Shown one piece after another: positions 1-64,000 of a stretch of DNA of 64,000 nucleotides. The stretch is from assembly GCF_027706725.1 (NCBI RefSeq), contig NZ_JAQFWQ010000021.1, positions 1 through 64,000 on the forward strand. Direction: 5' to 3'. Under the pieces are notes generated by a model, which was not told the DNA's origin, made no database searches, and worked only from the letters and a program-made list of their open reading frames with translations. The DNA is from Nocardiopsis endophytica (lineage in GTDB: Bacteria > Actinomycetota > Actinomycetes > Streptosporangiales > Streptosporangiaceae). Position 1 is the stretch's first letter; each line of letters begins with the position of its first letter. The position numbers were made by a program, and so were the translations under genes.

Positions 1-49
1 GTGGCCCCGGACCCGGCGCCCGGCCCGTAGTTGCACTCACCAGTTGACA

Positions 50-90
50 CCGCCGGCGGATTCGGCAGCACTTTCGTCGAGATCATCGAG
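50..90. repeat. Intergenic repeat family A, one arm
   Basis: This stretch resembles the right arm and loop of the palindrome at 23203-23272: both contain CCGGCGG, then CAGCAC, then TCGTCGAGATCATCG or TTGTCGAGATCATCG. The left arm is not recognisable here, so it looks like a half element. It lies just downstream of the methyltransferase gene that ends at 106. Bases 1-30 could be the 3' end of a plus-strand gene (stop TAG at 28-30), but nine codons are too few to say. Confidence 0.5.
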
Positions 91-105
91 GAGGGGGCGG
101 CGGTG

Positions 106-909
106 TCAGCGGACCGCCGCCACCAGGTGGTCGTCGCCCGCCTGCCACAGCACCGCGGCCGAGGAGAACCCGGCCTCGCGCAGCAGCTCCGCATGGTCGG
201 CGGCCGACAGCAGGTTGCTGCCGTGGTGGTGCTCGGCGGCACCCGTGGGCGCGTCCTCGGTGGTCTGCGGGGTGGGCCGCTCGTCTGCCCGGATTGGGGC
301 GAGCCGCTCGTCGGCGAGAGCGGCGTCCCACCACTGCCCCCACTCCTCACGGTCCCCGACCCCGGCGCGTCCGGTGCGCCCGCGCGCCACCGCCTCGGCG
401 AGCGCGTTCATGCGGTCGTCGGGCAGGGGCATGTGGTCGGCGTTGGCGAACACGCCGCCGGGGGCGGTGCGCTCGGCGAGCGAGCGGTACAGGGCGGCCA
501 GGGCGTCGCGCCCCATCCAGTGCAGCGCCGTGGTGGACACGGCCGCGTGCACCACCGGGGGCAGCGCCTCGATCCAGGACGGGTCGGCCAGGTCGGCGCG
601 GACCCAGCGCGCGGTGTCCCCGTAGTGCGCCTCGGCGAGGCCCAGCAGCAGGGGGTCGGCGTCGACGCCGATGAACGAGGCGCCCGGGAGGCGGGCGGCG
701 AGCCGCGCGGTCAGCGACCCCGGGCCGCACCCCAGGTCGACGACGACGGGTTCGCGCACGCCCTCCAGCGCGGCGGCGACGGCGTCGGCGTGCACGGCGA
801 AGCGCTCCTCGCGGAAGGGGATGTAGCGCTCCTGCTGGGCGTCCCAGCGCGCGATCCACTCGGCAGCCGCGTCGGCCGGGATGCGGGCGCTCTGGTCGGT
901 TGCGGTCAC
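106..909 (-). CDS. Class I SAM-dependent methyltransferase
   Basis: 267 aa, GTG start at 909 with GGAGG a few bases upstream. The Rossmann SAM-binding motif DLGCGPG is at residues 58-64, followed by an acidic strand end in FIGVDAD, the usual ribose-binding position. The fold is the methyltransferase-11/25 type found in many small actinobacterial methyltransferases. The substrate cannot be read from the sequence. It is divergent from the CGNR regulator at 980, and the 70-bp gap contains an ATCGATATCG palindrome that could serve both promoters. Start and family are solid, the substrate is unknown. Confidence 0.85.
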   Translation of the reverse strand: MTATDQSARIPADAAAEWIARWDAQQERYIPFREERFAVHADAVAAALEGVREPVVVDLGCGPGSLTARLAARLPGASFIGVDADPLLLGLAEAHYGDTARWVRADLADPSWIEALPPVVHAAVSTTALHWMGRDALAALYRSLAERTAPGGVFANADHMPLPDDRMNALAEAVARGRTGRAGVGDREEWGQWWDAALADERLAPIRADERPTPQTTEDAPTGAAEHHHGSNLLSAADHAELLREAGFSSAAVLWQAGDDHLVAAVR

Positions 910-979
910 GGGTCCTCCATAACCATCGATATCGTTTTCGCCAGTGACGAACGTACGGTGCGGAGGAGTGACCGGTCAA

Positions 980-1552
980 GTGGATTTCGACAGTCACATG
1001 AGCGGTGTGGTGGAGGCGGCCGTGCGCGCCGTGAACCTGCTGGTCCCGGGGGAGCGCGGCGGCCGCCCCCACGACGGGTCCGCCGAGGCGGCCGAACTCG
1101 CCGGGGCGCTCGCCGTGGCCGGACGGCAGTACGCCCACGAGCGCCCCGCCCCCGAGGAGGTCGAGGAGCTGCGCGGCCTCGCCCGCCGCATGTACCGGGT
1201 CTTCGCCGAGGTGGAGGCCGGGGACATGGACGCGGCCTGTGAGGCCGCCAACGCCCTGATGTCCGACACCGGCGCGATGCCGGTGCTGGCCCGGCACAGC
1301 GACGAGCCCTGGCACCTGCACTTCCACGCCATCGACGCGCCCTGGGCGGTGGGCTGGGCCGCCGCCATGGCGACGGGGCTGGCCGTCGTCCTGGGCAGTG
1401 CCTCGGCCGAGCGCCTGGGGCTGTGCTCGGCGCAGCGGTGCGACCGCGTGTTCGCCGACACCTCGCGCAACGGCACGCGCCGCTTCTGCTCCACGGCCTG
1501 CCAGAACAGGACCAAGGCCGCGGCCTTCCGCGCACGCAGGCGGGAGCCCTGA
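980..1552 (+). CDS. CGNR zinc-finger (ABATE domain) regulator
   Basis: 190 aa from the GTG at 980. An in-frame GTG at 968 directly abuts the GGAGG at 962-966, so 980 fits better, and its N-terminus (VDFDSHMSGVVEAAV) matches how CGNR proteins usually begin. The C-terminal third carries the zinc finger: CSAQRC, then RFCSTACQNR, a four-cysteine arrangement ending in the CGNR-type box. The N-terminal part is the helical ABATE domain, proposed to bind a small-molecule stress signal. The family is thought to be transcriptional. Divergent from the methyltransferase at 106-909, which is a reasonable candidate target. Confidence 0.85.
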   Translation: MDFDSHMSGVVEAAVRAVNLLVPGERGGRPHDGSAEAAELAGALAVAGRQYAHERPAPEEVEELRGLARRMYRVFAEVEAGDMDAACEAANALMSDTGAMPVLARHSDEPWHLHFHAIDAPWAVGWAAAMATGLAVVLGSASAERLGLCSAQRCDRVFADTSRNGTRRFCSTACQNRTKAAAFRARRREP

Positions 1553-1722
1553 GTCGTGCCCCTGGGAGCGGTGACTCCCTTAATGCCTGTCGAGCCGGTG
1601 GCGCACGGTGTTGCCCGAGGAGGCCGGGAGCGGGGCGACCCCGCCCAGGCAGGCGAAGGGGTCCCGGCGCGGCGCGGCCCACCTTCGAGGCCGTGGCCAG
1701 CGACCCGTCCGTCGGCGAGGCG

Positions 1723-1751
1723 GCCTCCGGCCGCCCTCCGGGGGCGGTCAC
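1723..1751. repeat. Intergenic repeat family C, copy 1
   Basis: A 29-base element beginning GCCTCCGGCCGCCC and ending GGCGGTCAC matches 27 of 29 positions with 51539-51567. Each copy folds on itself (GCCGCCC with GGGCGG). Both copies lie between convergent genes. Similarity extends more weakly to the left, where both copies carry a tract resembling GTGACC and CCGCTCGG. Confidence 0.6.
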
Positions 1752-1835
1752 TTCCCGGGTGCTCCCATGGCACTGGGGCCTGGGCCTCCGCTCCGTCGGC
1801 CTCCGACGCCGTCCGGCGAACCTGCGGTATTCGCC

Positions 1836-1861
1836 GACGGTGTCCTCAAAGGGACACCGTC
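1836..1861. terminator. Hairpin terminator of the DUF6230/DUF6114 operon
   Basis: A perfect 10-bp stem (GACGGTGTCC / GGACACCGTC) with a 6-base loop TCAAAG lies 18 bases beyond the DUF6114 stop. There is no T tract, as is usual in actinomycetes. It could work in both directions for the convergent CGNR gene. Confidence 0.7.
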
Positions 1862-1879
1862 CTGACGCCCCCGGGCCGG

Positions 1880-2281
1880 TCAGTCGGGGTGGTCGGCGCC
1901 CCGGCCCGGGATCCACGCTGCGAGCAGCGCGCCGCCGGTCAGGCCGAGCAGCATGCCGACGCCGAACCCGCCGAAGTTGGAGGCGGGGAACGAGAACAGC
2001 GACAGCAGCACCGCCGTGAGGCCGAAGAACACCCGCTGTGTCGGCTGCGCCCAGCTCAACACGCCGACCGCCGCCATCAGCAGGCCCACGGTGTACCCCG
2101 ACACCCCCGCGACACCCTGCTGGAAGATGAGCGGGAGGGGCGCGAGCGGGGCCAGCGCCACCACGGTGCCGCCCGCCATCACCAGCAGCCCGCCCCAGAA
2201 CGGACGCGACCGGCGCCAGCGGCGGAAGCGGCCCCGGCCGGGGCGCTCGGTGCGGCCGCGCGTGTCGGCGCCGGTGGTCAT
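1880..2281 (-). CDS. DUF6114 membrane protein
   Basis: 133 aa. An Arg-rich cytoplasmic N-terminus (residues 1-27) is followed by about four hydrophobic segments (roughly 28-50, 52-72, 74-98, 102-126), including GGLLVMAGGTVVALAPLAPL and VFFGLTAVLLSLFSFPASNF. Size, topology and its position directly after a DUF6230 gene match the DUF6114 family, which occurs with DUF6230 across Streptomyces and relatives. The function is unknown. It lies 67 bases downstream of DUF6230 on the same strand, so the two probably form one transcript. Confidence 0.85.
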   Translation of the reverse strand: MTTGADTRGRTERPGRGRFRRWRRSRPFWGGLLVMAGGTVVALAPLAPLPLIFQQGVAGVSGYTVGLLMAAVGVLSWAQPTQRVFFGLTAVLLSLFSFPASNFGGFGVGMLLGLTGGALLAAWIPGRGADHPD

Positions 2282-2348
2282 CGTCGCGCTCCGGGAGGTC
2301 GGTCGGGGCCGCGCCGCCGTCGCGCGCGGGCCGGGGCGGATACCGGGG

Positions 2349-2975
2349 TCAGAAGCACTCGTGGTCGCCGCGCTTCAGGTCGAGTTCGAGGCCGGTCAGC
2401 GTGAAGGTCCCGGCGTTGACCGAGTACGCCCGCTGGCGCAGGCCGGTGATCTTCACGGTGCGGCCCTGCAGCGCGAACCCGCCGGGATCCCCGGTCCGCC
2501 CCGAGTCGTTGACCAGGGTCGAGGCGTCCCGGCCGATCTCGATGTCACCGAACTCGGCGTCCCCGGTGAGCTGGTGCATGTCCACCACCATGTGCTCGGC
2601 CTCCACCGGCCTCCCGTCCCCGCCCGCGCGGACCAGGAAGGTCGCCTGCCCGACGGGGGTGTCGACGAGCGCCGACTGGCACAGGTCCTCCAGCTCGGCG
2701 CTGTCGATCACGGTGAGGGCGACGGGGTGGACCTCCCCGTCGGCGGTGGCGGCGGTGTCGGGGTACTGGGCGAACCCGGTGCCCTCCAGGCGGTCGGCCC
2801 GCACCTTGAACACGTGCCCCGAGACGGCGAGCGACGCGGCGACGCCCCCGCGGGCGGTCCAGAACGCCATGGCGGCGGCAGCGGTGAGGGCGGCGAGAAG
2901 GACGACGGCGAACCGCCCCCAGCCGGTCCTCCCGGCGGACGGCGCGCCGCCCGCCGGGGAAGCGGAGGCGGGCAC
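2349..2975 (-). CDS. DUF6230 membrane-anchored exported protein
   Basis: 208 aa, GTG start at 2975 behind an AAAGGGGG ribosome site. A single membrane segment lies near residues 22-42 (WGRFAVVLLAALTAAAAMAF), followed by an extracytoplasmic beta-rich domain with recurring strands such as HMVVDMHQLTGDAEFGDIEI and a C-terminal Cys (HECF). This is the DUF6230 family, sometimes annotated as cholesterol-esterase-like without experimental support. It heads the two-gene unit with DUF6114, and the pair probably acts at the cell envelope. The upstream 140 bases up to the PKS stop contain an AT-rich patch (TTATGTG, TTCATGAC, read on the minus strand) suitable for a promoter. Confidence 0.85.
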   Translation of the reverse strand: MPASASPAGGAPSAGRTGWGRFAVVLLAALTAAAAMAFWTARGGVAASLAVSGHVFKVRADRLEGTGFAQYPDTAATADGEVHPVALTVIDSAELEDLCQSALVDTPVGQATFLVRAGGDGRPVEAEHMVVDMHQLTGDAEFGDIEIGRDASTLVNDSGRTGDPGGFALQGRTVKITGLRQRAYSVNAGTFTLTGLELDLKRGDHECF

Positions 2976-3114
2976 GACGGTGCCCCCTTTCGGTCAGCAC
3001 ATAAAGTCATGAACTAGTGACCGAATGTTATCAGTCGTGCGCGCCCGCGGTGGCCGTCGTGGGCCGTGACCGGATGGTGCGAGCTGGAGCGGTGCCGCCG
3101 TCGGTGGGCGGAGG

Positions 3115-6100
3115 TTACGCCGTTCCGGCGGACGCGACCGCGCTGGGCTCGGTGCTCGCGTTCGGTCCGGTGGTCTCGGCCCGCTCCGCTGCATCCTCCG
3201 CGCCGTCGTCGTCCGCGCCGCCCGCGTCAGCGCCGTTCGCGCCGCCTGCGTCCGCGTTCTGTGCCACGGCGCCCGCGTCCGGGTCCTTCGCCGCGAGTCC
3301 GAGCCGGAGCAGGATCAGCTGGCTCAGATCGGCGATGGTCCCGCCGCTGCGCAGCAGCTCCAACGGCGGGATCTCCAGCCCGTACTCATGGTTGAAGGTC
3401 GCCAACAGCTCGGTGGCCATCAGCGAGTCCATGCCGTACTCGTCCAAGCGGCGGTGGTGGTCCAGCCGCTCGGGGTCGACCTGCATCACCCCGCCCAGGA
3501 CCTTGGCCAGGTGGTCCGAGAGCGCCCGGTGCGCCTGTTCAGGGTCCAGACCGGCCAGCCGGTCGAGGATCTGCTGCTGGAGCGAGGCGGCGTCCTTACT
3601 CGCCGCGCCGGCCAGCGCGCTCATCCGCGGCGACCCGGTCACCTTCGGCATCGACAGGCGGAGCTCGCCTGTGTTGAGCCGCGCCACCCCGAACACGTCG
3701 TGTCCGTGCCGGCGCTCCAGGGCGCCGAACGCCTCGTCCGAGGTGATCGGGTCGAGCCCGAACCTGCTCAACACGAGGGACAGCCCGTGGCGCGCGACGT
3801 ACCCGGTGTCCGAGATCTGCCCCCATTGGACGGCGGTCCCCGCCTCCCCGCGCGCGCGACGGGCGCGGACGAGTGCCTCCAGATAAGCGTTCGCGGCGTT
3901 GTAGGACGCCTGCCGGATGCTCCCGAACAGGCTCGCCTCCGACGAGTAGACGCAGAACAGGTCGAGGTCCCGCCCACGGGTGAGGTCATCGAGCACGCGC
4001 GCCCCACCGATCTTGGGGACCAGCGCGGTGGCGAACCGCCCGCCGCCGAGCTCGCCGAACTCGTCGTCGTCCAGGCACATGGCCGCGTGCACCACCCCGC
4101 GCAGCTCGGCCCCGTCCGCCTCGACCTCCTCCAGCACCGCCCGCATGGCCGCGGCGTCGGAACAGTCGGCGGCGTGGGCGGTGGCCCGCGCCCCCAGCCC
4201 GGCCAGCTCCTCGATGAGGGCGTCGGCGCCCGGCGCCGACGCGCCCCTGCGCGAGACCAGAGCCAGGCGGCGCACCCCGCGCACGGCCAGCCGCCGGGCG
4301 GTGGCCGCGCCGAGCCCCTCCAGCCCGCCGGTGATCAGGTAGGCCCCGTCGGGCCGCAGGACGGCGGGCGCCCCGGCGTGGTCCCGCACCGCTCCCAGCG
4401 GGTCGAGGGGGTCGTGGGTGACGACCACCTTGCCGACATGGCGCGAGTGCTGGAGCAGCGTGAACGCCTCCCGCGCCCGCGCGGCCGGGTAGGCGGTGTG
4501 CGGCAGCGGCCGGTAGTCCCCGTCGTGGATGCGCCGCCCCACCCGTTCGAACATCCGGCGGCACCGCTGGGGATCGTTGATCAGCCCGGTCAGGTCGACC
4601 CCGAAGAAGGCGACGTTGTCGCTCAGCGGCCGCATCGGCAGCGGACTGTTCTCCACGAAGTCGCGCTTGCCCAGCTCCACGAAGCGCCCGAACGGCGCCA
4701 CGACCTCCAGGCTGCGCTGCAGCGCCTCACCCGCCAGGGAGTTCAGGACCACGTCGACGCCGCGTCCGCCGGTCAGCTCCCTCACCTGCGGCGCGAAGTC
4801 CAGACTGCGCGAGTCCAGCACGTGGCGCACGCCCAGGCGGCGCAGCAGCGACCGCTTGGCCTCCGAGCCCGCCGTGGCGATCACCTCGGCGCCGCACAGG
4901 CGGGCGTACCGGATCGCCGCCAGCCCGACGCCGCCCGCGCCCCCGTGGACGAGCAGCGTCTCCCCCTCGCCCAGGCGCGCCACCTCGCCCAGGGCGTGGT
5001 CGACGGTGCAGTACACCACCGGCATGGTGGCCGCCTCGGCGAAGGACACTCCCTCGGGGATCGGGCACAGCGCGTGGTCGACGGTGACGACCTGCGAGGC
5101 CAGGCTGTGCGGGGCGACCGCCATGACGCGGTCCCCGGGCGCGACCGACCGAACGCCGGGCCCCACCGCGGCGACCGTGCCGGCGCACTCCAGGCCGAGG
5201 CCGTGCTCGGTGTGGGTGCCCTCCACCAGTTCGGCGGGGAGCAGGCCGCTGGCCCGCATGATGTCCCGGTAGTTCAGCGCGCCGGCGCGGACGTCGATGG
5301 CGACGGTTCCCGGGGCCAGGTCCGAGGGAACGGCCGTGCCGCCCGTCCGGGCCCACTCCAGCCGGTAGTTGAGCCCGATGTCGCGCAGCGCGAGCGCGAC
5401 CGGCCCGGCGTCCTCTGCGGGGACGGTCGGGGCGTCCTCGACGACGCGGGGGACGAAGCGCCCCTGCCGGGTGAGGACCACCTCGTCCTCCGCCGAACGT
5501 CCGGCCAGCTCGGCGCCCAGGCAGCGGGCGTCGCCACCGGGGTCCCCGCCGCGCTCCAGGCTGATGCGGGTGACGGACAGGTCCGGCCGCTCATTGGACA
5601 GCGTGCGCGCCATCCCCCACACGGCGGCGTCGGCCGGCTCGTCGCACCGTTCCGGGGCGGGGTGCACTCCGCTGGGCCGGGTGACCAGGACCAGAGCCCG
5701 GTCGGCGGTGCTCTCGGGCAGCGCCGCGACCAGGCCGCGCAGCAGCGCGCCCCGGCGGTCGGCGGACGCGACCGGATCGGGTGCCCCGCTCTCCGTCCCG
5801 CCGTCCGCTCCGCCGCCGGTGCGGGAGGGGGCCGACAGCAGGACGGTGACGGTCGCCTCCGCCGCGTCCCCGCCCAGCAGGGCCCACCACCCCTCCTCGT
5901 CGGCGGGCGCCGTCGCCGCACGGCCCCGGGGGCACATCCCGGCGAGCGCTTCGGCCGTCGGCAGCTCGTCGGCCGCCTCGGCGACGACCACGTGCACGCC
6001 CTCGGGGGCCGGGGCGGCGGGCGGCGCCGCGGCGGCGGGCGCGTCCGCTCCCCGTGCCGCCAGGATCACCGAGAAGGCCTCGGAATCGGGGCCCTCGTCG

Positions 6101-9100
6101 TCGCCGACCTGCACGACGTCGGTGAAACCGGCCTCGCGCAGCAGCGGCTCCCACTGCCCGCGGGAGAGGAACGCGCCGTCGGGGCGCAGCCCGGTGTCGG
6201 CGGACTCCCAGAACGACTCCAGGACGGCGAAGCCCAGCGCGGGTGCCAGCGCGTCGTGCTGTTCGACCGCCAGCAGCCGGCCGTCCGGGGCCAGCAGCGA
6301 CGCCACCCGGGGCAGGGCCGCGGCCATGTCCTCGGCGGTGTGCAGCGCGTTGCCCGCGACCACCAGGTCGTATGCGCCGGGCGTGAACCCCTGCTCGGCG
6401 GGGTCGGTGTCCAGGTCCAGGACCCGGTAATCGACGCCGTCGTACCCCGCCAACTGCTTCTGGGCCGCGGCGAAGAAGTAGGGCGAGGCGTCGGTGACGG
6501 TGTACAGGGTGCGGCCCGCAGGGAGCAGGGGGAGCAGGGCCCCGGTGAGACCGGCGGTGCCCGCGCCGATCTCGAGCACCCGCAGGGGCCGGTCCTGCGG
6601 AAGCCCGGCCAGGACCCCGCCGAGCAGGGCCTGGGCCAGCCGGTAGCAGAACACGATGGGCGGGTTGGTGGAGAAGAACTGGCGCACGAGCTCGCCGCCA
6701 CCGGCGTCGGCGAACACCTCCAGGGGGTCGGTCTCGCCACGCGCCATGGGCGCCAGCTCGTCGGCGTTGCGCTGGACGAGCATCGCGGCGCTCGCGTAGG
6801 CCGGATGCTCTTCGACGAGGGTGCGGAACGCGGCGTCGAACCGCTCGGGCGAGGTGTGCGCCCTGAGGCGCCCATCCTCCGTGCGGGAGAGGGTCCCCCG
6901 GCCCTCCGCCGTCGGCAGGCACAGGTCCAGGAAACGGCGGAAGTGGCCCCGCACCCCGGCGGCCTCCAGTTCGGCGGCGGTCGCGCCGCCGTCGGCAATC
7001 CCGGGCGCCAGCTCGGTGAGCCACCGGGCCACCGCGTGGGACAGGAACACCTGCATGTCCTCGGTGAAGCGCGGGTGCCCCCACCGAGGCCAGTCCTCGC
7101 GCACCTGCCTGAGCCGGTCCTCCGCGTGCGCGAGCGCCTGCGTCGGGGACGGCAGTGGTGAGCGCGGGGACCCGTCGGCGCCGTGCGGAGCATCCGGCAG
7201 GGGAGCGGCCTTGAGCACCGTGCGCTGAACGCTCAGCTGCCGTGGGCCGTGGCCGGAGAGCCTCCGCAGCCGGGCGCCCTCGATCTCGGCGCAGACCCGC
7301 CCCTCGGAGTCGGTCACGAGCATGTCCCAGCACGGCTCCTCGGCGCTCCGCGTCCGGTGCAGGACGTGGACCCAGCCCTGGGCCTCCGGGGCGCGCCAGA
7401 CCTTGACCGAGGCCATCTTCACCGGCAGGAAGAGGGCATCGTGCTCCAACAGACCCTCCGCCATGGGGAGCCCGGCCTGCAGGCAGGCGTCGAGGATCAC
7501 CGGAGGGAGCACCAGCCCGTCCAGGGAGGAGCCGGTGCTGTAGGAGGCCAGGACCTCTCCCGGCCCGATCCAGGTCCCGGTCAGCGGCCGGAACGCGGGC
7601 CCGTAGTTCAGGCCGATCGCCGTGAACCGCCGGTACACCTCCTCAGGGCCGGATGCGTTCGGGCACCGCTCCCGGGCCGCCTCCAGGTCCATCGGCTCGG
7701 GCGCCCACCCGACCAGGCGGCGCACGCGTCCGCGCGCGTGCAGCCGGGGCTCGCCGCCCGGGCGGTCGGTGCTCGTGATGTCGACGGTTCCGTCGCGCAG
7801 CGACAGCGACGTCTGCACGTGGACGTCGCCGGCCCGGGCCCAGTCGATGGGCAGGGCCCGCGTGAACTCCCACCCGTCGGCCTCCACCGGCCCGCCGAGC
7901 GCGCCCTTCCCGGCCGCCAGGCCCATCTCGATGTACCCCGCCCCGGGGAAGACCACGGTCCCGCCGAGCCGGTGGTCGCCGATCCAGGGCGCCATCGCGG
8001 GCTCGATCGGCCCCTCCCAGGCCGGGGCGGCGGCGGGCAGGCGCTGGCCCAGCAGCGGGTGCTCGACCGGGCCCGCCGGGACGGCGGCCCACTGGTCGCG
8101 CCCGCCCTGCCAGTGCCGTGCCCGCTGCCACGGGTAGGCGGGCAGGTCGGCCACCCGGCCCGGCCGGGGGAAGTGCGCACGCCGGTCCACGTCGGCACCG
8201 GCGGCGATGATCCCGCCGACGGCCGCCTCCATGGCCTGTGGGCCGGGCACGTCCCGGTCGAGGGTGGCGCGGACGGCGCGGCGGGTCCGGTCGCCGTTCA
8301 GGGTGCGGCGCAGGTAGGAGCGCAGCACCGGGTGCGGGCCGACCTCGACGAAGACCCCGATGCCGGTGTCGCGCAGCCGCTCGGTGGCCGGGCCGAAAAG
8401 GACCGGGTCCCGCACGCCTCGCCACCAGTGACCGGCGTCCGTCGCGGCGTCCTCGACCAGGGCGCCGGTGACCGTGGAGGCCAAGGGGATCTCGGGGGCG
8501 AACGGCGCGAGGCCCTCCAACGCGGCGAGCAGGGGCTCACGCGCGGTGTCCATGGCCGAGCTGTGGAAGGCGTAATCGAGGTCGAGCATGCGGAAGAAGA
8601 CGCCGCGGCGCTCCAACTCCTCGCCGAGCTCGGCCAGGCGGGCCGCGTCGCCCGCGAGGGTGACGTCCCCGGCGCTGTTGATCCCGGCGACCTCCAGCCC
8701 GGGCCGCCCGGCCAGAACTTCCTCCGCCTGGTCGGGGGAGAGGGCGGCCGCGGCCATGCGGCCGGAACCGGCGGTGGGCGCCTGGGCCAGGCCCCGGGCG
8801 GCGACCACGCGCGCCGCCTGCTCCAGCGTCAGGGCGCCGCACGCCCAGGCGGCGGCGACCTCGCCCACGCTGTGCCCGACCACGGCGGAGGGGCGGATCC
8901 CCTGGGCGCGGAGCATGCGGTCCAGGCCCACCTGCACGGCGAAGAGGAGGGGCTGGGCGACCTCGGTGCGCTCCAGCCGCCACTGGTCCGGCGGTAGGGC
9001 CATCTCCTTTGCGACCGACCACTCCAGGTGGGGGGCCAGGGCGGCGTCCGCCTCGTGGACCGCCTCGGTGAACACGGGGTCGCGGTGGAGGAGGTCGGCG

Positions 9101-10815
9101 CCCATCCCGGCCCACTGCGAGCCGTTGCCGCAGAAGACGAAGGCGACCCTGCCGTCGTCGGCGGCGGGGGACGCGGCGGCGGTGTCGGCCGCGCGGAGCA
9201 GCCGGGCGGCCCGGCGCGGCTCCTCTGCTCGGACGGCGACACGGAACGGGTGGGCGCCCCTGCGCACGGCGGAGGTGTAGGCGAGGTCGTAGAACTCGGC
9301 GGGGTCGGCCGACTCCAGCCGTTGGGCCGTGCGCTCGACGGCCTCGGCGAGCGCCTCGGGCGTCCGGGCGGAGACGACCACGGGGAGCGGCGCGGAGGGC
9401 TCGGCGGCACCGTGCTCGTCGGCGCTCTCCGGGACGGCGCCCGCTTCGGCGATGGGGGAGGCGGAAGCGGTGTGGCCGGTGGCCGCGCGCACAGGCGTGC
9501 GGGAGACGGTGGCGGAGGGCGGCTCGGCGACCACGACGTGGGCGTTAGCGCCGCCGAACCCGAAGGAGTTCACCCCCGCCAGCGCGGGCCCGCCGTCCGG
9601 CACGGCCACGTCCAGCGGCTCCACCGCGGGCGCCAGGCCGAGCCCCTGGAAGTCGATGTCGGGGTTGAGCGGGGATGCGTGCAGGGACGCGGGGATACGA
9701 CGGTGCCGCAGCACCAGCATGGCCTTGAACAGCCCCGCCATGCCTGAGGCGGGCTCCAGGTGGCCCAGGTTGGACTTGACCGAGCCGATGGGCAGGGGAC
9801 GGGGGCGGCTCCGCCCCAGCGCGCGGCCGATCGCCGCGCACTCCGAGGGGTCGCCGACGGGTGTTCCGGTCCCGTGCGCCTCCATGTAGACCAGGCCGGC
9901 GGGATCGGTCCCGGAGCGGTCGTAGACGGAGCGGAGCAGCTCCTCCTGGGCCTCCGGACTGGGCAGCGCCAGCCCGGCGGTGTGGCCGTCGCTGTTGGCG
10001 CCCCAGCCGACCAGGACGGCGTGCACCCGGTCGCCGTCGGCGCGCGCGTCCTCCAGGCGCTTCAGGACGACCATCCCGCCGCCCTCGGCCCGCACGAAGC
10101 CGTCGGCGTTCGCCGAGAAGGCGGCGCACCGCCCCGCAGGGGAGAGCATGGACGCCTGGGAGAAGGCCACGAACACGTGCGGGCTCAGGAGCAGGTTCAC
10201 CCCACCCGCCAGGGCGGTGCCGCCCTCCGCCGCCACCTGGCGGCACGCGCGCTCCAGGGCGATCAGCGAGGACGAGCAGGCCGTGTCCACGGCCATGCTG
10301 GGCCCGTGCAGGTCGAAGGCGTGGGACACGCGGTTGGCGGCGATCGAGTGGGCGCCGCCGGGCGCGGTGTAGGGCCCGATCCGCTGGTTCGACGACATCT
10401 GCAGGGCGCCGTAGGAGGAGTCGGAGATCCCGATGAACACCCCGGTGTCCGTGCCCGCCAGCCGGGAGGGGGCGATCGCCGCGTCGTCCAGGGCCTCGGC
10501 CGTCATCTCCAGCAGCAGCCGGTGCTGCGGGTCCATGGGGGCGGCCTCCCGGGGGGAGATGCCGAAGTAGTCGGCGTCGAAGGAGGCGATGTCGTCCAGG
10601 AAGGCCCCGGCGGCGGTGTAGCTCTTGCCCGGCCGGGGCGCCGACTCGTCCACGAAGCGGGCGGTGTCGAACCGGTCCTCGGGGACACGGCCCACCAGGT
10701 CGCGTCCGTCCTCCAGGGCCTGCCACAGGGCGTCGAGCCCGTCGATGCCGCCCGGCAGCCGGCATCCCGCGCCGACCACCGCGACCGCCTGTCCGGCGTA
10801 TCCGGTCACGCTCAC
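3115..10815 (-). CDS. Single-module highly reducing type I polyketide synthase
   Basis: 2566 aa from the GTG at 10815 (GAGGAA upstream). The frame stays open to 10932, but that extension is basic and unlike a KS N-terminus. Domains: KS about 8-430 (DTACSSS Cys180, EAHGTG His314, NLGHLE His352); AT 555-870 (GHSVGE Ser649, YAFH at 748-751, ambiguous for malonyl versus methylmalonyl); DH 918-1190 (His948 in HRLGGTVVFPG, Asp1109); C-methyltransferase 1380-1590 (LEIGAGTAG 1414-1422); ER 1815-2135 (HGGAGGVGLA); KR 2155-2340 (GGLEGLG, Tyr2305); ACP 2420-2510 (Ser2464). All active sites look intact. The tail is Ala/Asp-rich. With one module and no thioesterase it is probably iterative. Release may use the reductase encoded at 11000-12097. 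The order matches fungal highly reducing PKSs. Confidence 0.95.
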   Translation of the reverse strand: MSVTGYAGQAVAVVGAGCRLPGGIDGLDALWQALEDGRDLVGRVPEDRFDTARFVDESAPRPGKSYTAAGAFLDDIASFDADYFGISPREAAPMDPQHRLLLEMTAEALDDAAIAPSRLAGTDTGVFIGISDSSYGALQMSSNQRIGPYTAPGGAHSIAANRVSHAFDLHGPSMAVDTACSSSLIALERACRQVAAEGGTALAGGVNLLLSPHVFVAFSQASMLSPAGRCAAFSANADGFVRAEGGGMVVLKRLEDARADGDRVHAVLVGWGANSDGHTAGLALPSPEAQEELLRSVYDRSGTDPAGLVYMEAHGTGTPVGDPSECAAIGRALGRSRPRPLPIGSVKSNLGHLEPASGMAGLFKAMLVLRHRRIPASLHASPLNPDIDFQGLGLAPAVEPLDVAVPDGGPALAGVNSFGFGGANAHVVVAEPPSATVSRTPVRAATGHTASASPIAEAGAVPESADEHGAAEPSAPLPVVVSARTPEALAEAVERTAQRLESADPAEFYDLAYTSAVRRGAHPFRVAVRAEEPRRAARLLRAADTAAASPAADDGRVAFVFCGNGSQWAGMGADLLHRDPVFTEAVHEADAALAPHLEWSVAKEMALPPDQWRLERTEVAQPLLFAVQVGLDRMLRAQGIRPSAVVGHSVGEVAAAWACGALTLEQAARVVAARGLAQAPTAGSGRMAAAALSPDQAEEVLAGRPGLEVAGINSAGDVTLAGDAARLAELGEELERRGVFFRMLDLDYAFHSSAMDTAREPLLAALEGLAPFAPEIPLASTVTGALVEDAATDAGHWWRGVRDPVLFGPATERLRDTGIGVFVEVGPHPVLRSYLRRTLNGDRTRRAVRATLDRDVPGPQAMEAAVGGIIAAGADVDRRAHFPRPGRVADLPAYPWQRARHWQGGRDQWAAVPAGPVEHPLLGQRLPAAAPAWEGPIEPAMAPWIGDHRLGGTVVFPGAGYIEMGLAAGKGALGGPVEADGWEFTRALPIDWARAGDVHVQTSLSLRDGTVDITSTDRPGGEPRLHARGRVRRLVGWAPEPMDLEAARERCPNASGPEEVYRRFTAIGLNYGPAFRPLTGTWIGPGEVLASYSTGSSLDGLVLPPVILDACLQAGLPMAEGLLEHDALFLPVKMASVKVWRAPEAQGWVHVLHRTRSAEEPCWDMLVTDSEGRVCAEIEGARLRRLSGHGPRQLSVQRTVLKAAPLPDAPHGADGSPRSPLPSPTQALAHAEDRLRQVREDWPRWGHPRFTEDMQVFLSHAVARWLTELAPGIADGGATAAELEAAGVRGHFRRFLDLCLPTAEGRGTLSRTEDGRLRAHTSPERFDAAFRTLVEEHPAYASAAMLVQRNADELAPMARGETDPLEVFADAGGGELVRQFFSTNPPIVFCYRLAQALLGGVLAGLPQDRPLRVLEIGAGTAGLTGALLPLLPAGRTLYTVTDASPYFFAAAQKQLAGYDGVDYRVLDLDTDPAEQGFTPGAYDLVVAGNALHTAEDMAAALPRVASLLAPDGRLLAVEQHDALAPALGFAVLESFWESADTGLRPDGAFLSRGQWEPLLREAGFTDVVQVGDDEGPDSEAFSVILAARGADAPAAAAPPAAPAPEGVHVVVAEAADELPTAEALAGMCPRGRAATAPADEEGWWALLGGDAAEATVTVLLSAPSRTGGGADGGTESGAPDPVASADRRGALLRGLVAALPESTADRALVLVTRPSGVHPAPERCDEPADAAVWGMARTLSNERPDLSVTRISLERGGDPGGDARCLGAELAGRSAEDEVVLTRQGRFVPRVVEDAPTVPAEDAGPVALALRDIGLNYRLEWARTGGTAVPSDLAPGTVAIDVRAGALNYRDIMRASGLLPAELVEGTHTEHGLGLECAGTVAAVGPGVRSVAPGDRVMAVAPHSLASQVVTVDHALCPIPEGVSFAEAATMPVVYCTVDHALGEVARLGEGETLLVHGGAGGVGLAAIRYARLCGAEVIATAGSEAKRSLLRRLGVRHVLDSRSLDFAPQVRELTGGRGVDVVLNSLAGEALQRSLEVVAPFGRFVELGKRDFVENSPLPMRPLSDNVAFFGVDLTGLINDPQRCRRMFERVGRRIHDGDYRPLPHTAYPAARAREAFTLLQHSRHVGKVVVTHDPLDPLGAVRDHAGAPAVLRPDGAYLITGGLEGLGAATARRLAVRGVRRLALVSRRGASAPGADALIEELAGLGARATAHAADCSDAAAMRAVLEEVEADGAELRGVVHAAMCLDDDEFGELGGGRFATALVPKIGGARVLDDLTRGRDLDLFCVYSSEASLFGSIRQASYNAANAYLEALVRARRARGEAGTAVQWGQISDTGYVARHGLSLVLSRFGLDPITSDEAFGALERRHGHDVFGVARLNTGELRLSMPKVTGSPRMSALAGAASKDAASLQQQILDRLAGLDPEQAHRALSDHLAKVLGGVMQVDPERLDHHRRLDEYGMDSLMATELLATFNHEYGLEIPPLELLRSGGTIADLSQLILLRLGLAAKDPDAGAVAQNADAGGANGADAGGADDDGAEDAAERAETTGPNASTEPSAVASAGTA

Positions 10816-10999
10816 GTCTTGTTCCTCGTCACTCGGGGGCGGCGACGGCGCACGGCGTCGTCGCGCATAGCGACGGAAGAATTGCACAGAGTAATTAAGC
10901 GGAAAAAGCGAGGAGAGACCGCAATCGCTCATGTGCCGTGTCCGAATCCCGGGGCGCGGTCCGGGCCGATCGCGGCGGTCGGGTGCGTCGGACCGGCTG

Positions 11000-12097
11000 T
11001 CAGGCAGGGGCGCCCTTCACGCCGTTCAGGAGAGCGCGCCGGAGATAGGCGGTGTCCACGCGCCGTGAGGACGGCAGTCGCAGGCCGAGCGCGTGCAGTG
11101 CCGCGTCGCTGAAGCGCCGGGTGTGGTTCTCATGGCCGACCAGCCCCCGGAACTTGTCCGCGACCGCCCCGGCCACGTCGGCGGGGATGCTGGAGTCGCC
11201 GGGCACCACGCGGATCCCGAAGGGCTCGGCGAGCACGCCCGCCGCCTCGAACAGGCTCGTGCCCCTGCGCGTCACCACATTGCAGGAGCGCACGCCCGTC
11301 CCGGTGAGGCGCGGGGCGGCCGCCGCCATGGCGTGCGCAGCGTCCTCCACCGGGACCATGTGCACGGTGGTCGCCACGGCCACGGGGACCTCCCGCCCGC
11401 GCAGGGAGCCGGCGAGGGTGGCGTGCACCGTGCCGATGGTGTGCTGAAGCTGCTCCAGCATGTTCACCGGCCGCCCCGGGTAGGCGGGCCGATCCGTCAC
11501 CAGGATGCTCGGCCGGAACACGACCGCCGACCCTCCGGTGCGTGCGGCCCACTCGCGCACCAGCACCTCGGCGTCGTACTTGGACCGCTCGTAGGGGGTG
11601 TGGAACCCGTAGGAGTCGTCGAGGTCGTCGTCCCCGATCACCCCTTCGCCCCTGGCGCCCGCCACCGCCACCGTGCTCGCGTGGCGCAGGGCCGGTGTGC
11701 GCGCGCTGCGGTCCAGAAGGGCGAGGACGTTGCGCGTTCCCTCCACATTGATGCCGTGCACGTGATCGGCGTCGTCGGAGAGCGTCGTGTCGCCCGCGCA
11801 GTGCCACATCTCGTCGATGCGGTCGGCCAGCTCCGCGTGATCGTCGTCCGTGAGCCCCAGGCGCGGCAGGGTGACGTCCGCGTGCACCGCCTCCATCCGC
11901 CCCAGTGCGCGCCCGATCGCCGGCGTGTCGAACCCCCGGGCCTCCAGGTGCCGGGAGACGAGGCCGAGCGCGTCCTCGCGGGAGCGGCGCGTGAGCAGCA
12001 GCACCTCCCCGGAGCCCCTGCCCCCTCCGTCGGCCGCGATGTGCTCCAGCAGGTGCAGTCCGAGGAAGCCCGTCGCCCCCGTGATCGCCGTGGCCAT
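11000..12097 (-). CDS. Stand-alone thioester-reductase-like SDR
   Basis: 365 aa, ATG at 12097 with GAAGGGG upstream. The N-terminal nucleotide-binding motif is TGATGFLG (residues 6-13), with a catalytic STVAVAG serine and YERSK (Tyr-x-x-x-Lys). It belongs to the extended SDR group of NAD-binding-4/male-sterility and carboxylate/thioester reductase domains, which reduce acyl thioesters to aldehydes or alcohols. It precedes the PKS on the same strand, with 184 bases between them that include an AT-rich patch. Because the PKS ends in an ACP without thioesterase, reductive release by this enzyme is the natural inference. It could instead act on an acyl-CoA. Confidence 0.85.
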   Translation of the reverse strand: MATAITGATGFLGLHLLEHIAADGGGRGSGEVLLLTRRSREDALGLVSRHLEARGFDTPAIGRALGRMEAVHADVTLPRLGLTDDDHAELADRIDEMWHCAGDTTLSDDADHVHGINVEGTRNVLALLDRSARTPALRHASTVAVAGARGEGVIGDDDLDDSYGFHTPYERSKYDAEVLVREWAARTGGSAVVFRPSILVTDRPAYPGRPVNMLEQLQHTIGTVHATLAGSLRGREVPVAVATTVHMVPVEDAAHAMAAAAPRLTGTGVRSCNVVTRRGTSLFEAAGVLAEPFGIRVVPGDSSIPADVAGAVADKFRGLVGHENHTRRFSDAALHALGLRLPSSRRVDTAYLRRALLNGVKGAPA

Positions 12098-12394
12098 GCC
12101 CGCCCCTTCCCATTCGTCGCTGAAAGTGGTGTGATGCTCGCACAGAGTGGTGGTCCGTTCGAAGCGGCGGCGCGGCCGCAATCCCCGCGTCGCGTGCCCG
12201 AATCGCCTCGTCGCGGCCGGTCGCACCGGCCGCGGCCCGGACCCCGCTACATAAGGCGGGCCAATGATGCACCTCGGGTTCTTGTGCTTTACCTATGGGT
12301 GTGACGGGTGCCACCTTGGGTCGCAGGCGTGATCCGCGCCCCACCGCCGCGACCCCGGCCGCACAGAACGCGGCCCCGGACAGGAGGACCCGCA

Positions 12395-13354
12395 ATGGCC
12401 AAGCCGTTCGCGTCATCGGCCGACCTGGAGGACAAGGAGCAGACCCTCGAGGTCCTCGCCGACGGCGTCTACGCGCTCACCGCCCAGGGCGACCCCAACA
12501 TCGGCGCGATCGAGGGCGAGGACTTCCTCGTCTGCTTCGAGGCGATGGCCACCCCCACCGCGGCCAGGGAATGGCTGGCCCGGCTGCGCGAGCACACCGA
12601 CAAGCCCATCCGCTACCTCGTGCTCTCGCACTACCACGCGGTGCGCGTGCTCGGCGCGAGCGCCTTCGGCGCCGACGCCATCGTCGCCCACGAGAAGACC
12701 CGCCACCTCATCGCCGAGCGCGGCAAGGAGGACTGGGCCAGCGAGTTCGCCCGCATGCCGCGCCTGGCCAAGGACCCCGGGTCGGTCCCCGGACTCACCT
12801 GGCCCACCGTCACCTTCGCCGACCGGATGACCATCGACCTGGGCGGCGACCGCGGCGAGCTCGTCCTGGAGCACGTCGGGCGCGGCCACACCGAGGGCGA
12901 CATCGTCGCCTGGCTGCCCCGCCACCGCATCCTGTACGCGGGCGACCTGGTCGAGGCCGAGGCGGCCCTGTACACCGGCGACGCCTTCCACCGCGACTGG
13001 GCGGGAGCCACCCTCGACCGCGTCGTCGCCTACGGCGCCGAGATGCTCATCGGCGGACGCGGCCCGGTCACCCGGGGCCGCGCGGCCGTCGACGCCGCCG
13101 TCGGGCAGACCCGCGCCTTCCTCACCACCATGCTCGACCGGGTCGGCGCGGTGCACGCGCGCGGGGGCACCCTCAAGGAGGCCTTCGAGGCCGCCCACGC
13201 CGCCCTGGCCCCCGACTACGGCCACTGGCCCATCTTCGAGCACTGCCTGCCCTTCGACGTCTCCCGGCTGTGGGACGAGCTCTCCGGGATCGAGCGGCCG
13301 GTCGTCTGGACCGCCGAGCGGGACCGCGAGGTCTGGGCCCAGCTGCAGGACTGA
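12395..13354 (+). CDS. MBL-fold protein of the homogentisate operon
   Basis: 319 aa, ATG at 12395 preceded by AGGAGG. It has the metallo-beta-lactamase fold: the first metal motif reads SHYHAVRVLG (near residues 77-86), then GRGHTEGDIV and YAGDLVE. In the canonical HxHxDH motif the Asp-His pair is replaced (AVR follows HYH), so the second metal site is probably altered or lost. The catalysed reaction is unknown. It is the first gene of a run that continues with the FAD monooxygenase, hmgA and fahA, so a hydrolytic or thioesterase step in aromatic-acid breakdown is plausible but unproven. Confidence 0.8.
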   Translation: MAKPFASSADLEDKEQTLEVLADGVYALTAQGDPNIGAIEGEDFLVCFEAMATPTAAREWLARLREHTDKPIRYLVLSHYHAVRVLGASAFGADAIVAHEKTRHLIAERGKEDWASEFARMPRLAKDPGSVPGLTWPTVTFADRMTIDLGGDRGELVLEHVGRGHTEGDIVAWLPRHRILYAGDLVEAEAALYTGDAFHRDWAGATLDRVVAYGAEMLIGGRGPVTRGRAAVDAAVGQTRAFLTTMLDRVGAVHARGGTLKEAFEAAHAALAPDYGHWPIFEHCLPFDVSRLWDELSGIERPVVWTAERDREVWAQLQD

Positions 13355-13384
13355 CACCCGAGGAGCATCCGGAGGCGGCCCCCC

Positions 13385-15064
13385 ATGCCGAACCGACACC
13401 ACCCCCCGTGCACGGGCGCGCCCGTGCTCGTCCTCGGCGCCGGACCCGTCGGGCAGACCGCCGCGCTCCTGCTGGCCCACTGGGGCCTGGAGGCGGTCCT
13501 GCTCGACCGGCGCCCCGAACGCGACCCGGTCGGCTCCAAGGCCATCGTCCAGCAGCGCGACGTCCTGGACATCTGGGAGACCGCGGGCGCCGGAGCCGTC
13601 GCCGACGAGGGCCTGACCTGGGACACCGCCCGCACCTTCTACCGGAGCGACGAACTGTTCGCGGTGCGCCTGCGCGACCGCGGCGCCAGCCCGCTGCCGC
13701 CGTTCGTCAACATCTCCCAGGCCCGTACCGAGGAGATCCTCGACGGCGCCCTGGAGCGCGCGGGCGTCCCGGTGCGCTGGGGCCACGACGTCACCGCCGT
13801 CGAGCAGGACGCGGACGGGGTCACCGCCGTGTGCGCGACCCCCGAGGGCACGGTGCGGCTGCGCGGCTCCTACGCGGTGGCCTGCACCGGCGCCCACGGC
13901 ACCGCGGTGCGCCGCGCCCTCGGCGCCGACCTGCGCGGCAGCAGCTTCGAGGACCGCTTCCTCATCTGCGACATCCGCGCCGACCTGCCCGGCTGGGAGC
14001 GCGAGCGCCGCTTCTACTTCGACCCCGCATGGAACCCCGGCCGCCAGGTGCTCATCCACCCCTGCCCCGGATCGGTCTACCGGATCGACTGGCAGGTGCC
14101 GCCCGACTTCGACCTGGAGCGCGAGGAGGCCGACGGCGGGCTGGACCGGCGCGTGCGGCAGATCATCGGCGACCGCCCCTACGAGGTCGTGTGGCGCTCT
14201 GTCTACCGGTTCCACACCCGGGTGGCCGACCGCATGCGCGCCGGCCGGGTGCTGCTGGCCGGGGACAGCGCCCACCTGGTGGCCCCCTTCGGCGCCCGCG
14301 GGCTCAACTCCGGCGTGCAGGACGCCGAGAACGCCGCCTGGAAGATCGCCTTCGCCCTGCGCGGCTGGGGCGAGGAGGAGGCGCTGCTGGACAGCTACGT
14401 CCGCGAGCGCGGCGCCGCGGCCAGGGAGAACGCCGACGTCACCTCCGCCACCATGCGGTTCCTGGTCCCGCCCGGCCCCGCGGAGGCGGCGCACCGCGAG
14501 AGCGTGCTGCGGCGCGCCCTCACCGATCCGCACGCCCGCGAGGAGGTCGACTCCGGCCGCCTGGCCGAGCCCTTCTGGTACACCGACTCACCGCTCACCA
14601 CCCCCCACCCCGAGCGCGTCTTCGGCGGACGCCCGCCCCGGGGGAGCGCGCCCGAGCCCTGCCCGGGGGTGCTCGTCCCCGACGCGCCGGTCACCGTCCC
14701 CGGCCGCCCCGACATCGAACGGCTGCGCCCCCTGGCGCGCGAAGGCCTCACCCTCCTGCTCGGCGCCGCCGCCGACCCCGGGGCCGTCCTCGCCGCCGCC
14801 CGGGCCGCCGCGCCCGCCCCCGCGGCGGCCTACCGCATCACCGACATCGACACCGACGGCGCCCTGGAACGCGCACTGGAGCCGCGCCCGGGCGAGGCCT
14901 GGCTGCTGCGGCCCGACGCCCACATCGCGGCCGTGGCCGACGCCTCCGACCCCGCGGCGATCGCCGCCGCCGTGCGCACCGCCCTGGGCGGCCGCGCAGG
15001 CGCGGCCGCCCCCCACGCACTCAGAGAGGAGACCACCGATGGCGTACTACCGGCGAGCGGGTGA
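13385..15064 (+). CDS. FAD-dependent aromatic monooxygenase
   Basis: 559 aa, ATG at 13385 with GGAGG about ten bases upstream. Class A flavoprotein hydroxylase: FAD-binding GAGPVG near residue 18, and the second FAD motif LLAGDSAHLVAPFGARGLN followed by QDAENAAWK. The C-terminal domain is thioredoxin-like, as in MhpA/phenol-hydroxylase relatives. Its stop overlaps hmgA by 26 bases, so it is coupled to homogentisate breakdown. Hydroxylation of a phenylacetate-type substrate to homogentisate, or of a related ring, is inferred from position only. MhpA-type 3-hydroxyphenylpropionate hydroxylase is the closest alternative name. Confidence 0.88.
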   Translation: MPNRHHPPCTGAPVLVLGAGPVGQTAALLLAHWGLEAVLLDRRPERDPVGSKAIVQQRDVLDIWETAGAGAVADEGLTWDTARTFYRSDELFAVRLRDRGASPLPPFVNISQARTEEILDGALERAGVPVRWGHDVTAVEQDADGVTAVCATPEGTVRLRGSYAVACTGAHGTAVRRALGADLRGSSFEDRFLICDIRADLPGWERERRFYFDPAWNPGRQVLIHPCPGSVYRIDWQVPPDFDLEREEADGGLDRRVRQIIGDRPYEVVWRSVYRFHTRVADRMRAGRVLLAGDSAHLVAPFGARGLNSGVQDAENAAWKIAFALRGWGEEEALLDSYVRERGAAARENADVTSATMRFLVPPGPAEAAHRESVLRRALTDPHAREEVDSGRLAEPFWYTDSPLTTPHPERVFGGRPPRGSAPEPCPGVLVPDAPVTVPGRPDIERLRPLAREGLTLLLGAAADPGAVLAAARAAAPAPAAAYRITDIDTDGALERALEPRPGEAWLLRPDAHIAAVADASDPAAIAAAVRTALGGRAGAAAPHALREETTDGVLPASG

Positions 15065-16241
15065 GGTGCCGCGCACGCGGCACACGCGGCACCCCAACCC
15101 CGACGGAGGCCTGTACTACGAGGAGCTGATGGGCGAGGAGGGCTTCTCCTCCGACTCCTCGCTGCTGTACCACCGCAACATCCCGTCGGCCATCGTCGAC
15201 GCCCGGGTGTGGGAGGTGCCCGACCAGACGCGCACCTCCAACGCCCCTCTGGCCCCGCGCCACCTGAAACTGCACGACCTGTTCGGCGACGAGTGGAAGA
15301 ACACCGACACCGTCACCGGCCGCAGGCTCGTCCTGGGCAACGACGACGTGCGCATCTCCTACGTGGCCGCCGGGGCCCCCTCCGAGCTGTACCGCAACTC
15401 CATCGGGGACGAGTGCGTGTACGTGGAGTCGGGGCGCGCCACCGTGCAGACCGTCTTCGGCGAACTCCAGGCGGCCCAAGGCGACTACATCGTCATCCCC
15501 CGGGGGACCACGCACCGCTGGCTCCCCGAGGGCGAGGAGCCGCTGCGGGCCTACGCCATCGAGGCCAACAGCCACATCGCGCCGCCCAAGCGCTACCTGT
15601 CGCGCTACGGCCAGTTCCTTGAGCACGCGCCCTACTGCGAACGCGACCTGCGCGGCCCCGAGGGCCCACTGCTCCTCGAAGGCACCGACGTGGACGTGCT
15701 CATCAAGCACCGCGGCAACGGGCCCGGCGGCATCGCGGGGACCCGCTACACCTACCCGCAGCACCCCTTCGACGTCGTCGGGTGGGACGGCTGCCTGTAC
15801 CCCTACGCCTTCAACGTCGCCGACTTCCAGCCCATCACCGGCCGCGTCCACCAGCCGCCGCCCGTCCACCAGGTCTTCGAGGGCCACAACTTCGTGGTCT
15901 GCAACTTCGTGCCGCGCAAGGTCGACTACCACCCCGAGTCGGTCCCGGTGCCCTACTACCACTCCAACGTCGACTCCGACGAGGTGATGTTCTACTGCGG
16001 CGGGGACTACGAGGCCCGCAAGGGCTCGGGCATCGGCCAGGGGTCGGTGTCGCTGCACCCCGGCGGCCACTCGCACGGCCCCCAGCCCGGCGCCTACGAG
16101 CGCAGCGTCGGCGTGCAGGCCTTCGACGAGCTGGCGGTCATGGTCGACACCTTCCGCCCGCTGGACCTGGGCGAGGGCGGGACCGCCGCTGAGGACCCCT
16201 CCTACGCCTGGACATGGGCCGGCCGGGGGCCGCGGGGATGA
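15039..16241 (+). CDS. hmgA: Homogentisate 1,2-dioxygenase
   Basis: 400 aa, ATG at 15039 with AGAGAGGAG upstream, inside the end of the monooxygenase gene. It opens the homogentisate ring to maleylacetoacetate using Fe(II) and O2. The two-lobed cupin is visible: an N-terminal lobe with YRNSIGDECVYVESG and a C-terminal lobe with presumed iron ligands His308 and Glu315 (YYHSNVDSDE) and His344 or His346 (PGGHSHGPQPG). It is about 40 residues shorter than the human enzyme, as is common in bacteria. The stop overlaps the next gene in ATGA. Tyrosine, phenylalanine or phenylacetate-type compounds would feed it. Confidence 0.93.
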   Translation: MAYYRRAGEVPRTRHTRHPNPDGGLYYEELMGEEGFSSDSSLLYHRNIPSAIVDARVWEVPDQTRTSNAPLAPRHLKLHDLFGDEWKNTDTVTGRRLVLGNDDVRISYVAAGAPSELYRNSIGDECVYVESGRATVQTVFGELQAAQGDYIVIPRGTTHRWLPEGEEPLRAYAIEANSHIAPPKRYLSRYGQFLEHAPYCERDLRGPEGPLLLEGTDVDVLIKHRGNGPGGIAGTRYTYPQHPFDVVGWDGCLYPYAFNVADFQPITGRVHQPPPVHQVFEGHNFVVCNFVPRKVDYHPESVPVPYYHSNVDSDEVMFYCGGDYEARKGSGIGQGSVSLHPGGHSHGPQPGAYERSVGVQAFDELAVMVDTFRPLDLGEGGTAAEDPSYAWTWAGRGPRG

Positions 16242-17158
16242 GCGCGCCCCCGCTGTTCGCCCGCATGCTCGACGACGCCGCGCTGTTCCCGCCCGGCAAC
16301 GCCCCCATGGAGCGCGCGGTGCCGCGCCACCGCGCGCTTCGGCAGGGGCCCAGCGCCGACTACGTGGGGCCGTTCATCGTCGCCGACGCCTGGCTCGGAG
16401 ACCTGGAGGCCGTGCTCGCAGAAGAGGCGGGGGAGTCGGCGGGCCGGGCCGGGCCCGCCGAGGCGCTGGAGATCACCATCACGGTCCCCGGGGGTCCGGC
16501 GGCCGTCGGCCCCGCCCTGCAGCGCGCGCGGCGGATGCCGGGGGTGCGCGTCGTCGGGGCCGAAGCGGCCGCCGTCCCGGCGAGCGCCCCCGCCGGAGGC
16601 GCGGACCCGGTGGCGGCCGTGCGCACGGCCGCCCAGGCGCTCACCGAGCACCTGCCCGAAGGGGCCCTCGGGTACGTGGAGGTGCCGCGCGGGGCCGACC
16701 CTGCACCGGCGATGGCGGCCCTGGCCGGGGCCGGACACCGCGCCAAGTTCCGCACCGGCGGAACCGCCGCCGACGCCTTCCCCTCGGAGGCCGAGCTGGC
16801 CGCGCGCATCGCCGCCGCCGTCGACGCGCAGGTCCCCTTCAAGTGCACGGCCGGACTGCACAACGCCGTCCGCCACACCGGCGCCGGCACCGGATTCGAG
16901 CACCACGGCTTCCTGAACGTGCTGCTCGCCGCGGACGCACTGCTGCGCGGAGCACACATCACCGGCGCCGAGGGAGTGCTCGGCGAGCGCGACGGGAAGA
17001 CCCTCGCCCGAGAGGCGCGCACGGTCCTGGCCGACGAACACCGGTCGCGGGCGGTGCGCGCCGCCTTCACCGGGTTCGGCACCTGCAGCGTGGACGAGCC
17101 CCTGGAGGACCTGGAAGCGCTGGGACTGCCGCCCGGCACCCCGGCCGACGACGCCTGA
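16238..17158 (+). CDS. Conserved unknown protein of the hmgA-fahA operon
   Basis: 306 aa, ATG at 16238 overlapping the hmgA stop (ATGA), so translation is coupled. The start FARMLDDAALFPPGNAPM is striking and looks like a conserved block. Later blocks are RAKFRTGGT, PFKCTAGLHNAVRHT and a C-terminal FTGFGTCSV. The alternation of short beta strands and helices would suit a TIM barrel, and KCTAGLH recalls a barrel-strand Lys. I do not recognise a characterised family. It occupies the place where maleylacetoacetate isomerase would be expected, and no glutathione-S-transferase-type isomerase is present in the operon. Confidence 0.8.
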   Translation: MSAPPLFARMLDDAALFPPGNAPMERAVPRHRALRQGPSADYVGPFIVADAWLGDLEAVLAEEAGESAGRAGPAEALEITITVPGGPAAVGPALQRARRMPGVRVVGAEAAAVPASAPAGGADPVAAVRTAAQALTEHLPEGALGYVEVPRGADPAPAMAALAGAGHRAKFRTGGTAADAFPSEAELAARIAAAVDAQVPFKCTAGLHNAVRHTGAGTGFEHHGFLNVLLAADALLRGAHITGAEGVLGERDGKTLAREARTVLADEHRSRAVRAAFTGFGTCSVDEPLEDLEALGLPPGTPADDA

Positions 17159-17236
17159 CCCGGGCGGCGCCCCGACCCGACGACCCCCGGTCCGGCGGGC
17201 GCCGCCCCGACCCGACGACACCAGGAGGACCACGAG

Positions 17237-18460
17237 GTGCCCCAAAGCTGGCTCGACATCGCGCCGGACTCACCGTTCGGCCTGCACAACCTGCCCTACG
17301 GGGTGTTCAGCGAACCCGGCGGCCCCGGCCCGCGGGCGGGGGTGGCCGTCGGCACGCACGTGCTCGACCTGGGGGCGGCGGCCCGGGCGGCCGGGTCCCC
17401 GTTCGCCGACGCGGTCTCCGGCCCCTCCCTGGACGGCCTGCTGGCCGCCGGGCGGCCCGTGTGGGAGCAGGTGCGCGCCACCGTGCTGCGCTGGCTCACC
17501 GACCCCGCGCGCGAGGCGGACGTCCGCCCCCACCTCATCGGGCGCGACCGCGTGCGCATGCACATGCCCTTCACCGTCGGCGACTACGTCGACTTCTACT
17601 CCTCCGAGCACCACGCCACCAACGTCGGGCGCATCTTCCGGCCCGACTCCGAGCCCCTGACCCCCAACTGGAAGCACCTGCCCATCGGATACCACGGGCG
17701 CGCCGGGACGGTCGTCCCCTCGGGGGCGCCCGTCGTGCGCCCGTGCGGCCAGCGCAAGGGGCCGGACGACCCCGCCCCCGTCTTCGGTCCCTCGCGGCGC
17801 CTGGACATCGAGGCCGAGGTGGGGTTCGTGGTCGGCGCCCCGAGCCGGCGCGGCGCGCGCGTGCCCGTCGGCGGCTTCGCCGACCACGTGTTCGGGGTGT
17901 TCCTGGTCAACGACTGGTCCGCGCGCGACCTGCAGGCCTGGGAGTACGTCCCGCTGGGGCCGTTCCTGGGCAAGTCGTTCGCCACCTCGGTCTCCCCGTG
18001 GGTGGTGCCGCTGCAGGCGCTGGAGGCGGCGCGCGTCGAGCCCCCCGAGCGCGACCCGGAGCCGCTGGAGTACCTGCGCGACGCCAAGGACGAGCCGTGG
18101 GGGCTGGACCTGGCGCTGGAGGTGCGGATCAACGGGCACGTGGTCTCCCGCCCGCCGTTCGCCGAGATGTACTGGACCGCCGCCCAGCAGCTCGCGCACA
18201 TGACCGTCAACGGCGCCTCGGTGCGCACGGGCGACATGTTCGCCTCGGGCACCGTCAGCGGCCCCGTGCGGGGGCAGCGCGGGTGCCTGCTGGAGCTGAC
18301 GTGGGGCGGGAAGGAGCCCTTGAAGCTGCCCGACGGGTCCGAGCGCGCGTTCCTGGAGGACGGGGACACGGTCGCCATCAGCGCGACGGCGCCGGGCCCG
18401 GACGGGACGGTCATCGGGTTCGGCGAGGTGACCGGGAGCGTCCTGCCCGCCGAGGAGTGA
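17237..18460 (+). CDS. fahA: Fumarylacetoacetase
   Basis: 407 aa, GTG at 17237 behind CAGGAGG. It hydrolyses fumarylacetoacetate to fumarate and acetoacetate, the last step of the homogentisate pathway. FAH signatures are clear: VGDYVDFYSSEHHATNVG (metal Asp and catalytic His region), GYHGRAGTVV, the DIEAEVGFVV metal glutamates, VNDWSARDLQAWEYVPLGPF, and GDMFASGTVSG near the C-terminus. Length matches the eukaryotic-type enzyme (about 420 aa). A 14-bp hairpin follows 24 bases after the stop and closes the operon. Confidence 0.95.
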   Translation: MPQSWLDIAPDSPFGLHNLPYGVFSEPGGPGPRAGVAVGTHVLDLGAAARAAGSPFADAVSGPSLDGLLAAGRPVWEQVRATVLRWLTDPAREADVRPHLIGRDRVRMHMPFTVGDYVDFYSSEHHATNVGRIFRPDSEPLTPNWKHLPIGYHGRAGTVVPSGAPVVRPCGQRKGPDDPAPVFGPSRRLDIEAEVGFVVGAPSRRGARVPVGGFADHVFGVFLVNDWSARDLQAWEYVPLGPFLGKSFATSVSPWVVPLQALEAARVEPPERDPEPLEYLRDAKDEPWGLDLALEVRINGHVVSRPPFAEMYWTAAQQLAHMTVNGASVRTGDMFASGTVSGPVRGQRGCLLELTWGGKEPLKLPDGSERAFLEDGDTVAISATAPGPDGTVIGFGEVTGSVLPAEE

Positions 18461-18483
18461 TCCGCGGCGGACCGGTGCCGATC

Positions 18484-18520
18484 GGCCGGGCGCCGGACCG
18501 ATGAGTTCCGGCGCCCGGCC
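18484..18520. terminator. Terminator hairpin after fahA
   Basis: A perfect 14-bp inverted repeat (GGCCGGGCGCCGGA / TCCGGCGCCCGGCC) encloses a 9-base loop. It lies 24 bases after the fahA stop and marks the end of the homogentisate operon. Confidence 0.75.
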
Positions 18521-18576
18521 GGGTCCTATCCCTGAGCGCGCACACAGGGTGCGCACCGGCCCTTGAGGGGGACGGT

Positions 18577-19056
18577 ATGTCCAGCGACGGACTCACCACC
18601 TGCCTGTGGTTCAACGGGCGGGCACGAGAAGCGGCGGAGTTCTACACCTCGGTCTTCCCCGACTCCTCCATCGGGTCGGCCATCGCCCAGCCGGAGGGGC
18701 TGCCCTCGCCGCCCGCCGACGAGCTGCTCGTCGACTTCACGATCAGGGGCGAGAAGTTCGTCGCCCTGAACGGCGGCCCGGAGTTCACCTTCAACGAGGC
18801 GGTGTCCTTCCAGATCCACTGCGACGACCAGGACGAGGTCGACTACTACTGGGACCGGCTGACCGCCGACGGCGGCGAAGAGGGCCCCTGCGGCTGGCTC
18901 AAGGACAGGTTCGGCGTCTCCTGGCAGGTCATCCCCAAGGCGTTCCTGGAGATGATGGGCGACCCGGACACCGCGCGCGTGCAGCGCGTCACCGACGCGA
19001 TGATGAAGATGAAGAGGCTCGACATCGCGGAGCTGCAGAAGGCCTTCAACGGCTGA
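18577..19056 (+). CDS. VOC superfamily protein, PhnB/3-dmu-9_3-mt type
   Basis: 159 aa, ATG at 18577 with GAGGGGGA upstream. The start LTTCLWFNGRAREAAEFYTS and the central FTFNEAVSFQIHCDDQDEVDYYW with GPCGWLKDRFGVSWQVIP are the hallmarks of the PhnB-like (3-demethylubiquinone 3-methyltransferase-named) branch of the vicinal-oxygen-chelate fold. Despite that name, these proteins are not shown to be methyltransferases, and most have unknown ligands. It has its own transcription start region after the fahA terminator. Confidence 0.88.
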   Translation: MSSDGLTTCLWFNGRAREAAEFYTSVFPDSSIGSAIAQPEGLPSPPADELLVDFTIRGEKFVALNGGPEFTFNEAVSFQIHCDDQDEVDYYWDRLTADGGEEGPCGWLKDRFGVSWQVIPKAFLEMMGDPDTARVQRVTDAMMKMKRLDIAELQKAFNG

Positions 19057-19196
19057 CCAGCCGTCGGCCTCCCGCCGCCGCGCGCGGCGGCCCACAGGCG
19101 TCCACCCGCGCCCGCCCTCGACACACCGTCCCCGCCTGCCCGACAGTGGGAGTCAGGCCCGGTGGCGGGCACGGGACCAGGAACGGGGGCAGCGCG

Positions 19197-20228
19197 ATGG
19201 CGCCGACGATTCCCGACACCATGGACGCCTGGGTGGTCGACCGGCCGGGTCCCCTCTCCCAGCGGCCCCTGCACCCCGCGCGGCTGCCGGTGCCCGAGCC
19301 GGTCGGCCGCGAGTTGCTGGTGCGCATCGAGGCGTGCGCGGTGTGCCGGACCGACCTGCACCTGGCCGAGGGCGACCTGCTGCCGCGCCGCCCCAGCACG
19401 GTCCCCGGGCACGAGGCGGTGGGCCGGGTGGCCGCGTGGGGGCCGCACGCCCGGCCGCGCGAAGAAGGGGAGCGGGTCGGCATCGCCTGGCTGCGCGGGA
19501 CGTGCGGGCGGTGCCGGTACTGCGCGCGCGGGGCGGAGAACCTCTGCCCGTCGTCGCGGTACACCGGCTGGGACGCCGACGGCGGGTACGCCGAGTACGC
19601 GGTGGTCGACGACCGGTACGCCTACCGGCTGCCCGGCGACGCCGACCCGGTGGCGCTGGCGCCGCTGCTGTGCGCGGGCATCATCGGCTACCGCGCGCTG
19701 GAGCGGTCCGAGCCGCCCGACGGCGCGCGCGTGGGGATCTACGGCTTCGGCGCGTCGGCCCACCTGGCCGCGCAGGTGGCGGTCGCCAAAGGGGCGGCGG
19801 TGCACGTCGTGACCCGGTCCGCACGCGCGCGGCGGCTGGCCGCGGAGCTGGGGTGCGCGTCGGCGTCGCCCCCGGACGAGGGGCCGCCCGAGCTGCTGGA
19901 CTCGGCAGTCCTGTTCGCGCCCGCGGGGGAGCTGGTGCCCAAGGCGCTGGAGTCGCTGGACCGCGGGGGGACGCTGGCGGTGGCGGGGATCCACCTGTCG
20001 GACGTCCCGGCGCTCAACTACCAGGGGCACCTGTTCCAGGAGCGGACGCTGCGGAGCGTCACGGCGAACACGAGGGCGGACGGCAGGGCGTTCCTGGACT
20101 TCGCGATTGCCAACGGCATCCGGGTGGAGACCGAGCGGTACCCGATGTCGCGGGCGGACGAGGCGCTGGAGGCCTTGGCCGCGGGGGCGGTCACTGGAGC
20201 CGCCGTCCTGGTCCCCGGAGAGGGCTGA
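19197..20228 (+). CDS. Zinc-dependent alcohol dehydrogenase
   Basis: 343 aa, ATG at 19197. Medium-chain dehydrogenase/reductase: catalytic zinc ligands in ACAVCRTDLH and the PGHEAVG histidine-glutamate box, structural zinc cysteines in CGRCRYCARGAENLC, and a Rossmann domain with GIYGFGASAHLA. The nucleotide motif GxGxxA, instead of GxGGxG, is typical of the AdhA/AdhP-like zinc-binding alcohol dehydrogenases of actinobacteria. It would oxidise alcohols or reduce aldehydes with NAD(P)(H). Substrate unknown. It lies 140 bases after the VOC gene and may be separately transcribed. Confidence 0.88.
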   Translation: MAPTIPDTMDAWVVDRPGPLSQRPLHPARLPVPEPVGRELLVRIEACAVCRTDLHLAEGDLLPRRPSTVPGHEAVGRVAAWGPHARPREEGERVGIAWLRGTCGRCRYCARGAENLCPSSRYTGWDADGGYAEYAVVDDRYAYRLPGDADPVALAPLLCAGIIGYRALERSEPPDGARVGIYGFGASAHLAAQVAVAKGAAVHVVTRSARARRLAAELGCASASPPDEGPPELLDSAVLFAPAGELVPKALESLDRGGTLAVAGIHLSDVPALNYQGHLFQERTLRSVTANTRADGRAFLDFAIANGIRVETERYPMSRADEALEALAAGAVTGAAVLVPGEG

Positions 20229-20382
20229 GCCGAGAGGCGCGGCGCCGGGCCGCGCCGTGCGTACCACGGTGCGGGGCCGACGAACGGCGGGCGTTCCCGG
20301 CCGGATGACTCGGATGGTCCCCGCGGGGACGTCGTCCCACGGGCGGTGCGACCGCGGTTCCCCGTACGCCCCACACTCCATT

Positions 20383-20411
20383 TTGACATGTCACAGTGGA
20401 CGGTCTATTTT
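20383..20411 (+). promoter_or_regulatory. Consensus sigma-70-type promoter
   Basis: TTGACA (20383-20388), a 17-base spacer and TATTTT (20406-20411) lie 30 bases before the membrane protein start at 20441. This is the best-matching housekeeping promoter in the window. The local drop in GC supports it. Confidence 0.8.
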
Positions 20412-20440
20412 TCCGGGGTGCCGTCAGAGGAGTGTGGGGA

Positions 20441-20995
20441 ATGCGCGGACTGATCGGATTCCTGCCGTGGATCGCCTACGGCTTCGTCGCCACCGGCGAC
20501 GAGTGGCGGTGGGGCGGGCTCGTCGGCCTCGGGGCCGCCCTGGTCCTCATCGCCTGGGACCGGGCCCAGGGCCGGGGGTGGGACGAGACCCTGGTCGAGA
20601 CCACGGCCGCCGTCTTCTTCTCCCTCGTCGTCCTCTACTCGCTCCTGTGGCCCGACTCCGAGCTGCCCCGCTACGGGCCCGCCCTGCTGAACGCGGCCCT
20701 GGCGCTCATGGCCTGGGGGTCGCTGGCCCTGCGCACCCCCTTCACGCTCGGCATCGCCCGGACCATGGCGCCCGAGGAGGTCCACGGCACCGCCGCCTTC
20801 CGCGCCCTGAACACGGTGATCACCCGATTCTGGGCGGTGTGCTTCACCGCCGCCGCGGCCGCCCTGGCCGTCGTGCTCTACCTCGACCCGTACGCGACGG
20901 CGCTCGTCATCGCCATCAAGGCGGCCGCCTTCGCGGTCCCGGTCGTCTTCACCGTCCGGTACCCGAAGGCCGTGCGGCGGCGCCTGCACGCCTGA
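20441..20995 (+). CDS. Integral membrane protein of unknown function
   Basis: 184 aa, ATG at 20441 after AGAGGAGTGTGGGGA. About five hydrophobic segments are visible (roughly residues 3-17, 24-40, 52-68, 74-95, 126-145 and 150-170), with the charged WDRAQGRGWDETLVE between the second and third. The end PKAVRRRLHA is basic and cytoplasmic. I do not recognise a named family. Expression from the strong promoter 30 bases upstream suggests constitutive synthesis. Confidence 0.75.
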   Translation: MRGLIGFLPWIAYGFVATGDEWRWGGLVGLGAALVLIAWDRAQGRGWDETLVETTAAVFFSLVVLYSLLWPDSELPRYGPALLNAALALMAWGSLALRTPFTLGIARTMAPEEVHGTAAFRALNTVITRFWAVCFTAAAAALAVVLYLDPYATALVIAIKAAAFAVPVVFTVRYPKAVRRRLHA

Positions 20996-21122
20996 GGAGC
21001 GACAGGGCCGTGCCCCCGGTGTCGACCCGGTCCGCCCGCGGCCCCGTGCACTAGTCTCCGAGCTGTCAGCCGGAACGGTCCCGACACCGTCCAGGCGGCC
21101 CGCGATCGCTAGGAGACCGAGC

Positions 21123-22259
21123 ATGCCCGCTGAGATCCCCGCCCGCGCCGCCCGCGAGATGGCCGCCCTGCTGGGAGGGCGCCCCGAGGCCCTGGACGCC
21201 CTGGACGCGGTCGCACCCCGCACCGCCGACGCCATGGCCGCCGGGTTCGCCGACGTCCTCAGCGAGAGCGGCCTGGGGCGCGCCGAACGCGAGATCGCCA
21301 CCCTCGCCGCCCTGATCGCCCTCGGCGACACCGGGCCGCAGCTCGCCGTGCACACCGCCGCCGCGCGCAACGCCGGCGTCGACGACTCCGAGATCGCCCT
21401 GCTCGTGCACCACCTGGTGCCCTACGTCGGCTTCCCCCGGGTCCTCCAGGCGGTCGGGGCGATGGGCCTGACCCGTGTGCCGCCCGAGCACGACGTCGAC
21501 CTCGGCGACCACACCACCCGCGTCACCGACCGCCCGGCCGAAGGGGCGGAGCGGCGCGAGCCCCTCGTCCTGCTGCACGCGCTCGCCCTCGACCGGCGGA
21601 TGTGGAGCCGCGTCCTGGACCTGCTGCCCGCCGACCGCCGCGTCATCGTCCCCGACCTGCGGGGCCACGGCAGGGCCGCCGACGCCCCGCCGCCCTCCAC
21701 CCTCCACGGCCACGCCGGCGACCTGGCCGCCCTGCTCGACCGGCTGGAGGTGCCCGCCGCCCAGGTGGCCGGGCTGTCGCTGGGCGGGGCCGTCGCCCAG
21801 ACGTTCGCCCTCGACCACCCGGGGCGGGTGGCGCGCCTGGACCTGCTGGCCGCCGTCGCCGACCCGAAGGAGGCGTTCGAAGGGCGGGCCCGCAGCGGCG
21901 AGGCCGACGGCATGGCCGCGCAGATCGCCCCGACCCTGGCGCGCTGGTTCACCCCGGAGACGCTGGCGGAGAACCCCTGGGCCGTCCGGTACGCACGCGA
22001 CCGGATCGCGCGCATGGCACCGGCGGACTGGGCCGCGAACCTGCGCGCGCTGGCCACCGTGGACACCCGCGCCCGTCTGGCGGAGATCACCGCGCCGACC
22101 CGTGTCGTGGCGGGCGGAGCTGACCTGTCCGTCCCGGCCGACGAGGTGCGGACCATCGCCGACGACATCCCCGGGGCCGAGTACACGGTCATCCCCGGGG
22201 CGCCCCACATGATCGCCCTGCAGAACCCCGACGAGCTCGCGGCGGTCCTGGCGCGCTGA
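21123..22259 (+). CDS. Fusion of carboxymuconolactone-decarboxylase-like domain and alpha/beta hydrolase
   Basis: 378 aa, ATG at 21123 with AGGAGA upstream. Residues about 1-120 form a PcaC-like CMD domain (QLAVHTAAARNAGVDDSEIA, then LVPYVGFPRVLQAV). Residues 130-378 are an alpha/beta hydrolase with the nucleophile elbow GLSLGG, an oxyanion segment LLHALALDRRMW, and a terminal GAPHMIALQNP histidine. The known PcaL fusion of the protocatechuate pathway has the opposite order, hydrolase then CMD. A role in enol-lactone hydrolysis coupled to lactone decarboxylation is possible, but no other pca gene is near. Confidence 0.85.
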   Translation: MPAEIPARAAREMAALLGGRPEALDALDAVAPRTADAMAAGFADVLSESGLGRAEREIATLAALIALGDTGPQLAVHTAAARNAGVDDSEIALLVHHLVPYVGFPRVLQAVGAMGLTRVPPEHDVDLGDHTTRVTDRPAEGAERREPLVLLHALALDRRMWSRVLDLLPADRRVIVPDLRGHGRAADAPPPSTLHGHAGDLAALLDRLEVPAAQVAGLSLGGAVAQTFALDHPGRVARLDLLAAVADPKEAFEGRARSGEADGMAAQIAPTLARWFTPETLAENPWAVRYARDRIARMAPADWAANLRALATVDTRARLAEITAPTRVVAGGADLSVPADEVRTIADDIPGAEYTVIPGAPHMIALQNPDELAAVLAR

Positions 22260-22287
22260 CCGGCGGGCGTCCCCCCGGGGGTTCGGC

Positions 22288-23181
22288 GTGTCGGCCCGTC
22301 AGACCATCGGAACCGCGGGGTCTCCCGTGGTCCCCCTGGGAGCCGTCTGCGAACATGCGACCGTGGAGACGGGAGGCGAGCACGCGCGGCTGTGGACCGC
22401 CGCCGGGAGCGGGCAGGTCGAACTCCTCGCCGCCCGGTTCCGGCGCTTCGCCTTCGACCGGCACAGCCATGAACAGCTCTCCGTCGGCGTCATCGAGCAG
22501 GGCGCCGAAGGGCTGCACATGTCCGGCGGCACGGTCGTCATCCCGGCGGGGCAGCTCGTGGTCCTCAACCCCGGCCAGGTGCACACCGGCTTCGCGGCGG
22601 GCGACGCAGGCTGGCGGTACCGGATGTTCTACTTCGATACCGGCATGGTCGAGGAGCTGGCCCGAGAGCACCTGGGGACCGGCGACGTCTGGTTCCCCGA
22701 GACGGCCGTCTCCGATCCCGGGCTGTTCGCCCGGCTGCGCCGCGTCCACCGCGGGCAGGAGCGGGCCGCCGACGCCCTGACCGCCGAATCGCTGCTGCTC
22801 GGCGGCCTGGAGGCGGTGCTGCGCCGCCACGCGCGCAGCGGCCGGGCACACGGGGGCGCCCCGGGCCGGGACGTGCGGCGCGGCCCGGACCTGGCCCGCC
22901 AGGTCCTGCACGACCGGTGGACCGAGTCCGTCACCGTCGCCGAACTGAGCGCGGCGGCGGGGATGCCCCGCGCCTCGCTCATCGCCGCGTTCCGCGAGGC
23001 GTACGGCCTGCCGCCGCACGCCTACCTGCTGCGGCTGCGCGCCAACCGCGCCCGCCGCCTGCTGCTGTCCGGCCACCGCCCGGCCGAGGTCGCCGCCGCG
23101 ACGGGCTTCTCCGACCAGGCGCACCTGACACGGGTGTGCAAGCGCTACTTCGGCGTCACCCCCGGCGCCATGCGCGCCTGA
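22288..23181 (+). CDS. AraC-family transcriptional regulator with cupin sensor
   Basis: 297 aa from the GTG at 22288. An internal GTG at 22363 is an alternative that would remove 25 residues of weak conservation. The N-terminal half is an AraC-binding cupin (FDRHSHEQLSVGVIEQGAEG, then IPAGQLVVLNPGQVHTG). The C-terminal half has two helix-turn-helices: VTVAELSAAAGMPRASLIAAF and PAEVAAATGFSDQAHLTRVC, followed by KRYFGVTPGAMR, the family signature. It probably binds a small ligand and activates a neighbouring gene. The CMD-hydrolase directly upstream is the nearest candidate. Confidence 0.9.
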   Translation: MSARQTIGTAGSPVVPLGAVCEHATVETGGEHARLWTAAGSGQVELLAARFRRFAFDRHSHEQLSVGVIEQGAEGLHMSGGTVVIPAGQLVVLNPGQVHTGFAAGDAGWRYRMFYFDTGMVEELAREHLGTGDVWFPETAVSDPGLFARLRRVHRGQERAADALTAESLLLGGLEAVLRRHARSGRAHGGAPGRDVRRGPDLARQVLHDRWTESVTVAELSAAAGMPRASLIAAFREAYGLPPHAYLLRLRANRARRLLLSGHRPAEVAAATGFSDQAHLTRVCKRYFGVTPGAMRA

Positions 23182-23202
23182 GGAGGGCCGGGCCGCCCCC
23201 CT

Positions 23203-23272
23203 CGGCGATGATCTCGACAGAAGTGCTGCCATTCCGGCGGTTTTGACAGCACCCTTGTCGAGATCATCGCCG
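23203..23272. repeat. Palindromic intergenic repeat family A, full copy
   Basis: The arms CGGCGATGATCTCGACA (23203-23219) and its exact complement (23256-23272) give a 17-bp perfect stem. Pairing continues imperfectly through GTGCTG/CAGCAC, leaving a loop around ATTCCGGCGG. The right arm recurs at 50-90. The core GATCTCG is shared with the palindrome at 42914-42977, suggesting one family of mobile or structural intergenic elements. It could also end transcription of the AraC gene. Confidence 0.7.
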
Positions 23273-23457
23273 CGCAGGGGCATACCGGGCCGACGGCCGC
23301 AACGAGCGCGGGCGACCACGCACCCACCCGGCCGCGCCGCCCACCCGGACCGCGAGGGGCCGGACGGACGGCAGGCAGGGCCGGGGAACCGCCAGGCTCT
23401 GGCCGTCGCCGCCCCGCACCCCGGCCACCCGCCGCCCGGCCGGGGCCCTGAAGCGGG

Positions 23458-23684
23458 GTACCTGCCCAGCCGCCCGCTCTCACGCCAAAAACGCAGAACT
23501 TCAGACCGGCCCGGACGCCGAGGTGAGGGAGTTCGTGCGCTCCCGGGAGGCCGTCAAGGGCCGCCGGGGGGCCTACCGGGTGCTCAAGCGCAAGCTGGTG
23601 CGGCAGGTGTTCCGGGCCATGCGCGCCGACAAGGCCGCGCGCACGGCCCGCGAGCAACAAGCACTCTCGTTGGCCGCTTGACAT
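23458..23684 (+). pseudogene. Coding remnant, possibly the 3' end of a transposase gene
   Basis: One frame reads without a stop from about 23458 to a TGA at 23682-23684. It gives a strongly basic, helical C-terminus such as VREFVRSREAVKGRRGAYRV and LKRKLVRQVFRAMRADKAAR, then QQALSLAA. No start codon with a ribosome site is evident, and the upstream part is Pro/Gln-rich and does not look coding. The basic helical tail resembles the ends of some transposases, but I cannot name the family. It may be the leftover of an inserted element. Confidence 0.3.
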
Positions 23685-23896
23685 AGAAGCGTCAACGCGG
23701 AGCACCTCCGTATATCCGCGCCTTCTCAAAGCGAAGACGTAGGGGGGGCCGTCCGGGCCCCGATGCCCCCTTCGTCGCGACTTTCGTTCAAGACCGGTGA
23801 CGCCCGGCTCCGCCACCATGCTCGGCGGGCGTGCCCCCCAGGAGCCGGAGGGGCGGACACGGCCGAGAGCACCGATGGACGGGAGGCGGCGGAGCG

Positions 23897-25384
23897 ATGC
23901 TGTGGGCGTTGGCGGTGGCCCCGCTGGCCGTGGCGCTGGGAACCATCACCTGGCTGCGCCGCCCCGCGCACTGGGCGGCGGCCGCGGGCGTCGCGGTGGC
24001 CGCGGCGGCCGTGTGGGCGGTGCCGGACTTCGCGCTGCCCGCCGGCACGCTGGGGACCAGCGCCGCCGAGGCCGCACTCCTCGTCCTCAACGCGGCCGCG
24101 GTCATGGTGCCAGGGGTGTACCTGAGCCAGGTGCTCACCCGGCGCGGGGTGCACCGGTCGCTGCAGGCGTGGGTGAGAGCCCTCCCCCTCCCGGGACCGG
24201 CGAAGGCCGCCCTGGTCGTGGCCGGGATCGCGCCCACCGTCGAAGCGCTCACCGGGTTCGGGGTGTCCCTGCTGGTCACCGTGCCCGTGCTGCTCGCCCT
24301 GGCGCCGCCGCCGACCGCGCTGCGCCAGGCCATGCTCGGCATGAACATCATGCCGTGGGGGACGCTGGGCCTGGCCACCGTCATCGGCGCCGCCCTGGTC
24401 GGGGAACCGGCGTCCACCCTGGGGGCCGCCTCGGCGGTCACCAGCGCCCTGGTCTTCCCGCTGGTCACCGTGTGGGCGGCGCTGCTGGCCCGCCCCCGGC
24501 GGCGCGTGCGCGCCGCGGCGGTCGCGGCGGCGGCCGGTGCGACGCTGTCGGGGGCGCTGCTGGTGCTCAACCACCTCGGGGTGGTCCAGCCGGCGGGGGT
24601 GCTGGCCGGGCTGGCGACCACGGCCGCCGGGCTCGCCGTGTGCGCCGCGCTCCGGCTCCGGACCGGCGGTGGCGAAGGGGCCGCGGCCCTGCTGCCGCCG
24701 CGCGACGTCGTGTACGCCTACGGGCTCGTCCTCGGCGGCATCGCCCTCGCGCGGGCGGCGACGGCCGCCGGAGTGCCGCCCCTCGCCCTCCAGGTGGGAG
24801 GCGTGGAGTTCGCGCTCCTGTCGTCGCCGGGGCCGCCGCTGCTGCTGGGCGCCCTGCTCTTGGACCGGGGGAGGCCGCACCGCGCGGACGCCCGGGCCGC
24901 GCTGGTGCGCGTCGGGCGGCCCCTGGCTGCGCTGTCCGGATTCGTCGTGCTCAGCAGGGTGATGGCCGACAGCGGCATGGCCGGCGCCCTGGGCAGTGCG
25001 GTCGCCGGAGCGCCCGCGCCCGCCGTCGTGCTCGCCGTCCCGGCGCTCGGCATGCTCAGCGGCTTCGTCACGGGGTCGAACGTCGGCGGGAACGCGCTGA
25101 TGATGCCGCTGCAGGAGCGCCTGGCCCAGGGGGTGCCCGGCCTGGAGGCCTGGGGCGCGGCCCTGCAGAACAGCGCGGCGGGCCACGCGGTGTTCACGGC
25201 GCTGCCGATGATCATGCTGGTCCTCGCGGTGGCGGGGGAGCGGGCCGAAGGGCGGGGAGACGGGCCGGACGGCGGGAGGGACGCGGTCCGCGAGCACGAC
25301 CTGCTGCGCTTCGGCCTGCGGGCGGCGGCCGCGGTCTACGCCGCGCTCGCGCTGACGGCGGCCGCGCTGGCCGCCTTCGGGTGA
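23897..25384 (+). CDS. L-lactate/glycolate permease (LctP family)
   Basis: 495 aa, ATG at 23897 after GGCGGAG. Hydrophobic throughout, with about 12-14 membrane segments. The LctP signatures are present: EALTGFGVSLLVTVPVLLAL in the first half and GFVTGSNVGGNALMMPLQ in the second, both lining the substrate path in this family of lactate/glycolate:proton symporters. It is slightly shorter than E. coli LctP (551 aa). No lactate dehydrogenase or regulator is adjacent, so the substrate could be another 2-hydroxy acid. Convergent with the small export protein, with 35 bases between the stops. Confidence 0.88.
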   Translation: MLWALAVAPLAVALGTITWLRRPAHWAAAAGVAVAAAAVWAVPDFALPAGTLGTSAAEAALLVLNAAAVMVPGVYLSQVLTRRGVHRSLQAWVRALPLPGPAKAALVVAGIAPTVEALTGFGVSLLVTVPVLLALAPPPTALRQAMLGMNIMPWGTLGLATVIGAALVGEPASTLGAASAVTSALVFPLVTVWAALLARPRRRVRAAAVAAAAGATLSGALLVLNHLGVVQPAGVLAGLATTAAGLAVCAALRLRTGGGEGAAALLPPRDVVYAYGLVLGGIALARAATAAGVPPLALQVGGVEFALLSSPGPPLLLGALLLDRGRPHRADARAALVRVGRPLAALSGFVVLSRVMADSGMAGALGSAVAGAPAPAVVLAVPALGMLSGFVTGSNVGGNALMMPLQERLAQGVPGLEAWGAALQNSAAGHAVFTALPMIMLVLAVAGERAEGRGDGPDGGRDAVREHDLLRFGLRAAAAVYAALALTAAALAAFG

Positions 25385-25419
25385 CCGGCCCCGGCGGCCC
25401 TCGCCGCGCACGTCGGGGC

Positions 25420-25893
25420 TCAGCCGGCGAACGTGACGCCGACGGCGGCGAGGCCGCCCAGCGCGACTCCCCAGAGGATGATCGAGACCGTCTGCCAGAA
25501 GATCACCGCGTTGCGGGACGCGCCGAAGGAGACGGTGGCCGCCGAGGTGATCTGGCTCGGCAGGGCCAGCGGGCCCAGAAGGGCCACCCCGGCGACGCCG
25601 AAGCGGTCGAAGCGCTGCTTGAGCTTCGCGCGGCGGGGCGAGAGCGGCCGGTCGGGGCGGGAACCGCGCACCCGGGAGCGGATCCCGTGGGACGTGTAGA
25701 CCGCCACCAGCATCGAGGCCACGTTCCCGAGGATGGCCGCAGGGATGGCGACCACCGGCGGGAGGCCGGCCACGACGCCGATCACCGAGCCCGTGTACGA
25801 CTCGATGAAGGGGATCACGCCCAGTCCGATCACCGCGATCCACTGCACCGCGGGCGGGAGGGAGTCGGTGAAGGCCTGGAGCTCTGCGTACAT
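25420..25893 (-). CDS. Small multidrug-export family membrane protein
   Basis: 157 aa, ATG at 25893 with GAGAGG upstream. About four to five membrane segments, with IAVIGLGVIPFIESYTGSVI and the conserved FGVAGVALLGPLALPSQITS, match the Sm_multidrug_ex (PF06695) family, which resembles DedA-like transporters. The cytoplasmic loop RSRPDRPLSPRRAKLKQRFD is basic. Export of drugs is a family name rather than a shown role. It is divergent from the two-component system at 26205, and a perfect palindrome at 26062-26081 lies in the shared promoter region. Confidence 0.82.
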   Translation of the reverse strand: MYAELQAFTDSLPPAVQWIAVIGLGVIPFIESYTGSVIGVVAGLPPVVAIPAAILGNVASMLVAVYTSHGIRSRVRGSRPDRPLSPRRAKLKQRFDRFGVAGVALLGPLALPSQITSAATVSFGASRNAVIFWQTVSIILWGVALGGLAAVGVTFAG

Positions 25894-26061
25894 CGGTGGC
25901 GCCTCTCTCATTCGCTGGGGTGCGCGTCCGGCCGCCGAAAGCGGCCGCACGGCGCCGAGTCGGGGACGCGGTACCGGGGCGGCGCCGCGTGCAGAGCCAC
26001 AGTCGCCCATCGGGGCGGTCGCTGTGCAGTGCGATTTCGTCAGCTCTTCTCCCTGATGTTC

Positions 26062-26081
26062 GTCATGGGTGCACCCATGAC
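26062..26081. promoter_or_regulatory. Perfect 20-bp palindromic operator candidate
   Basis: GTCATGGGTGCACCCATGAC is its own reverse complement. It sits in the divergent region between the small exporter (start 25893) and the histidine kinase (start 26205), a position typical of an autoregulatory site of the linked response regulator. No second copy was found in the window. Confidence 0.6.
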
Positions 26082-26204
26082 ATGGCGTCACTGGCGGCGG
26101 CGGTGGCCCGGCGGGAGACTGATCGGGTGCGCCCCGCAGCCCTGGCCTGGGCCCGGGCGGCGCAGGGGCGGGCCAGACGGGATCCGGTGGTGGAGGGGGA
26201 CCGA

Positions 26205-27344
26205 GTGGGGGACGGGCGGACCGGCGAGACCGGGAGCAGGCTGCGCCTGCTCAGCCTGAGGACCGTCATGGGCTCGATATCCGCGGTCGGCGCGCTGCTC
26301 GTGGCGATAGACGCCGGGTCGTGGCAGGTCGCGGTGCTCCTCGCCGCCGGTCTGGTGACGGCCCTGCTGGTGGCCAAGCGGTGGGCCGTGGGCCGCTACT
26401 CGCCGCTCGCGCTCCTCGCCCTGGCCGTGACGGCGGCCGTGTGGCCGGCCGCGGCGATCGCGGCGGACGCGCCGACGGGGATCTACGCCTTCGCCGTCGT
26501 GGCGACCGTCATCGCCTTCGAGGTGCCGCGCCTCCGGTGGGCACTGGTCGCGGGCACGGCCGCATCGATCGCCGCCATCGTCGCGGTGAGACCGGCGGTG
26601 ATGGGCGACGACGCGGTGGATGTGCTCCTTCGCCATGGCGTCGTCGCGCTGTGCATCGCCACGCCCGGCGTCGTCCTCACGGTCCTGGCCTACGCCGTCC
26701 ACGAAGTGATCGGGGAGCTCGAGCGCGCGCAGGAGCGCGACGCCGAGCTGGCGGTCATGCGGGAGCGGGTGCGCTTCGCCGGGGACCTGCACGACATCCA
26801 GGGGCACACGCTGCACGTGGTCAGGCTGAAGGTCGCCCTGGCGAAGAGGCTGCTGGAGGACGGCCACGGCGACCCGGCGCGCGCCGGGGAGGAGCTGGAC
26901 GAGGTGCACGGGCTCGTCGGGGACACGATCGCGCGGACCAAGGAGCTCGCCTACGCACAGCGGCGGCTGAACTTCTCCGCGGAGCTGGAGAACGCGAAGA
27001 ACCTCTTCGAGGCGGCGGGCATCCGGGTCGAGGTGGAGCGGACGGGGGAGGTCGGTGCGCGCGCGGGGGAGATGCTGGGACAGGTCCTCAGGGAGGCGAC
27101 CACCAACATCCTGCGCCATGCGGAGGCCGGACACGTATGGATCACCGTCTCGGAGGCGGGGCTCACGGTCGCCAATGACGGGGTGGACGGCGGGGGGACG
27201 GCGGCACTGGGCGGGCTCGCCGTCCTGCGCGATCGCCTGGCCGCCGAAGGGGGAGAACTGACGGTGGAGCAGGAGGACGGGGTGTTCCGGACGGCCGCGG
27301 CGTTTCCGGGAGCTCTCGCACAGGGGAGGACGACCGACCGATGA
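26205..27344 (+). CDS. NarL/DesK-type sensor histidine kinase
   Basis: 379 aa from the GTG at 26205, which has GGAGGGGGA five bases upstream. The frame is open further upstream (ATG at 26082), but that would place the start next to the palindrome without a ribosome site. About five to six membrane segments span residues 18-170 with little extracytoplasmic sequence, so it probably senses within the membrane. The HisKA_3 box FAGDLHDIQGHTLHVV has phospho-acceptor His196, and the ATPase N-box is REATTNILRHAEAGHVW. The stop overlaps the regulator in ATGA. DesK-like kinases respond to membrane state, so the adjacent exporter may be a target. Confidence 0.9.
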   Translation: MGDGRTGETGSRLRLLSLRTVMGSISAVGALLVAIDAGSWQVAVLLAAGLVTALLVAKRWAVGRYSPLALLALAVTAAVWPAAAIAADAPTGIYAFAVVATVIAFEVPRLRWALVAGTAASIAAIVAVRPAVMGDDAVDVLLRHGVVALCIATPGVVLTVLAYAVHEVIGELERAQERDAELAVMRERVRFAGDLHDIQGHTLHVVRLKVALAKRLLEDGHGDPARAGEELDEVHGLVGDTIARTKELAYAQRRLNFSAELENAKNLFEAAGIRVEVERTGEVGARAGEMLGQVLREATTNILRHAEAGHVWITVSEAGLTVANDGVDGGGTAALGGLAVLRDRLAAEGGELTVEQEDGVFRTAAAFPGALAQGRTTDR

Positions 27345-27943
27345 TCACCGTGGTGCTGGCCGACGACGAGGCGCTCCTCCGGAAGGCGCTGGCCGCCCTG
27401 CTCCCGATGGACGGCGGGATCACCGTGCTGGCCGAGGCGGAGGACGGGGAGGAGGCGGTCGCGGCGACGCTGAGGCACCGGCCGGACGTGCTCGTGATCG
27501 ACCTGGAGATGCCCGGGACGGACGGATTGGGTGCCGTGTCGGCGGTGCGCAGGGAGCTGCCCGAACAGGCGGTGCTGATGCTGACGAGGCACGCGCGGCC
27601 GGGGGTGCTCCGCAAGGCGCTGAAGCTGGGCGTGCAGGGGTTCGTGAGCAAGTCGGCGGAACCGGGGCACATCGCGACGGTGATCGGCGCCCTGCATGAG
27701 GGGAAGCGGTGGATCGACCCGGATGTGTCGGCGCTGGCGGTGATCGACGACTGCCCGCTGACGGACCGGGAGATCGACGTGCTGAGGGAGACGCGGGACG
27801 GCTACTCGGCGGCGGACACGGCGGCGAGACTCCACCTGGCCGAGGGGACGGTGCGGAACTACCTGTCGAACGCGATGCAGAAGACCCAGACCCGCACCCG
27901 CCACGAGGCGGCCCGCTATGCACGCGAGCACGATTGGTTGTAG
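27341..27943 (+). CDS. NarL/LuxR-type response regulator
   Basis: 200 aa, ATG at 27341 overlapping the kinase stop. The receiver domain has the acidic pair Asp8-Asp9 (LADDE), phospho-acceptor Asp54 in VIDLEMPG and a conserved Lys in VSKSA. The C-terminal LuxR helix-turn-helix runs from CPLTDREIDVLRETRDGYSA to EGTVRNYLSNAMQKTQ. It partners the upstream kinase. The palindrome 26062-26081 is the obvious candidate binding site for a dimeric regulator. Confidence 0.93.
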   Translation: MITVVLADDEALLRKALAALLPMDGGITVLAEAEDGEEAVAATLRHRPDVLVIDLEMPGTDGLGAVSAVRRELPEQAVLMLTRHARPGVLRKALKLGVQGFVSKSAEPGHIATVIGALHEGKRWIDPDVSALAVIDDCPLTDREIDVLRETRDGYSAADTAARLHLAEGTVRNYLSNAMQKTQTRTRHEAARYAREHDWL

Positions 27944-28013
27944 GTGTGTGTTCGAGGAAGCGGAGTGGTTTGAAACAAGCAGTTGCTCGAGAAATCGCCC
28001 CAGTTCAGCGAGC

Positions 28014-28042
28014 CTGCTCCCCGCGCAGGCGGGGATGAATCG
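28014..28042 (+). repeat. Single type I-E-like CRISPR repeat (orphan)
   Basis: A 29-base unit with the core CTCCCCGCGCAGGCGGGGATG aligns without gaps to type I-E repeats: the stem CCCCGC/GCGGGG, the GGGGAT run and the terminal CG sit where the E. coli repeat has them. Only one unit is present. At the expected spacing (about 61 bases) on either side there is no second copy, no spacers, and no cas gene in the window. It may be a stray repeat or array relic. Confidence 0.5.
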
Positions 28043-28089
28043 CCTCTGCATGACCACGCGATGCCGACGGCTCCACCCTCCTCGTTACC

Positions 28090-28105
28090 CTCCCCGTAAG
28101 GGGAG
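28090..28105. terminator. Short GNRA-loop hairpin before the monooxygenase
   Basis: CTCCCC-GTAA-GGGGAG forms a 6-bp stem with a GNRA-type loop between the response regulator and the monooxygenase start at 28127. It could be a weak terminator, an mRNA leader hairpin or a degenerate CRISPR-like unit. Confidence 0.35.
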
Positions 28106-28126
28106 ACTGCGGGCGAGGGGGAGCCG

Positions 28127-29653
28127 GTGTCCTCAGTACTGATTGTCGGGGCCGGGCCCACAGGGCTCGCTCTCGCCTGTGGTCTGCTCGTCGCCGGTGT
28201 GGACGTTCGGATCGTCGACGCCGCCGACGCCCCCGCCACCACCTCCCGCGCCCTCGGGCTGCAACCCCGCGGCGTCGAGGTGCTGGACCGCCTGGGCGCC
28301 CTGGGCGACCTCCCCGAGCGCTCGGTTCACATGGCCGGGACCATCGTCCACGTCCACGGCAAGGAGAAGCTGCGCCTCGCGGTCCCGGCCGGCGTCGTGC
28401 TGGGCGGTCGCAGCGCGCTGGTCATCCCCCAGTCCGAGATCGAGGCCCGGTTGCGCGAACGAGTCACCCAGCTGGGCGGGCACATTGAATGGGGCCGCGC
28501 CGTCACCGGCATCGTGCAGGACACCAACGCCGCGCGCGTGGCGTTCGCCGACGGCCTCACCACCCACGCCGACTGGGTCGCGGCCTGCGACGGCGCGGGC
28601 AGCCGGGTCCGACACGCCGTCGGCATCCCCCTGCTCGGGGAGACCGCCCCCGAACGCTTCCTCCTGGCCGATGTGCGTGTCGCCCTCCCGGTCGAACCGG
28701 GCTTCGCGTCCATGTGGGCCGCCGAAGGCGGTTCCCTGGCCGCGATCCCGTTGCCCGGCGACGACCTGTGGAGGCTGATGGCGCCGCTCCCTGAGAACGA
28801 GCCCGATGACCCGCCCGCCGAACGGATCGCCGGACTGCTCGACGGCATGCTGCGCCGACGGACCGGAATGGTGCTCCCCTCCGGAGACGACGTCCTGTGG
28901 ACATCGTCGTTCCGCATACACCGCCGACTCAGTGACTCCTACCGGCGGCACCGCGTCCTCCTGGCCGGGGACGCCGCGCACATCAACAGCCCCGTGGGCG
29001 GCCAGGGCATGAACACCGGACTCGGCGACGCGGAGAACCTCGCCTGGAAGCTTGCCCTGGTGGCGCAGGGACAGGCCTCCACGGACCTGCTCGACACCTA
29101 CGAGGCCGAGCGCCGACCGGTCGCCGAGAAGGTGGTTCGGTCGGTTGGCGGCGTCGACCGGCTGCTGCTGAGCACCCACCCCGCGATCGCGTTCCTACGT
29201 GAGCACGTGCTCTACCCGCTGGTGAACAGGCCCGCAGTGCAACGCCGTGTGTGGCGGACCGCGTCCCAGCTCGGCATCAGCTATCGCAAGGGTCCGCTCG
29301 CGCGGGGCGCCGGTGGCCGGGTCGGCGGCCGGAGGCCTGGCGACCGGATGCCCGACCGGAGCTGCCGCCGCGCCGACGGGGCCGGGGACACCCGGCTGTA
29401 CGCGGAGCTCGGCGGAGCGTGGGCGCTGCTCACCGGAGACCCCCGTCGGGCGGTGGCCGGCGCGGACGGACTCCGCCTGCGCCTCGGAGCCGGGCGCCTC
29501 ACCGTCCTCGTTGTTGCCGACCAGCCCGCCGACCGCCTCGTCCTGGTCCGCCCTGACGGCCACATCGCCTGGCAGGGCGGGGTGCGCGGCTCCCCGGAGC
29601 GCTGGCTCGACACGATCCTGCACCACGCCCCGCCGGACCGATTGCAGGGCTGA
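28127..29653 (+). CDS. FAD-dependent monooxygenase, aromatic-polyketide hydroxylase type
   Basis: 508 aa, GTG at 28127 with GGGCGAGGGGGAG upstream. Class A flavin hydroxylase: GAGPTG at residues 8-13, the middle motif DWVAACDGAGSRVR, and LLAGDAAHINSPVGGQGMN with GDAENLAWKLAL. The C-terminal thioredoxin-like domain is shortened and Arg-rich. Relatives hydroxylate aromatic polyketides or antibiotics such as rifampicin and tetracyclines. It lies 0.7 kb upstream of the RiPP precursor on the same strand, separated by an AT-rich leader with its own promoter. It may tailor the peptide or provide resistance, or be unrelated. Confidence 0.88.
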   Translation: MSSVLIVGAGPTGLALACGLLVAGVDVRIVDAADAPATTSRALGLQPRGVEVLDRLGALGDLPERSVHMAGTIVHVHGKEKLRLAVPAGVVLGGRSALVIPQSEIEARLRERVTQLGGHIEWGRAVTGIVQDTNAARVAFADGLTTHADWVAACDGAGSRVRHAVGIPLLGETAPERFLLADVRVALPVEPGFASMWAAEGGSLAAIPLPGDDLWRLMAPLPENEPDDPPAERIAGLLDGMLRRRTGMVLPSGDDVLWTSSFRIHRRLSDSYRRHRVLLAGDAAHINSPVGGQGMNTGLGDAENLAWKLALVAQGQASTDLLDTYEAERRPVAEKVVRSVGGVDRLLLSTHPAIAFLREHVLYPLVNRPAVQRRVWRTASQLGISYRKGPLARGAGGRVGGRRPGDRMPDRSCRRADGAGDTRLYAELGGAWALLTGDPRRAVAGADGLRLRLGAGRLTVLVVADQPADRLVLVRPDGHIAWQGGVRGSPERWLDTILHHAPPDRLQG

Positions 29654-30353
29654 CCGGGATCGGGCGGCATCCCCTTCGGAGCGGAGGGCGACCGTGGAAC
29701 GGCGCCCCGCCCCGCGCGGACCGGAGGAGTGAATGCAGCCTATCCGGAATTCATATTTTTCAAGAATGTGCCAGGTGGGGGCGGGTGGGTGGCGCGTGGA
29801 AGTAAATGAGGAAACCTTTTCAGGTATTCGGGTTCGCTGGGAAGTGATCTTGGCCGGGTCGGGAGGTATCTCTCGGCCTCGCTTTTCGCAATGGATTCAA
29901 GTGAGGATCGAATTGTGCAGGGGAGGGGGAGATCGTGACGCATCGTAATGGATCCTGGATGGTGCGTATGGTCGGAGGTCTGGTCGGCCATTCCCTGCTT
30001 CCTGCGTTCGCACCCAGCTTTGCCAGGAGTTTCTCGCGCTCGGCGATCGTGATGTCACGGAGGGGGGTCGGCCGTTGGTCCGAATAGTGGAATGGTCCGT
30101 GCCGGGCTGTCCCGAATCGGTCACCGTCGTTGACGCGCCATTACGGGCGCGGCTAGCTTGTCCATGCGCCTCACAGGGAAAGCGAATTGGGTTCGCATTC
30201 CCGGCGGAGGTGTGGGCTGAATGCGCGGCCCGGATCGGGGCGGCTGAATTCTCCTGGGATCGACTCTGTCATTCACCGGGGGCGTCCCGGCGCTGGACCC
30301 GTGCATCCGGCCGGACGAAGAGAATCCACACGAATCGAATGAGGTGAACCGCG
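29654..30353. other. AT-richer 700-bp leader before the RiPP precursor gene
   Basis: From about 29735 to 30350 the base composition drops clearly below that of the neighbours, with runs such as AATTCATATTTTTCAAG. Two frames are open but neither shows actinomycete third-position bias. One (29733-29948, 71 codons) has GGAGGAG just before its ATG and might be a foreign small gene. The other (30075-30347) overlaps the promoter at 30130-30159 and is rejected. Most of the stretch is best read as a regulatory leader or transferred DNA. Confidence 0.5.
30130..30159 (+). promoter_or_regulatory. Promoter candidate of the RiPP operon
   Basis: TTGACG (30130-30135), an 18-base spacer and TAGCTT (30154-30159) lie about 190 bases ahead of the precursor ATG. 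A start near 30166 would leave a long untranslated leader. It is the only good -35/-10 pair seen in the gap. Confidence 0.55.
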
Positions 30354-30458
30354 ATGCAGGAGACCGTTGAGAGCACCATGGAGTTCGACTGGGACCTGGG
30401 CGTTCAGGAGGACGACCAGGACTACCCGGTGCTGCTGTGCACCGACTACATGGCCTAA
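30354..30458 (+). CDS. Putative RiPP precursor peptide, 34 aa
   Basis: ATG at 30354 with GAGGTG nine bases upstream, TAA at 30456-30458. The peptide is very acidic in its first 24 residues (MEFDWDLGVQEDDQDYP at 9-25) and ends in the neutral VLLCTDYMA (26-34) with the only Cys at 29. This leader-then-core layout, the small size and the YcaO gene 157 bases downstream are what defines RiPP precursors. Cys29 could become a thiazoline/thiazole, or the backbone could form an amidine or thioamide. A weak hairpin (30464-30479) follows the stop and could favour high precursor yield. The cleavage point is unknown. No similar core is known to me. Confidence 0.72.
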   Translation: MQETVESTMEFDWDLGVQEDDQDYPVLLCTDYMA

Positions 30459-30615
30459 GGCCGGTCGGACGGGGCCGACGCACCACGCCTAGCGCACAGC
30501 GGCCGGCCCCTCGGTGAACAGGTGGGGGCTGGGCGGCGTGCTGGTACCACGCCTCCGGCTCCCACCCCGTCCCCGCACCGACACATCCAGAATCGCGCAT
30601 GCCCGGAGAGTCGAT

Positions 30616-31632
30616 GTGAAGACCTGGCCGATCCTAGCAGGCACACTTTTCCTCGCCACCCACCGCGGCCCCGCCGAGACGGCCGTGGGCGGCGCCTGCG
30701 ACACCGACCCCGAGCGGGCCGCCGCACGCGCCGAGGCCGAGTACACCGAGCGCACCGCGCTGATCGAGAACGGTCCCGGCCTCCTTCGACGGCGCGCGGA
30801 CCTCCTCGGTGGCGGCGTGCCCACCATCGCGCCCGTCCCCGCCCTTGACGACGAGGAATGGTGGCTGCCCGGAACCGCCCTCGGCGGCGCCGGGCCCCCG
30901 CGCCCCGCCGCGGTCCCCGCCATCACCTCCCTGCTGAAGTGGACCGACGGCCGCCCGCTGCGGTGGAAACAGTCCTCGGTCGGCACCGCGGCCCACCCCG
31001 ACCCCGCCGTCGCCGCTGAGACCGCCCTGCTGGAGACCCTCGAACGGCACGCCGTACGGCGGGTGTGGCACGGGACCGCGCGGCTGGAAGCGGTTGACGC
31101 GCACCTGGAGCCGGCGCTCCCCGAAGGCGTCCGCGCCGAGCTCGACCGCGCCGGCCTGGCCGTGCGCGTGTGGCGCATCCACGACGACCTGCCGGTAAGC
31201 GCCGTCCTGGCCGCCGTGCTGCGCCGGGACAAGGAGCAGATTACCTTCGGCGCCTGCGCCCGGCGGGCCGCGGACCTGCGCCCGGCGGTCCGGCACGCCG
31301 TGTGCGAGGCGGTGAGCGTGCGCGCGGCCCTCGCCAACGCCTCGTCGGACCCCGCCGAGGTCGCCCGGCCCCGGGAGATGGCCCGCCGCCAGAACGACTT
31401 CCTGGACCACCTCTCCGCCATGGAGGTGCCGGTCGCCCACCCCGCGGACCCCGCCGCCACCGCCGACCTGGGGGCGGCGGTGGCGCGGCGCTTCGGCGCC
31501 GACCCCGTCGCCGCCGACCTGTCCCCCCGTGAGGGACCGCCGGTCGTCCGCGTGGTCATCCCCCACCCGGAGTTTCTCCTTCCCGCGGACAGCGAGAGCC
31601 GCTACGCCCTCTCGCCCGGCTACATCGAGTAA
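30616..31632 (+). CDS. Stand-alone YcaO-domain protein
   Basis: 338 aa from the GTG at 30616, which has GGAGAG five bases upstream. The frame is open to 30514, but no ribosome site supports that. YcaO ATP-binding blocks are visible: AVGGACDTDPERAAARAEAE with the following YTERTALI (23-50), and SSVGTAAHPDPAVAAETALL with ETLERHA (120-146), giving the metal/ATP glutamates. YcaO enzymes use ATP to cyclodehydrate Cys/Ser/Thr, or to make thioamides or macroamidines. There is no fused or adjacent E1-like (ocin-ThiF) partner and no C-terminal PxPxP, as in bottromycin YcaOs. It presumably modifies the peptide encoded at 30354. Confidence 0.85.
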   Translation: MKTWPILAGTLFLATHRGPAETAVGGACDTDPERAAARAEAEYTERTALIENGPGLLRRRADLLGGGVPTIAPVPALDDEEWWLPGTALGGAGPPRPAAVPAITSLLKWTDGRPLRWKQSSVGTAAHPDPAVAAETALLETLERHAVRRVWHGTARLEAVDAHLEPALPEGVRAELDRAGLAVRVWRIHDDLPVSAVLAAVLRRDKEQITFGACARRAADLRPAVRHAVCEAVSVRAALANASSDPAEVARPREMARRQNDFLDHLSAMEVPVAHPADPAATADLGAAVARRFGADPVAADLSPREGPPVVRVVIPHPEFLLPADSESRYALSPGYIE

Positions 31633-31655
31633 GACCACGTACGAGGGGCACCACG

Positions 31656-32876
31656 ATGACCCGAACACTGCACGCACCGCGCGGCCCCCTGCCCCGGTAC
31701 GAGCGCGACCCCGCCACCCCGCTGCGCGCCGTCCGCGCCGGTGACCGGTTCGCCGGGGACGCCAAGCACCGCCGCGCGGTCTGGGCCTACTACCTGGGGG
31801 ACCTGTCCCCCTCCCCGCAGACGGTGCCGATGGCCACCCGCTGGCTGGCGGTCGTCGAGGACATGGCCGCGGGCGTCACGCCGGTGCAGCGGCTGGTCCC
31901 CGGATCCTTCTACCCGGCGGGGTTCCGGGAGCAGGTGGCCGCCGGGTGCGGCCTGGCCGACGCCCCCTCCGCGGCGGCGGACGGCGGCGACGGTGACGCG
32001 CCCGGCGGCCTCACGGGCGCCCTCGACCGCGCCTCCGAGGCCGCGACCGACGAGCTCGTTCTCGCCGCGACCTCCCTCAACCTGCAGTCGCGCTACCGCA
32101 CGGTCGTGCGGCGGCTCGGCGCGACCGCGCGCGAACGCCGCGACCGCCTCCTGTACATCGAGGTGCTGCGGGCCGCCTACAGCGCCTCCCGCAGCTCCGA
32201 GGAGGCGGCGGCGCACTTCGCCAAGGTCGCCGACAGCGGTGCCTGGCCCCCGCTGTTCCGCCTCGGCGCCGCCGTCCGCCTCATCGCCCACTACAGCCGC
32301 AGCACCAAGGACGCCGAGTCCCGCACCCGGTGGGTGGACTTCGGAGAACGGGTACTGCGCGAGTCCGGCGAGGACACCTTCGAGTGGAACCTCTACCGGA
32401 GCCACCTGGACCGCGCCGTCGCCCTCCACGACTGGATGCGCGGCGAACGCGACGCCGCCCACGACCGCCTGGACACCGCCCGCCGGATCGCCGCCGAGCT
32501 CCAAGCCGTCGCCGCCACCCCGGCCTGGCACCTGGCGGCCCTGCACGCCGAACGGCTCGTTCTGGAGGCCGCGCTCAAGGCCTTCCTCTACGGGCGCACC
32601 GTCGAACGCGCCGCGGAGGCGGAGGAGACCGCCGACAGGATCGCGGCCATCGACCCCGCCGACCCCTACGCCAACCTCGTCGCGGGCGACACCTTCTGGG
32701 CCCTGGGCGACGACGGGCGCGCCGTCCGGTGCTTCACCCGCGCCGCCGCCGCCGGAACCCTGGCGGGCGCCTACGCCGCGCACCGCGCCGCAGGCGCCCT
32801 GGAGGAGCTGGGCCGCGGCGGCGAGGCCGGGGCCTGGCGCCAGCGGGCGCGCGAGCTGGACCCCGAGGCGCCATGA
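31656..32876 (+). CDS. Helical (TPR-like) repeat protein of the RiPP operon
   Basis: 406 aa, ATG at 31656 with ACGAGGGG upstream, 23 bases after the YcaO stop. Almost entirely alpha-helical. The last 130 residues show TPR-like helix pairs (AAEAEETADRIAAIDPADPY, then GDDGRAVRCFTRAAAAGTLA). The N-terminal part is basic and contains WAYYLGDLSPSPQTVPMATR. No catalytic motif was recognised. Its position beside a YcaO lacking its usual partner suggests a scaffold that binds the leader peptide or bridges enzymes, but this is inference. The stop overlaps the MFS gene in ATGA. Confidence 0.75.
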   Translation: MTRTLHAPRGPLPRYERDPATPLRAVRAGDRFAGDAKHRRAVWAYYLGDLSPSPQTVPMATRWLAVVEDMAAGVTPVQRLVPGSFYPAGFREQVAAGCGLADAPSAAADGGDGDAPGGLTGALDRASEAATDELVLAATSLNLQSRYRTVVRRLGATARERRDRLLYIEVLRAAYSASRSSEEAAAHFAKVADSGAWPPLFRLGAAVRLIAHYSRSTKDAESRTRWVDFGERVLRESGEDTFEWNLYRSHLDRAVALHDWMRGERDAAHDRLDTARRIAAELQAVAATPAWHLAALHAERLVLEAALKAFLYGRTVERAAEAEETADRIAAIDPADPYANLVAGDTFWALGDDGRAVRCFTRAAAAGTLAGAYAAHRAAGALEELGRGGEAGAWRQRARELDPEAP

Positions 32877-34258
32877 GGTCCCCGCTGCGCAAGGCGGCGT
32901 CGGGCGCCGACGCGTCGGGCCCGGCCGCCCCTACCGCCCGTGAGCTGCGCCGCCGCCACCCCGCCCTGCGGTCGGCCTGGTGGGGCGCGGGGTTCGCGCT
33001 GACCGGGACCGAGACGTTCGAAGTCCTCGTCCTGATGCTGACCACCGCCGCCTACGGCGCGGTGCTGTCGGTGGGCGCGCTGGGGTTCGCGCTGCGGATC
33101 GCCCCGATGCTCCTCGCGCCCGCCCTGACGGCCGCGCTCGACCGCAGACCCGAGCGCCGGGCCCGCTTCGCCCGCCTCACCGTCCCGGCCCGGGCCGTCG
33201 GAATCGGCCTGTTCGCGGCCGTGCTGCTGCTGCCCGGAGCGCCCTCGTGGATCCTGTACGTGCTCGTCGGAGCCGTCTCCGCGCTGGATACCGCCTACCT
33301 GTCGGCCACCCGGGCGACCCTGCCGCGGATCCTGGAGGACGCGGAGGAGCCGGGCGTCCTGGGGCGGGCGAACGCGATGCTGGTCGTCCAGTGGAACACG
33401 CTGCAGATCCTGGTGCCCCCGGCCGTGGTCTGGGTGCTGCAGGCGACGGGGGTGTCCGTCGTGGTCGCGGTGGCGGTGGCCCTGCTGCTCGCCGCGTTCG
33501 CCCTGCTCGGGCGCTACGAGCGGGCCTACCCGGCCGACGCGGGCCCCGAGTCAGCCTCCCCGCCCGACCCCTTCTGGAACCGCTTCACCGCGGGGTTCCG
33601 CGCGATCCGGGGCGACGCGGTGGCGCGCGCCGTCGTCGTGTCCGGGGCCGCCGGGCAGGGGGCGATCTTCACCTTCTCGGTCGCCGTCCCCCAGGTGGTG
33701 GACCCCGCGGAGGTCGGCATCACCCTGAGCGCCCTCGCGGTGGGATCGATCGTGGGGGCACGCCTGGCGTCCCGCGCCGAGCGCCCCGCCGCCCAGTACG
33801 CCGCGCTCGCCGGCGCGACCGCCGCCCTCGGCGGCTCCCTGGCCGCCTTCGCGCTGTCCGCGCACCCGGCCGTGGTGCTGTCCGCCGCCCTGGCGGCGGG
33901 GGCGTGCGCCGGAGCGGCCGCAGTGGCGCGCACGACCCTGCTCCAACGGCGGTTCGCCGACGCCCGCCTCGGCGGGGTCGTGGTGTCGGCGATGGTCCTC
34001 GGGCAGGTACTGATGCCCTTCCTGCCGCAGGCCTGGGACCTGATCGCCGAACGCGCCGCCGCCGGCTGGGCGTTCGTGCTCCTGGCCGCTCTGCAGTTCG
34101 CGGCCCTGGCGTTCATCGCGCTGGGCCTGCGCCCCGGCGGCGCCGCCCGCGCGGCCCTGCGCGAGGCGGCCGGCGGAGGGGACGACGGCGGCCTGGAACC
34201 GCGGGCCCGTTCCCAGGACGGGCGGACCGGCGACCCGACACGAGGAGGCGACGAATGA
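32873..34258 (+). CDS. MFS transporter, probable peptide exporter
   Basis: 461 aa, ATG at 32873 overlapping the previous stop by 4 bases. About 10-12 membrane segments, a short loop with ALDRRPERRARFARL after the second pair (the MFS motif-A position), and a central loop around YERAYPADAGPESASPPDPF. The C-terminal tail is hydrophilic. It resembles the drug/peptide efflux MFS subgroup (enterobactin-exporter-like MFS_3). In the operon it most likely exports the mature peptide and gives self-protection. Coupled to the S9 hydrolase by another ATGA overlap. Confidence 0.87.
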   Translation: MRSPLRKAASGADASGPAAPTARELRRRHPALRSAWWGAGFALTGTETFEVLVLMLTTAAYGAVLSVGALGFALRIAPMLLAPALTAALDRRPERRARFARLTVPARAVGIGLFAAVLLLPGAPSWILYVLVGAVSALDTAYLSATRATLPRILEDAEEPGVLGRANAMLVVQWNTLQILVPPAVVWVLQATGVSVVVAVAVALLLAAFALLGRYERAYPADAGPESASPPDPFWNRFTAGFRAIRGDAVARAVVVSGAAGQGAIFTFSVAVPQVVDPAEVGITLSALAVGSIVGARLASRAERPAAQYAALAGATAALGGSLAAFALSAHPAVVLSAALAAGACAGAAAVARTTLLQRRFADARLGGVVVSAMVLGQVLMPFLPQAWDLIAERAAAGWAFVLLAALQFAALAFIALGLRPGGAARAALREAAGGGDDGGLEPRARSQDGRTGDPTRGGDE

Positions 34259-35874
34259 CCACGCTGCATCCGGCCCCCGAGCACCACCAGGGGTTCGCCC
34301 GCCTGCCCCGGCGCTCCGGGGCCGTGGTGGAGGGCCTGCCCCGGCCCTTCACCGAAGCCCTCATCGACCACCCCCCGAACTCGGTGGCCTGGTGGCGCGG
34401 CCGCTGGGTCGTCTCGGCCACCGCGTGGGGCGGCCGTGACCTGGCCGCCGCCGTGCCCGGCGGGGCCTGGGAGACCGTGGCCGCACCCCCGGGCTGGGCC
34501 CGCCGCCCTATGACCGGCGACTCTGGCGACGCACTGAGTTGCCTGCTCCACGATCCGTCCGAGGACGGCGGCGAGCAGATCGCCCTGGGCCCCGACGGGT
34601 GGTCCACGCTGCGCGGCGGAGTGGAGCTGGGCACCGTCGCCGACTGGAACGGAGCCGACCTGGCCGTGCACGACCCCGTCCACCGGCACGCCTCGGCCCT
34701 CGGCCCGAACGGGGCCTTGCTGTCCGTGGCCGACGGGCGGCTGCGCGGCGGCACCGGTGCCGGACGGTGGTCGGTGCCCCTGCCGCCCGGCTGCACCGTC
34801 AGCCTCATCTCCTGCTCGCCCGGCCGCGCGCACGCGCTGGTCGTGGTCCGCAACCGCTCCGACTTCCAGACGCACGTCTTCCGCACCGCCGACGGCACGA
34901 GCGCGGGACCGCACTCCCTACGCGAGGTGCTGCAGCCCGTCGCGGCCTGGATCGATGAGCACCGGGCCGTCCTCGTGCGCGAGCGGTGGCCCCGCCTGGA
35001 GCCTGTCGTGTGGAACTGGGCGACCGGGGAGTGCGAGCCGGTGTGGGAGGCGGGTGCGCTGGGCACCGTCCGCTCGCTCGCCGCCTCCCCCGACGGGGAC
35101 GTCGCCTACGCCGCCTCCACCCCGTGGGTGCCTCGCAACCTCTTTCCCCTTGACGCACCCGCCCCCGGCGCCGACCCCGAACGGGCCCAGGTGCGCACCG
35201 AGGTCGTGGACAACGCGGGCCAGCCCGTGCCCTGTGTGGTGCACGACCCGCCGACTGCTCCGCGGGCGACCTGCCTGGTGTTCCCCGGCGGGCCGCACGA
35301 GCCGGTGTGGTCCGAGTACGCCCCGCTGGTGGACGTGCTGTCCGCCGCAGGGTGGCGGGTGGTCAAGGTGAACGTGCGCTCCAGCGGGCTGCGCGAGGCG
35401 CGCTTCCGGCCCCGCTCCGCCTTCCGGTACGGCGTCGACGACGTCGCCGACGCCTGCGCCGCCGCCCGCGCGCTCGCCGCCGGGCCGGTGGTCTCCCTGG
35501 GCATGAGCTACGGCGGGTCGATCGCCTCGGCCTGCGCCGGAACGCTGCCCGAGGCCGTCGGCGCCGTGGTGCTGGCCGGGTTCGTCAGCCCCTGCGACGT
35601 CGCCGACAGCCGCTACGGCCCCGTCCGCGAGTTCGCCGCGTTCGCCTTCGGGGAGCGGCTCGGTGACCGTCCGCGCCGCCTCGGCACCCCCCACTTCATC
35701 GCCCACGGAGAGAAGGACGACAGGATCCCCGTCGCGTCCCTGGAGCACTACCGCCACCACGACGGCGCGGACCTCCTCCGCCTGCCGGGCGAGGGCCACG
35801 GGATCCACACCGACAGCGCCGCTCGCGCTGTCTACCCCGCGATGCTGCACTGGATGGAAGGCGTGATCTCGTGA
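34255..35874 (+). CDS. S9 prolyl-oligopeptidase-family hydrolase
   Basis: 539 aa, ATG at 34255 (ATGA overlap with the MFS stop). An N-terminal beta-propeller-like region of about 310 residues carries repeated Asp/Gly-rich turns (SPDGDVAYAAST and similar). It precedes an alpha/beta hydrolase domain with nucleophile Ser418 (GMSYGG), acid Asp489 (HGEKDDRIPV) and His515 (GEGHGIHT). The triad is intact. S9 peptidases cut short peptides, often after Pro. The precursor has a Pro at residue 25, just before the core, so leader removal is an attractive role. Lack of a signal peptide fits cytoplasmic processing. Confidence 0.88.
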   Translation: MTTLHPAPEHHQGFARLPRRSGAVVEGLPRPFTEALIDHPPNSVAWWRGRWVVSATAWGGRDLAAAVPGGAWETVAAPPGWARRPMTGDSGDALSCLLHDPSEDGGEQIALGPDGWSTLRGGVELGTVADWNGADLAVHDPVHRHASALGPNGALLSVADGRLRGGTGAGRWSVPLPPGCTVSLISCSPGRAHALVVVRNRSDFQTHVFRTADGTSAGPHSLREVLQPVAAWIDEHRAVLVRERWPRLEPVVWNWATGECEPVWEAGALGTVRSLAASPDGDVAYAASTPWVPRNLFPLDAPAPGADPERAQVRTEVVDNAGQPVPCVVHDPPTAPRATCLVFPGGPHEPVWSEYAPLVDVLSAAGWRVVKVNVRSSGLREARFRPRSAFRYGVDDVADACAAARALAAGPVVSLGMSYGGSIASACAGTLPEAVGAVVLAGFVSPCDVADSRYGPVREFAAFAFGERLGDRPRRLGTPHFIAHGEKDDRIPVASLEHYRHHDGADLLRLPGEGHGIHTDSAARAVYPAMLHWMEGVIS

Positions 35875-36461
35875 CACAGGCAGTGCACAGCGACATGGCC
35901 GGGATCGTTCCGCCCCGGGTGATCGAGGCCGAGGAGTGCGCCCGGCGCGAGGACTACGAGCTGTCCAGTTCCCGCGAGACCGGGGCGCTGCTGCGGGTGC
36001 TCGCCGCGAGCAAGCCCGGCGGCCGCATCCTGGAACTGGGTACCGGTGTGGGCGTCGGCGCCGCGTGGATCCTCGACGGCATGACCCCCGACGCCCGTCT
36101 GGACACCGTGGAGGTCCACGAGGAGGCGTGCGCGTTCGCCAGCGGCATCCTGGCCGGAGACGAACGCGTCGAGGTGCACTGCGCCGACACCCGGGAGTGG
36201 ATGCGCGCCAATGCCGGCGCCGGGTACGACCTCATCTTCGCCGACGCCGGGCACCCCAAGTTCTACGAGCGGGACCTGACCGTCGGACTCCTCGCCCCCG
36301 GCGGCATCCTCCTCGCCGACGACCTGCTGCCTCAGCCCAAGTGGGTGGACGAGCACCCGCGGCTGGTGGGGGAGTTCCGCAGCACCATCCATGAGGACGA
36401 GCGGCTCGCCACCGTCATGGTGGACTGGGCGTCCGGCCTGGCGCTGTCGGTGCGCCGGTAG
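35871..36461 (+). CDS. O-methyltransferase-like SAM enzyme
   Basis: 196 aa, GTG at 35871 overlapping the peptidase stop (GTGA). The SAM-binding motif LELGTGVGVGAAWIL is at about residues 54-68, and ARLDTVEVHEEAC gives the acidic ribose ligand. FADAGHPKFYERDL matches the YrrM/caffeoyl-CoA O-methyltransferase branch. It could methylate the Tyr hydroxyl, the Asp or C-terminal carboxyl, or another group of the modified peptide. The next gene starts 12 bases after its stop. Confidence 0.87.
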   Translation: MTQAVHSDMAGIVPPRVIEAEECARREDYELSSSRETGALLRVLAASKPGGRILELGTGVGVGAAWILDGMTPDARLDTVEVHEEACAFASGILAGDERVEVHCADTREWMRANAGAGYDLIFADAGHPKFYERDLTVGLLAPGGILLADDLLPQPKWVDEHPRLVGEFRSTIHEDERLATVMVDWASGLALSVRR

Positions 36462-36473
36462 GCGGGGCGGCAG

Positions 36474-37931
36474 ATGACCGGAGCAGCCTCCCCTGCGGGC
36501 CGGGCCCACACCGCACCCGCCCCCACCGCCGCACCAGCCGCCCGCGGCGCCTCCGGCGGCCGTGACGGGCTGGACGGCCGCGCGGCGGCGCGGCTCCTCG
36601 CACCGCTCGCCGACCGGGTCCACCGCCCTGGCGACCCCGCCTATCGGGATGCCCTGCGGCTGTGGAACACCCGGACCGCCGCCGAGCCCGCCGCGGTGGT
36701 GCGCCCCGCCACGGCCGATGAGGCCGCCCGCGCCGTGCTGGCGGCGCGCGAGGCGGGCCTGGAGCCCTCCGTCCGCGGCGGCGGCCACCACGTCGCGGGC
36801 GGCGCGGTCCGCACCGACGGCGTGGTCGTCGACATGCGCGGCCTCGACCGGGTCGTGCTGGACCCGGGCACCGGCCGGGTCACCGCTGGCGCCGGGGCCA
36901 CCTGGCGCGACGTCGCGGCGGCCACCGTCCCGTACGGACGGGCCGTCCCGACCGGCAACGCGCCTTCGACGGGCGTAGTGGGCGTCGCGCTCGGCGGCGG
37001 CATCGGCGTGTTCACCCGGGCCTGGGGGCTCACCTGCGACCGGGTGGTGCGGGTCGGGCTGGTGGACCCCGAGGGGCGCCGCCGCGACGTGGGCCCCGAC
37101 CGGGACCCTGACCTGTTCTGGCTCGCCCGCGGGGCCGGGCGCGGCATCGGGGTGGTGACCGAGATCGAGTTCGACACCCGCCCCGTCGCCCCCGAGATCG
37201 CCACCGCCCAGGCCTTCTACCCGCTCTCGGACGCCGTCGACGTGCTCGAAGCCTTCGCCCGCGCCGTGGGGGCGAGCCCCGACCAGGTGAGCCCGCAGGC
37301 CACCCTCCGCCGTCTCCCCGACTCAGCCGGCCTCCCGCCCGCCCTGCGCGGGCGGTGGCTGGTGGCCGTCGGAGCGGCCTACGCCGGGCCGCCCCACGAG
37401 GCCGGCCCCGTCCTGGAGCCGTTCCGGCGCCTGGGCGAACCCGTGGCCGACCTCAGTGGCGACCACCCGGTCCAGGAACCCGCCCAGCCGTGGCGCAGCA
37501 CCCTGCGCGCCCACTCCTTCGGGGCGTTCCTCGACGCGCTCGGCCCGGCGACGGTGCGCACCATTGCCGCCGCCTTCGGCGGGGGCCGCCCGCCAGGGGC
37601 GTCCGTGACCCTGCGCAGCATGGGTGGGGCCGCGGCCGAGGCCGACGACGACGCCACCGCCTTCGCCCACCGGCGCGCGCGCTTCCTCCTCACCGCCCAG
37701 GCGGAGTGGGACGATCCCCGTGACGACGAGGCGTGCACCGCCTGGTGCGAGGCACTGGAGCGCTCCGTGCGCAGCGAAGGGGCCACGGGCGTCTACGGCA
37801 ACTTCTGCGCCGACCTGGAGGGCTTCGCCGCCCGGCGGGCCGACGCCTACGGCGCGACCGACCGGATCGACGCGATCCTGCGGCGGCACGACCCCGACGG
37901 GGTTTTCCGGGGGATGGCGATGCGGCCGTGA
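36474..37931 (+). CDS. BBE-like FAD-linked oxidase
   Basis: 485 aa, ATG at 36474. The first 35 residues are Ala/Pro-rich. The FAD_binding_4 domain has RGGGHHVAGGAV (101-112), where His105 is the usual covalent 8-alpha FAD anchor. The second anchor of berberine-bridge enzymes, a Cys in a GxCP-type loop, is Ala163 here (GNAPSTGVVG), so flavin is probably attached once only. The BBE C-terminal box appears as VYGNFCADL. Such oxidases desaturate or cross-link natural products. In this operon, oxidation of Cys/azoline or Tyr in the peptide is possible. It overlaps the next gene by 4 bases. Confidence 0.87.
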   Translation: MTGAASPAGRAHTAPAPTAAPAARGASGGRDGLDGRAAARLLAPLADRVHRPGDPAYRDALRLWNTRTAAEPAAVVRPATADEAARAVLAAREAGLEPSVRGGGHHVAGGAVRTDGVVVDMRGLDRVVLDPGTGRVTAGAGATWRDVAAATVPYGRAVPTGNAPSTGVVGVALGGGIGVFTRAWGLTCDRVVRVGLVDPEGRRRDVGPDRDPDLFWLARGAGRGIGVVTEIEFDTRPVAPEIATAQAFYPLSDAVDVLEAFARAVGASPDQVSPQATLRRLPDSAGLPPALRGRWLVAVGAAYAGPPHEAGPVLEPFRRLGEPVADLSGDHPVQEPAQPWRSTLRAHSFGAFLDALGPATVRTIAAAFGGGRPPGASVTLRSMGGAAAEADDDATAFAHRRARFLLTAQAEWDDPRDDEACTAWCEALERSVRSEGATGVYGNFCADLEGFAARRADAYGATDRIDAILRRHDPDGVFRGMAMRP

Positions 37932-38980
37932 ACGGGTCGAGCGCCCCCGGGACGAGCCGGGGACACGGTCCCGCGCACCGCCCGAGCGGCCGTCCGGACG
38001 TGCTGGTCTGCCGGATCAGGAGCGCGACCACCGCAGGCCGGACCGGCGCGGCCGCGCGGCTGGCCGCCCGCCTGGCCGAAGCGGCGCCCGAGGTGCAGGG
38101 CTGGTGCGACTACGTCGCTGCGGGCTGTCGCAGTCTGGAGGGCGACCCGCAGGCGGCGCTGGCGATGTTGGACCGCAGCGAGCAGGACGGTGGCTGGTGG
38201 GCCGACGCCCTGCTGGACGATGCCTCCCTGCGCCCGGTATGGGAGCTGCCCGGCGCGCCGGAGCTGCGCGAACGCGTGGCGCGGCGGTACGCGCCGGTCG
38301 CCGCGGCGGCGAGGCCGCGCCGCGTCTGGCTTCAGCGGCCCGAACGGCCGCAGGCCGCCGTCGTCGCCCTGCACGGCAACGGCCCCCTGCCCATCGGCCT
38401 CCTGGCCCGGCTATGGCGGGAGCTGCCCGGCGTCGCCGTCCTCGCCGTGCGGTCGGGCGCCCTCATCGCGCCGGACGTGGCCGTGTGGCGCGGCGGGGAG
38501 GAGGCGGTGCGCACGGTGTCCGAAGGCGTGGACGAGGCACGCGGCGCGGTGCCGCAGGCGCCCCTGGCGGTGGTCGGGCTCGGCGCGGGTGCGGGGCTCG
38601 CAAGCCGGGTCGCCGTGCGGCGCTCCGGAGCGGTCGCCGGTGCGGTGGCGGTCGCCCCGGTCCTGCCCGCGCAGGGGCCGTACCCGGACGCCGAGGCGGA
38701 CGCCTCGCGGCCCGCGCCGCGGGTCCTGGTCCTCGGCGACGGAGAGGACGGCTCGCAGGCCGGGATCGACGGCTACGCGGACTGGGCACGCGGCCGCGGC
38801 GTCGACGTACGGATGTGGCACCGTCCGGGGCTCGGGCACGCCTTCCCCGCCGAGTTCGGGCCGGACATGGGGGAGGCGCTCCGCCTGGTCCTGGAAGGGG
38901 CCCCAGCATCGGCGGACCGGGCGGCGGGCGGGACGGGGCTCCAGGGTGCCTTTGGACCCGGAACGGAGGCGAGCGGATGA
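37928..38980 (+). CDS. Alpha/beta-hydrolase-fold protein lacking the nucleophile
   Basis: 350 aa, GTG at 37928 (GTGA overlap). An N-terminal helical region (35-125) precedes an alpha/beta hydrolase core beginning at AAVVALHGNGPLP. The nucleophile elbow, normally GxSxG, reads VVGLGAGAG (215-223), with Gly219 in place of Ser. The acid (LGDGEDG, Asp271) and the histidine (GLGHAFP, His304) are kept. It therefore cannot act as an ordinary serine hydrolase. Bottromycin BotH is a known alpha/beta-hydrolase homologue without catalytic Ser that epimerises an Asp beside a thiazoline. This core has Asp31 two residues after Cys29, so a parallel role is conceivable. Confidence 0.82.
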   Translation: MNGSSAPGTSRGHGPAHRPSGRPDVLVCRIRSATTAGRTGAAARLAARLAEAAPEVQGWCDYVAAGCRSLEGDPQAALAMLDRSEQDGGWWADALLDDASLRPVWELPGAPELRERVARRYAPVAAAARPRRVWLQRPERPQAAVVALHGNGPLPIGLLARLWRELPGVAVLAVRSGALIAPDVAVWRGGEEAVRTVSEGVDEARGAVPQAPLAVVGLGAGAGLASRVAVRRSGAVAGAVAVAPVLPAQGPYPDAEADASRPAPRVLVLGDGEDGSQAGIDGYADWARGRGVDVRMWHRPGLGHAFPAEFGPDMGEALRLVLEGAPASADRAAGGTGLQGAFGPGTEASG

Positions 38981-39549
38981 GCGAACGGACGTGGACGGCA
39001 CCGCCGCAGACCACAGCGCTGCCGGGCCAGGGTCCGGATGCCCGGCCGAATGGAGGCGGGAAGGCGGACGCCGACCGGTTCAAGCGCGTGTTCCGGCATC
39101 ACCCGGCGGGCGTGGCGGTGGTCACCTTCCGCACCCGGGCAGGACCGGCGGGCTTCACGGCCACGTCGGTGATCTCGGTGTCGGCGGACCCGCCGGTGCT
39201 CGCCTTCTCGGTGGCGAGCGGCACGTCCGCCCACGCGCTGGTGCGGACCGTGCCCCGCGTCGCGGTGAACCTGCTGGCCGAGGACCAGGCGGAGCTGGCC
39301 CGGCGGTTCGCCGCCCACGGCGCCGATCGGTTCGCCGGGTGTCCCTGGCGGGAGCTTCCCACGGGCGAGCCGGTGCTGAGCGGTACGGTTTCCTGGCTGA
39401 GCGGGTCGCTCCTGGGCTTGGTAGAGGCGGGTTCGAGCCTGATCGCGACCGTAGAGGTGCACGAGGCCCACCGGAACCGCCCGGCCAGGCCGCTGGTCTA
39501 TGCCGACCGCACCTTCCGCACCCTCGGAGGCGAGGCGCGAACACACTGA
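38977..39549 (+). CDS. Flavin reductase-like protein (FMN-binding split barrel)
   Basis: 190 aa, ATG at 38977 overlapping the previous stop (ATGA). The core follows the flavin-reductase/HpaC pattern: FRHHPAGVAVVTFRTRAGPAGFTATSV, then SADPPVLAFSVASGTSAHAL, VAVNLLAEDQAELARRFA and the C-terminal RPLVYADRTFRTL. It would supply reduced flavin to a two-component oxygenase, or act as a small flavin oxidase itself. Possible partners are the BBE-like oxidase in the operon or the monooxygenase at 28127, although neither family normally needs free reduced flavin. It is the last gene of the operon. Confidence 0.88.
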   Translation: MSERTWTAPPQTTALPGQGPDARPNGGGKADADRFKRVFRHHPAGVAVVTFRTRAGPAGFTATSVISVSADPPVLAFSVASGTSAHALVRTVPRVAVNLLAEDQAELARRFAAHGADRFAGCPWRELPTGEPVLSGTVSWLSGSLLGLVEAGSSLIATVEVHEAHRNRPARPLVYADRTFRTLGGEARTH

Positions 39550-39767
39550 ATGGAGCCATTGGACGGCCTATGGCATGATGTCCGCTGCGGGGCCGGATAG
39601 CCAGAGAAGAACATGCGCGATCGCACTGGGCTAGTCGGGTGCGTGACATACCAATCTCGCGTGTCGCCCCGCTCTTGACCAGCGAAAATGCTGGAGCAAG
39701 AGAAGAGTCCGCAGGTCCTCCTTACCGGGCTATCGAGCGTCGAGCGGAGTCCACCGCGCGGGCCCCA

Positions 39768-40283
39768 TCATCGCGGTGCGGGCGGCTGGGTGGCGTGGGC
39801 GCGTAGCTCTCCGTCATCGTCTGAGGGCCGCCGCCATCGGATGATCACGTCGCGGCTCCCGCCCATGGTGGGTACGAACCGGAACGTCATCGTCTCCCGC
39901 GGCCCCAGGGCCTCCCTCGACTCCCCGTGCACGCATTCGCCCTCGACGCTGACATCCAGGGCCGTGCCGGTGTCGTCGTCGTGGACCAGCCGGTAGCGGG
40001 ATCCCTGGTCGTGCTCGATGCGCCACGGCACCACGTAGCGGTCCGCCTCCTCCTGCGCGAGCCGGGCCATGGTCTCATCGGCCCGGGCGGTGCGCCGGGC
40101 CGCTTCGGCGGAGACGTCCGCGGCCTGGGCCGCCCGGGCCGCGTGCTTCGCGGAGGCCTCGGCGGCCCGCCGCGATCCGCCGGCGCTGGCCGCGTTCCAC
40201 CAGCTGATCGCGAGCGCGGCGAGCGCCACGGCGGCGGCGACGGCCGCCGCGACGTCGCCGACATCGATCGGAGCGAGCCGCAT
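39768..40283 (-). CDS. Membrane-anchored hypothetical protein
   Basis: 171 aa, ATG at 40283. The frame is open to 40418, but the ATG at 40283 opens directly into the membrane part. One membrane helix (VAAAVAAAVALAALAISWW, about 9-28), then an Ala/Arg-rich coiled-coil stretch to about 75 (RRAAEASAKHAARAAQAADV), then a beta-rich cytoplasmic domain (PWRIEHDQGSRYRLVHDDDT, ETMTFRFVPTMGGSRDVIIR). No family recognised. The ribosome site is weak. It is divergent from the methyltransferase at 40381. Confidence 0.7.
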   Translation of the reverse strand: MRLAPIDVGDVAAAVAAAVALAALAISWWNAASAGGSRRAAEASAKHAARAAQAADVSAEAARRTARADETMARLAQEEADRYVVPWRIEHDQGSRYRLVHDDDTGTALDVSVEGECVHGESREALGPRETMTFRFVPTMGGSRDVIIRWRRPSDDDGELRAHATQPPAPR

Positions 40284-40380
40284 GCAGGAAACGTAGCCGG
40301 ACACCCGCCCTCGGGGCATGTGCCGTTCGGGCCGGAAAACCAGTGGCACCGGTCCCGGTGCGGCGGCGATGCTCCCCTGC

Positions 40381-41034
40381 ATGGAACGACACGATCCGCC
40401 GCTTCCCCCTGATCCCAAGGACGTCGTGCGGCACGGCTACAACGCCGTCTCGATGCTCTACCGCCGCGCGGACGAGGACCACGTCTACGCCGACTGGATC
40501 GCCGACCTCGACGCCCGCCTTCCACGCCGCGCGACCGTGTTGGACCTGGGCTGCGGCTGCGGGGTCCCCGTCGCCCGCGCGCTGGACAGGGCCGGGCACG
40601 CGGTCACCGGGGTCGACATCAGCGACGTCCAGATCGACCGCGCCCGCAGCCTGGTCCCCGGCGCCTACTTCATCCGGGCGGACGCGGCGCGGGTCGCCTT
40701 CCCCGACCGCGGATTCGACGCGGTCGTCTGCCTCTACTCGCTCATCCACATGCCGCTGCGGGACCAGCGGCGCCTCCTCCTCCGCATCGCCCGCTGGCTG
40801 CGGCCGGGAGGGCGCCTGCTCGCCACCGTCGGCCAACAGGCCTGGACGGGCACCGAGGACGGCTGGCTCGGCGGCCCCGCGCCCATGTGGTGGAGCCACG
40901 CCGACTCCGACACCTACGCCGAATGGATCGCCGAGGCGGGGTTGACGGTGACGGACCGGCGAATCGTCCCCGAAGGGGAATCGGCGCACGCTCTGTTCTG
41001 GGCGCGCAGCCCCCTCGGCGACGGTTTCGTGTGA
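40381..41034 (+). CDS. Class I SAM-dependent methyltransferase
   Basis: 217 aa, ATG at 40381. SAM motif VLDLGCGCGVPVARAL near residue 49, VTGVDISDVQIDRARS next, and DAVVCLYSLIHMPLRDQRRL for the post-motif region. This is the UbiE/methyltransferase-11 type. The Cys in GCGCG is common in this branch. Substrate unknown. It stands alone between a divergent membrane protein and the Pro-rich protein at 41242. Confidence 0.87.
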   Translation: MERHDPPLPPDPKDVVRHGYNAVSMLYRRADEDHVYADWIADLDARLPRRATVLDLGCGCGVPVARALDRAGHAVTGVDISDVQIDRARSLVPGAYFIRADAARVAFPDRGFDAVVCLYSLIHMPLRDQRRLLLRIARWLRPGGRLLATVGQQAWTGTEDGWLGGPAPMWWSHADSDTYAEWIAEAGLTVTDRRIVPEGESAHALFWARSPLGDGFV

Positions 41035-41241
41035 GGCGCGGATCCGGGGGCCGGGGAGAGGGCGCGGGGACAGGCCATCGGGGCCCGTGATCGCCGGGGC
41101 CGTGCGTCGGCGGTGTACGTTCCCACCTGCGAATTTCCATCTGGGTCGAAGCGAGTTGAGGCGCGGTCGCGCGGCCGGTGAGAATTCGCTGTTCAGGGAC
41201 GCCGTGACGCCCCTACCCCCATCACGATGAGAGAAGGCCAC

Positions 41242-42858
41242 GTGCACCCGACCGGTCCACACCAGCCGCCGGGGCCGCCGTCCGGGCCGCAGCCCGGCCA
41301 GCGCGGCCAGCAGCCACCGCCAGGAGATCCGCCCCCGCCGCCTCAACCGTCCCCCGAGCAGTCGCCTCCGAACCCTTCTCCCGGTCACGCGCCGCCGCCC
41401 GGGGCCGGACCCGGAGCGCCGCCGGGGCCTCCGCCCGGCGGCCCCCATCCGCCGCCCGGCCCACCCGGTCCACCAGGCGTGCCCGGCCCCGGCGGGCCTG
41501 CGCAGGGCGGCCCGTACGGCCCTCCGCACGACGGCGCTCCCTACGGCGGCCCCCAGGGATCCGCGGCGGGCGGCCCGCCCCCAGGTGCGCCCGGCGGCCC
41601 CGGTGGCCCGCCGCCCGGCCCTCCCGGCGGCCCACCGCACGGCGGCCCGAAAAAGAAGAAGGGGTCCGGCGGGCTCATCGTCACGCTGATCGCCGTCCCG
41701 CTGGTCCTCGTGCTGGTCGGCGGCGCCGCCGGGGTCTGGTTCTTCACCGATATCCCCTTCCGGATGGGCATCCCCGGCGCCGTACCCCGCGGTGGCGGCG
41801 GCACCTTGGAAGGCCCCAGGAGCGTCGCCGACTTCGGTGTCTCCCCCGACTGGAACGGCGGGGACTACACCCTGTCGTCAATGGAGAGCAGCGAGGCCGC
41901 CGACCTTCGCACGCCCGGGGACGCCCATGAGTTCCTGGACGGCGACCTCACGGTGGAGGTCCAAGCGGTCGAGCCCCTCGCGCTGGACTCCTCGGCCGTC
42001 ACTCCGGACATGTACGCCACTCACCCGGGACTGGAGGACGGATTCACCGCCTATGCCCTCACGTTCAAGCTCTCCAACACCACCGACCGGGAGCTCGACC
42101 TGATCCACATGTCGGACAAGGCGGGAGCGGGCGATCTGATGACCGAGATCCCGCTTCTGGACGAGTCCTCGGACCTGTGGCCGACCAGTCTCGATCCCGG
42201 TTCGTCGGCCGAGATCCGGCGCACCTACGCGGTGCCCACCGCCTACGACTACGAGGCCGCCGTCCTCGAAGTACGCGGCCCCGGGACCGGTCCGGGACCG
42301 GACGACTTCCGCAACGACGAGGAGTTCCCTGGCTTCTACGGCTACTGGCTCCTCACTTTGACCTCGGACACCGTCACGGGCCCACTGGGCGACGACGTTC
42401 CCGGACGCGAGGCGAACGGCGCCGACGACATCGACGGGCTGATCGAGGCCACCGATGTCTGGCGGGCCGTGTCCCCGAGCGGACGCATGCTCGCCCTGCA
42501 CGGGACGCCCCTGGTGATGGGAATCGGCACCCCCACCTGGAACAACGACGCCAGCACGGATGACACCGACGCGTTCGTGGTCGACTACAAGGTCGAGAGC
42601 CCCTACAAGGCCCGGTCCTGGGAGTTCGCCGAAGCCGGGTTCCGCGTCTTCTACGGCGACGACATGAAGGAGGCCGACCTCTTCACCCCGGACGACGCCC
42701 CTCCCGCCCCCCAGCGGATCACTGCGGGCCAGGAGTGGGACGGCATGGTCGGCTTCGAGACGCCCAAGGGGTTCGAGGGGCCCGCCATCGTCGAGGTCAC
42801 CGGCCCCGGAACGGTGAACGGCGAGCAGCCGGTCAGGTACTGGTACGTGGAGGTCTGA
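41242..42858 (+). CDS. Pro/Gly-rich membrane-anchored protein with large outer domain
   Basis: 538 aa from the GTG at 41242 (AGAAGG just upstream). An ATG at 41227 has no ribosome site. Residues 1-135 are a Pro/Gly/His low-complexity region (PPGPPSGPQPGQRGQQPPPG), ending in KKKKGSGG, followed by one membrane helix (LIVTLIAVPLVLVLVGGAAG). The remaining 370 residues are acidic, beta-rich and outside the cell, with NTTDRELDLIHMSDK resembling DUF4352-like beta sandwiches. The topology is that of many actinobacterial envelope proteins. No function can be given. A perfect 26-bp palindrome follows the stop. Confidence 0.8.
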   Translation: MHPTGPHQPPGPPSGPQPGQRGQQPPPGDPPPPPQPSPEQSPPNPSPGHAPPPGAGPGAPPGPPPGGPHPPPGPPGPPGVPGPGGPAQGGPYGPPHDGAPYGGPQGSAAGGPPPGAPGGPGGPPPGPPGGPPHGGPKKKKGSGGLIVTLIAVPLVLVLVGGAAGVWFFTDIPFRMGIPGAVPRGGGGTLEGPRSVADFGVSPDWNGGDYTLSSMESSEAADLRTPGDAHEFLDGDLTVEVQAVEPLALDSSAVTPDMYATHPGLEDGFTAYALTFKLSNTTDRELDLIHMSDKAGAGDLMTEIPLLDESSDLWPTSLDPGSSAEIRRTYAVPTAYDYEAAVLEVRGPGTGPGPDDFRNDEEFPGFYGYWLLTLTSDTVTGPLGDDVPGREANGADDIDGLIEATDVWRAVSPSGRMLALHGTPLVMGIGTPTWNNDASTDDTDAFVVDYKVESPYKARSWEFAEAGFRVFYGDDMKEADLFTPDDAPPAPQRITAGQEWDGMVGFETPKGFEGPAIVEVTGPGTVNGEQPVRYWYVEV

Positions 42859-42874
42859 CGCGGAATCGGACGGC

Positions 42875-42900
42875 CGTTGCGGGGCGCGCGCCCCGCAACG
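42875..42900. terminator. 26-bp perfect palindrome, terminator
   Basis: A self-complementary 26-base run starting CGTTGCGGGGC lies 16 bases after the stop at 42858. Folded it makes an 11-bp stem with a GCGC centre, without a T tract. It very probably ends transcription of the Pro-rich membrane protein gene. Confidence 0.7.
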
Positions 42901-42913
42901 CCCGCCCCCGCGT

Positions 42914-42977
42914 CGTTGATCTCGGGAAATGCGCCCCTAAAAGCGGCCCGGAAGCGTCGTTTCTCCCGAGATCAACG
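42914..42977. repeat. Palindromic intergenic repeat family B
   Basis: CGTTGATCTCGGGA (42914-42927) and its exact complement (42964-42977) frame a 36-base centre. The core GATCTCG is shared with family A (23203-23272), where the flanks are GATGATCTCGACA. It lies between the convergent genes ending at 42858 and 43056, next to two terminator hairpins. Confidence 0.65.
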
Positions 42978-43011
42978 CCGAGTGCACCCGCCTATCGCGC
43001 GTCACTGCGCG

Positions 43012-43051
43012 CCGCCGCGCGCCGGGACCCCTGGGGCCCGGCGCGCGGCGG
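43012..43051. terminator. Terminator hairpin of the secreted protein gene
   Basis: CCGCCGCGCGCCGGG and its exact complement (15 bp) enclose a 10-base loop. The hairpin begins only 4 bases past the stop at 43056 of the minus-strand gene. Confidence 0.75.
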
Positions 43052-43055
43052 GGCC

Positions 43056-43553
43056 TCACCACCAATAGGTGCCGTTGCCGCCGCTGACGCAGCCGTCGCC
43101 CGGGTTCACCACGATGCAGGCGCGGAAAGCGCGCGCCGAGGAGGACGACGTCGGGTAGCCGCGCGTGTAGATGCGCGCCCCGACCCGCCAGGCGTTGTAC
43201 AGGTCCCACCTCCGGTCGCCGTTGTTGTCGACCTCGAACCGGATCCAGTGGTTCCCGTTGGCGTTGAGCGCGCGGCCCCACCCGTACTGGGTGCCGTTGT
43301 AGGTGCCGAACCGGATCTGGGCCGTTCCCCGGCTGAAGCTGTAGGCCAGCGACGTCCGCGGGTTGGGCACGACCGCCGGGTCGTAGAGCCAGGCCTGCTG
43401 GGCGGAGGCGCCCTCGCCGGAGCGGGCCCCGCTCCGCTCGTCGGGGCCCTCGGCCGCGGCGGGCGGGGCGAGCAGGGCGAGCGCGGCAGCGGCGGCCGTG
43501 GTGACGGCGGCGGTGCGGCGCAGGGCGCGGGGTCGGCGGTTCCTCGTGTGCAT
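43056..43553 (-). CDS. Small secreted protein of unknown function
   Basis: 165 aa, ATG at 43553, AGGAG about ten bases upstream. A clear signal peptide: Arg-rich start, hydrophobic AAVTTAAAAALALLAPPAAA and a cleavage site after AAA or AEG near residue 35. The mature part (about 130 aa) is aromatic and beta-like (SLAYSFSRGTAQIRFGTYNG, WIRFEVDNNGDRRWDLYNAW), has two Cys and ends in GTYWW. The repeated G-x-Y/W and N-x-G-D patterns suggest a small jelly-roll or lectin-like fold. No family recognised. Upstream lies TTGTGA, 18 bases, TAGGGT (43670s, minus strand) as promoter. Confidence 0.8.
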   Translation of the reverse strand: MHTRNRRPRALRRTAAVTTAAAAALALLAPPAAAEGPDERSGARSGEGASAQQAWLYDPAVVPNPRTSLAYSFSRGTAQIRFGTYNGTQYGWGRALNANGNHWIRFEVDNNGDRRWDLYNAWRVGARIYTRGYPTSSSSARAFRACIVVNPGDGCVSGGNGTYWW

Positions 43554-43878
43554 GGGGTGATCCGCTCCTTTGCGTGCGCGGCCGGGGGCACCCGGCCGCG
43601 GTGGGGGAGGGCGGCCGCTCAGAGCGGGTCGCGGTCACCGAGGACATCGGAACCCTACGCAATGCGTCCGGTTGATCACAATAGGTTGTCGAAAGGGGGA
43701 TTGCAGCGCCGGGTAACCGGAGCGTGTCGCCATCGCACCTGGTCAGAGGTGATTCATTGGATCACCGGTCGAACGGCTCGATCGCCGAGGGCATGCGGGC
43801 CGGGGCCGGGGGCGGGCCGCTCCGGGCGACGGCGGCGGACCGGAACTCCGGCGGTAGGCGCCGCACCCCGTCACCGGG
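43554..43878. other. Promoter-containing gap before the secreted protein
   Basis: 325 bases without a gene between the kinase stop (43879) and the secreted protein start. On the minus strand TTGTGA and TAGGGT, 18 bases apart, make a plausible promoter. The spacer contains the small palindrome ACGCAATGCGT (43657-43667), a possible repressor site. The rest shows nothing recognisable. Confidence 0.5.
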
Positions 43879-46800
43879 TCAGCTCCGTGGGTCCTGTGGG
43901 GTCTGTGGGCCCTGCGTGGGCCGGGGCGCCACCTCTGTCGCCGCCTCGTCGGACGGGGAGGGCGCGTTCCCCTCCGGCCGTCCACCGGTCGGCGGCGCCA
44001 CCTGTGTGGGCCCCTCCGCGCCCGTGGGCGGTGCCGCGCGGGTCTCCTCCACACGGGTCCCTTCCAGGCGCGTCGGCGCCACGCCGCCGGGCAGGGGGCC
44101 ACCGGTCGCGGCACCGGGGGCGCCAGGGGGCGCCACCCGGGTCGGCGGCACTCCCTGAGGCGGTCCACCGGGAGTCGGCGGCCCACCGTGCGTCGGCGGT
44201 CCTGCGAAGGGTCCCGTGTACGCGGGCGGGCCGACGCGGGTCGGGGGCGGGCCGTAGGCGGCGCCCATCGGCGGCGGCCCGGAGGGCGGCCCCGCGGGCG
44301 CCCCCGCCGTCGGGCCCATGGGGTGTCCCGCGAAGCCCGCCGGCGGCCCCGCCGGGTGGCCGACCGGCCCCGCCGGGACCGGCCCGGTCCCGTGCCAGGT
44401 GTGCGGCGGGTGGCCGCCCTGAGGGTGGGGCGCCGCGTACCCGCCGGGGCGGGCCCGGCGATGGCGCAGGCGCTCGCTGAGCCAGGTCCCCGCGACATAG
44501 ACGACGGGGAACAGCACCAGCATCGACGTCCACGCCCCGCCCTCGGGGTCGGTGGAGACGAGGTGCCCGGTCAGGGACCCGGCCCACGGGAAGGCGGGCA
44601 TGTCCTCAAGGGGGAGCGCCTCGGGCAGGACCAGTACCGCCGCCGTGGCGCCGATCCAGAGCAGGTGGCCGCCGGTCCACCGCCATAGCGCGTAGGCGAG
44701 CCCGGCCACCGCCGCCGCGGCGAACGGCAGCAGCGTGAACAGCGCCATGGCGTCCGGCATGCGGAACTCGGACGGGCGGGCGTCGCCCACGGCCACCGAC
44801 CACCCGGCGACGAGCAGGTAGAGCGACCACGTCCCCAGCCACACGAGCGCGGTCAGACCGGCCACGGCCGCGGCGGTGCGCACGCCAGGGCGGGCGTTGG
44901 GCAGGAGCGGGACCGGGACGGTCCAGGGGCGTGAGGCCGCCAGGGCCACCAGGGTCCAGATGAAGAGGGCCAGCGCGGCCGCCCCGCCCAGGAGGACCAC
45001 GGCGCCCAGGGCGGTGGGGAAGGCGCCCGCCTCGTCGGCCGCCGCGACCAGCGGCTCGGATACCACGGGCGGCGGCGGTACCGGGAACCCGTCCAGGAAC
45101 ACCGTGGCGATGTGCACCAGGGTCACAAGGGCGGTCCCGAAGAAGAACGCGCCCAGCCGCCGCCAGGGCGGAGCCAGGGCGACCACCAGGGCGGCAGCGG
45201 CGGCCACCGTCCAGACCTGCAGCTGGAGGGAGAAGGCCCCGCCGAACGCCGTCTCCGCCTCCACGGGGGGCGCGGCGGCGGGCTCGTCCGCGGTGAGGCC
45301 GTGCACAACGGCCTGCAGGGCCAGCATCAGCCACCAGAAGACCAGCACCTGGAGGAACGCCCGCACGGCACCGCTGCGCAGGCGCTCGCGCAGCACCGGA
45401 CGCGGGTCGGCGCGGCGGCGCCATTCGGCGCCCGCGGTGCGGCGCGCGGCCGGGGCCAGCAGCCGGACCGCGACCAGCAGCGCCAGCCCCTCGTCGCTGC
45501 CGGGGTCGGCGGCCGCCGCCTCGGCCAGCAGCCCCCTCCACCACGGCAGGACCAGGCCGGACCAGCCGCGCAGCGCCTCGCGGCGCACATCGGCCCGCAG
45601 GTCCGCGGGGGCGTCGGCCCGTGCGGAGTCGTCGATGGCGCACACGGCCAGGGCCACGGCGCGGTTGCGCTCGGCCGGTCCGGCGGCCATGCCCAGGGCG
45701 TCGGCCTTGAGCAGCGCGCGGTCGATGACGGCGCGGGCCCGCAGGCCGACGTTCTCCAGGCGGGCGCAGCGCCGCCCGCACCCGTCGTGGCCGCACCGGT
45801 GGGCGGCGGTGATCAGGGAGATCTCATTGATGACGATCTCGGCGAGCCGCCCGTGGCCCTCCGGCCCTCCGGCGGCCAGGGCGCGCAGGCCCTCGATGCT
45901 CGCGTCGCGGCCCCGGTGGACGGGGCCCTCGTCGGGGCGGAAGGCGGCGGCGAACGCAGTGGCGGCGACGGCGGCCTGCTCGGCGCTGAGGATGCCGGTG
46001 AGGTGGTCGCGGTCGTAGGCGGTGTCGCCGGTCTCCTCCAGCCACGCCCGCAGCCGGGCCGCCCCGTCGCGGCGCAGCCAGTCCTCGGCGCGGTCGGGGT
46101 GCCGGACGAACAGGGCGGCCAGGTCGGCGGGGGCGTGCACGGCCTCGCCGGCGAAGGAGATGGGGCGGATGCCGCCCGTGGTGCGCAGCGGGGAGCTGGG
46201 CAGGTGGGCGGAATCGTCGGCGACCGGGACCGACCAGTCGGCGTCGATGACCCGGGTGGCCAGCCGGGTGGCGTGCTCCCGGGCGCCGTCCTCACCGTCC
46301 CCGTCGCCGGGGACGCGCTCCTCGCCGGTGACGGCGGCCAGCACGGCGAGCGCGCCGGGGCGCGCGGACGGGTCCCGGCTCAGCGCGGCGGCCACCGGCC
46401 CGGCGAGTACGTCCGGCAGCTCGTCGGCCGCGCCGTCGGGCTCCTCGTTCACGGTGCGGTAGCGCAGTACCTCGACCGGCCCCGCCCCGTAGGGCGGGCG
46501 GCCGCTCGCGGCATAGGCGACCAGTTCGCCCCAGCAGAACATGTCGGACTCGGGCCCGGCGCGCTCGCCGTCGTACCGCTCGGGGCTGATCCAGCCCGGG
46601 GTGCCCACGACCATGTCGGTGTGGGTCATGGAGGACTCGTCGAGGGCCTGGGCGATGCCGAAGTCGAGGACCTTGGGCCCGTCCGGGGCGAGGATGATGT
46701 TGTCCGGCTTGAGGTCGCGGTGGACGATGCCCTCGCGGTGGATCGCGGCCAGCGCCTCGGCCAGTCCGGCGGCGAACGCGACCAGGGCGCCGCCGGCCAG

Positions 46801-47148
46801 CGGGCCGTGCTCGGCCAGGTAGGTGCGCAGCGTGGGGCCGGAGACGTAGGAGACGGCGAGCCAGGGCGTCGCGGCGTCGGTGTCGGCGTCCAGCAGCGGA
46901 GCGACGCAGCGGCCGCGGACCCGCCGGGCGAGGGCGACCTCGCGCGCGAAGCGGGAGCGGTAGCCGGGGTCGGCCGCGTACTCGGCCCGCACCGTCTTGA
47001 CGGCGGCCGGGAGCCCGGAGCGGTCGCGGCCCATGTAGACGACGCCCATGCCGCCCGCGCCGAGCCGCCCCATGAGGCGGAAGGCCCCGATCGCGGCGGG
47101 GTCGTCGGCCTTCAGCGGCGCGATTCGTGCGGGGGGTGCGTCGGGCAT
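43879..47148 (-). CDS. Ser/Thr protein kinase with membrane domain and TxV-repeat tail
   Basis: 1089 aa, ATG at 47148 after AAGGAAGA. The PknB-type kinase domain spans 20-275: GAGGMG P-loop, AAVKTV lysine, HRDLKPDN catalytic loop, DFG and a GTPGWISPERY activation segment; it looks active. A soluble helical region (300-610) with CGHDGCGRRC follows, then about eight membrane segments (620-900). The cytoplasmic tail is Pro/Gly/His-rich with recurring PTRV, APTRL, GPTQV and ATEVAP units. Thr-x-Val in such tails is typical of kinase autophosphorylation and FHA-domain docking. The organisation is unlike standard PASTA-type PknB. Confidence 0.9.
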   Translation of the reverse strand: MPDAPPARIAPLKADDPAAIGAFRLMGRLGAGGMGVVYMGRDRSGLPAAVKTVRAEYAADPGYRSRFAREVALARRVRGRCVAPLLDADTDAATPWLAVSYVSGPTLRTYLAEHGPLAGGALVAFAAGLAEALAAIHREGIVHRDLKPDNIILAPDGPKVLDFGIAQALDESSMTHTDMVVGTPGWISPERYDGERAGPESDMFCWGELVAYAASGRPPYGAGPVEVLRYRTVNEEPDGAADELPDVLAGPVAAALSRDPSARPGALAVLAAVTGEERVPGDGDGEDGAREHATRLATRVIDADWSVPVADDSAHLPSSPLRTTGGIRPISFAGEAVHAPADLAALFVRHPDRAEDWLRRDGAARLRAWLEETGDTAYDRDHLTGILSAEQAAVAATAFAAAFRPDEGPVHRGRDASIEGLRALAAGGPEGHGRLAEIVINEISLITAAHRCGHDGCGRRCARLENVGLRARAVIDRALLKADALGMAAGPAERNRAVALAVCAIDDSARADAPADLRADVRREALRGWSGLVLPWWRGLLAEAAAADPGSDEGLALLVAVRLLAPAARRTAGAEWRRRADPRPVLRERLRSGAVRAFLQVLVFWWLMLALQAVVHGLTADEPAAAPPVEAETAFGGAFSLQLQVWTVAAAAALVVALAPPWRRLGAFFFGTALVTLVHIATVFLDGFPVPPPPVVSEPLVAAADEAGAFPTALGAVVLLGGAAALALFIWTLVALAASRPWTVPVPLLPNARPGVRTAAAVAGLTALVWLGTWSLYLLVAGWSVAVGDARPSEFRMPDAMALFTLLPFAAAAVAGLAYALWRWTGGHLLWIGATAAVLVLPEALPLEDMPAFPWAGSLTGHLVSTDPEGGAWTSMLVLFPVVYVAGTWLSERLRHRRARPGGYAAPHPQGGHPPHTWHGTGPVPAGPVGHPAGPPAGFAGHPMGPTAGAPAGPPSGPPPMGAAYGPPPTRVGPPAYTGPFAGPPTHGGPPTPGGPPQGVPPTRVAPPGAPGAATGGPLPGGVAPTRLEGTRVEETRAAPPTGAEGPTQVAPPTGGRPEGNAPSPSDEAATEVAPRPTQGPQTPQDPRS

Positions 47149-47513
47149 GCGCCGGTCTTCCTTGTTCGGGGGGCTTCACCTCCGGTTATACCGAACGGCG
47201 AAGACCGAGCCGAATCGGGCGATTCGGGCGCGAGGCCGCACCGCCGCGGCGGTGTCGATCGGTTGTTGCAACGAGGAGGTCGTTGAGGGCCCCGGCCGGA
47301 GTGCGGTCGCGGCCCAGGCGCTCGGCGATCCGGGCGTCGGTCTCCCCCCTGTTCGAGCAGGATCGTGATCTCCTCGCGCCCTGTGATCGTCAGCCGCTTG
47401 CCCGGCACGTTGCACCGCTTTCGAAGGACAGTGTTGCAGCGCAAACGAGAACCCACCCGCGGAGCCGGACGCCTACAGAGCACGCACGCCACGGCGGAGG
47501 AAGGGGCCTGGCC
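47149..47513. other. Gap between kinase and cupin genes with IS30-type remnant
   Basis: 365 bases. The middle contains a frameshifted transposase fragment (47290-47412). Near 47170-47225 an AT-richer patch (TTATACCGAA on the plus strand) may hold the kinase promoter on the minus strand. Nothing else was recognised. Confidence 0.5.
47290..47412 (-). pseudogene. Frameshifted IS30-type transposase N-terminal fragment
   Basis: On the minus strand the frame reads GKRLTITGREEITILLEQG, the start of the IS30-family helix-turn-helix. It then loses sense at a run of six G. Dropping one G restores ETDARIAERLGRDRT, the second half of the HTH. After this the sequence (PAGALNDLLVATTD) no longer matches the family. 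So only about 40 codons of an insertion-sequence gene remain, with a single-base insertion. No terminal inverted repeats were found. Confidence 0.5.
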
Positions 47514-48245
47514 CTATCCCTCGTCCCGCCTCGGACGCCATTTGTGCAGCCTCCCGCACATTCCGAAGTGGCGGGGTCCGGGCAGCGGCTCGGTGCGCAC
47601 CACGGTCGCGTCCTCCATGAGCCCGGGGTCGCCCTCGGCGAGGGACGCCAACTGGCGCCGTGTCCGCTCGGCCTCGCGCTCCGCGCCCTCGTGCCAGATC
47701 CGCTCCCACTCGGCCACCCGGGGCCGCACCAGGTCCGCGGCCAGTCGGTGGAACCGGCGCAGCGCCTCCCCGCCCTCCCGGCGCACCGCAGCGCGCAGTT
47801 CCAGGTAGCCCTCCACGGCGAGGTCCCTGCGCGCCCTGGCGGTGGCGGCGCGCTCCTCCGCAGGGGTGTCCTGGGACAGCCGCGCCGCCGCGTCGTAGGC
47901 GTCGCGATCGGCCAGGATTCGGGCGGGGAACGTGAACACCGCGTCTCCGGCCTCGGGCAGCCCCGAGTTCTGCATGAGGACGACGATCTCCAGGCCGCCG
48001 GAGTTCACCAGCCGGTGCACGGTCCCCGGGGTGAACCACAGCAGGGTTCCGGGCTCCAAGGCGTCGACCCGCGCGCCCTCAGGGGTGAGCGTGTGCACCT
48101 CCCCGCGTCCCGCGACGACGACATAGGCCTCCGAGGAGGCGGTGTGCACGTGGGGCGTGCCCCCGTGCAGCCCGTCCTCCGCCTGCCAGTCGTAGACCTC
48201 CAGCATGCTGGCGGCGACCGCCCCGGGGAACGACGGCGTGCTCAT
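47514..48245 (-). CDS. Cupin-domain protein of the sugar-type operon
   Basis: 243 aa, ATG at 48245 overlapping the DUF6807 stop. The cupin barrel covers residues 10-110: GTPHVHTASSEAYVVVAGRG is cupin motif 1 (His-x-His and Glu), and PGTLLWFTPGTVHRLVNSGG is motif 2 with its His. The C-terminal half is an Arg/Glu-rich helical region (AAVRREGGEALRRFHRLAAD). It is probably metal-binding. Enzyme or sugar-binding regulator cannot be decided. Third gene of the unit under the LacI regulator at 50386. Confidence 0.82.
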   Translation of the reverse strand: MSTPSFPGAVAASMLEVYDWQAEDGLHGGTPHVHTASSEAYVVVAGRGEVHTLTPEGARVDALEPGTLLWFTPGTVHRLVNSGGLEIVVLMQNSGLPEAGDAVFTFPARILADRDAYDAAARLSQDTPAEERAATARARRDLAVEGYLELRAAVRREGGEALRRFHRLAADLVRPRVAEWERIWHEGAEREAERTRRQLASLAEGDPGLMEDATVVRTEPLPGPRHFGMCGRLHKWRPRRDEG

Positions 48246-49147
48246 GGCGCGTACTCCTCGGCGAGCCGATGGGCCTCCTCGGCGCCGCACTCCCGGTCGG
48301 CGACGACGATCCGGTGCCACAGCTCCAGGGTTCCTCCCGGCTCCAGCCACAGCGGCTCGTCGAAGGCGGGGGAGGGGCAGAACGCCGGGAAGGCCTCCGA
48401 GCGCGCGAACCAGGTGATCGGGACCGCCCCGCTCGTCGTCCCGGCGTAGGCGAGGACGGTGGCGCCGCCGTCGGTCTCGTCGTGGCGCCCGGCGAAGGCG
48501 ATCCATTCCGAACGGGTCCCCATCACCGCGTCCCCGCGGTGCCCCGCCTCGCTGTACACCTTGCACCCGGTCCAGGCACGCGGCCCGCGCCAGAACAGGC
48601 CCGTGTAGCCGGCGGCCTTGCGGCCGTGCGTGGTGGGGCTGCCCAGTTCCAGCGCCGCGCCCCGGACGTTGGCCAGTGTCGTCGAGAAGTCCAGCGCCCA
48701 CGTCCCGCGCTCCGGGTCCACGCCGTGGAAGCGGTGCGTGCGCACCTCCTCGATCCACCGCCGACCGGTCGCGGCGGTCCAGGACAGGTGCTCGGTGAAC
48801 GCCGCCTCGCCCCCGCCCTCTCCGATCTCCTCGAACCGGTCGTGGGCGATGGTGCCGAGGTTGTCGAGCCACACGTAGCCCTGGCCGTGCACGTACGTCG
48901 GGCCGCCCCAGAAGTTCTGCCCCGACACGTGCGACCAGGTCATCTGCAGGCCCTTGTGCCAGCGGTGGTCCCAGGGGCGCACCGCCGTGACCGGGGCGCC
49001 GCCCAGGGTGCGCAGCGGGTGCAGGTAGGGCTTGGGCGCCTCCTCGGCCGGAGCGCCGGGGGCGAGTACGTAGCGGGCGATCTCGGTCCCCGCGGCGGTG
49101 ACGGACAGGGCGTCGCCGTCCCGGGCGACCGTCGGCTGCTCAGACAC
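48242..49147 (-). CDS. DUF6807 (PmoA-like) family protein
   Basis: 301 aa, start at 49147 inside the end of the oxidoreductase gene (8-base overlap). DUF6807 hallmarks: VRPWDHRWHKGLQMTWSHVS, NFWGGPTYV, then GLFWRGPRAWTGCK and WIAFAGRHDETDGGATVLAY. Members accompany Gfo/Idh/MocA enzymes and sugar catabolic genes in actinobacteria. The old name (methane oxygenase PmoA) is misleading. A beta-sandwich carbohydrate-processing role is likely but unproven. Confidence 0.85.
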   Translation of the reverse strand: MSEQPTVARDGDALSVTAAGTEIARYVLAPGAPAEEAPKPYLHPLRTLGGAPVTAVRPWDHRWHKGLQMTWSHVSGQNFWGGPTYVHGQGYVWLDNLGTIAHDRFEEIGEGGGEAAFTEHLSWTAATGRRWIEEVRTHRFHGVDPERGTWALDFSTTLANVRGAALELGSPTTHGRKAAGYTGLFWRGPRAWTGCKVYSEAGHRGDAVMGTRSEWIAFAGRHDETDGGATVLAYAGTTSGAVPITWFARSEAFPAFCPSPAFDEPLWLEPGGTLELWHRIVVADRECGAEEAHRLAEEYAP

Positions 49148-50264
49148 CGTGGCGCACCTCCAGTGCGGAGGCGGCCGCGGCGGGGTCGCCTCCGTGCATC
49201 GCGTGGTAGAAAGCGCTTTCAGGGCCGACCTGCGAACGGCGGACCGTGCCGCCGCCCAGCGCCGACCAGTACATCCCGGCGATCAGCTCCAGGACCCGCC
49301 GCCCGTCCCGGCCGCTGGCGCGGGGCCGCTCCCCGCGCTCCATCGCGTCCAGCAGCGACTCCAGCTGCGCCCGGTGCGAGCTGGGCACGTCCTCCTCCGG
49401 CGGCCAGGGCGCGGGCGCCGCCCCTCCGGGCCGGGGCGCGGGCGTCCACCGCCAGTGCCCGTTGCCGTAGCCGTACAGGTGCTCCAGCTCCACCGTGGCG
49501 TGCTCGAAGTCGAAGCGCAGATAGCTCGTCTCCCGGGGGGAGAGCAGGCTGTTGACGACCGAGAGCGTCGCGCCGGACGCGCACCGGACGATCGCCATCG
49601 CCACGTCCTCGGTCCGGGTCGCCCGCGCCGAGGTGGACATCACCGCCGTCACCTCCGTCCAGTCCCCGAGCAGGGACAGCGCCAGGTCCATCTGGTGGAT
49701 GCCGTGGCCCATGGTCGGGCCGCCGCCCTCGGTCTCCCACCGGCCGCGCCACGGCTTCTCGAAGTAGTCGGGGGAGCGGTACCAGAGCGTGTTGCACACC
49801 CCCACCAGGGGGCGGCCGAGGGTGCCGTCGGCGATGTGCCGCCGCAGGTGCTCGGCGCCCGAGCCGAACCGGTGCTGGAACACGTAGGCGGCGAACGGGC
49901 CGTCGGCGCCCTCGTGCCGCATCACCTCGTCGTACTCGGCGAGGGAGAGCGCGGGCGGCTTCTCGCACCACACCCAGGCGCCGGCGTCCAGGCTCGCGGC
50001 GGCCGCCTCCCGGTGCGCGGCGGGCGGGGTGCAGACCAGGACGATGTCGGGGGCCTCGGCGGCGAGCATGGCCTCCAGGGCGGCGTAGCGCCCGGGGACG
50101 CCCCACTCGGCGGCGGTGGCGGCCAGCAGCTCCTCGTCCGGCTCGACGAGGGCCACCGCCTCCACCCGGCCGGACAGCGAGGCGAGTGCGGGCAGGTGCC
50201 GTCCGCGGGCGATGGCGCCGCACCCGACGACGGCCGCGCGGATCGGTGGACGGGGTCGGGACAC
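49140..50264 (-). CDS. Gfo/Idh/MocA family oxidoreductase
   Basis: 374 aa, GTG at 50264 with GAGGAGG upstream. Rossmann motif VVGCGAIARGRHLPAL at the N-terminus, VCTPPAAH, and the catalytic-Lys motif WCEKPPALS (CEKP). The C-terminal beta-sheet domain contains GPTMGHGIHQMDLALSLLGD, where the conserved Asp and His sit. These enzymes oxidise or epimerise sugars and inositols with NAD(P). First gene of the divergent unit opposite the LacI regulator, with operator palindromes 30-70 bases upstream. Confidence 0.9.
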   Translation of the reverse strand: MSRPRPPIRAAVVGCGAIARGRHLPALASLSGRVEAVALVEPDEELLAATAAEWGVPGRYAALEAMLAAEAPDIVLVCTPPAAHREAAAASLDAGAWVWCEKPPALSLAEYDEVMRHEGADGPFAAYVFQHRFGSGAEHLRRHIADGTLGRPLVGVCNTLWYRSPDYFEKPWRGRWETEGGGPTMGHGIHQMDLALSLLGDWTEVTAVMSTSARATRTEDVAMAIVRCASGATLSVVNSLLSPRETSYLRFDFEHATVELEHLYGYGNGHWRWTPAPRPGGAAPAPWPPEEDVPSSHRAQLESLLDAMERGERPRASGRDGRRVLELIAGMYWSALGGGTVRRSQVGPESAFYHAMHGGDPAAAASALEVRHGV

Positions 50265-50294
50265 GGGGGCCTCCTCGGAGGGTCGGCCGAAAAA

Positions 50295-50308
50295 GGTGAA
50301 CGTTCACC
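50295..50308. promoter_or_regulatory. LacI-type operator 1
   Basis: GGTGAACGTTCACC is a perfect 14-bp palindrome with the central CG typical of LacI/GalR operators. It lies 31 bases upstream of the oxidoreductase start and is probably bound by the regulator encoded at 50386. Confidence 0.75.
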
Positions 50309-50330
50309 ATCGAGTGTCGCCGCTACGATA

Positions 50331-50342
50331 GTGATCGTTCAC
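50331..50342. promoter_or_regulatory. LacI-type operator 2
   Basis: GTGATCGTTCAC is an imperfect copy of operator 1, centred 35 bases away and 44 bases before the lacI-type start. Two sites in one divergent gap suggest cooperative repression and autoregulation. Confidence 0.65.
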
Positions 50343-50385
50343 AAAACCCGTCAAGGCGGGGTCCGCACCGGGATCGGGGGGCTCG

Positions 50386-51414
50386 ATGGGCGCGTCCGGC
50401 GCACCGCACCGCAGGCCGACCATGAAGGAGGTGGCCCGCGCGGCCGGTGTCTCCCACCAGACCGTCTCGCGCCACCTGCGCTTCGCGGGGGAGGGGCTCA
50501 AGGCCTCCACCCGGGAGCGCGTGGACGCCGCGATCAGGGAGCTGGGCTACCGGCCCAACCTCATCGCGCGCTCGATGCGCACCCGCCGCACCGGGCGCCT
50601 GGCGATCCTGCTGCCCAGCGTGGGCGACGCCAGCCCGGGCCGGACGCTGGTCGGCGCCATCGGCGCCGCCCGCGCGGCCGGGTACGCGGTCGAGGTGCTC
50701 AGCGTGGAGGGCGGCGCGCGGGAGCGGGCCGGGCGCCTGGCCGACCTGGCCGGGTCCGGGCAGGTCGAGGGCGTCCTGTCGCTGGCCCCGGCCGAGCTCG
50801 GCGACGGCCCGCCGCCGGACGCGGAGGCGGCCGTGGTCGTCTCCGCGGGCTACGACGACCGCATGCGGGGCATCGGGGAGCTGGCCGACGGGTCGCCGGT
50901 GGCCGACCTGGTGGCGGGGCTCGCGGCCGGCGGCCACCGGCGGTTCCTGCACGTGGCGGGGGACCGGGGGTACGCCTCGGCGCGCGGGCGCAGGCGGGCC
51001 TACCTGGAGATCGTCGAGCGGCTGGGCCTGGAGTCGCACGGCGTGGCCGACGGCGACTGGTCGGCCGAGTCCGGGCGCGCGGCGGTGCTGGACCTGCCCG
51101 AGGACTCCGGCGTCACCGCCGTCATCGCGGGCAACGACGCGGTCGCCGCTGGCGCGGTGCGCGGAGCCCTGGAGCGCGGCTGGAGCGTGCCCGGCGACCT
51201 CAGCGTGACCGGCTGGGACGACGCCCCGGTGGCCGCCTACCTGTCCCCGGCCCTGACGACGGTGGCCGTCGACCTGGAGCGGCTCGGCACCCGCGCCATG
51301 GAGCGCCTGATCGCCGCGGTGCGCGGGACCGACCCCGAGGTGGAGGAGGACGAGCCGCTCAACCGGGTGGTCTGGCGCGAGTCGACCGGCCCCGCGCCGC
51401 GGCGCGGGGCCTGA
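50386..51414 (+). CDS. LacI-family transcriptional regulator
   Basis: 342 aa, ATG at 50386 after GGGGGG. The LacI helix-turn-helix is at residues 13-40 (MKEVARAAGVSHQTVSRHLR) with the hinge RPNLIARSMRTRRTG. The periplasmic-binding-like sensor domain follows (RAAVLDLPEDSGVTAVIAGN, then GDLSVTGWDDAPVAAYLSPA). It should repress the divergent oxidoreductase/DUF6807/cupin unit through the palindromes at 50295 and 50331 and release on a sugar ligand. Confidence 0.93.
   Translation: MGASGAPHRRPTMKEVARAAGVSHQTVSRHLRFAGEGLKASTRERVDAAIRELGYRPNLIARSMRTRRTGRLAILLPSVGDASPGRTLVGAIGAARAAGYAVEVLSVEGGARERAGRLADLAGSGQVEGVLSLAPAELGDGPPPDAEAAVVVSAGYDDRMRGIGELADGSPVADLVAGLAAGGHRRFLHVAGDRGYASARGRRRAYLEIVERLGLESHGVADGDWSAESGRAAVLDLPEDSGVTAVIAGNDAVAAGAVRGALERGWSVPGDLSVTGWDDAPVAAYLSPALTTVAVDLERLGTRAMERLIAAVRGTDPEVEEDEPLNRVVWRESTGPAPRRGA
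51388..51411. terminator. 24-bp palindrome at the lacI-type gene end
   Basis: A perfect self-complementary 24-base run starting GGCCCCGCGCC spans the last codons of the regulator. It forms an 11-bp stem and can end transcription despite overlapping coding sequence. Confidence 0.5.
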
Positions 51415-51538
51415 CGCGGGGCCGTTCCGCTTGGAGCGGTGTGACTTCCATCCGCCCGGGTCGGCCCGCTGGTGACGGCCCTGGGGCGCGCCGCCCCGTC
51501 TTCGCGGCATTGGGCCGTGACCTCCCTTCCGCTCGGAG

Positions 51539-51567
51539 GCCTCCGGCCGCCCGCCGAGGGCGGTCAC
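51539..51567. repeat. Intergenic repeat family C, copy 2
   Basis: 27 of 29 bases match 1723-1751 (GCCTCCGGCCGCCC...GGCGGTCAC). Like copy 1 it lies between convergent genes, here the LacI regulator and the methyltransferase at 51665. The 250-base gap also has the direct repeat CTGACGCGGGGCCG at 51411-51424 and 51604-51617. Confidence 0.6.
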
Positions 51568-51664
51568 GACCGGCGGAAGCCGCACCATCCGGCGGAACAC
51601 CACCTGACGCGGGGCCGGTCGCCCCTGGGGAGGCGGCACCGGGGCCGGTGGCACCGAGGGGCGT

Positions 51665-52549
51665 TCAGGCCGTGAGGCGGGCCGTGCACAGCCAGCCGCG
51701 GGCGCTCCCGGGGCGGTCGGGGTCGAAGGCCGGGGGCGCGGGGCGGCCGAACCCCCGCGCCGCCTCGGCGACGTCCTCGACCTCGGGCGCCCACCCGTGC
51801 TCCGCGAGCCAGGGCCCCGGCTCTCCGGGGCCGCCCTGCCACAGCGCCACCAGTTCCGGGGCCACCTGTGCCCTCGCGGCCCGGAGGGCGTCGGTGTCCT
51901 CGGCGTGGTCGAAGGCCAGGAAGCCGCCGGGGGCGGAGTTCGCGGTGATGCGCTCCAGGAGCAGGTCCGCGCCCTCGGAGGGGAGCGCGTAGAGCAGTCC
52001 TTCGGCCAGCCACGCCGTCGGACGCCCGGGGTCGAAGCCCGCCCCCGCGAGGGCCTCCGGCCAGTCCTGTCTGAGGTCCGCCGAAACCTCGACGCACCTG
52101 CACCGCGGTGCGGCCCCCTGCTCGGTCAGGACGGTCCGCTTGAAGGTGAGGACGTCGGCGGAGTCCAGCTCGTACACGGTGGTCCCGGCGGGCCAGTCGA
52201 GGCGGTAGGCGCGGGTGTCCATGCCCGAGGCCAGGAGCACCACCTGGGTGCGCCCGTCCCGGGCGGCGGCCAGGAGGGCGTCGTCCAGGAAGCGTGTGCG
52301 GACGGCGACCTGGTCGGCGACGAGGCGGTGGAACGCGGTGAAGGGGGAGGACGCGCCGGAGGTGCGGTCGGCGGCCCACGGGGAGCCGCCGTCGGGCACC
52401 GCGGCGAGGAAGCGCTCGGCGAAGGGGTCGTCGAAGAGGCGGTCCGGGCGCCTGCTCTCCTGGGCGCGCAGGAGCGCCACGCCCAGGGCGGTCCCGCCGA
52501 TCCCGGTGAGCGCCTGCGGAAGGTCGGGGGTCTCGGACGTGCGCGGCAT
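51665..52549 (-). CDS. SAM-dependent methyltransferase, LCMT/PPM1-like (TIGR00027 type)
   Basis: 294 aa, ATG at 52549 with GAGGAGACC upstream. Family features: TALGVALLRAQESRRPDRLF, DDPFAERFL, the SAM motif VVLLASGMDTRAYRLDWP and YELDSADVLTFK, then GRPTAWLAEGLLYALPSEGA. These proteins resemble leucine carboxyl methyltransferase and are abundant in mycobacteria and streptomycetes. Some methylate carboxyl groups of metabolites. The operator-like palindrome at 52573-52600 lies directly upstream, and a TetR gene precedes it on the same strand. Confidence 0.9.
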   Translation of the reverse strand: MPRTSETPDLPQALTGIGGTALGVALLRAQESRRPDRLFDDPFAERFLAAVPDGGSPWAADRTSGASSPFTAFHRLVADQVAVRTRFLDDALLAAARDGRTQVVLLASGMDTRAYRLDWPAGTTVYELDSADVLTFKRTVLTEQGAAPRCRCVEVSADLRQDWPEALAGAGFDPGRPTAWLAEGLLYALPSEGADLLLERITANSAPGGFLAFDHAEDTDALRAARAQVAPELVALWQGGPGEPGPWLAEHGWAPEVEDVAEAARGFGRPAPPAFDPDRPGSARGWLCTARLTA

Positions 52550-52572
52550 GGGGTCTCCTCGTCTCCGGTCAG

Positions 52573-52600
52573 TAAAGAAAGCGAACGTTCGTTCTTTTTA
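52573..52600. promoter_or_regulatory. TetR-type operator candidate
   Basis: The perfect core CGAACGTTCG (52582-52591) is flanked by AAAGAAAG and TTCTTTTT, giving an extended imperfect palindrome 24 bases before the methyltransferase start. It is AT-rich against a GC-rich background. GAACGAACGTTCGTTC-like sites are typical for TetR proteins. Confidence 0.65.
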
Positions 52601-52707
52601 AGGGGACCATGTGGGCCGCGCGGCGTCAAGAGGGAACGCGGCGTTCTCTGTCTGATCTCCGTCCGATCCCCGTCGGCGTGCTCCGGGGCGGCGCCCCCGC
52701 CGCCGGG

Positions 52708-53313
52708 TCAGCCCTGCGCGGCGGGGCCCGCCATCAGCGCGCGGACCCCGGCCCGGAACGCCCCCGGGTCGGGGTCGCCGTAGACGGCCCGCTGCACGAG
52801 GTAGCCGTCGACCAGGGCGAACAGGACGTCGGCGACCTGCGCGGCGGAGGCGCCGGGCGGCAGGGTCCCGCGTTCCCGGTGGCGTTCCACCAGGCCGGCG
52901 AGGACCTCCCGGGCGCCGTCGCGCACCTGCGCCAGGTGCTCGGCGAGCGCGGGGGAGCGGAGCGCCTCGGCCCAGATCTGCACGAGCAGCGCCGCCGACT
53001 CGCGGCTGCCGGACAGCGGCGGCCGGTCCGCCCGGAGGACGAGGTCCAGGATGCCGTCCAGGCCGGGGGGCTCCCCGTCGCCGTGCTCCGCGAACGCGGC
53101 CGACACCTCGGACAGGGCCTCGGCGGCGATCGCGGCGACGATGGCGTCCTTGCCGTCGAAGTAGCGGTAGACCGCCCCGGGGGACAGCCCCGCCTCGGCG
53201 AAGAGGTGCTGCATCGAGGTCGCGTGGAAGCCGTCCCTGGTGAAGCAGCGGCGGGCGGCGTCGAGGATCTGCCGTCGGCGCGCTTCCAGGTGCTCGGGAG
53301 AGGTGCGGGGCAT
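52708..53313 (-). CDS. TetR-family transcriptional regulator
   Basis: 201 aa, ATG at 53313. The frame is open further upstream but without family features there. The TetR helix-turn-helix is at residues 12-55 (RRRQILDAARRCFTRDGFHA, then LSPGAVYRYFDGKDAIVAAI). The ligand domain is variable, with a TetR_C_6-like end (LFALVDGYLVQRAVYGDPDP). No strong ribosome site precedes the ATG. It lies 158 bases upstream of the methyltransferase gene, and the operator at 52573-52600 suggests it represses that gene. Confidence 0.9.
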   Translation of the reverse strand: MPRTSPEHLEARRRQILDAARRCFTRDGFHATSMQHLFAEAGLSPGAVYRYFDGKDAIVAAIAAEALSEVSAAFAEHGDGEPPGLDGILDLVLRADRPPLSGSRESAALLVQIWAEALRSPALAEHLAQVRDGAREVLAGLVERHRERGTLPPGASAAQVADVLFALVDGYLVQRAVYGDPDPGAFRAGVRALMAGPAAQG

Positions 53314-53741
53314 GGGCCAATCGTAGGAGCGGCGCGGGGCGCGCGCGGCCGAGGCGCGGCCCGGTCGCCCCGGCCGCCGGCTCCCCCGGCCCAGGGGCGC
53401 GGACGCCGGGCGGTATCCGGATGTCCCTCGCGAACCGGAGGAGATCCGGAACGAGGTATTCGCCATGTATTCCGTATTTGTCGCAAAGCGCCCGGAACAA
53501 TGGCCGAGATGGAAAGCGCGATGCCGTGCGCTGCGGAGAGTTCCAGTGAATGCGATCGCATCTACCAGGTGCGATGACCGGATGCGGCCACCGGGTGCAA
53601 TCGGCCGCCGTCGGGCCATCGGCCATTCGCGGACAGCTGCCTACGATGGTTCCGGTCGGCTCGCCCCTCCGGACGGAAACGGTCGGCCCCTGAGTGTGAA
53701 AGAGGAAAGACGATGTGATCGAAAAGAGGTGTCGCGGGAAC
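53314..53741. other. 428-bp divergent gap
   Basis: Between the TetR gene and the secreted protein gene. It becomes AT-richer from about 53440 (ATTCGCCATGTATTCCGTAT) and contains a perfect ATGCGATCGCAT palindrome at 53550-53561. No gene was seen. It presumably holds promoters in both directions. Confidence 0.5.
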
Positions 53742-54344
53742 ATGAAGGCGAATCGGTTCCTTCTCGTAGGTGCGGCCCTGGTGCTCGCCGTGGGCGCGAC
53801 CGGGATGGCGGGCGGACCGGCCGCCGCGTCGTCCCCCTCCGACGGCTTCGCCTCGCCGGAGGAGGCCGTTCCGGGCGTCGCTCCCCCCGAGGCCGAGGAC
53901 AGCGCCGTCTACCTGGACGGCGAAGGCCGTGAGATCCCCATGCCCGAGGGGCCCGAACCCTCGGAGACCGGCGACGGGGCCCAGACGAGGCAGTTCCCCT
54001 GCACGCCCGACAGCGGACGGGACAACCCCCACCGGTCCAGCACCGGCGTCGTGGTCTCCGGCCACGGGTGGTGGAACAAGGGGGACTGCAGCAATGACCG
54101 CGCCGACGTGTACAACTGCCTCTACGAGTGGTACACGGACAACAGCTGGCGGCAGAAGGCGTGCTCGTCCACCGAGCGGCTCAAGCCGGGCGGCGGCAGC
54201 GCCAACCGGACGGTGGCGCGCCACGACTGCGACAACACCGCCCGCACCTCCTGGCGCAACCACGTGGACGTCGACGTCGTCGACGAGTGGGACACCGGCG
54301 AATGGCCGCACCGGCAGGCCAACGTGGACTGCCGAGTGTTCTAG
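53742..54344 (+). CDS. Secreted Cys-containing protein of unknown function
   Basis: 200 aa from the ATG at 53742. A GTG at 53715 with GAGGAAA upstream is a serious alternative that would add nine residues (MIEKRCRGN) before the signal peptide. The signal peptide is MKANRFLLVGAALVLAVGAT with cleavage after AAA near residue 29. An acidic pro-like stretch (PEEAVPGVAPPEAEDSAVYL) follows, then a C-terminal domain with six Cys (FPC, GDC, YNC, KAC, HDC, VDC) that could form three disulphides, and the block SGHGWWNKGDCSND. No family recognised. A secreted toxin-like or binding domain is possible. Confidence 0.78.
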   Translation: MKANRFLLVGAALVLAVGATGMAGGPAAASSPSDGFASPEEAVPGVAPPEAEDSAVYLDGEGREIPMPEGPEPSETGDGAQTRQFPCTPDSGRDNPHRSSTGVVVSGHGWWNKGDCSNDRADVYNCLYEWYTDNSWRQKACSSTERLKPGGGSANRTVARHDCDNTARTSWRNHVDVDVVDEWDTGEWPHRQANVDCRVF

Positions 54345-54423
54345 GGCTCCCGCCGGGTAGCGCTCCGAGGGCGGGGCCGCACGGACGACGCGGCGGCCGA
54401 CAGGCGATCAGGGAGGCTCTGGC

Positions 54424-55290
54424 GTGCCGGACGACACCACGGCGGCGCGGCCGGGCACGGTGCCCGCCGGCCCGGAGACCGCGGGCACCATGTTCGCCGC
54501 CCTCTACGGAGAGCTGGCCTGGCACCCCTGGCACGGGCCGGAGGCCGAACAGGACGCTTACGCCCTGTTCCGCGACCGCTCGCTCGCCATGGGGTGGATG
54601 GACGACACGTCGGCCGGTGCCGTGGGCGGCCCCTCGGACCGCGCCCCGAGCGCACCCGGCCTGTGGGCCATGAACGACGCCGGATGGGAGCACCCCCTGG
54701 CGGCCCCCGGCGCCGGGCTCGTCTCCTGGTTCCAGGTCGAGGCGGGCCCGGTCGCCGCGGACCGGCCGCTCCCGGTGCAGCCGTTCCTGCGCTGCGCCGG
54801 GGACGCGACGGCCCGGGCCGGGAGGGCGGTCCTGTCGGCCGTCCAGGTCCTGCTGCCGGTGCAGGGGATCGACGCGTCGGCCCGGCCCGCCCGTGCCCGG
54901 GTCCCGGCGGCGGTGACGGCCGGATGGTTCGCCGCGCGCGCTCCGGGCTCCAGGGTGGAGGCCGAGGTCGTCGTCAGCGCCGGGCGGGACCGGTCGATCG
55001 TGGAGGCCGGAGGAGAGCTGGCCGAGCGCATCGGGAGGTTGGACCAGGACGTGTTCCTGTGCCGCTCCTCAGAGGCCGTCGGGCAGGAGGCCGTTCCCGC
55101 CCCGCCGTTCGACGACGGGTTCTGGAACGGACCGCCCCTCCACGGCATCGCCCTGCGGGGCGGGCTCGCCGAATGGTCGGTCGAGGCGGTCGGCTGGCTC
55201 GCCGAGGCCGTCGCGGACATCTCGGCCGGGCTCGGCGTGCGCACCCCGCTCCTGTTCACCGCGGTGCGGACCCCGGAGGCGCAGGGCTGA
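54424..55290 (+). CDS. Hypothetical cytoplasmic protein
   Basis: 288 aa, GTG at 54424 with GGGAGG upstream. No signal peptide or membrane segment. It contains the blocks LYGELAWHPWHGPEAEQDAY, LRCAGDATARAGRAVLSAVQ and, near the end, WNGPPLHGIALRGGLAEWSV. The mixed alpha/beta pattern gives no family I can name. Its stop is 11 bases from the stop of the convergent P450 gene. Confidence 0.68.
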   Translation: MPDDTTAARPGTVPAGPETAGTMFAALYGELAWHPWHGPEAEQDAYALFRDRSLAMGWMDDTSAGAVGGPSDRAPSAPGLWAMNDAGWEHPLAAPGAGLVSWFQVEAGPVAADRPLPVQPFLRCAGDATARAGRAVLSAVQVLLPVQGIDASARPARARVPAAVTAGWFAARAPGSRVEAEVVVSAGRDRSIVEAGGELAERIGRLDQDVFLCRSSEAVGQEAVPAPPFDDGFWNGPPLHGIALRGGLAEWSVEAVGWLAEAVADISAGLGVRTPLLFTAVRTPEAQG

Positions 55291-55301
55291 GCCCGCACCC
55301 C

Positions 55302-56561
55302 TCACGGGCCCGAGCCCGACCCCCTGCGCGGCCCGGAGGCGTCGATGACCGCGCCGTCCTTCGGGTGTGTGGGGATGCGGCCCAGCGGGATCGTCCAGTC
55401 CTGCGCCGGGGTCGTGTAGTCCAGCTCGGCGAGACGCCGGGACAGCGCGGTCAGGACCGACAGCACGACATCCTCACCCGGGCAGCGGTGCCCCTCGGCG
55501 ACGTCGCCGCCTCCCTGAGGGATGAAAACGCCCTCCTCCACCGGCGGCCCGGTGAAGCGCGTCGGGTCGAAGATATAGGGCGCCTTCCACAGCTCCGGCG
55601 AGTGGTGCTGGCCGTAGATGTCCACCAGGACGAGCGCCCCGCCGGGGACGGGCTCGCCCTTCCACTCGGTGTCCGCGCGCACCGTGCCCCCGACGAACGG
55701 CGCGAAGGGGTAGAAGCGCCGGACCTCCTGGGCGAAGGAGCGCGCCTCCTCCTCGCCCTCCCGTACGCGGGCCTTCTGGTCCGGCCAGAGGGAGAAGGCG
55801 TGCGCGGCGAAGGCGACGAGCCAGCACGCGGCGGTGGTCGGGCGGACGATGTTCAGGATCTCTACCGCGGCGACGCGGGGGTGGAGCGGTTCACCGTCCT
55901 CACGGTGGCGGGCGACCGTGTCGACCACCGACCACTGGGGGACGCCGGCCGAGCCCGACCGCACCTCCTTGACCAGCCGCGCCAGCCGCCCCTCCCACGC
56001 CACGCGCGCGATCCTCGCCCGCCAGTGGCGTGGGCCCGGCGTCCCGAAACCGTCGACCAGGGCCACCATGTCGGAGGCCAGCCGGTCCGTATCGGCCGAG
56101 GAGAGGGGGATGCCCGCCCAGCGCGCGACGCCGGACGCGATGGCGTTCGCCGCCTCGCGGAACAGCACCACGGGAGACCGGTCGGCCCACGTCGCAGCGG
56201 CCTCGTCCCAGGCGGAGACGACCGACTCGGTCAAGGCCGCCACCGCCTCGGGCGGACGGGCGGTCGCGGAGAACAGCTCCTTGCGGGCGCGGTGCCGTTC
56301 CCCGTCCAGACCGTGGACGGACCCGTGGCCGAAGAGCGTGGACACGATCGGCTCGGGCGCCGTGCCCCTCCTGCGGACCTTTCCCTCGTCGTAGAGGAAG
56401 CGGACCGCCTCGGGGCCGCACATCCCCACGGCCTGCCGGCCGAAGAGCCGTGTGCGGGCCAGCGGCCCCGGCGCCTTCCGGCGCAGGTCCGGAAGCCAGG
56501 CATATCCCTTGACCAGCAGCATCGCAGTCTGGTCGAGAATGGGCGCGCGCTGAGCGGACAT
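55302..56561 (-). CDS. CYP152-type cytochrome P450 (fatty acid peroxygenase)
   Basis: 419 aa, ATG at 56561, GGAGG just upstream. Heme Cys360 lies in GDVAEGHRCPGED and the ExxR region in QEVRRFYPFAPFVGG. Three features point to CYP152 (P450-BS-beta/SP-alpha/OleT): the FIPQGGGD run before the heme loop, the RRFYPFAPF block, and Arg240-Pro241 (NIVRPTTAAC) in the I helix, where CYP152 uses Arg to hold the fatty-acid carboxylate instead of the Thr/Asp pair. It should use H2O2 for alpha/beta-hydroxylation or decarboxylation of fatty acids, needing no redox partner. The next gene on the strand is a lipid-kinase-like protein. Confidence 0.9.
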   Translation of the reverse strand: MSAQRAPILDQTAMLLVKGYAWLPDLRRKAPGPLARTRLFGRQAVGMCGPEAVRFLYDEGKVRRRGTAPEPIVSTLFGHGSVHGLDGERHRARKELFSATARPPEAVAALTESVVSAWDEAAATWADRSPVVLFREAANAIASGVARWAGIPLSSADTDRLASDMVALVDGFGTPGPRHWRARIARVAWEGRLARLVKEVRSGSAGVPQWSVVDTVARHREDGEPLHPRVAAVEILNIVRPTTAACWLVAFAAHAFSLWPDQKARVREGEEEARSFAQEVRRFYPFAPFVGGTVRADTEWKGEPVPGGALVLVDIYGQHHSPELWKAPYIFDPTRFTGPPVEEGVFIPQGGGDVAEGHRCPGEDVVLSVLTALSRRLAELDYTTPAQDWTIPLGRIPTHPKDGAVIDASGPRRGSGSGP

Positions 56562-56632
56562 GGCCTCCGGCTACCCGCACGCCCTGCAGGGAAACGTCGC
56601 TCCCGGGCAGGCGGAGCGAGGACGGCCCGGCA

Positions 56633-57742
56633 TCAGGCCCGCCGCCGGGCGGTGGGGCGGGGGGCAGGGGCATCGCGGGTGTGGAAGACGGCCAGGCGGC
56701 GGCGGTGCTTGTGGAAGAGGAGCACGGCCGGGGCGGGCGCGGTCTCCCCGTCGCAGGCCACCCGCAGTTCGGCGGTATCGGCGGTGATGGTGATCCGGGG
56801 GGTGCGCCAGTGCTTGTATCCGCTCGTCGGCCCCCAGTCGCCGAGGACGAGGGCGAGCCCGCCGCGCAGCCGCCGGAACGGGCGCCGCGCGCGCAGGACG
56901 CGCACGTCGAGGACGCCGTCGTCCAGCCGTTCGCGGCGTGTCGGCAGCAGCGCGTGGGTGCGGTGGCGCCCGTTGCCGACGAACACCCACCAGGCGTGGT
57001 ACGTGCGCCCGTCGACGGCGATGTCCACGGGTTCGGCCTCGTGCATCGCGCGCCAGGCGGCCACCGCCATCGACAGCCACCTGCCCAACCGGGGGCGGAG
57101 CTGTTCACGCAGGTCGAAGAGGCGGGCCTGGACACCGAACGAGGCCGTGTTCAGGAAGATCCGGCCGTCCACCTCCCCGATGTCCACCCCGCCCACCCGT
57201 TGCCGCCGGTAGGCGCGCACGGCGTCGTCCACGGTCACCAGGCCGAGGGTGGCGGCGAAGTTGTTCAGCGTCCCGCCCGGCAGCGGGAGCAGCGGACGGC
57301 TGTGCCGGAGCGCGGCGGCAGCCCCGGCCCGAACGGTGCCGTCTCCCCCGAACACGCCCAGCACCCGGCACCGCCCGGCGGCCTCCTCCAGCAGGTCGTC
57401 CAGGCCGTCCATCGTCTCGGGCCGGAGGATCTCGGCGGCGGGCAGGAGCTCGCGGATCCGGTCGACCGGTGAGGGGCCGACCAGGGCCGAGGCCGGACCG
57501 CCGCCCGCGCCCGCGTTGACCACGACGACGAGCCCCCGCCCGGTCGCGTCGGCACCGGGGGAATCGGCCGGCGCGGTGCGCAGCCCCCGGTCGGGCCGCC
57601 GCCACGATGCCACCGAGCGCCAGGCCACCAGACCCGCGAGCGCGCCGGCCGCGGCCCACGGCGCAGCCCGCCGTGCCGCGGCCGGCCACCACGACCGCCC
57701 GCACGCCTTCGACGCGCCGCGCCGCCCGCACCGCCGCTTCAC
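56633..57742 (-). CDS. Diacylglycerol-kinase-family lipid kinase
   Basis: 369 aa, GTG at 57742 with GGAGGGCGGAG upstream. An Arg/Ala-rich N-terminus with a weak hydrophobic helix (AAPWAAAGALAGLVAWRSVA) may anchor it to the membrane. The DAGK catalytic domain shows GVFGGDGTVRAGA and LPLPGGTLNNFAATLG (the GGDGT and glycine-rich nucleotide motifs). The C-terminal YegS-like domain follows (ADTAELRVACDGE with the usual acidic DGE). It would phosphorylate a lipid such as diacylglycerol or a sphingosine-like alcohol. It lies 71 bases upstream of the CYP152 gene and may be co-transcribed. Confidence 0.9.
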   Translation of the reverse strand: MKRRCGRRGASKACGRSWWPAAARRAAPWAAAGALAGLVAWRSVASWRRPDRGLRTAPADSPGADATGRGLVVVVNAGAGGGPASALVGPSPVDRIRELLPAAEILRPETMDGLDDLLEEAAGRCRVLGVFGGDGTVRAGAAAALRHSRPLLPLPGGTLNNFAATLGLVTVDDAVRAYRRQRVGGVDIGEVDGRIFLNTASFGVQARLFDLREQLRPRLGRWLSMAVAAWRAMHEAEPVDIAVDGRTYHAWWVFVGNGRHRTHALLPTRRERLDDGVLDVRVLRARRPFRRLRGGLALVLGDWGPTSGYKHWRTPRITITADTAELRVACDGETAPAPAVLLFHKHRRRLAVFHTRDAPAPRPTARRRA

Positions 57743-57904
57743 ATCTCCGCCCTCCCGGCGAGAAGACGACCAGGGGGCATGTCACCTACCCACTCCCGGC
57801 CACACCTATCGCGGGCCGCCTGTGACCCGCAGGAACCGAGTGCCCTGGGGGTGAGTCGGCAGGGCCCGGAGCGGGCGGTGCTCCGGGCCCATTGGCCCAC
57901 TGGC

Positions 57905-60205
57905 CTACTGGCCGGAATCCGCTTCGAGGCGGACCACGACGGACTTCGACGTCGGGGTGTTGGACACCTCGGCGGTGGAGTCCAGCGGCACCAGCACGTT
58001 GGTCTCCGGGTAGTAGGCGGCGGCGGAACCCCTGGCGGTGGGGTACTCCACGACCAGGAAGTGGGGTGCGCGGCGCTCCACGCCGTCCTCCCACTCGCTC
58101 ACCAGGTCCACGTACTGCCCGTTGTCCACCCCCAGCTCCGCGAGGTCCTGCGCGTTCACCAGGACCACCCGGCGGCCGTTGTGGATGCCCCGGTACCGGT
58201 CGTCCAGCCCGTAGATCGTCGTGTTGAACTGGTCGTGCGAGCGCAGCGTCTGCAGCAGCAGGCGGCCCTCGGGGACCTCCGGGGCCGACAGGCCGTTGCT
58301 GGTGAAGTTGGCCTTGCCCGTCGCCGTGGGGAACGTCCGGCTGTCCCGGGGAGCGTGCGGCAGGCGGAAGCCGCCCGGGCGCCGCACGCGCTCGTTGTAG
58401 TCGTCGAACCCCGGCACCACCCGCTCGATGCTCTCCCGGATCCGGTCGTAGTCGGCGAACTCCTCCCACGGCACGGCGTCGTCCTCGCCCAGCAGGCGGA
58501 CGGCCAGCCCGCGCACGATGTCGACCTCCGAGCGCATGTCCGCCGACAGCGGCTCCACCCGGCCGCGCGAGGCGTGTACCTCGCCCATGGAGTCCTCGAC
58601 GCTGACGAAGCGCTCCACGCCCTCGTGCACGTCCAGGTCGGTGCGCCCCAGCGCCGGCAGGATGAGCGCATGTTCACCCGTCACCGCGTGCGACCGGTTG
58701 AGCTTCGTCGACACCTGCACCGTCAGGCGGCACCGGCGCATGGCCTCCTCGGTCGCCGCCGTGTCGGGGGAGGCCGCCACGAAGTTGCCGCCCATCCCGA
58801 AGAACACCTTGGCGCGCCCGTCGCGCATCGCGCGGATGGCGTCGACCGTGTCCACCCCGTGCTCGCGCGGGGGCTCGAACCCGAACTCGTCCCTGAGCGC
58901 GTCCAGGAACTCCGCCGGAGGGCGCTCCCAGATGCCCATGGTCCGGTCGCCCTGGACGTTGCTGTGCCCGCGCACCGGGCACACCCCCGCCCCGGGCCGC
59001 CCCACGTTGCCCCGCAGCAGCAGGAAGTTGACGACCTCGCGGATGGTGGCCACGGAGTTGCGGTGCTGGGTCAGCCCCATGGCCCAGCAGACCACGATCT
59101 TCTGGGAGGCCAGCACCATCGCCGCCGCCTCCTCGACCTCGTCGCGGCCCAGCCCGGTGGCGGCCCCGACGCGGTCCCAGAACTCGTCCTCCCCGTGGTC
59201 CAGGAGGGACTTGGCGTAGGCGTCGAAGCCGTGGGTGTGCTCGGCGATGAAGTCGTGGTCGAGCACCCCGCCCTTGAGCTCGTCGGTCTGCAGCAGCAGC
59301 CGGTTCAGCGCGCTGAACAGGGCGAGGTCCCCGCCGACCTTGATCTGCAGGAACAGGTCGGTCAGCACGGTCCCCGAGCCGACGATCCCGCGCGCGGTCT
59401 GCGGGTTGCGGAACCGCTGCAGGCCCGCCTCGGGCAGCGGGTTGACCGTCATGATGCGCGCCCCCGCGTGCTTGGCCTTCTCCAGCGCGGTCAGCATGCG
59501 GGGGTGGTTGGTGCCGGGGTTCTGCCCGGCGACGATGATCAGGTCGGCCTGGTAGAGGTCGTCGAGCTTGACGCTGCCCTTGCCGACGCCCAGCGTCTCG
59601 CTCAGCGCCGACCCCGACGACTCGTGGCACATGTTCGAGCAGTCCGGCAGGTTGTTGGTGCCGAAGCGGCGCGCGAGCAGCTGGTAGCAGAACGCCGCCT
59701 CGTTGCTGGTGCGCCCGGAGGTGTAGAAGAGGGCCTCGTCCGGCGAGTCCAGCCCCTTGAGCTCGTCGGCGATGATCGTGAGGGCCTCGTCCCACCCGAT
59801 GGGCGCGTAGTGGTCGGAGCCGGGGGCGGCGTACACCGGACCGGTGAGGCGCCCCTGCTGCCCGAGCCAGTACCCGCTGCGCCCGGCCAGGTCGGAGATG
59901 GAGTGCTCGGCGTAGAAGGCGGGTCCCACCGCGCGGCGGGTCGACTCCTCGGCCACGGCCTTGGCGCCGTTCTCGCAGAACTCGGCGGGGTGGCGGTGGT
60001 CCGGCTCGGGCCAGGCGCAGCCCGGGCAGTCGAACCCCTTCTTCTGGTTGACCGCGGTCAGCGTCAGCAGGCCGCGCTTGGCCCCCGACTGCTGCCCGAC
60101 GATCTTCATGCTGTTGGCGATCGCGGGGATCCCCACGGCCGAGCGCTTGGGCTCGGACACGCTGGGAGCGTCCTGGCGCGGATCGTCGATGGGCGGATTG
60201 GACAT
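57905..60205 (-). CDS. FdhF/YdeP-family molybdopterin oxidoreductase
   Basis: 766 aa, ATG at 60205 with CAGGGGG upstream. The N-terminus has FDCPGCAWPEPDHRH in place of the classical four-Cys iron-sulphur motif, which is the YdeP/FdhF-alpha trait. TSGRTSNEAAFCYQLLARRF, CSNMCHESSGSALSETLG (presumed Mo-ligand or active-site region) and IIVAGQNPGTNHPRML follow. The C-terminal molydop-binding domain includes RSHDQFNTTIYGLDDRYRG. Usually annotated formate dehydrogenase alpha, but YdeP relatives lack proof of formate activity and are linked to acid resistance. Divergent from a FadR-type GntR regulator. Confidence 0.9.
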   Translation of the reverse strand: MSNPPIDDPRQDAPSVSEPKRSAVGIPAIANSMKIVGQQSGAKRGLLTLTAVNQKKGFDCPGCAWPEPDHRHPAEFCENGAKAVAEESTRRAVGPAFYAEHSISDLAGRSGYWLGQQGRLTGPVYAAPGSDHYAPIGWDEALTIIADELKGLDSPDEALFYTSGRTSNEAAFCYQLLARRFGTNNLPDCSNMCHESSGSALSETLGVGKGSVKLDDLYQADLIIVAGQNPGTNHPRMLTALEKAKHAGARIMTVNPLPEAGLQRFRNPQTARGIVGSGTVLTDLFLQIKVGGDLALFSALNRLLLQTDELKGGVLDHDFIAEHTHGFDAYAKSLLDHGEDEFWDRVGAATGLGRDEVEEAAAMVLASQKIVVCWAMGLTQHRNSVATIREVVNFLLLRGNVGRPGAGVCPVRGHSNVQGDRTMGIWERPPAEFLDALRDEFGFEPPREHGVDTVDAIRAMRDGRAKVFFGMGGNFVAASPDTAATEEAMRRCRLTVQVSTKLNRSHAVTGEHALILPALGRTDLDVHEGVERFVSVEDSMGEVHASRGRVEPLSADMRSEVDIVRGLAVRLLGEDDAVPWEEFADYDRIRESIERVVPGFDDYNERVRRPGGFRLPHAPRDSRTFPTATGKANFTSNGLSAPEVPEGRLLLQTLRSHDQFNTTIYGLDDRYRGIHNGRRVVLVNAQDLAELGVDNGQYVDLVSEWEDGVERRAPHFLVVEYPTARGSAAAYYPETNVLVPLDSTAEVSNTPTSKSVVVRLEADSGQ

Positions 60206-60561
60206 GGCGGCCCCCTGAGGTACAGCTGGCGGTGCTGTTCACTTCCATTTTTCCAGGCCGGGCGCACGTTGATCATGGCGGATCGGCACGTCGGCGGTGC
60301 GGGCGCGCCGCAGCCCCCGGCGCCCCGCCCCGCGCGCGGGCCGGCCCGGGGCGGGCACGGCTCCGCGCACGCGCGACACTACGCCTCCGGGCAAGGGGCG
60401 CCACCTGGCCGAACGGGGGGCGCGGCCCGGCCGAACGGACGGGCGCCGCCGCGCGCCGTGTGGGCCCGTGACCGGCGCCTCCCCGGTGGCCTGCGCGAAC
60501 GCGGCGCCGTCGTCGCGCTGTCGCCGACGACTGATGTTTCACATTGGCCTATCATGGCCCC
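60206..60561. other. 356-bp divergent promoter region
   Basis: Between the oxidoreductase and the GntR gene. GC-rich, without an open gene of actinomycete character. TATCAT at 60550-60555 lies seven bases before the GntR ATG, so that mRNA could be leaderless. No good -35 was found. Confidence 0.45.
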
Positions 60562-61233
60562 ATGCTGAATACCGAGGGCGGAGCCGCGAGGAAGTCCCCG
60601 AGGAAGAAGAATTCGTCACTTTCGGCGACCGCCTACTTCGCGATTCGCGACATGCTGGTCACGACCCGTATCGCGCCCGGGGCGCCGGTGCACGAGGAAG
60701 AGCTGACGCGCACCCTCGGAGTGGGGCGCACCCCCGTGCGCGAGGCGATCAAGCGGCTCGAATCGGAAAGGCTCGTGAAGGTCTATCCCCGGCGCGGCGT
60801 ATTCGCCACCGAGGTGCAGTTGTCCGACCTTTCCCTGCTCACCGAGGTCCGCGCACCCCTCGAAGGCGAGGCCGCCTTTCAGACGGCCCGGCGCGCGACC
60901 GCCGCGCAGCGGTCCGACCTGCGCGCGCTGCGGGACGGGGCCGCCGACTACGGGCGCGACGCCGAGGCGCAGATGGTGTTCGACAGCCGGGTGCACCGGG
61001 CGATCTACGAGTGCTCCCACAACACCTACCTGGAAGCCACCCTCACGCTCTATTACAACCTGATGATGAGGATCTGGTACCTCTACATCGACCGGCTTCC
61101 CGGAGTGACCGACCATGTCGGCGAACTCGTGCCCCTCCTGGAGACGATGATCGACGGCGACGACGAGCGCGCCCGCGAACTCGCGGTCGAGCACATCCGG
61201 GGATTCGAGAAGGCCGTCCTGTCCGTCCTGTGA
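60562..61233 (+). CDS. GntR-family regulator, FadR/FCD subfamily
   Basis: 223 aa, ATG at 60562. A TTG at 60544 is in frame but unlikely. The winged HTH is at residues 25-85 (APVHEEELTRTLGVGRTPVR and EAIKRLESERLVKVYPRRGV). The FCD ligand domain follows (PLEGEAAFQTARRATAAQRS, DSRVHRAIYECSHNTYLEAT) with the Asp/His metal ligands of this subfamily. No ribosome site is apparent, and a -10-like TATCAT seven bases upstream suggests leaderless translation. FCD regulators sense small carboxylates. The divergent molybdopterin oxidoreductase is the natural target. Confidence 0.9.
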   Translation: MLNTEGGAARKSPRKKNSSLSATAYFAIRDMLVTTRIAPGAPVHEEELTRTLGVGRTPVREAIKRLESERLVKVYPRRGVFATEVQLSDLSLLTEVRAPLEGEAAFQTARRATAAQRSDLRALRDGAADYGRDAEAQMVFDSRVHRAIYECSHNTYLEATLTLYYNLMMRIWYLYIDRLPGVTDHVGELVPLLETMIDGDDERARELAVEHIRGFEKAVLSVL

Positions 61234-61402
61234 AGGCCGCGCCGCGGCCGCGAATTCTGTGAAGCCATGACTTCACAAAAGAGAACCTGCCGCGGTGTTC
61301 TCCCGCCATGGCCGCGAGGGGCTCGTGCACGCCTTTCCTCCGCCGTTCCGCGGCGGGGTCGGGGCACGCGCCGGGTCGGCGCCGCATTCTCGATGAATGA
61401 AT

Positions 61403-61444
61403 CGTGGTCGCGGCGGCGGCAGGGGAGGCGCCGCCGCGACCACG
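61403..61444. terminator. Bidirectional terminator between GntR and BCCT genes
   Basis: A perfect 16-bp stem starting CGTGGTCGCGGCGGCG with a 10-base loop lies 17 bases past the BCCT stop and 170 bases past the GntR stop. It can end both convergent transcripts. Confidence 0.8.
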
Positions 61445-61461
61445 AATCTGATCGTCTCCGA

Positions 61462-63060
61462 TCAGCGGGCGCCGCGGGGCGGGGCCGGGTCGGGGGTGGA
61501 CTCGCCGCGCAGCTCGCGGAACAGGCCCGTGCACGCCGCCACGAGCAGTCCCAGGAACGGCAGGGAGATGACGAGCGAGGCCGTCTGGATCGCCGACAGC
61601 CCGCCCGCGAGGAGCAGGACGGTCGCGGTCAGGGCGATCACCACGCCCCACAGCACGACGAGCGGGCGGTGCGGGTGCAGAGCGCCGCGCTGGCACATCG
61701 TCGCCAGCACCACCGACGCCGAGTCGGCGCTGCTGACGAAGAACAGCGCGATCAGCACGATCACGGCGACCGAGGTGACCCCGGCCAGCGGCAGGTGGTC
61801 GAACAGGGCGAACAGGGCGCCCTCCTCACCGGAGGAGGCGAGCACCTCTGACAGCGGCGCCTGGCCCGAGAGCTGCATGCTGATGCCGGTCCCGCCCATC
61901 ACCGCGAACCACGCCACGCTCAGCGCGGTGGGCACCACGAGCACGCCGACCACGAACTCGCGGATCGTGCGCCCACGGGAGATGCGGGCGATGAAGGCGC
62001 CCACGAAGGGGGCCCACGACATCCACCACGCCCAGTAGAAGACGGTCCATTCGGCCAGCCAGTCCTCGCCGCCGTAGACCCCGGTGCGCGAGGCCATCGG
62101 GACGATGTGCGCGGCGTACCCGCCGACCGTCTCGACCATCGTCTGCAGGACCGGGATGCTCGGCCCGGCGATGAACACGAACGCCACCAGCAGCCCGGCC
62201 AGCGCGGCGTTGATCGTCGAGATGTGCTTGATCCCGCGGTGCAGGCCGGTCACCGCCGACAGCACGAACAGCACCATCAGCCCGGCGATGACCGCGATCG
62301 CCACCGCGGTGTTCTCAGGGACCCCGAAGGTCGAGGCCAGCCCGTTGTTGATCTGCAGCGCGCCCAGGCCCAGGGAGACCGCCGCGCCGAAGGTGGTCAA
62401 GAAGACGACGAAGGCGTCGACCGCCCGGGAGGCGGCGCTGGTGCACGGCCTGCCGGGAAGCACGATCGAGCTCAGCAGGTTGGGGCGGCCCTTGCGGAAC
62501 ATCCCGTAGGCCAGCGCGAGCCCCACCAGCGCGTACAGCGACCACGGGTGCAGGCCCCAGTGGAAGACGGAGTACTCCATCGCCAGCCGGGAGGCCTCCG
62601 TGGAGTTCGGCGCGGCGGCGCCCAGCGGCGGCTCGGCCAGGTGCGACAGGGGCTCGGCGACGCCCCAGAACACCAGGCCGATCCCCATCCCCGAGGCGAA
62701 CAGCATCGCGGTCCAGGCGAGGATGCCGAACTCGGGGCGCTCATCGTCGCCGCCCAGGCGGATGCCCCCGTACCGGGAGACGGCCAGGAACAGGGCGAAG
62801 ACGACGGCCGCGGAGGCGACCAGCCCGTAGAGCCAGCCGGTCGAGTGCAGGACCCGGTCGAGGAGGGCCTCGGCGCTCGCCGCCAGGGAATCGGCGTCGA
62901 TCACGCCCCAGACGACGAAGGCCAGACACAGGGTCAGCGCGGTGCCGAGGACCACCGGGTCGATGCGGTGGTCCGATCGGGAATCCGGTGGGGGAGTGGC
63001 GCGGTCGTGGCCGGTGGCGGCCGAGGTATGGAGAGGGGCGGCTTGGTCTTTACGGAGCAT
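61462..63060 (-). CDS. BCCT-family betaine/choline/carnitine transporter
   Basis: 532 aa, ATG at 63060 with AAGGAG upstream. An open frame continues to 63264, but without family features. Twelve membrane segments are expected for the family. BCCT signatures include GMGIGLVFWGVAEPLSHLAE, EYSVFHWGLHPWSLYALVGL, and the Trp-rich YWAWWMSWAPFVGAFIARIS segment that forms the quaternary-ammonium binding site, followed by SRGRTIREF. It imports glycine betaine or a related compound. The sarcosine oxidase gamma gene lies 346 bases upstream on the same strand, which suggests uptake for catabolism rather than only osmoprotection. Confidence 0.93.
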   Translation of the reverse strand: MLRKDQAAPLHTSAATGHDRATPPPDSRSDHRIDPVVLGTALTLCLAFVVWGVIDADSLAASAEALLDRVLHSTGWLYGLVASAAVVFALFLAVSRYGGIRLGGDDERPEFGILAWTAMLFASGMGIGLVFWGVAEPLSHLAEPPLGAAAPNSTEASRLAMEYSVFHWGLHPWSLYALVGLALAYGMFRKGRPNLLSSIVLPGRPCTSAASRAVDAFVVFLTTFGAAVSLGLGALQINNGLASTFGVPENTAVAIAVIAGLMVLFVLSAVTGLHRGIKHISTINAALAGLLVAFVFIAGPSIPVLQTMVETVGGYAAHIVPMASRTGVYGGEDWLAEWTVFYWAWWMSWAPFVGAFIARISRGRTIREFVVGVLVVPTALSVAWFAVMGGTGISMQLSGQAPLSEVLASSGEEGALFALFDHLPLAGVTSVAVIVLIALFFVSSADSASVVLATMCQRGALHPHRPLVVLWGVVIALTATVLLLAGGLSAIQTASLVISLPFLGLLVAACTGLFRELRGESTPDPAPPRGAR

Positions 63061-63405
63061 GGGGGGTCTCCTTTCGCTCGCGAATGGTGCTCGGGTCGAA
63101 GGCGGAGAGGGCCGCGAGCGGCCCAATGCCGCCTTCACCCGTCGGCGCCGTCCGTCGGCATGGCGCGGATGGCACGGCGCCGGGTACGGCCGGGTGTCCC
63201 GTGGATGCGCCCGGGGGCGGCCTCGAAGGGGCGGGATGGGCCCAGACCGCATGGGACGGCGCACCGGCGTGCGGGCATGGCCCGGCCGTGCGGGAGGGGT
63301 GCCGGGGGTAGGGGCGAGCGGGCGGCGAGGCGGATCGCGCGAGCCGCGGGAAGGGGGCGGGCGGTCCCGGCGGAGGGTGTCGGACCCGGGAGCGCCCGCC
63401 CCGGG
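63061..63405. other. 345-bp gap between soxG and the BCCT gene
   Basis: GC-rich, without a gene. A small hairpin GGGCCGC-GA-GCGGCCC (63109-63124) lies 49-64 bases upstream of the BCCT start. Nothing else recognisable. Confidence 0.4.
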
Positions 63406-63993
63406 TCAGCCGCCGTACTCGGCGGCGGCGTCGATCAGCCAGTCGGCGAGGTAGCGGGCGAACGAGGCGCGGACGAAGACCCAGAAGCCCGGCTCCACGA
63501 CATCGTGCCGCATCAGGATCGCCGAAGTGCGCGCGACATCGGTCTGCGCGCACCGGTCGGAGGCGAACACCCGGGGGTGCAGGTCCAGCGCGCACCCCTT
63601 GTTCAGCACCTCCCGCGCCTTGGGGCCGGACACCTGGACGATCGTGCGGTGCGCCGACACGTCCACCACGGCCCCGAACGCGCGGTCCAGCGCCGCGGTC
63701 AGCGTGTCCTGCAGCCCCTGCGCGGCGCCCTCGGGCCCCACCAGCAGCCACTCGTCCGGGCCCAGGCCCAGCACGGCGACGCGCTCGGTGCGCGCCACCC
63801 CGCCGGGGCCCGGGAGCGCGGCGCCGAGCGCGGCCCCGATGCGCTCGGCCGCCGCGCCCCGGGGGTCCACGCGCAGCGTCACCTGGGCCCGGAAGGGCAC
63901 CTCGGCGATGCGCACGGTCGAGGGGGACGAGGATGCGGCCAGGGCGTCGGCGCGCACGGCCAGCGGCGACGCGCCGTAGAGGTCAGCCGTCAC
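63406..63993 (-). CDS. soxG: Sarcosine oxidase gamma subunit
   Basis: 195 aa, GTG at 63993. The context GTGA and the window edge suggest that it overlaps the end of a sarcosine oxidase alpha gene lying beyond 64000. SoxG features: SPLAVRADALAASS at the start, VLGLGPDEWLLVGPEGAA, VDVSAHRTIVQVSGPKAREV and CALDLHPRVF with the C-terminal FWVFVRASFARYLADWLIDA. It is one of the four subunits of the heterotetrameric enzyme that demethylates sarcosine to glycine with tetrahydrofolate. With the BCCT transporter it indicates betaine/sarcosine use. Confidence 0.92.
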   Translation of the reverse strand: MTADLYGASPLAVRADALAASSSPSTVRIAEVPFRAQVTLRVDPRGAAAERIGAALGAALPGPGGVARTERVAVLGLGPDEWLLVGPEGAAQGLQDTLTAALDRAFGAVVDVSAHRTIVQVSGPKAREVLNKGCALDLHPRVFASDRCAQTDVARTSAILMRHDVVEPGFWVFVRASFARYLADWLIDAAAEYGG

Positions 63994-64000
63994 GGCGTGC

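Follow-up and report, generated by a model that had tools for sequence, protein, structure and literature searches.

YcaO proteins act in several described systems that resemble the locus analysed here. Two YcaO genes and a follower peptide mark the bottromycin cluster (PMC5103208), whose product is described as deriving from the N-terminus of the precursor. The precursors of the streptamidine (ami) family carry a motif A or B containing ALV, except for 22 without both, with the core placed between leader and follower; FecBCDE-like genes and ABC transporters occur in the main ami subset (PMC8442711). The std cluster combines a YcaO gene with a short precursor and an MFS exporter (PMC13174530). 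The streptamidine report also states that the function of most actinobacterial stand-alone YcaO proteins is unknown and that no non-RiPP role of a YcaO protein is known in Actinobacteria (PMC8442711).

The locus described here lies in a 64,000-nucleotide stretch of Nocardiopsis endophytica (contig NZ_JAQFWQ010000021.1, positions 1 to 64,000; hereafter the window). An earlier note on this DNA had proposed a YcaO-type RiPP cluster outside the described classes, a proposal that is supported by a small ORF conserved beside homologous YcaO genes and by the comparison of the whole locus with described families, which gave no match in Pfam, NCBIfam or a limited survey of the freely readable literature.

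Gene content and layout of the locus

An ORF check of the stretch from 30354 to 39549 gave nine genes, all on the plus strand, with the precursor gene first and the flavin reductase gene last; ORFs, coordinates and Pfam matches agree with the gene set, order and single strand noted before. Five of the eight junctions are 4-bp overlaps (TPR/MFS, MFS/S9, S9/O-methyltransferase, BBE/hydrolase and hydrolase/flavin reductase), as expected from the earlier remark that most genes overlap by four bases. The ycaO-TPR and O-methyltransferase-BBE gaps measure 23 bp and 12 bp, and the precursor-ycaO gap is 55 bp or 157 bp, depending on whether ycaO starts at the GTG at 30514 or at 30616.

The precursor gene (30354..30458) has its ATG six bases after GAGGTGA and encodes MQETVESTMEFDWDLGVQEDDQDYPVLLCTDYMA, a 34-aa peptide with a WDLG leader and the proposed core VLLCTDYMA. 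It is followed by the gene for a stand-alone YcaO protein (30514..31632; Pfam YcaO 87.5 bits, cut-off 25.7) of 372 aa from the GTG at 30514 or 338 aa from the GTG at 30616, the latter, with GGAGAG upstream of it, being the likelier start. The domain and the acidic signature residues place the protein in the YcaO superfamily: two ExxER motifs and a third Glu, which we take to be the ATP- and Mg-binding residues, align with their counterparts in the genome's six other YcaO proteins, whose loci all lie on other contigs, so that this is the one YcaO on its contig. A PDB sequence search with the YcaO protein gave no match, and its AlphaFold model from a six-row alignment (mean pLDDT 44.6) was too poor to use. 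In a Pfam scan of 20 window proteins, encoded between 20441 and 42855, ThiF, TfuA and nitroreductase were all absent, a result that covers these proteins and leaves room for an E1/ocin-ThiF partner elsewhere in the genome. Radical SAM enzymes had no match in the Pfam and NCBIfam scans of window proteins; the earlier claim that E1/ocin-ThiF, TfuA and radical SAM proteins are missing thus stands for the proteins scanned.

The next product (31656..32876) was assigned as a TPR-type helical protein from its helix model, its structure matches and the corresponding gene after ycaO in the relatives. It has no Pfam match at E<=1; its AlphaFold model is all helix (mean pLDDT 65.9, the first 119 residues mostly below 50) and TPR proteins head its PDB matches, in agreement with the helical-repeat protein named before. 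Then come a putative MFS exporter (32873..34258; two sub-threshold matches, MFS_1 at 29.3 bits against a cut-off of 33.4 and TIGR00900 at 45.5 bits) and an S9-type, prolyl-oligopeptidase-like serine peptidase (34255..35874; Peptidase_S9 43.6 bits, cut-off 22.6) with GMSYG around Ser418. The remaining four genes encode an O-methyltransferase (Methyltransf_24 / Methyltransf_3; 35871..36461; Methyltransf_24 37.2 bits, cut-off 26.3), a BBE-like FAD-dependent oxidase (36474..37931; FAD_binding_4 99.7 bits, cut-off 26.4; BagK/FevA1 model 159 bits, below its cut-off of 800), a hydrolase-like protein (37928..38980; Hydrolase_4 and Abhydrolase_3 below cut-off) and an HpaC-type flavin reductase (38977..39549; Flavin_Reduct 112.7 bits, cut-off 27). 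In the hydrolase-like protein, GLGAG replaces the expected GxSxG, which confirms that the protein lacks the nucleophile Ser, and its N-terminal part matches TPR_14 at E 0.47.

The cluster had earlier been drawn from 28127. The FAD monooxygenase gene that begins there (FAD_binding_3, 28127..29653, plus strand, 236.7 bits) was absent from the earlier list of genes, and its membership is doubtful, since it lies 700 bp before the precursor gene and tblastn (E<=0.01) did not match it in any 20-kb stretch from the eight relatives introduced below. An Rfam scan of 27900-30700 returned two microRNA models only, far below their cut-offs, which we read as chance; a promoter scan found none, and a terminator scan found 2 against 1.4 in shuffles.

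Conservation of the precursor and its neighbours

The YcaO subfamily was present in nine of 297 genomes, the source genome and eight others, whose proteins have 35-40% identity to the window protein (34-36% over the alignment) and, in seven of these eight, ExxQH instead of ExxER as the first motif. In all eight the gene order is precursor, YcaO, TPR, MFS, S9-type. The protein directly 3' of ycaO is 28-31% identical to the TPR-type protein in every one of them, and S9-type relatives were likewise found in all eight (tblastn E 2e-39 to 9e-50). An MFS gene lies in the same region in each (Pfam-confirmed in L017 and L018); it is distant from the window gene, which has 29% identity over 268 aa to the L018 protein (blastp) and no tblastn match at E<=0.01 in the relatives' stretches. 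A search of 295 genomes for the S9-type subfamily gave nine matches above 650 bits and the next at 135, four of the nine being rows of the profile with scores raised thereby, and the YcaO and S9-type subfamilies occur in the same nine genomes. Pattern searches of genome contigs with the single YcaO protein gave 30 pattern matches, none of them confirmed; the nine-row YcaO alignment gave 123 pattern matches at five loci, all found before. The plasmid collection held neither a TPR nor a YcaO match. Weak TPR matches at L051-L053 (E 1.4e-10 to 3.3e-9) were dropped, as no RiPP-like neighbourhood was seen there by eye.

Whether a small ORF is conserved beside homologous YcaO genes had been set as a test of the proposal. 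Such an ORF precedes ycaO in all eight relatives; it carries the leader motif of the window precursor and ends WDLG...VL(G/A)(N/T)KSY. The window peptide has the WDLG leader and the VL...Y frame in common with these ORFs and differs in its core (LCTDYMA); across the nine peptides, similarity is found towards the N-terminus and variation towards the C-terminus. The relatives' cores end in G/A-(N/T)-KSY, with no Cys and with Lys in KSY in all eight; the C-T-D-Y-M-A-like core once suggested as a search key is not conserved, and the leader WDLG and the VL...Y frame are. The leader/core pattern occurs in one ORF only among the 470 small ORFs of the window; this is more than chance would give, the pattern having hit one of 178,200 shuffled small ORFs. 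Codon differences between the precursors are mostly synonymous (126 against 52 non-synonymous, as plain sums over 28 non-independent pairs with the stop codon included; 98 against 24 without L017). An encoded precursor is thus kept beside a modifying enzyme, as in RiPP systems, and the 34-residue precursor is very probably turned into a small modified peptide by this locus.

Part of this gene set recurs at one further locus, L050, in a single genome of another family, which is listed as 6% contaminated. Related TPR, S9-type, O-methyltransferase, MFS and AHSA1/PDZ genes lie there beside a B12 radical SAM RiPP maturase (TIGR03975 563 bits, cut-off 282), and an ORF similar to the precursor ends FDLDNIGEADFNVLTSVRIY; Val-Leu and Tyr are the core elements common to it and all nine precursors. 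The L050 TPR protein matches the profile at E 1.9e-22 and is weak in pairwise comparison (E 0.013). The S9-type protein of L050 reaches E 9e-50 with a profile built without it (Pfam S9 21.1, below the cut-off of 22.6), and we set aside a 520-bit score from a profile in which the L050 protein is itself a row. A tblastn search with 11 YcaO sequences found no YcaO match in 20 kb (best E 0.016). The related genes beside a RiPP maturase, together with the similar precursor, tie the module to RiPP biosynthesis.

Proposed pathway and alternatives

We consider it probable that the locus is a cluster for a RiPP of an undescribed, E1-independent YcaO family, and infer the following steps from the gene content. 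Recognition of the WDLG leader of the 34-aa precursor would most likely fall to the TPR protein, as a substitute for the E1/ocin-ThiF or RRE partner that is missing. The YcaO protein with ATP would then activate a backbone amide in VLLCTDYMA, most simply converting Cys to thiazoline; the FAD oxidase, encoded beside the flavin reductase, might oxidise the product, at Tyr or by turning thiazoline into thiazole, and a hydroxyl or carboxyl might be capped by the O-methyltransferase. The S9-type peptidase would cut off the leader, possibly between QDYP and VLLC, and the MFS protein would export the product. Thiazoline formation is not the common reaction of the family, since the relatives' cores have no Cys, and cleavage after Pro is doubtful, as the relatives have Asp at that place. 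The [M+H]+ values calculated for VLLCTDYMA are 1028.479 for the unmodified peptide, 1010.469 for one cyclodehydration, 1008.453 for the azole and 1022.469 for the azole with one methyl; those for the relatives' VLGNKSY are 780.425 without modification and 762.415 with water lost. The TPR protein could also be an enzyme itself, given that BhaC1 is described as a TPR-containing flavin enzyme (PMC11002830).

The same cluster might instead use its YcaO protein to form an N-terminal amidine, the S9-type peptidase freeing Val1 and its amine attacking the activated Leu2 amide. The shared Val-Leu of the nine precursors and L050 would fit this reaction, as would the side-chain nucleophile position, which varies between C, T and N, and a His1-Leu2 amidine made by a YcaO protein is reported for streptamidine (PMC8442711); however, VL also occurs in L050, with its radical SAM enzyme and no YcaO match, and may therefore serve the peptidase, and the window core has an obvious Cys. 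We regard this chemistry as possible, if rather unlikely.

It is unlikely, too, that the RiPP part ends with the S9-type gene and that the O-methyltransferase, BBE-like oxidase, hydrolase and flavin reductase serve a different pathway. For these four 3' genes, tblastn gave no match in the eight relatives' 20-kb stretches; together with the likewise unmatched monooxygenase, this leaves half of the cluster without conservation support, and the hydrolase has no relative in 25 other genomes. Against a separate pathway, the 4-bp overlaps run continuously from the TPR gene through the O-methyltransferase gene, and the O-methyltransferase is 44.7% identical over 190 aa to that of the related L050 module.

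Formation of an azoline-free amidine, through backbone activation for attack by ammonia or, in the relatives, by a Lys side chain, seems improbable: the ItfB YcaO protein is reported to install a backbone amidine using ammonium (PMC11002830) and all eight relatives have the Lys of KSY, but the window core has no Lys. That the YcaO protein modifies a cellular protein, as described for uL16 and McrA thioamidation (PMC13063428, PMC5589413), next to a chance ORF is very improbable, being contradicted by the small ORF in all eight relatives, with its common leader and mostly synonymous changes, and by the exporter and peptidase in the gene set.

Comparison with known systems

An E1-independent RiPP cluster, our preferred reading, differs from each of the classes compared here. 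Linear azol(in)e peptide/TOMM clusters share the YcaO domain with it (SagD model TIGR03604 67.3, below the cut-off of 219.25), but the scanned proteins include no E1-like/ocin-ThiF protein and no nitroreductase-type (SagB-type FMN) dehydrogenase, a BBE-type oxidase being present instead, and we rejected membership. The YcaO-TfuA thioamide systems (thioamitides, std) have a YcaO gene, a short precursor and an MFS exporter as the window does; no TfuA gene was found beside ycaO or among the scanned proteins, and membership in the thioamitides was rejected.

Bottromycin had earlier been named as the closest logic, and the analogy stands for E1-independence, both having a YcaO protein without a cyclodehydratase partner; hydrolase-type proteins and O-methylation are further common features. 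It fails for the two YcaO genes and the N-terminal core with follower, as the window has a single YcaO on its contig, a leader and a C-terminal core, so that membership was rejected. Streptamidine clusters are alike in their actinobacterial stand-alone YcaO protein, short precursor and hydrolase, in the absence of E1 and TfuA and, in the main subset, in a flavin-dependent dehydrogenase; the window precursor has no ALV, and hence no motif A or B, a lack shared with 22 members of that network, and on this comparison membership was rejected.

The L050 cluster resembles the window locus in its related TPR, S9-type, O-methyltransferase and MFS genes and in the shape of its precursor, and differs in its maturase, a B12 radical SAM enzyme there and a YcaO protein in the window, where the scanned proteins gave no radical SAM match that would make it an rSAM_ocin_1 system. 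Tentatively, the TPR protein may be a new, maturase-independent leader-recognition partner that forms a portable RiPP chassis with the S9-type peptidase, joined to YcaO in Streptosporangium-type bacteria, to a B12 radical SAM enzyme in L050 and, in a fused form, to a PLP enzyme resembling cysteine desulfurases in seven other genomes, with an M17 peptidase there. If so, the window would represent a new class of E1-independent YcaO peptide with a TPR protein as the YcaO partner. The conserved leader, the constant core of YcaO, TPR, MFS and S9-type genes and the variable tailoring make the question of E1 replacement testable with two or three proteins, and the occurrence of a related TPR/S9-type/methyltransferase set next to a radical SAM maturase may offer a way to find further RiPP families that precursor and RRE searches may miss.

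Layout of the window cluster

The cluster occupies positions 30354-39549 and comprises, in order on the + strand, a 34-aa open reading frame (ORF) and the genes for YcaO, a helical protein, an MFS protein, an S9-type peptidase, an O-methyltransferase, a BBE-like oxidase, a nucleophile-less hydrolase-like protein and a flavin reductase, so that the gene list and single-strand arrangement proposed in the earlier note were borne out. Its further statement, that most junctions are 4-base overlaps, also agrees with the sequence, in which five of the eight junctions overlap by 4 bp. G+C content is 62% in the 700-bp gap upstream of the precursor gene versus 77% across the operon, and the gap may contain a promoter; a sigma-70 scan of it found none. 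On the far side of the gap, 700 bp upstream of the cluster, lies an FAD monooxygenase gene (28127-29653), which NCBIfam matched best to PRK06184 and rifampin monooxygenase, in every case below cut-off. Immediately 5' of that gene is a histidine kinase and LuxR-type response regulator pair (26205-27943), which could regulate the cluster. The genome itself (7.26 Mb, 211 contigs) carries six more YcaO loci, on contigs C11 (two loci separated by about 6 kb), C19, C38, C46 and C72.

The family core and its precursor peptide

Group-wide searches were run on samples of 278-394 genomes. Searching 297 genomes of the family with the YcaO protein (E<=1e-10) returned nine, namely the window's own and eight others with 35-40% identity; the same cluster core was found in Nonomuraea sp. 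SBT364, Streptosporangium sandarakinum, S. pseudovulgare, Streptosporangium sp. KLBMP 9127 and Sphaerisporangium album. In the 20-kb stretches from all eight relatives, tblastn recovered both the TPR protein (window 31656-32876) and the S9-type peptidase (window 34255-35874). Across 295 genomes, the S9-type subfamily scoring >650 bits coincided with the same nine genomes, four of which are themselves rows of the search profile, and the next match reached 135 bits. This short second match (G108:C45:136187-136450, 90 positions) lies in a genome whose full cluster is elsewhere. Since L019 and L020, and likewise L018, L021 and L023, are mutually close in alignments, the eight relatives represent fewer independent lines.

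A small ORF lies upstream of ycaO in all eight relatives (25-46 aa, counted from the first start codon), and its WDLG leader is conserved in each, in agreement with the conservation predicted in the earlier note. The window precursor, WDLGVQEDDQDYPVLLCTDYMA (30354-30458, +), starts with ATG six bases 3' of GAGGTGA. The relatives share the ending WDLG(Q/E)VDE(E/S)A(A/Q/E)EFDVL(G/A)(N/T)KSY; six relatives have N at the N/T position and two have T, and A replaces G in one (L022). The pattern WDLG.{5,12}VL.{2,6}Y, which was picked after the relatives' and window peptides had been inspected, matched one of 470 window small ORFs, one ORF per stretch in the eight relatives, none in 11 stretches of another family and 1 of 178,200 shuffled ORFs. 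Codon differences among the relatives' precursors, as plain counts over all 28 non-independent pairs, were 126 synonymous versus 52 non-synonymous; without L017 they were 98 versus 24, and L017's own pairs gave 28 versus 28. The core differs: the Cys of the window peptide occurs in no relative, and all relatives end in KSY, so that the C-T-D-Y-M-A-like core expected earlier is not a shared feature.

The surroundings of this core vary as well. The O-methyltransferase, BBE oxidase, hydrolase-like protein and flavin reductase had no tblastn match in the relatives' stretches, half of the window cluster's genes are without conservation support, and the window MFS is only distantly similar to that of the relatives. 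The latter carry, according to a simple in-house gene caller and Pfam naming of one member per protein group, AHSA1+PDZ (8/8), JmjC_2 (6/8) and DUF6176 (4/8) proteins. Because core, tailoring genes and MFS differ, the family is defined by the leader, YcaO, the TPR protein, an exporter and the S9-type peptidase; the differences in core and tailoring genes also mean that the end products of window and relatives must differ.

Proposed maturation

In alignment, the window YcaO keeps the acidic signature residues (ExxER, ExxER, Glu) that bind ATP and Mg, and the first motif reads ExxQH in seven of the eight relatives. No E1/ocin-ThiF partner was present among the 20 window proteins scanned, and the TPR protein, an all-helical solenoid according to the predicted model and structure matches, always directly follows YcaO; we therefore propose that it would bind the leader and present the core to YcaO. 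It could instead be an enzyme, for which BhaC1, a TPR-containing flavin enzyme (PMC11002830), sets a precedent. The plain expectation for the window is that the Cys after Leu-Leu would become a thiazoline, while the relatives' cores would need a Ser/Thr azoline or an amidine. Val-Leu at the core start, common to window and relatives, leaves room for an N-terminal amidine like that of streptamidine (PMC8442711). The S9-type peptidase, whose GMSYG motif is intact, would be the natural leader peptidase, and the oxidase, flavin reductase and methyltransferase would tailor the azoline or Tyr.

Comparison with known and related systems

NCBIfam and Pfam gave no RiPP family name for the precursor, TPR protein or YcaO beyond YcaO itself, which scored a sub-threshold 67 bits against the SagD model (cut-off 219). 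Literature searches aimed at the cluster, judged on titles, abstract openings and passages of papers outside subscription journals, gave no description of a YcaO accompanied by TPR and S9 genes or of KSY peptides, and looking up the motif returned nothing; the earlier view that the cluster fits no described class thus stands in these sources. It may be that these peptides are already present, without a name, in the peptide networks supplementing the 2021 RiPPER study. Judged from sequence, we rate the window cluster and its relatives as a probable new YcaO RiPP family; they would represent a new principle only if the proposed TPR role is shown to be true.

A profile of nine TPR proteins (E<=1e-8) matched three of 394 genomes of the class, one of them outside the family; the five further genomes from the genus gave no match. 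Run against 297 genomes from the other family (that of G524), it matched 11 places in 10 genomes; all 11 stretches were read, and three are weak matches without a RiPP-like setting. Seven (L033, L044, L045, L046, L047, L048 and L049) each encode an 824-839-aa protein containing the TPR part beside an aminotransferase class V (cysteine-desulfurase-like PLP) enzyme, an MFS protein and an M17 peptidase (Pfam names from one or two members of each group). Between the genes for the PLP enzyme and the 824-839-aa protein, all seven have a 29-aa ORF, exemplified by MAYETWESLADEVEISTGAADCWVCLVDA, with the consensus M(S/A/T)YE(T/S)WESL(A/T)D(E/D)(V/I)EI(S/T)TGAADCWVCL(V/M)D(A/N/Q). These loci are candidates for a further RiPP family, one that has a PLP enzyme, and our literature search on them found no matching description.

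The remaining stretch, L050, from a genome whose listing gives 98% completeness with 6% contamination, holds a module at 8836-16625 whose TPR protein matches the profile at E 1.9e-22. Its S9-type protein matches a profile not containing L050 at E 9e-50 (34.9% identity over 218 aa) and scores 21.1 with Pfam S9, below the cut-off of 22.6; its O-methyltransferase is 44.7% identical to the window's, and MFS and AHSA1+PDZ genes are also present. No YcaO match was found within the stretch. A precursor-like ORF with the ending VFDLDNIGEADFNVLTSVRIY (FNVLTSVRIY) precedes a gene for a B12 radical SAM protein that matches TIGR03975 with 563 bits (cut-off 282). The two modules thus have related TPR, S9-type, O-methyltransferase and MFS proteins, whereas the maturase is a TIGR03975 RiPP radical SAM protein in L050 and a YcaO in the window.
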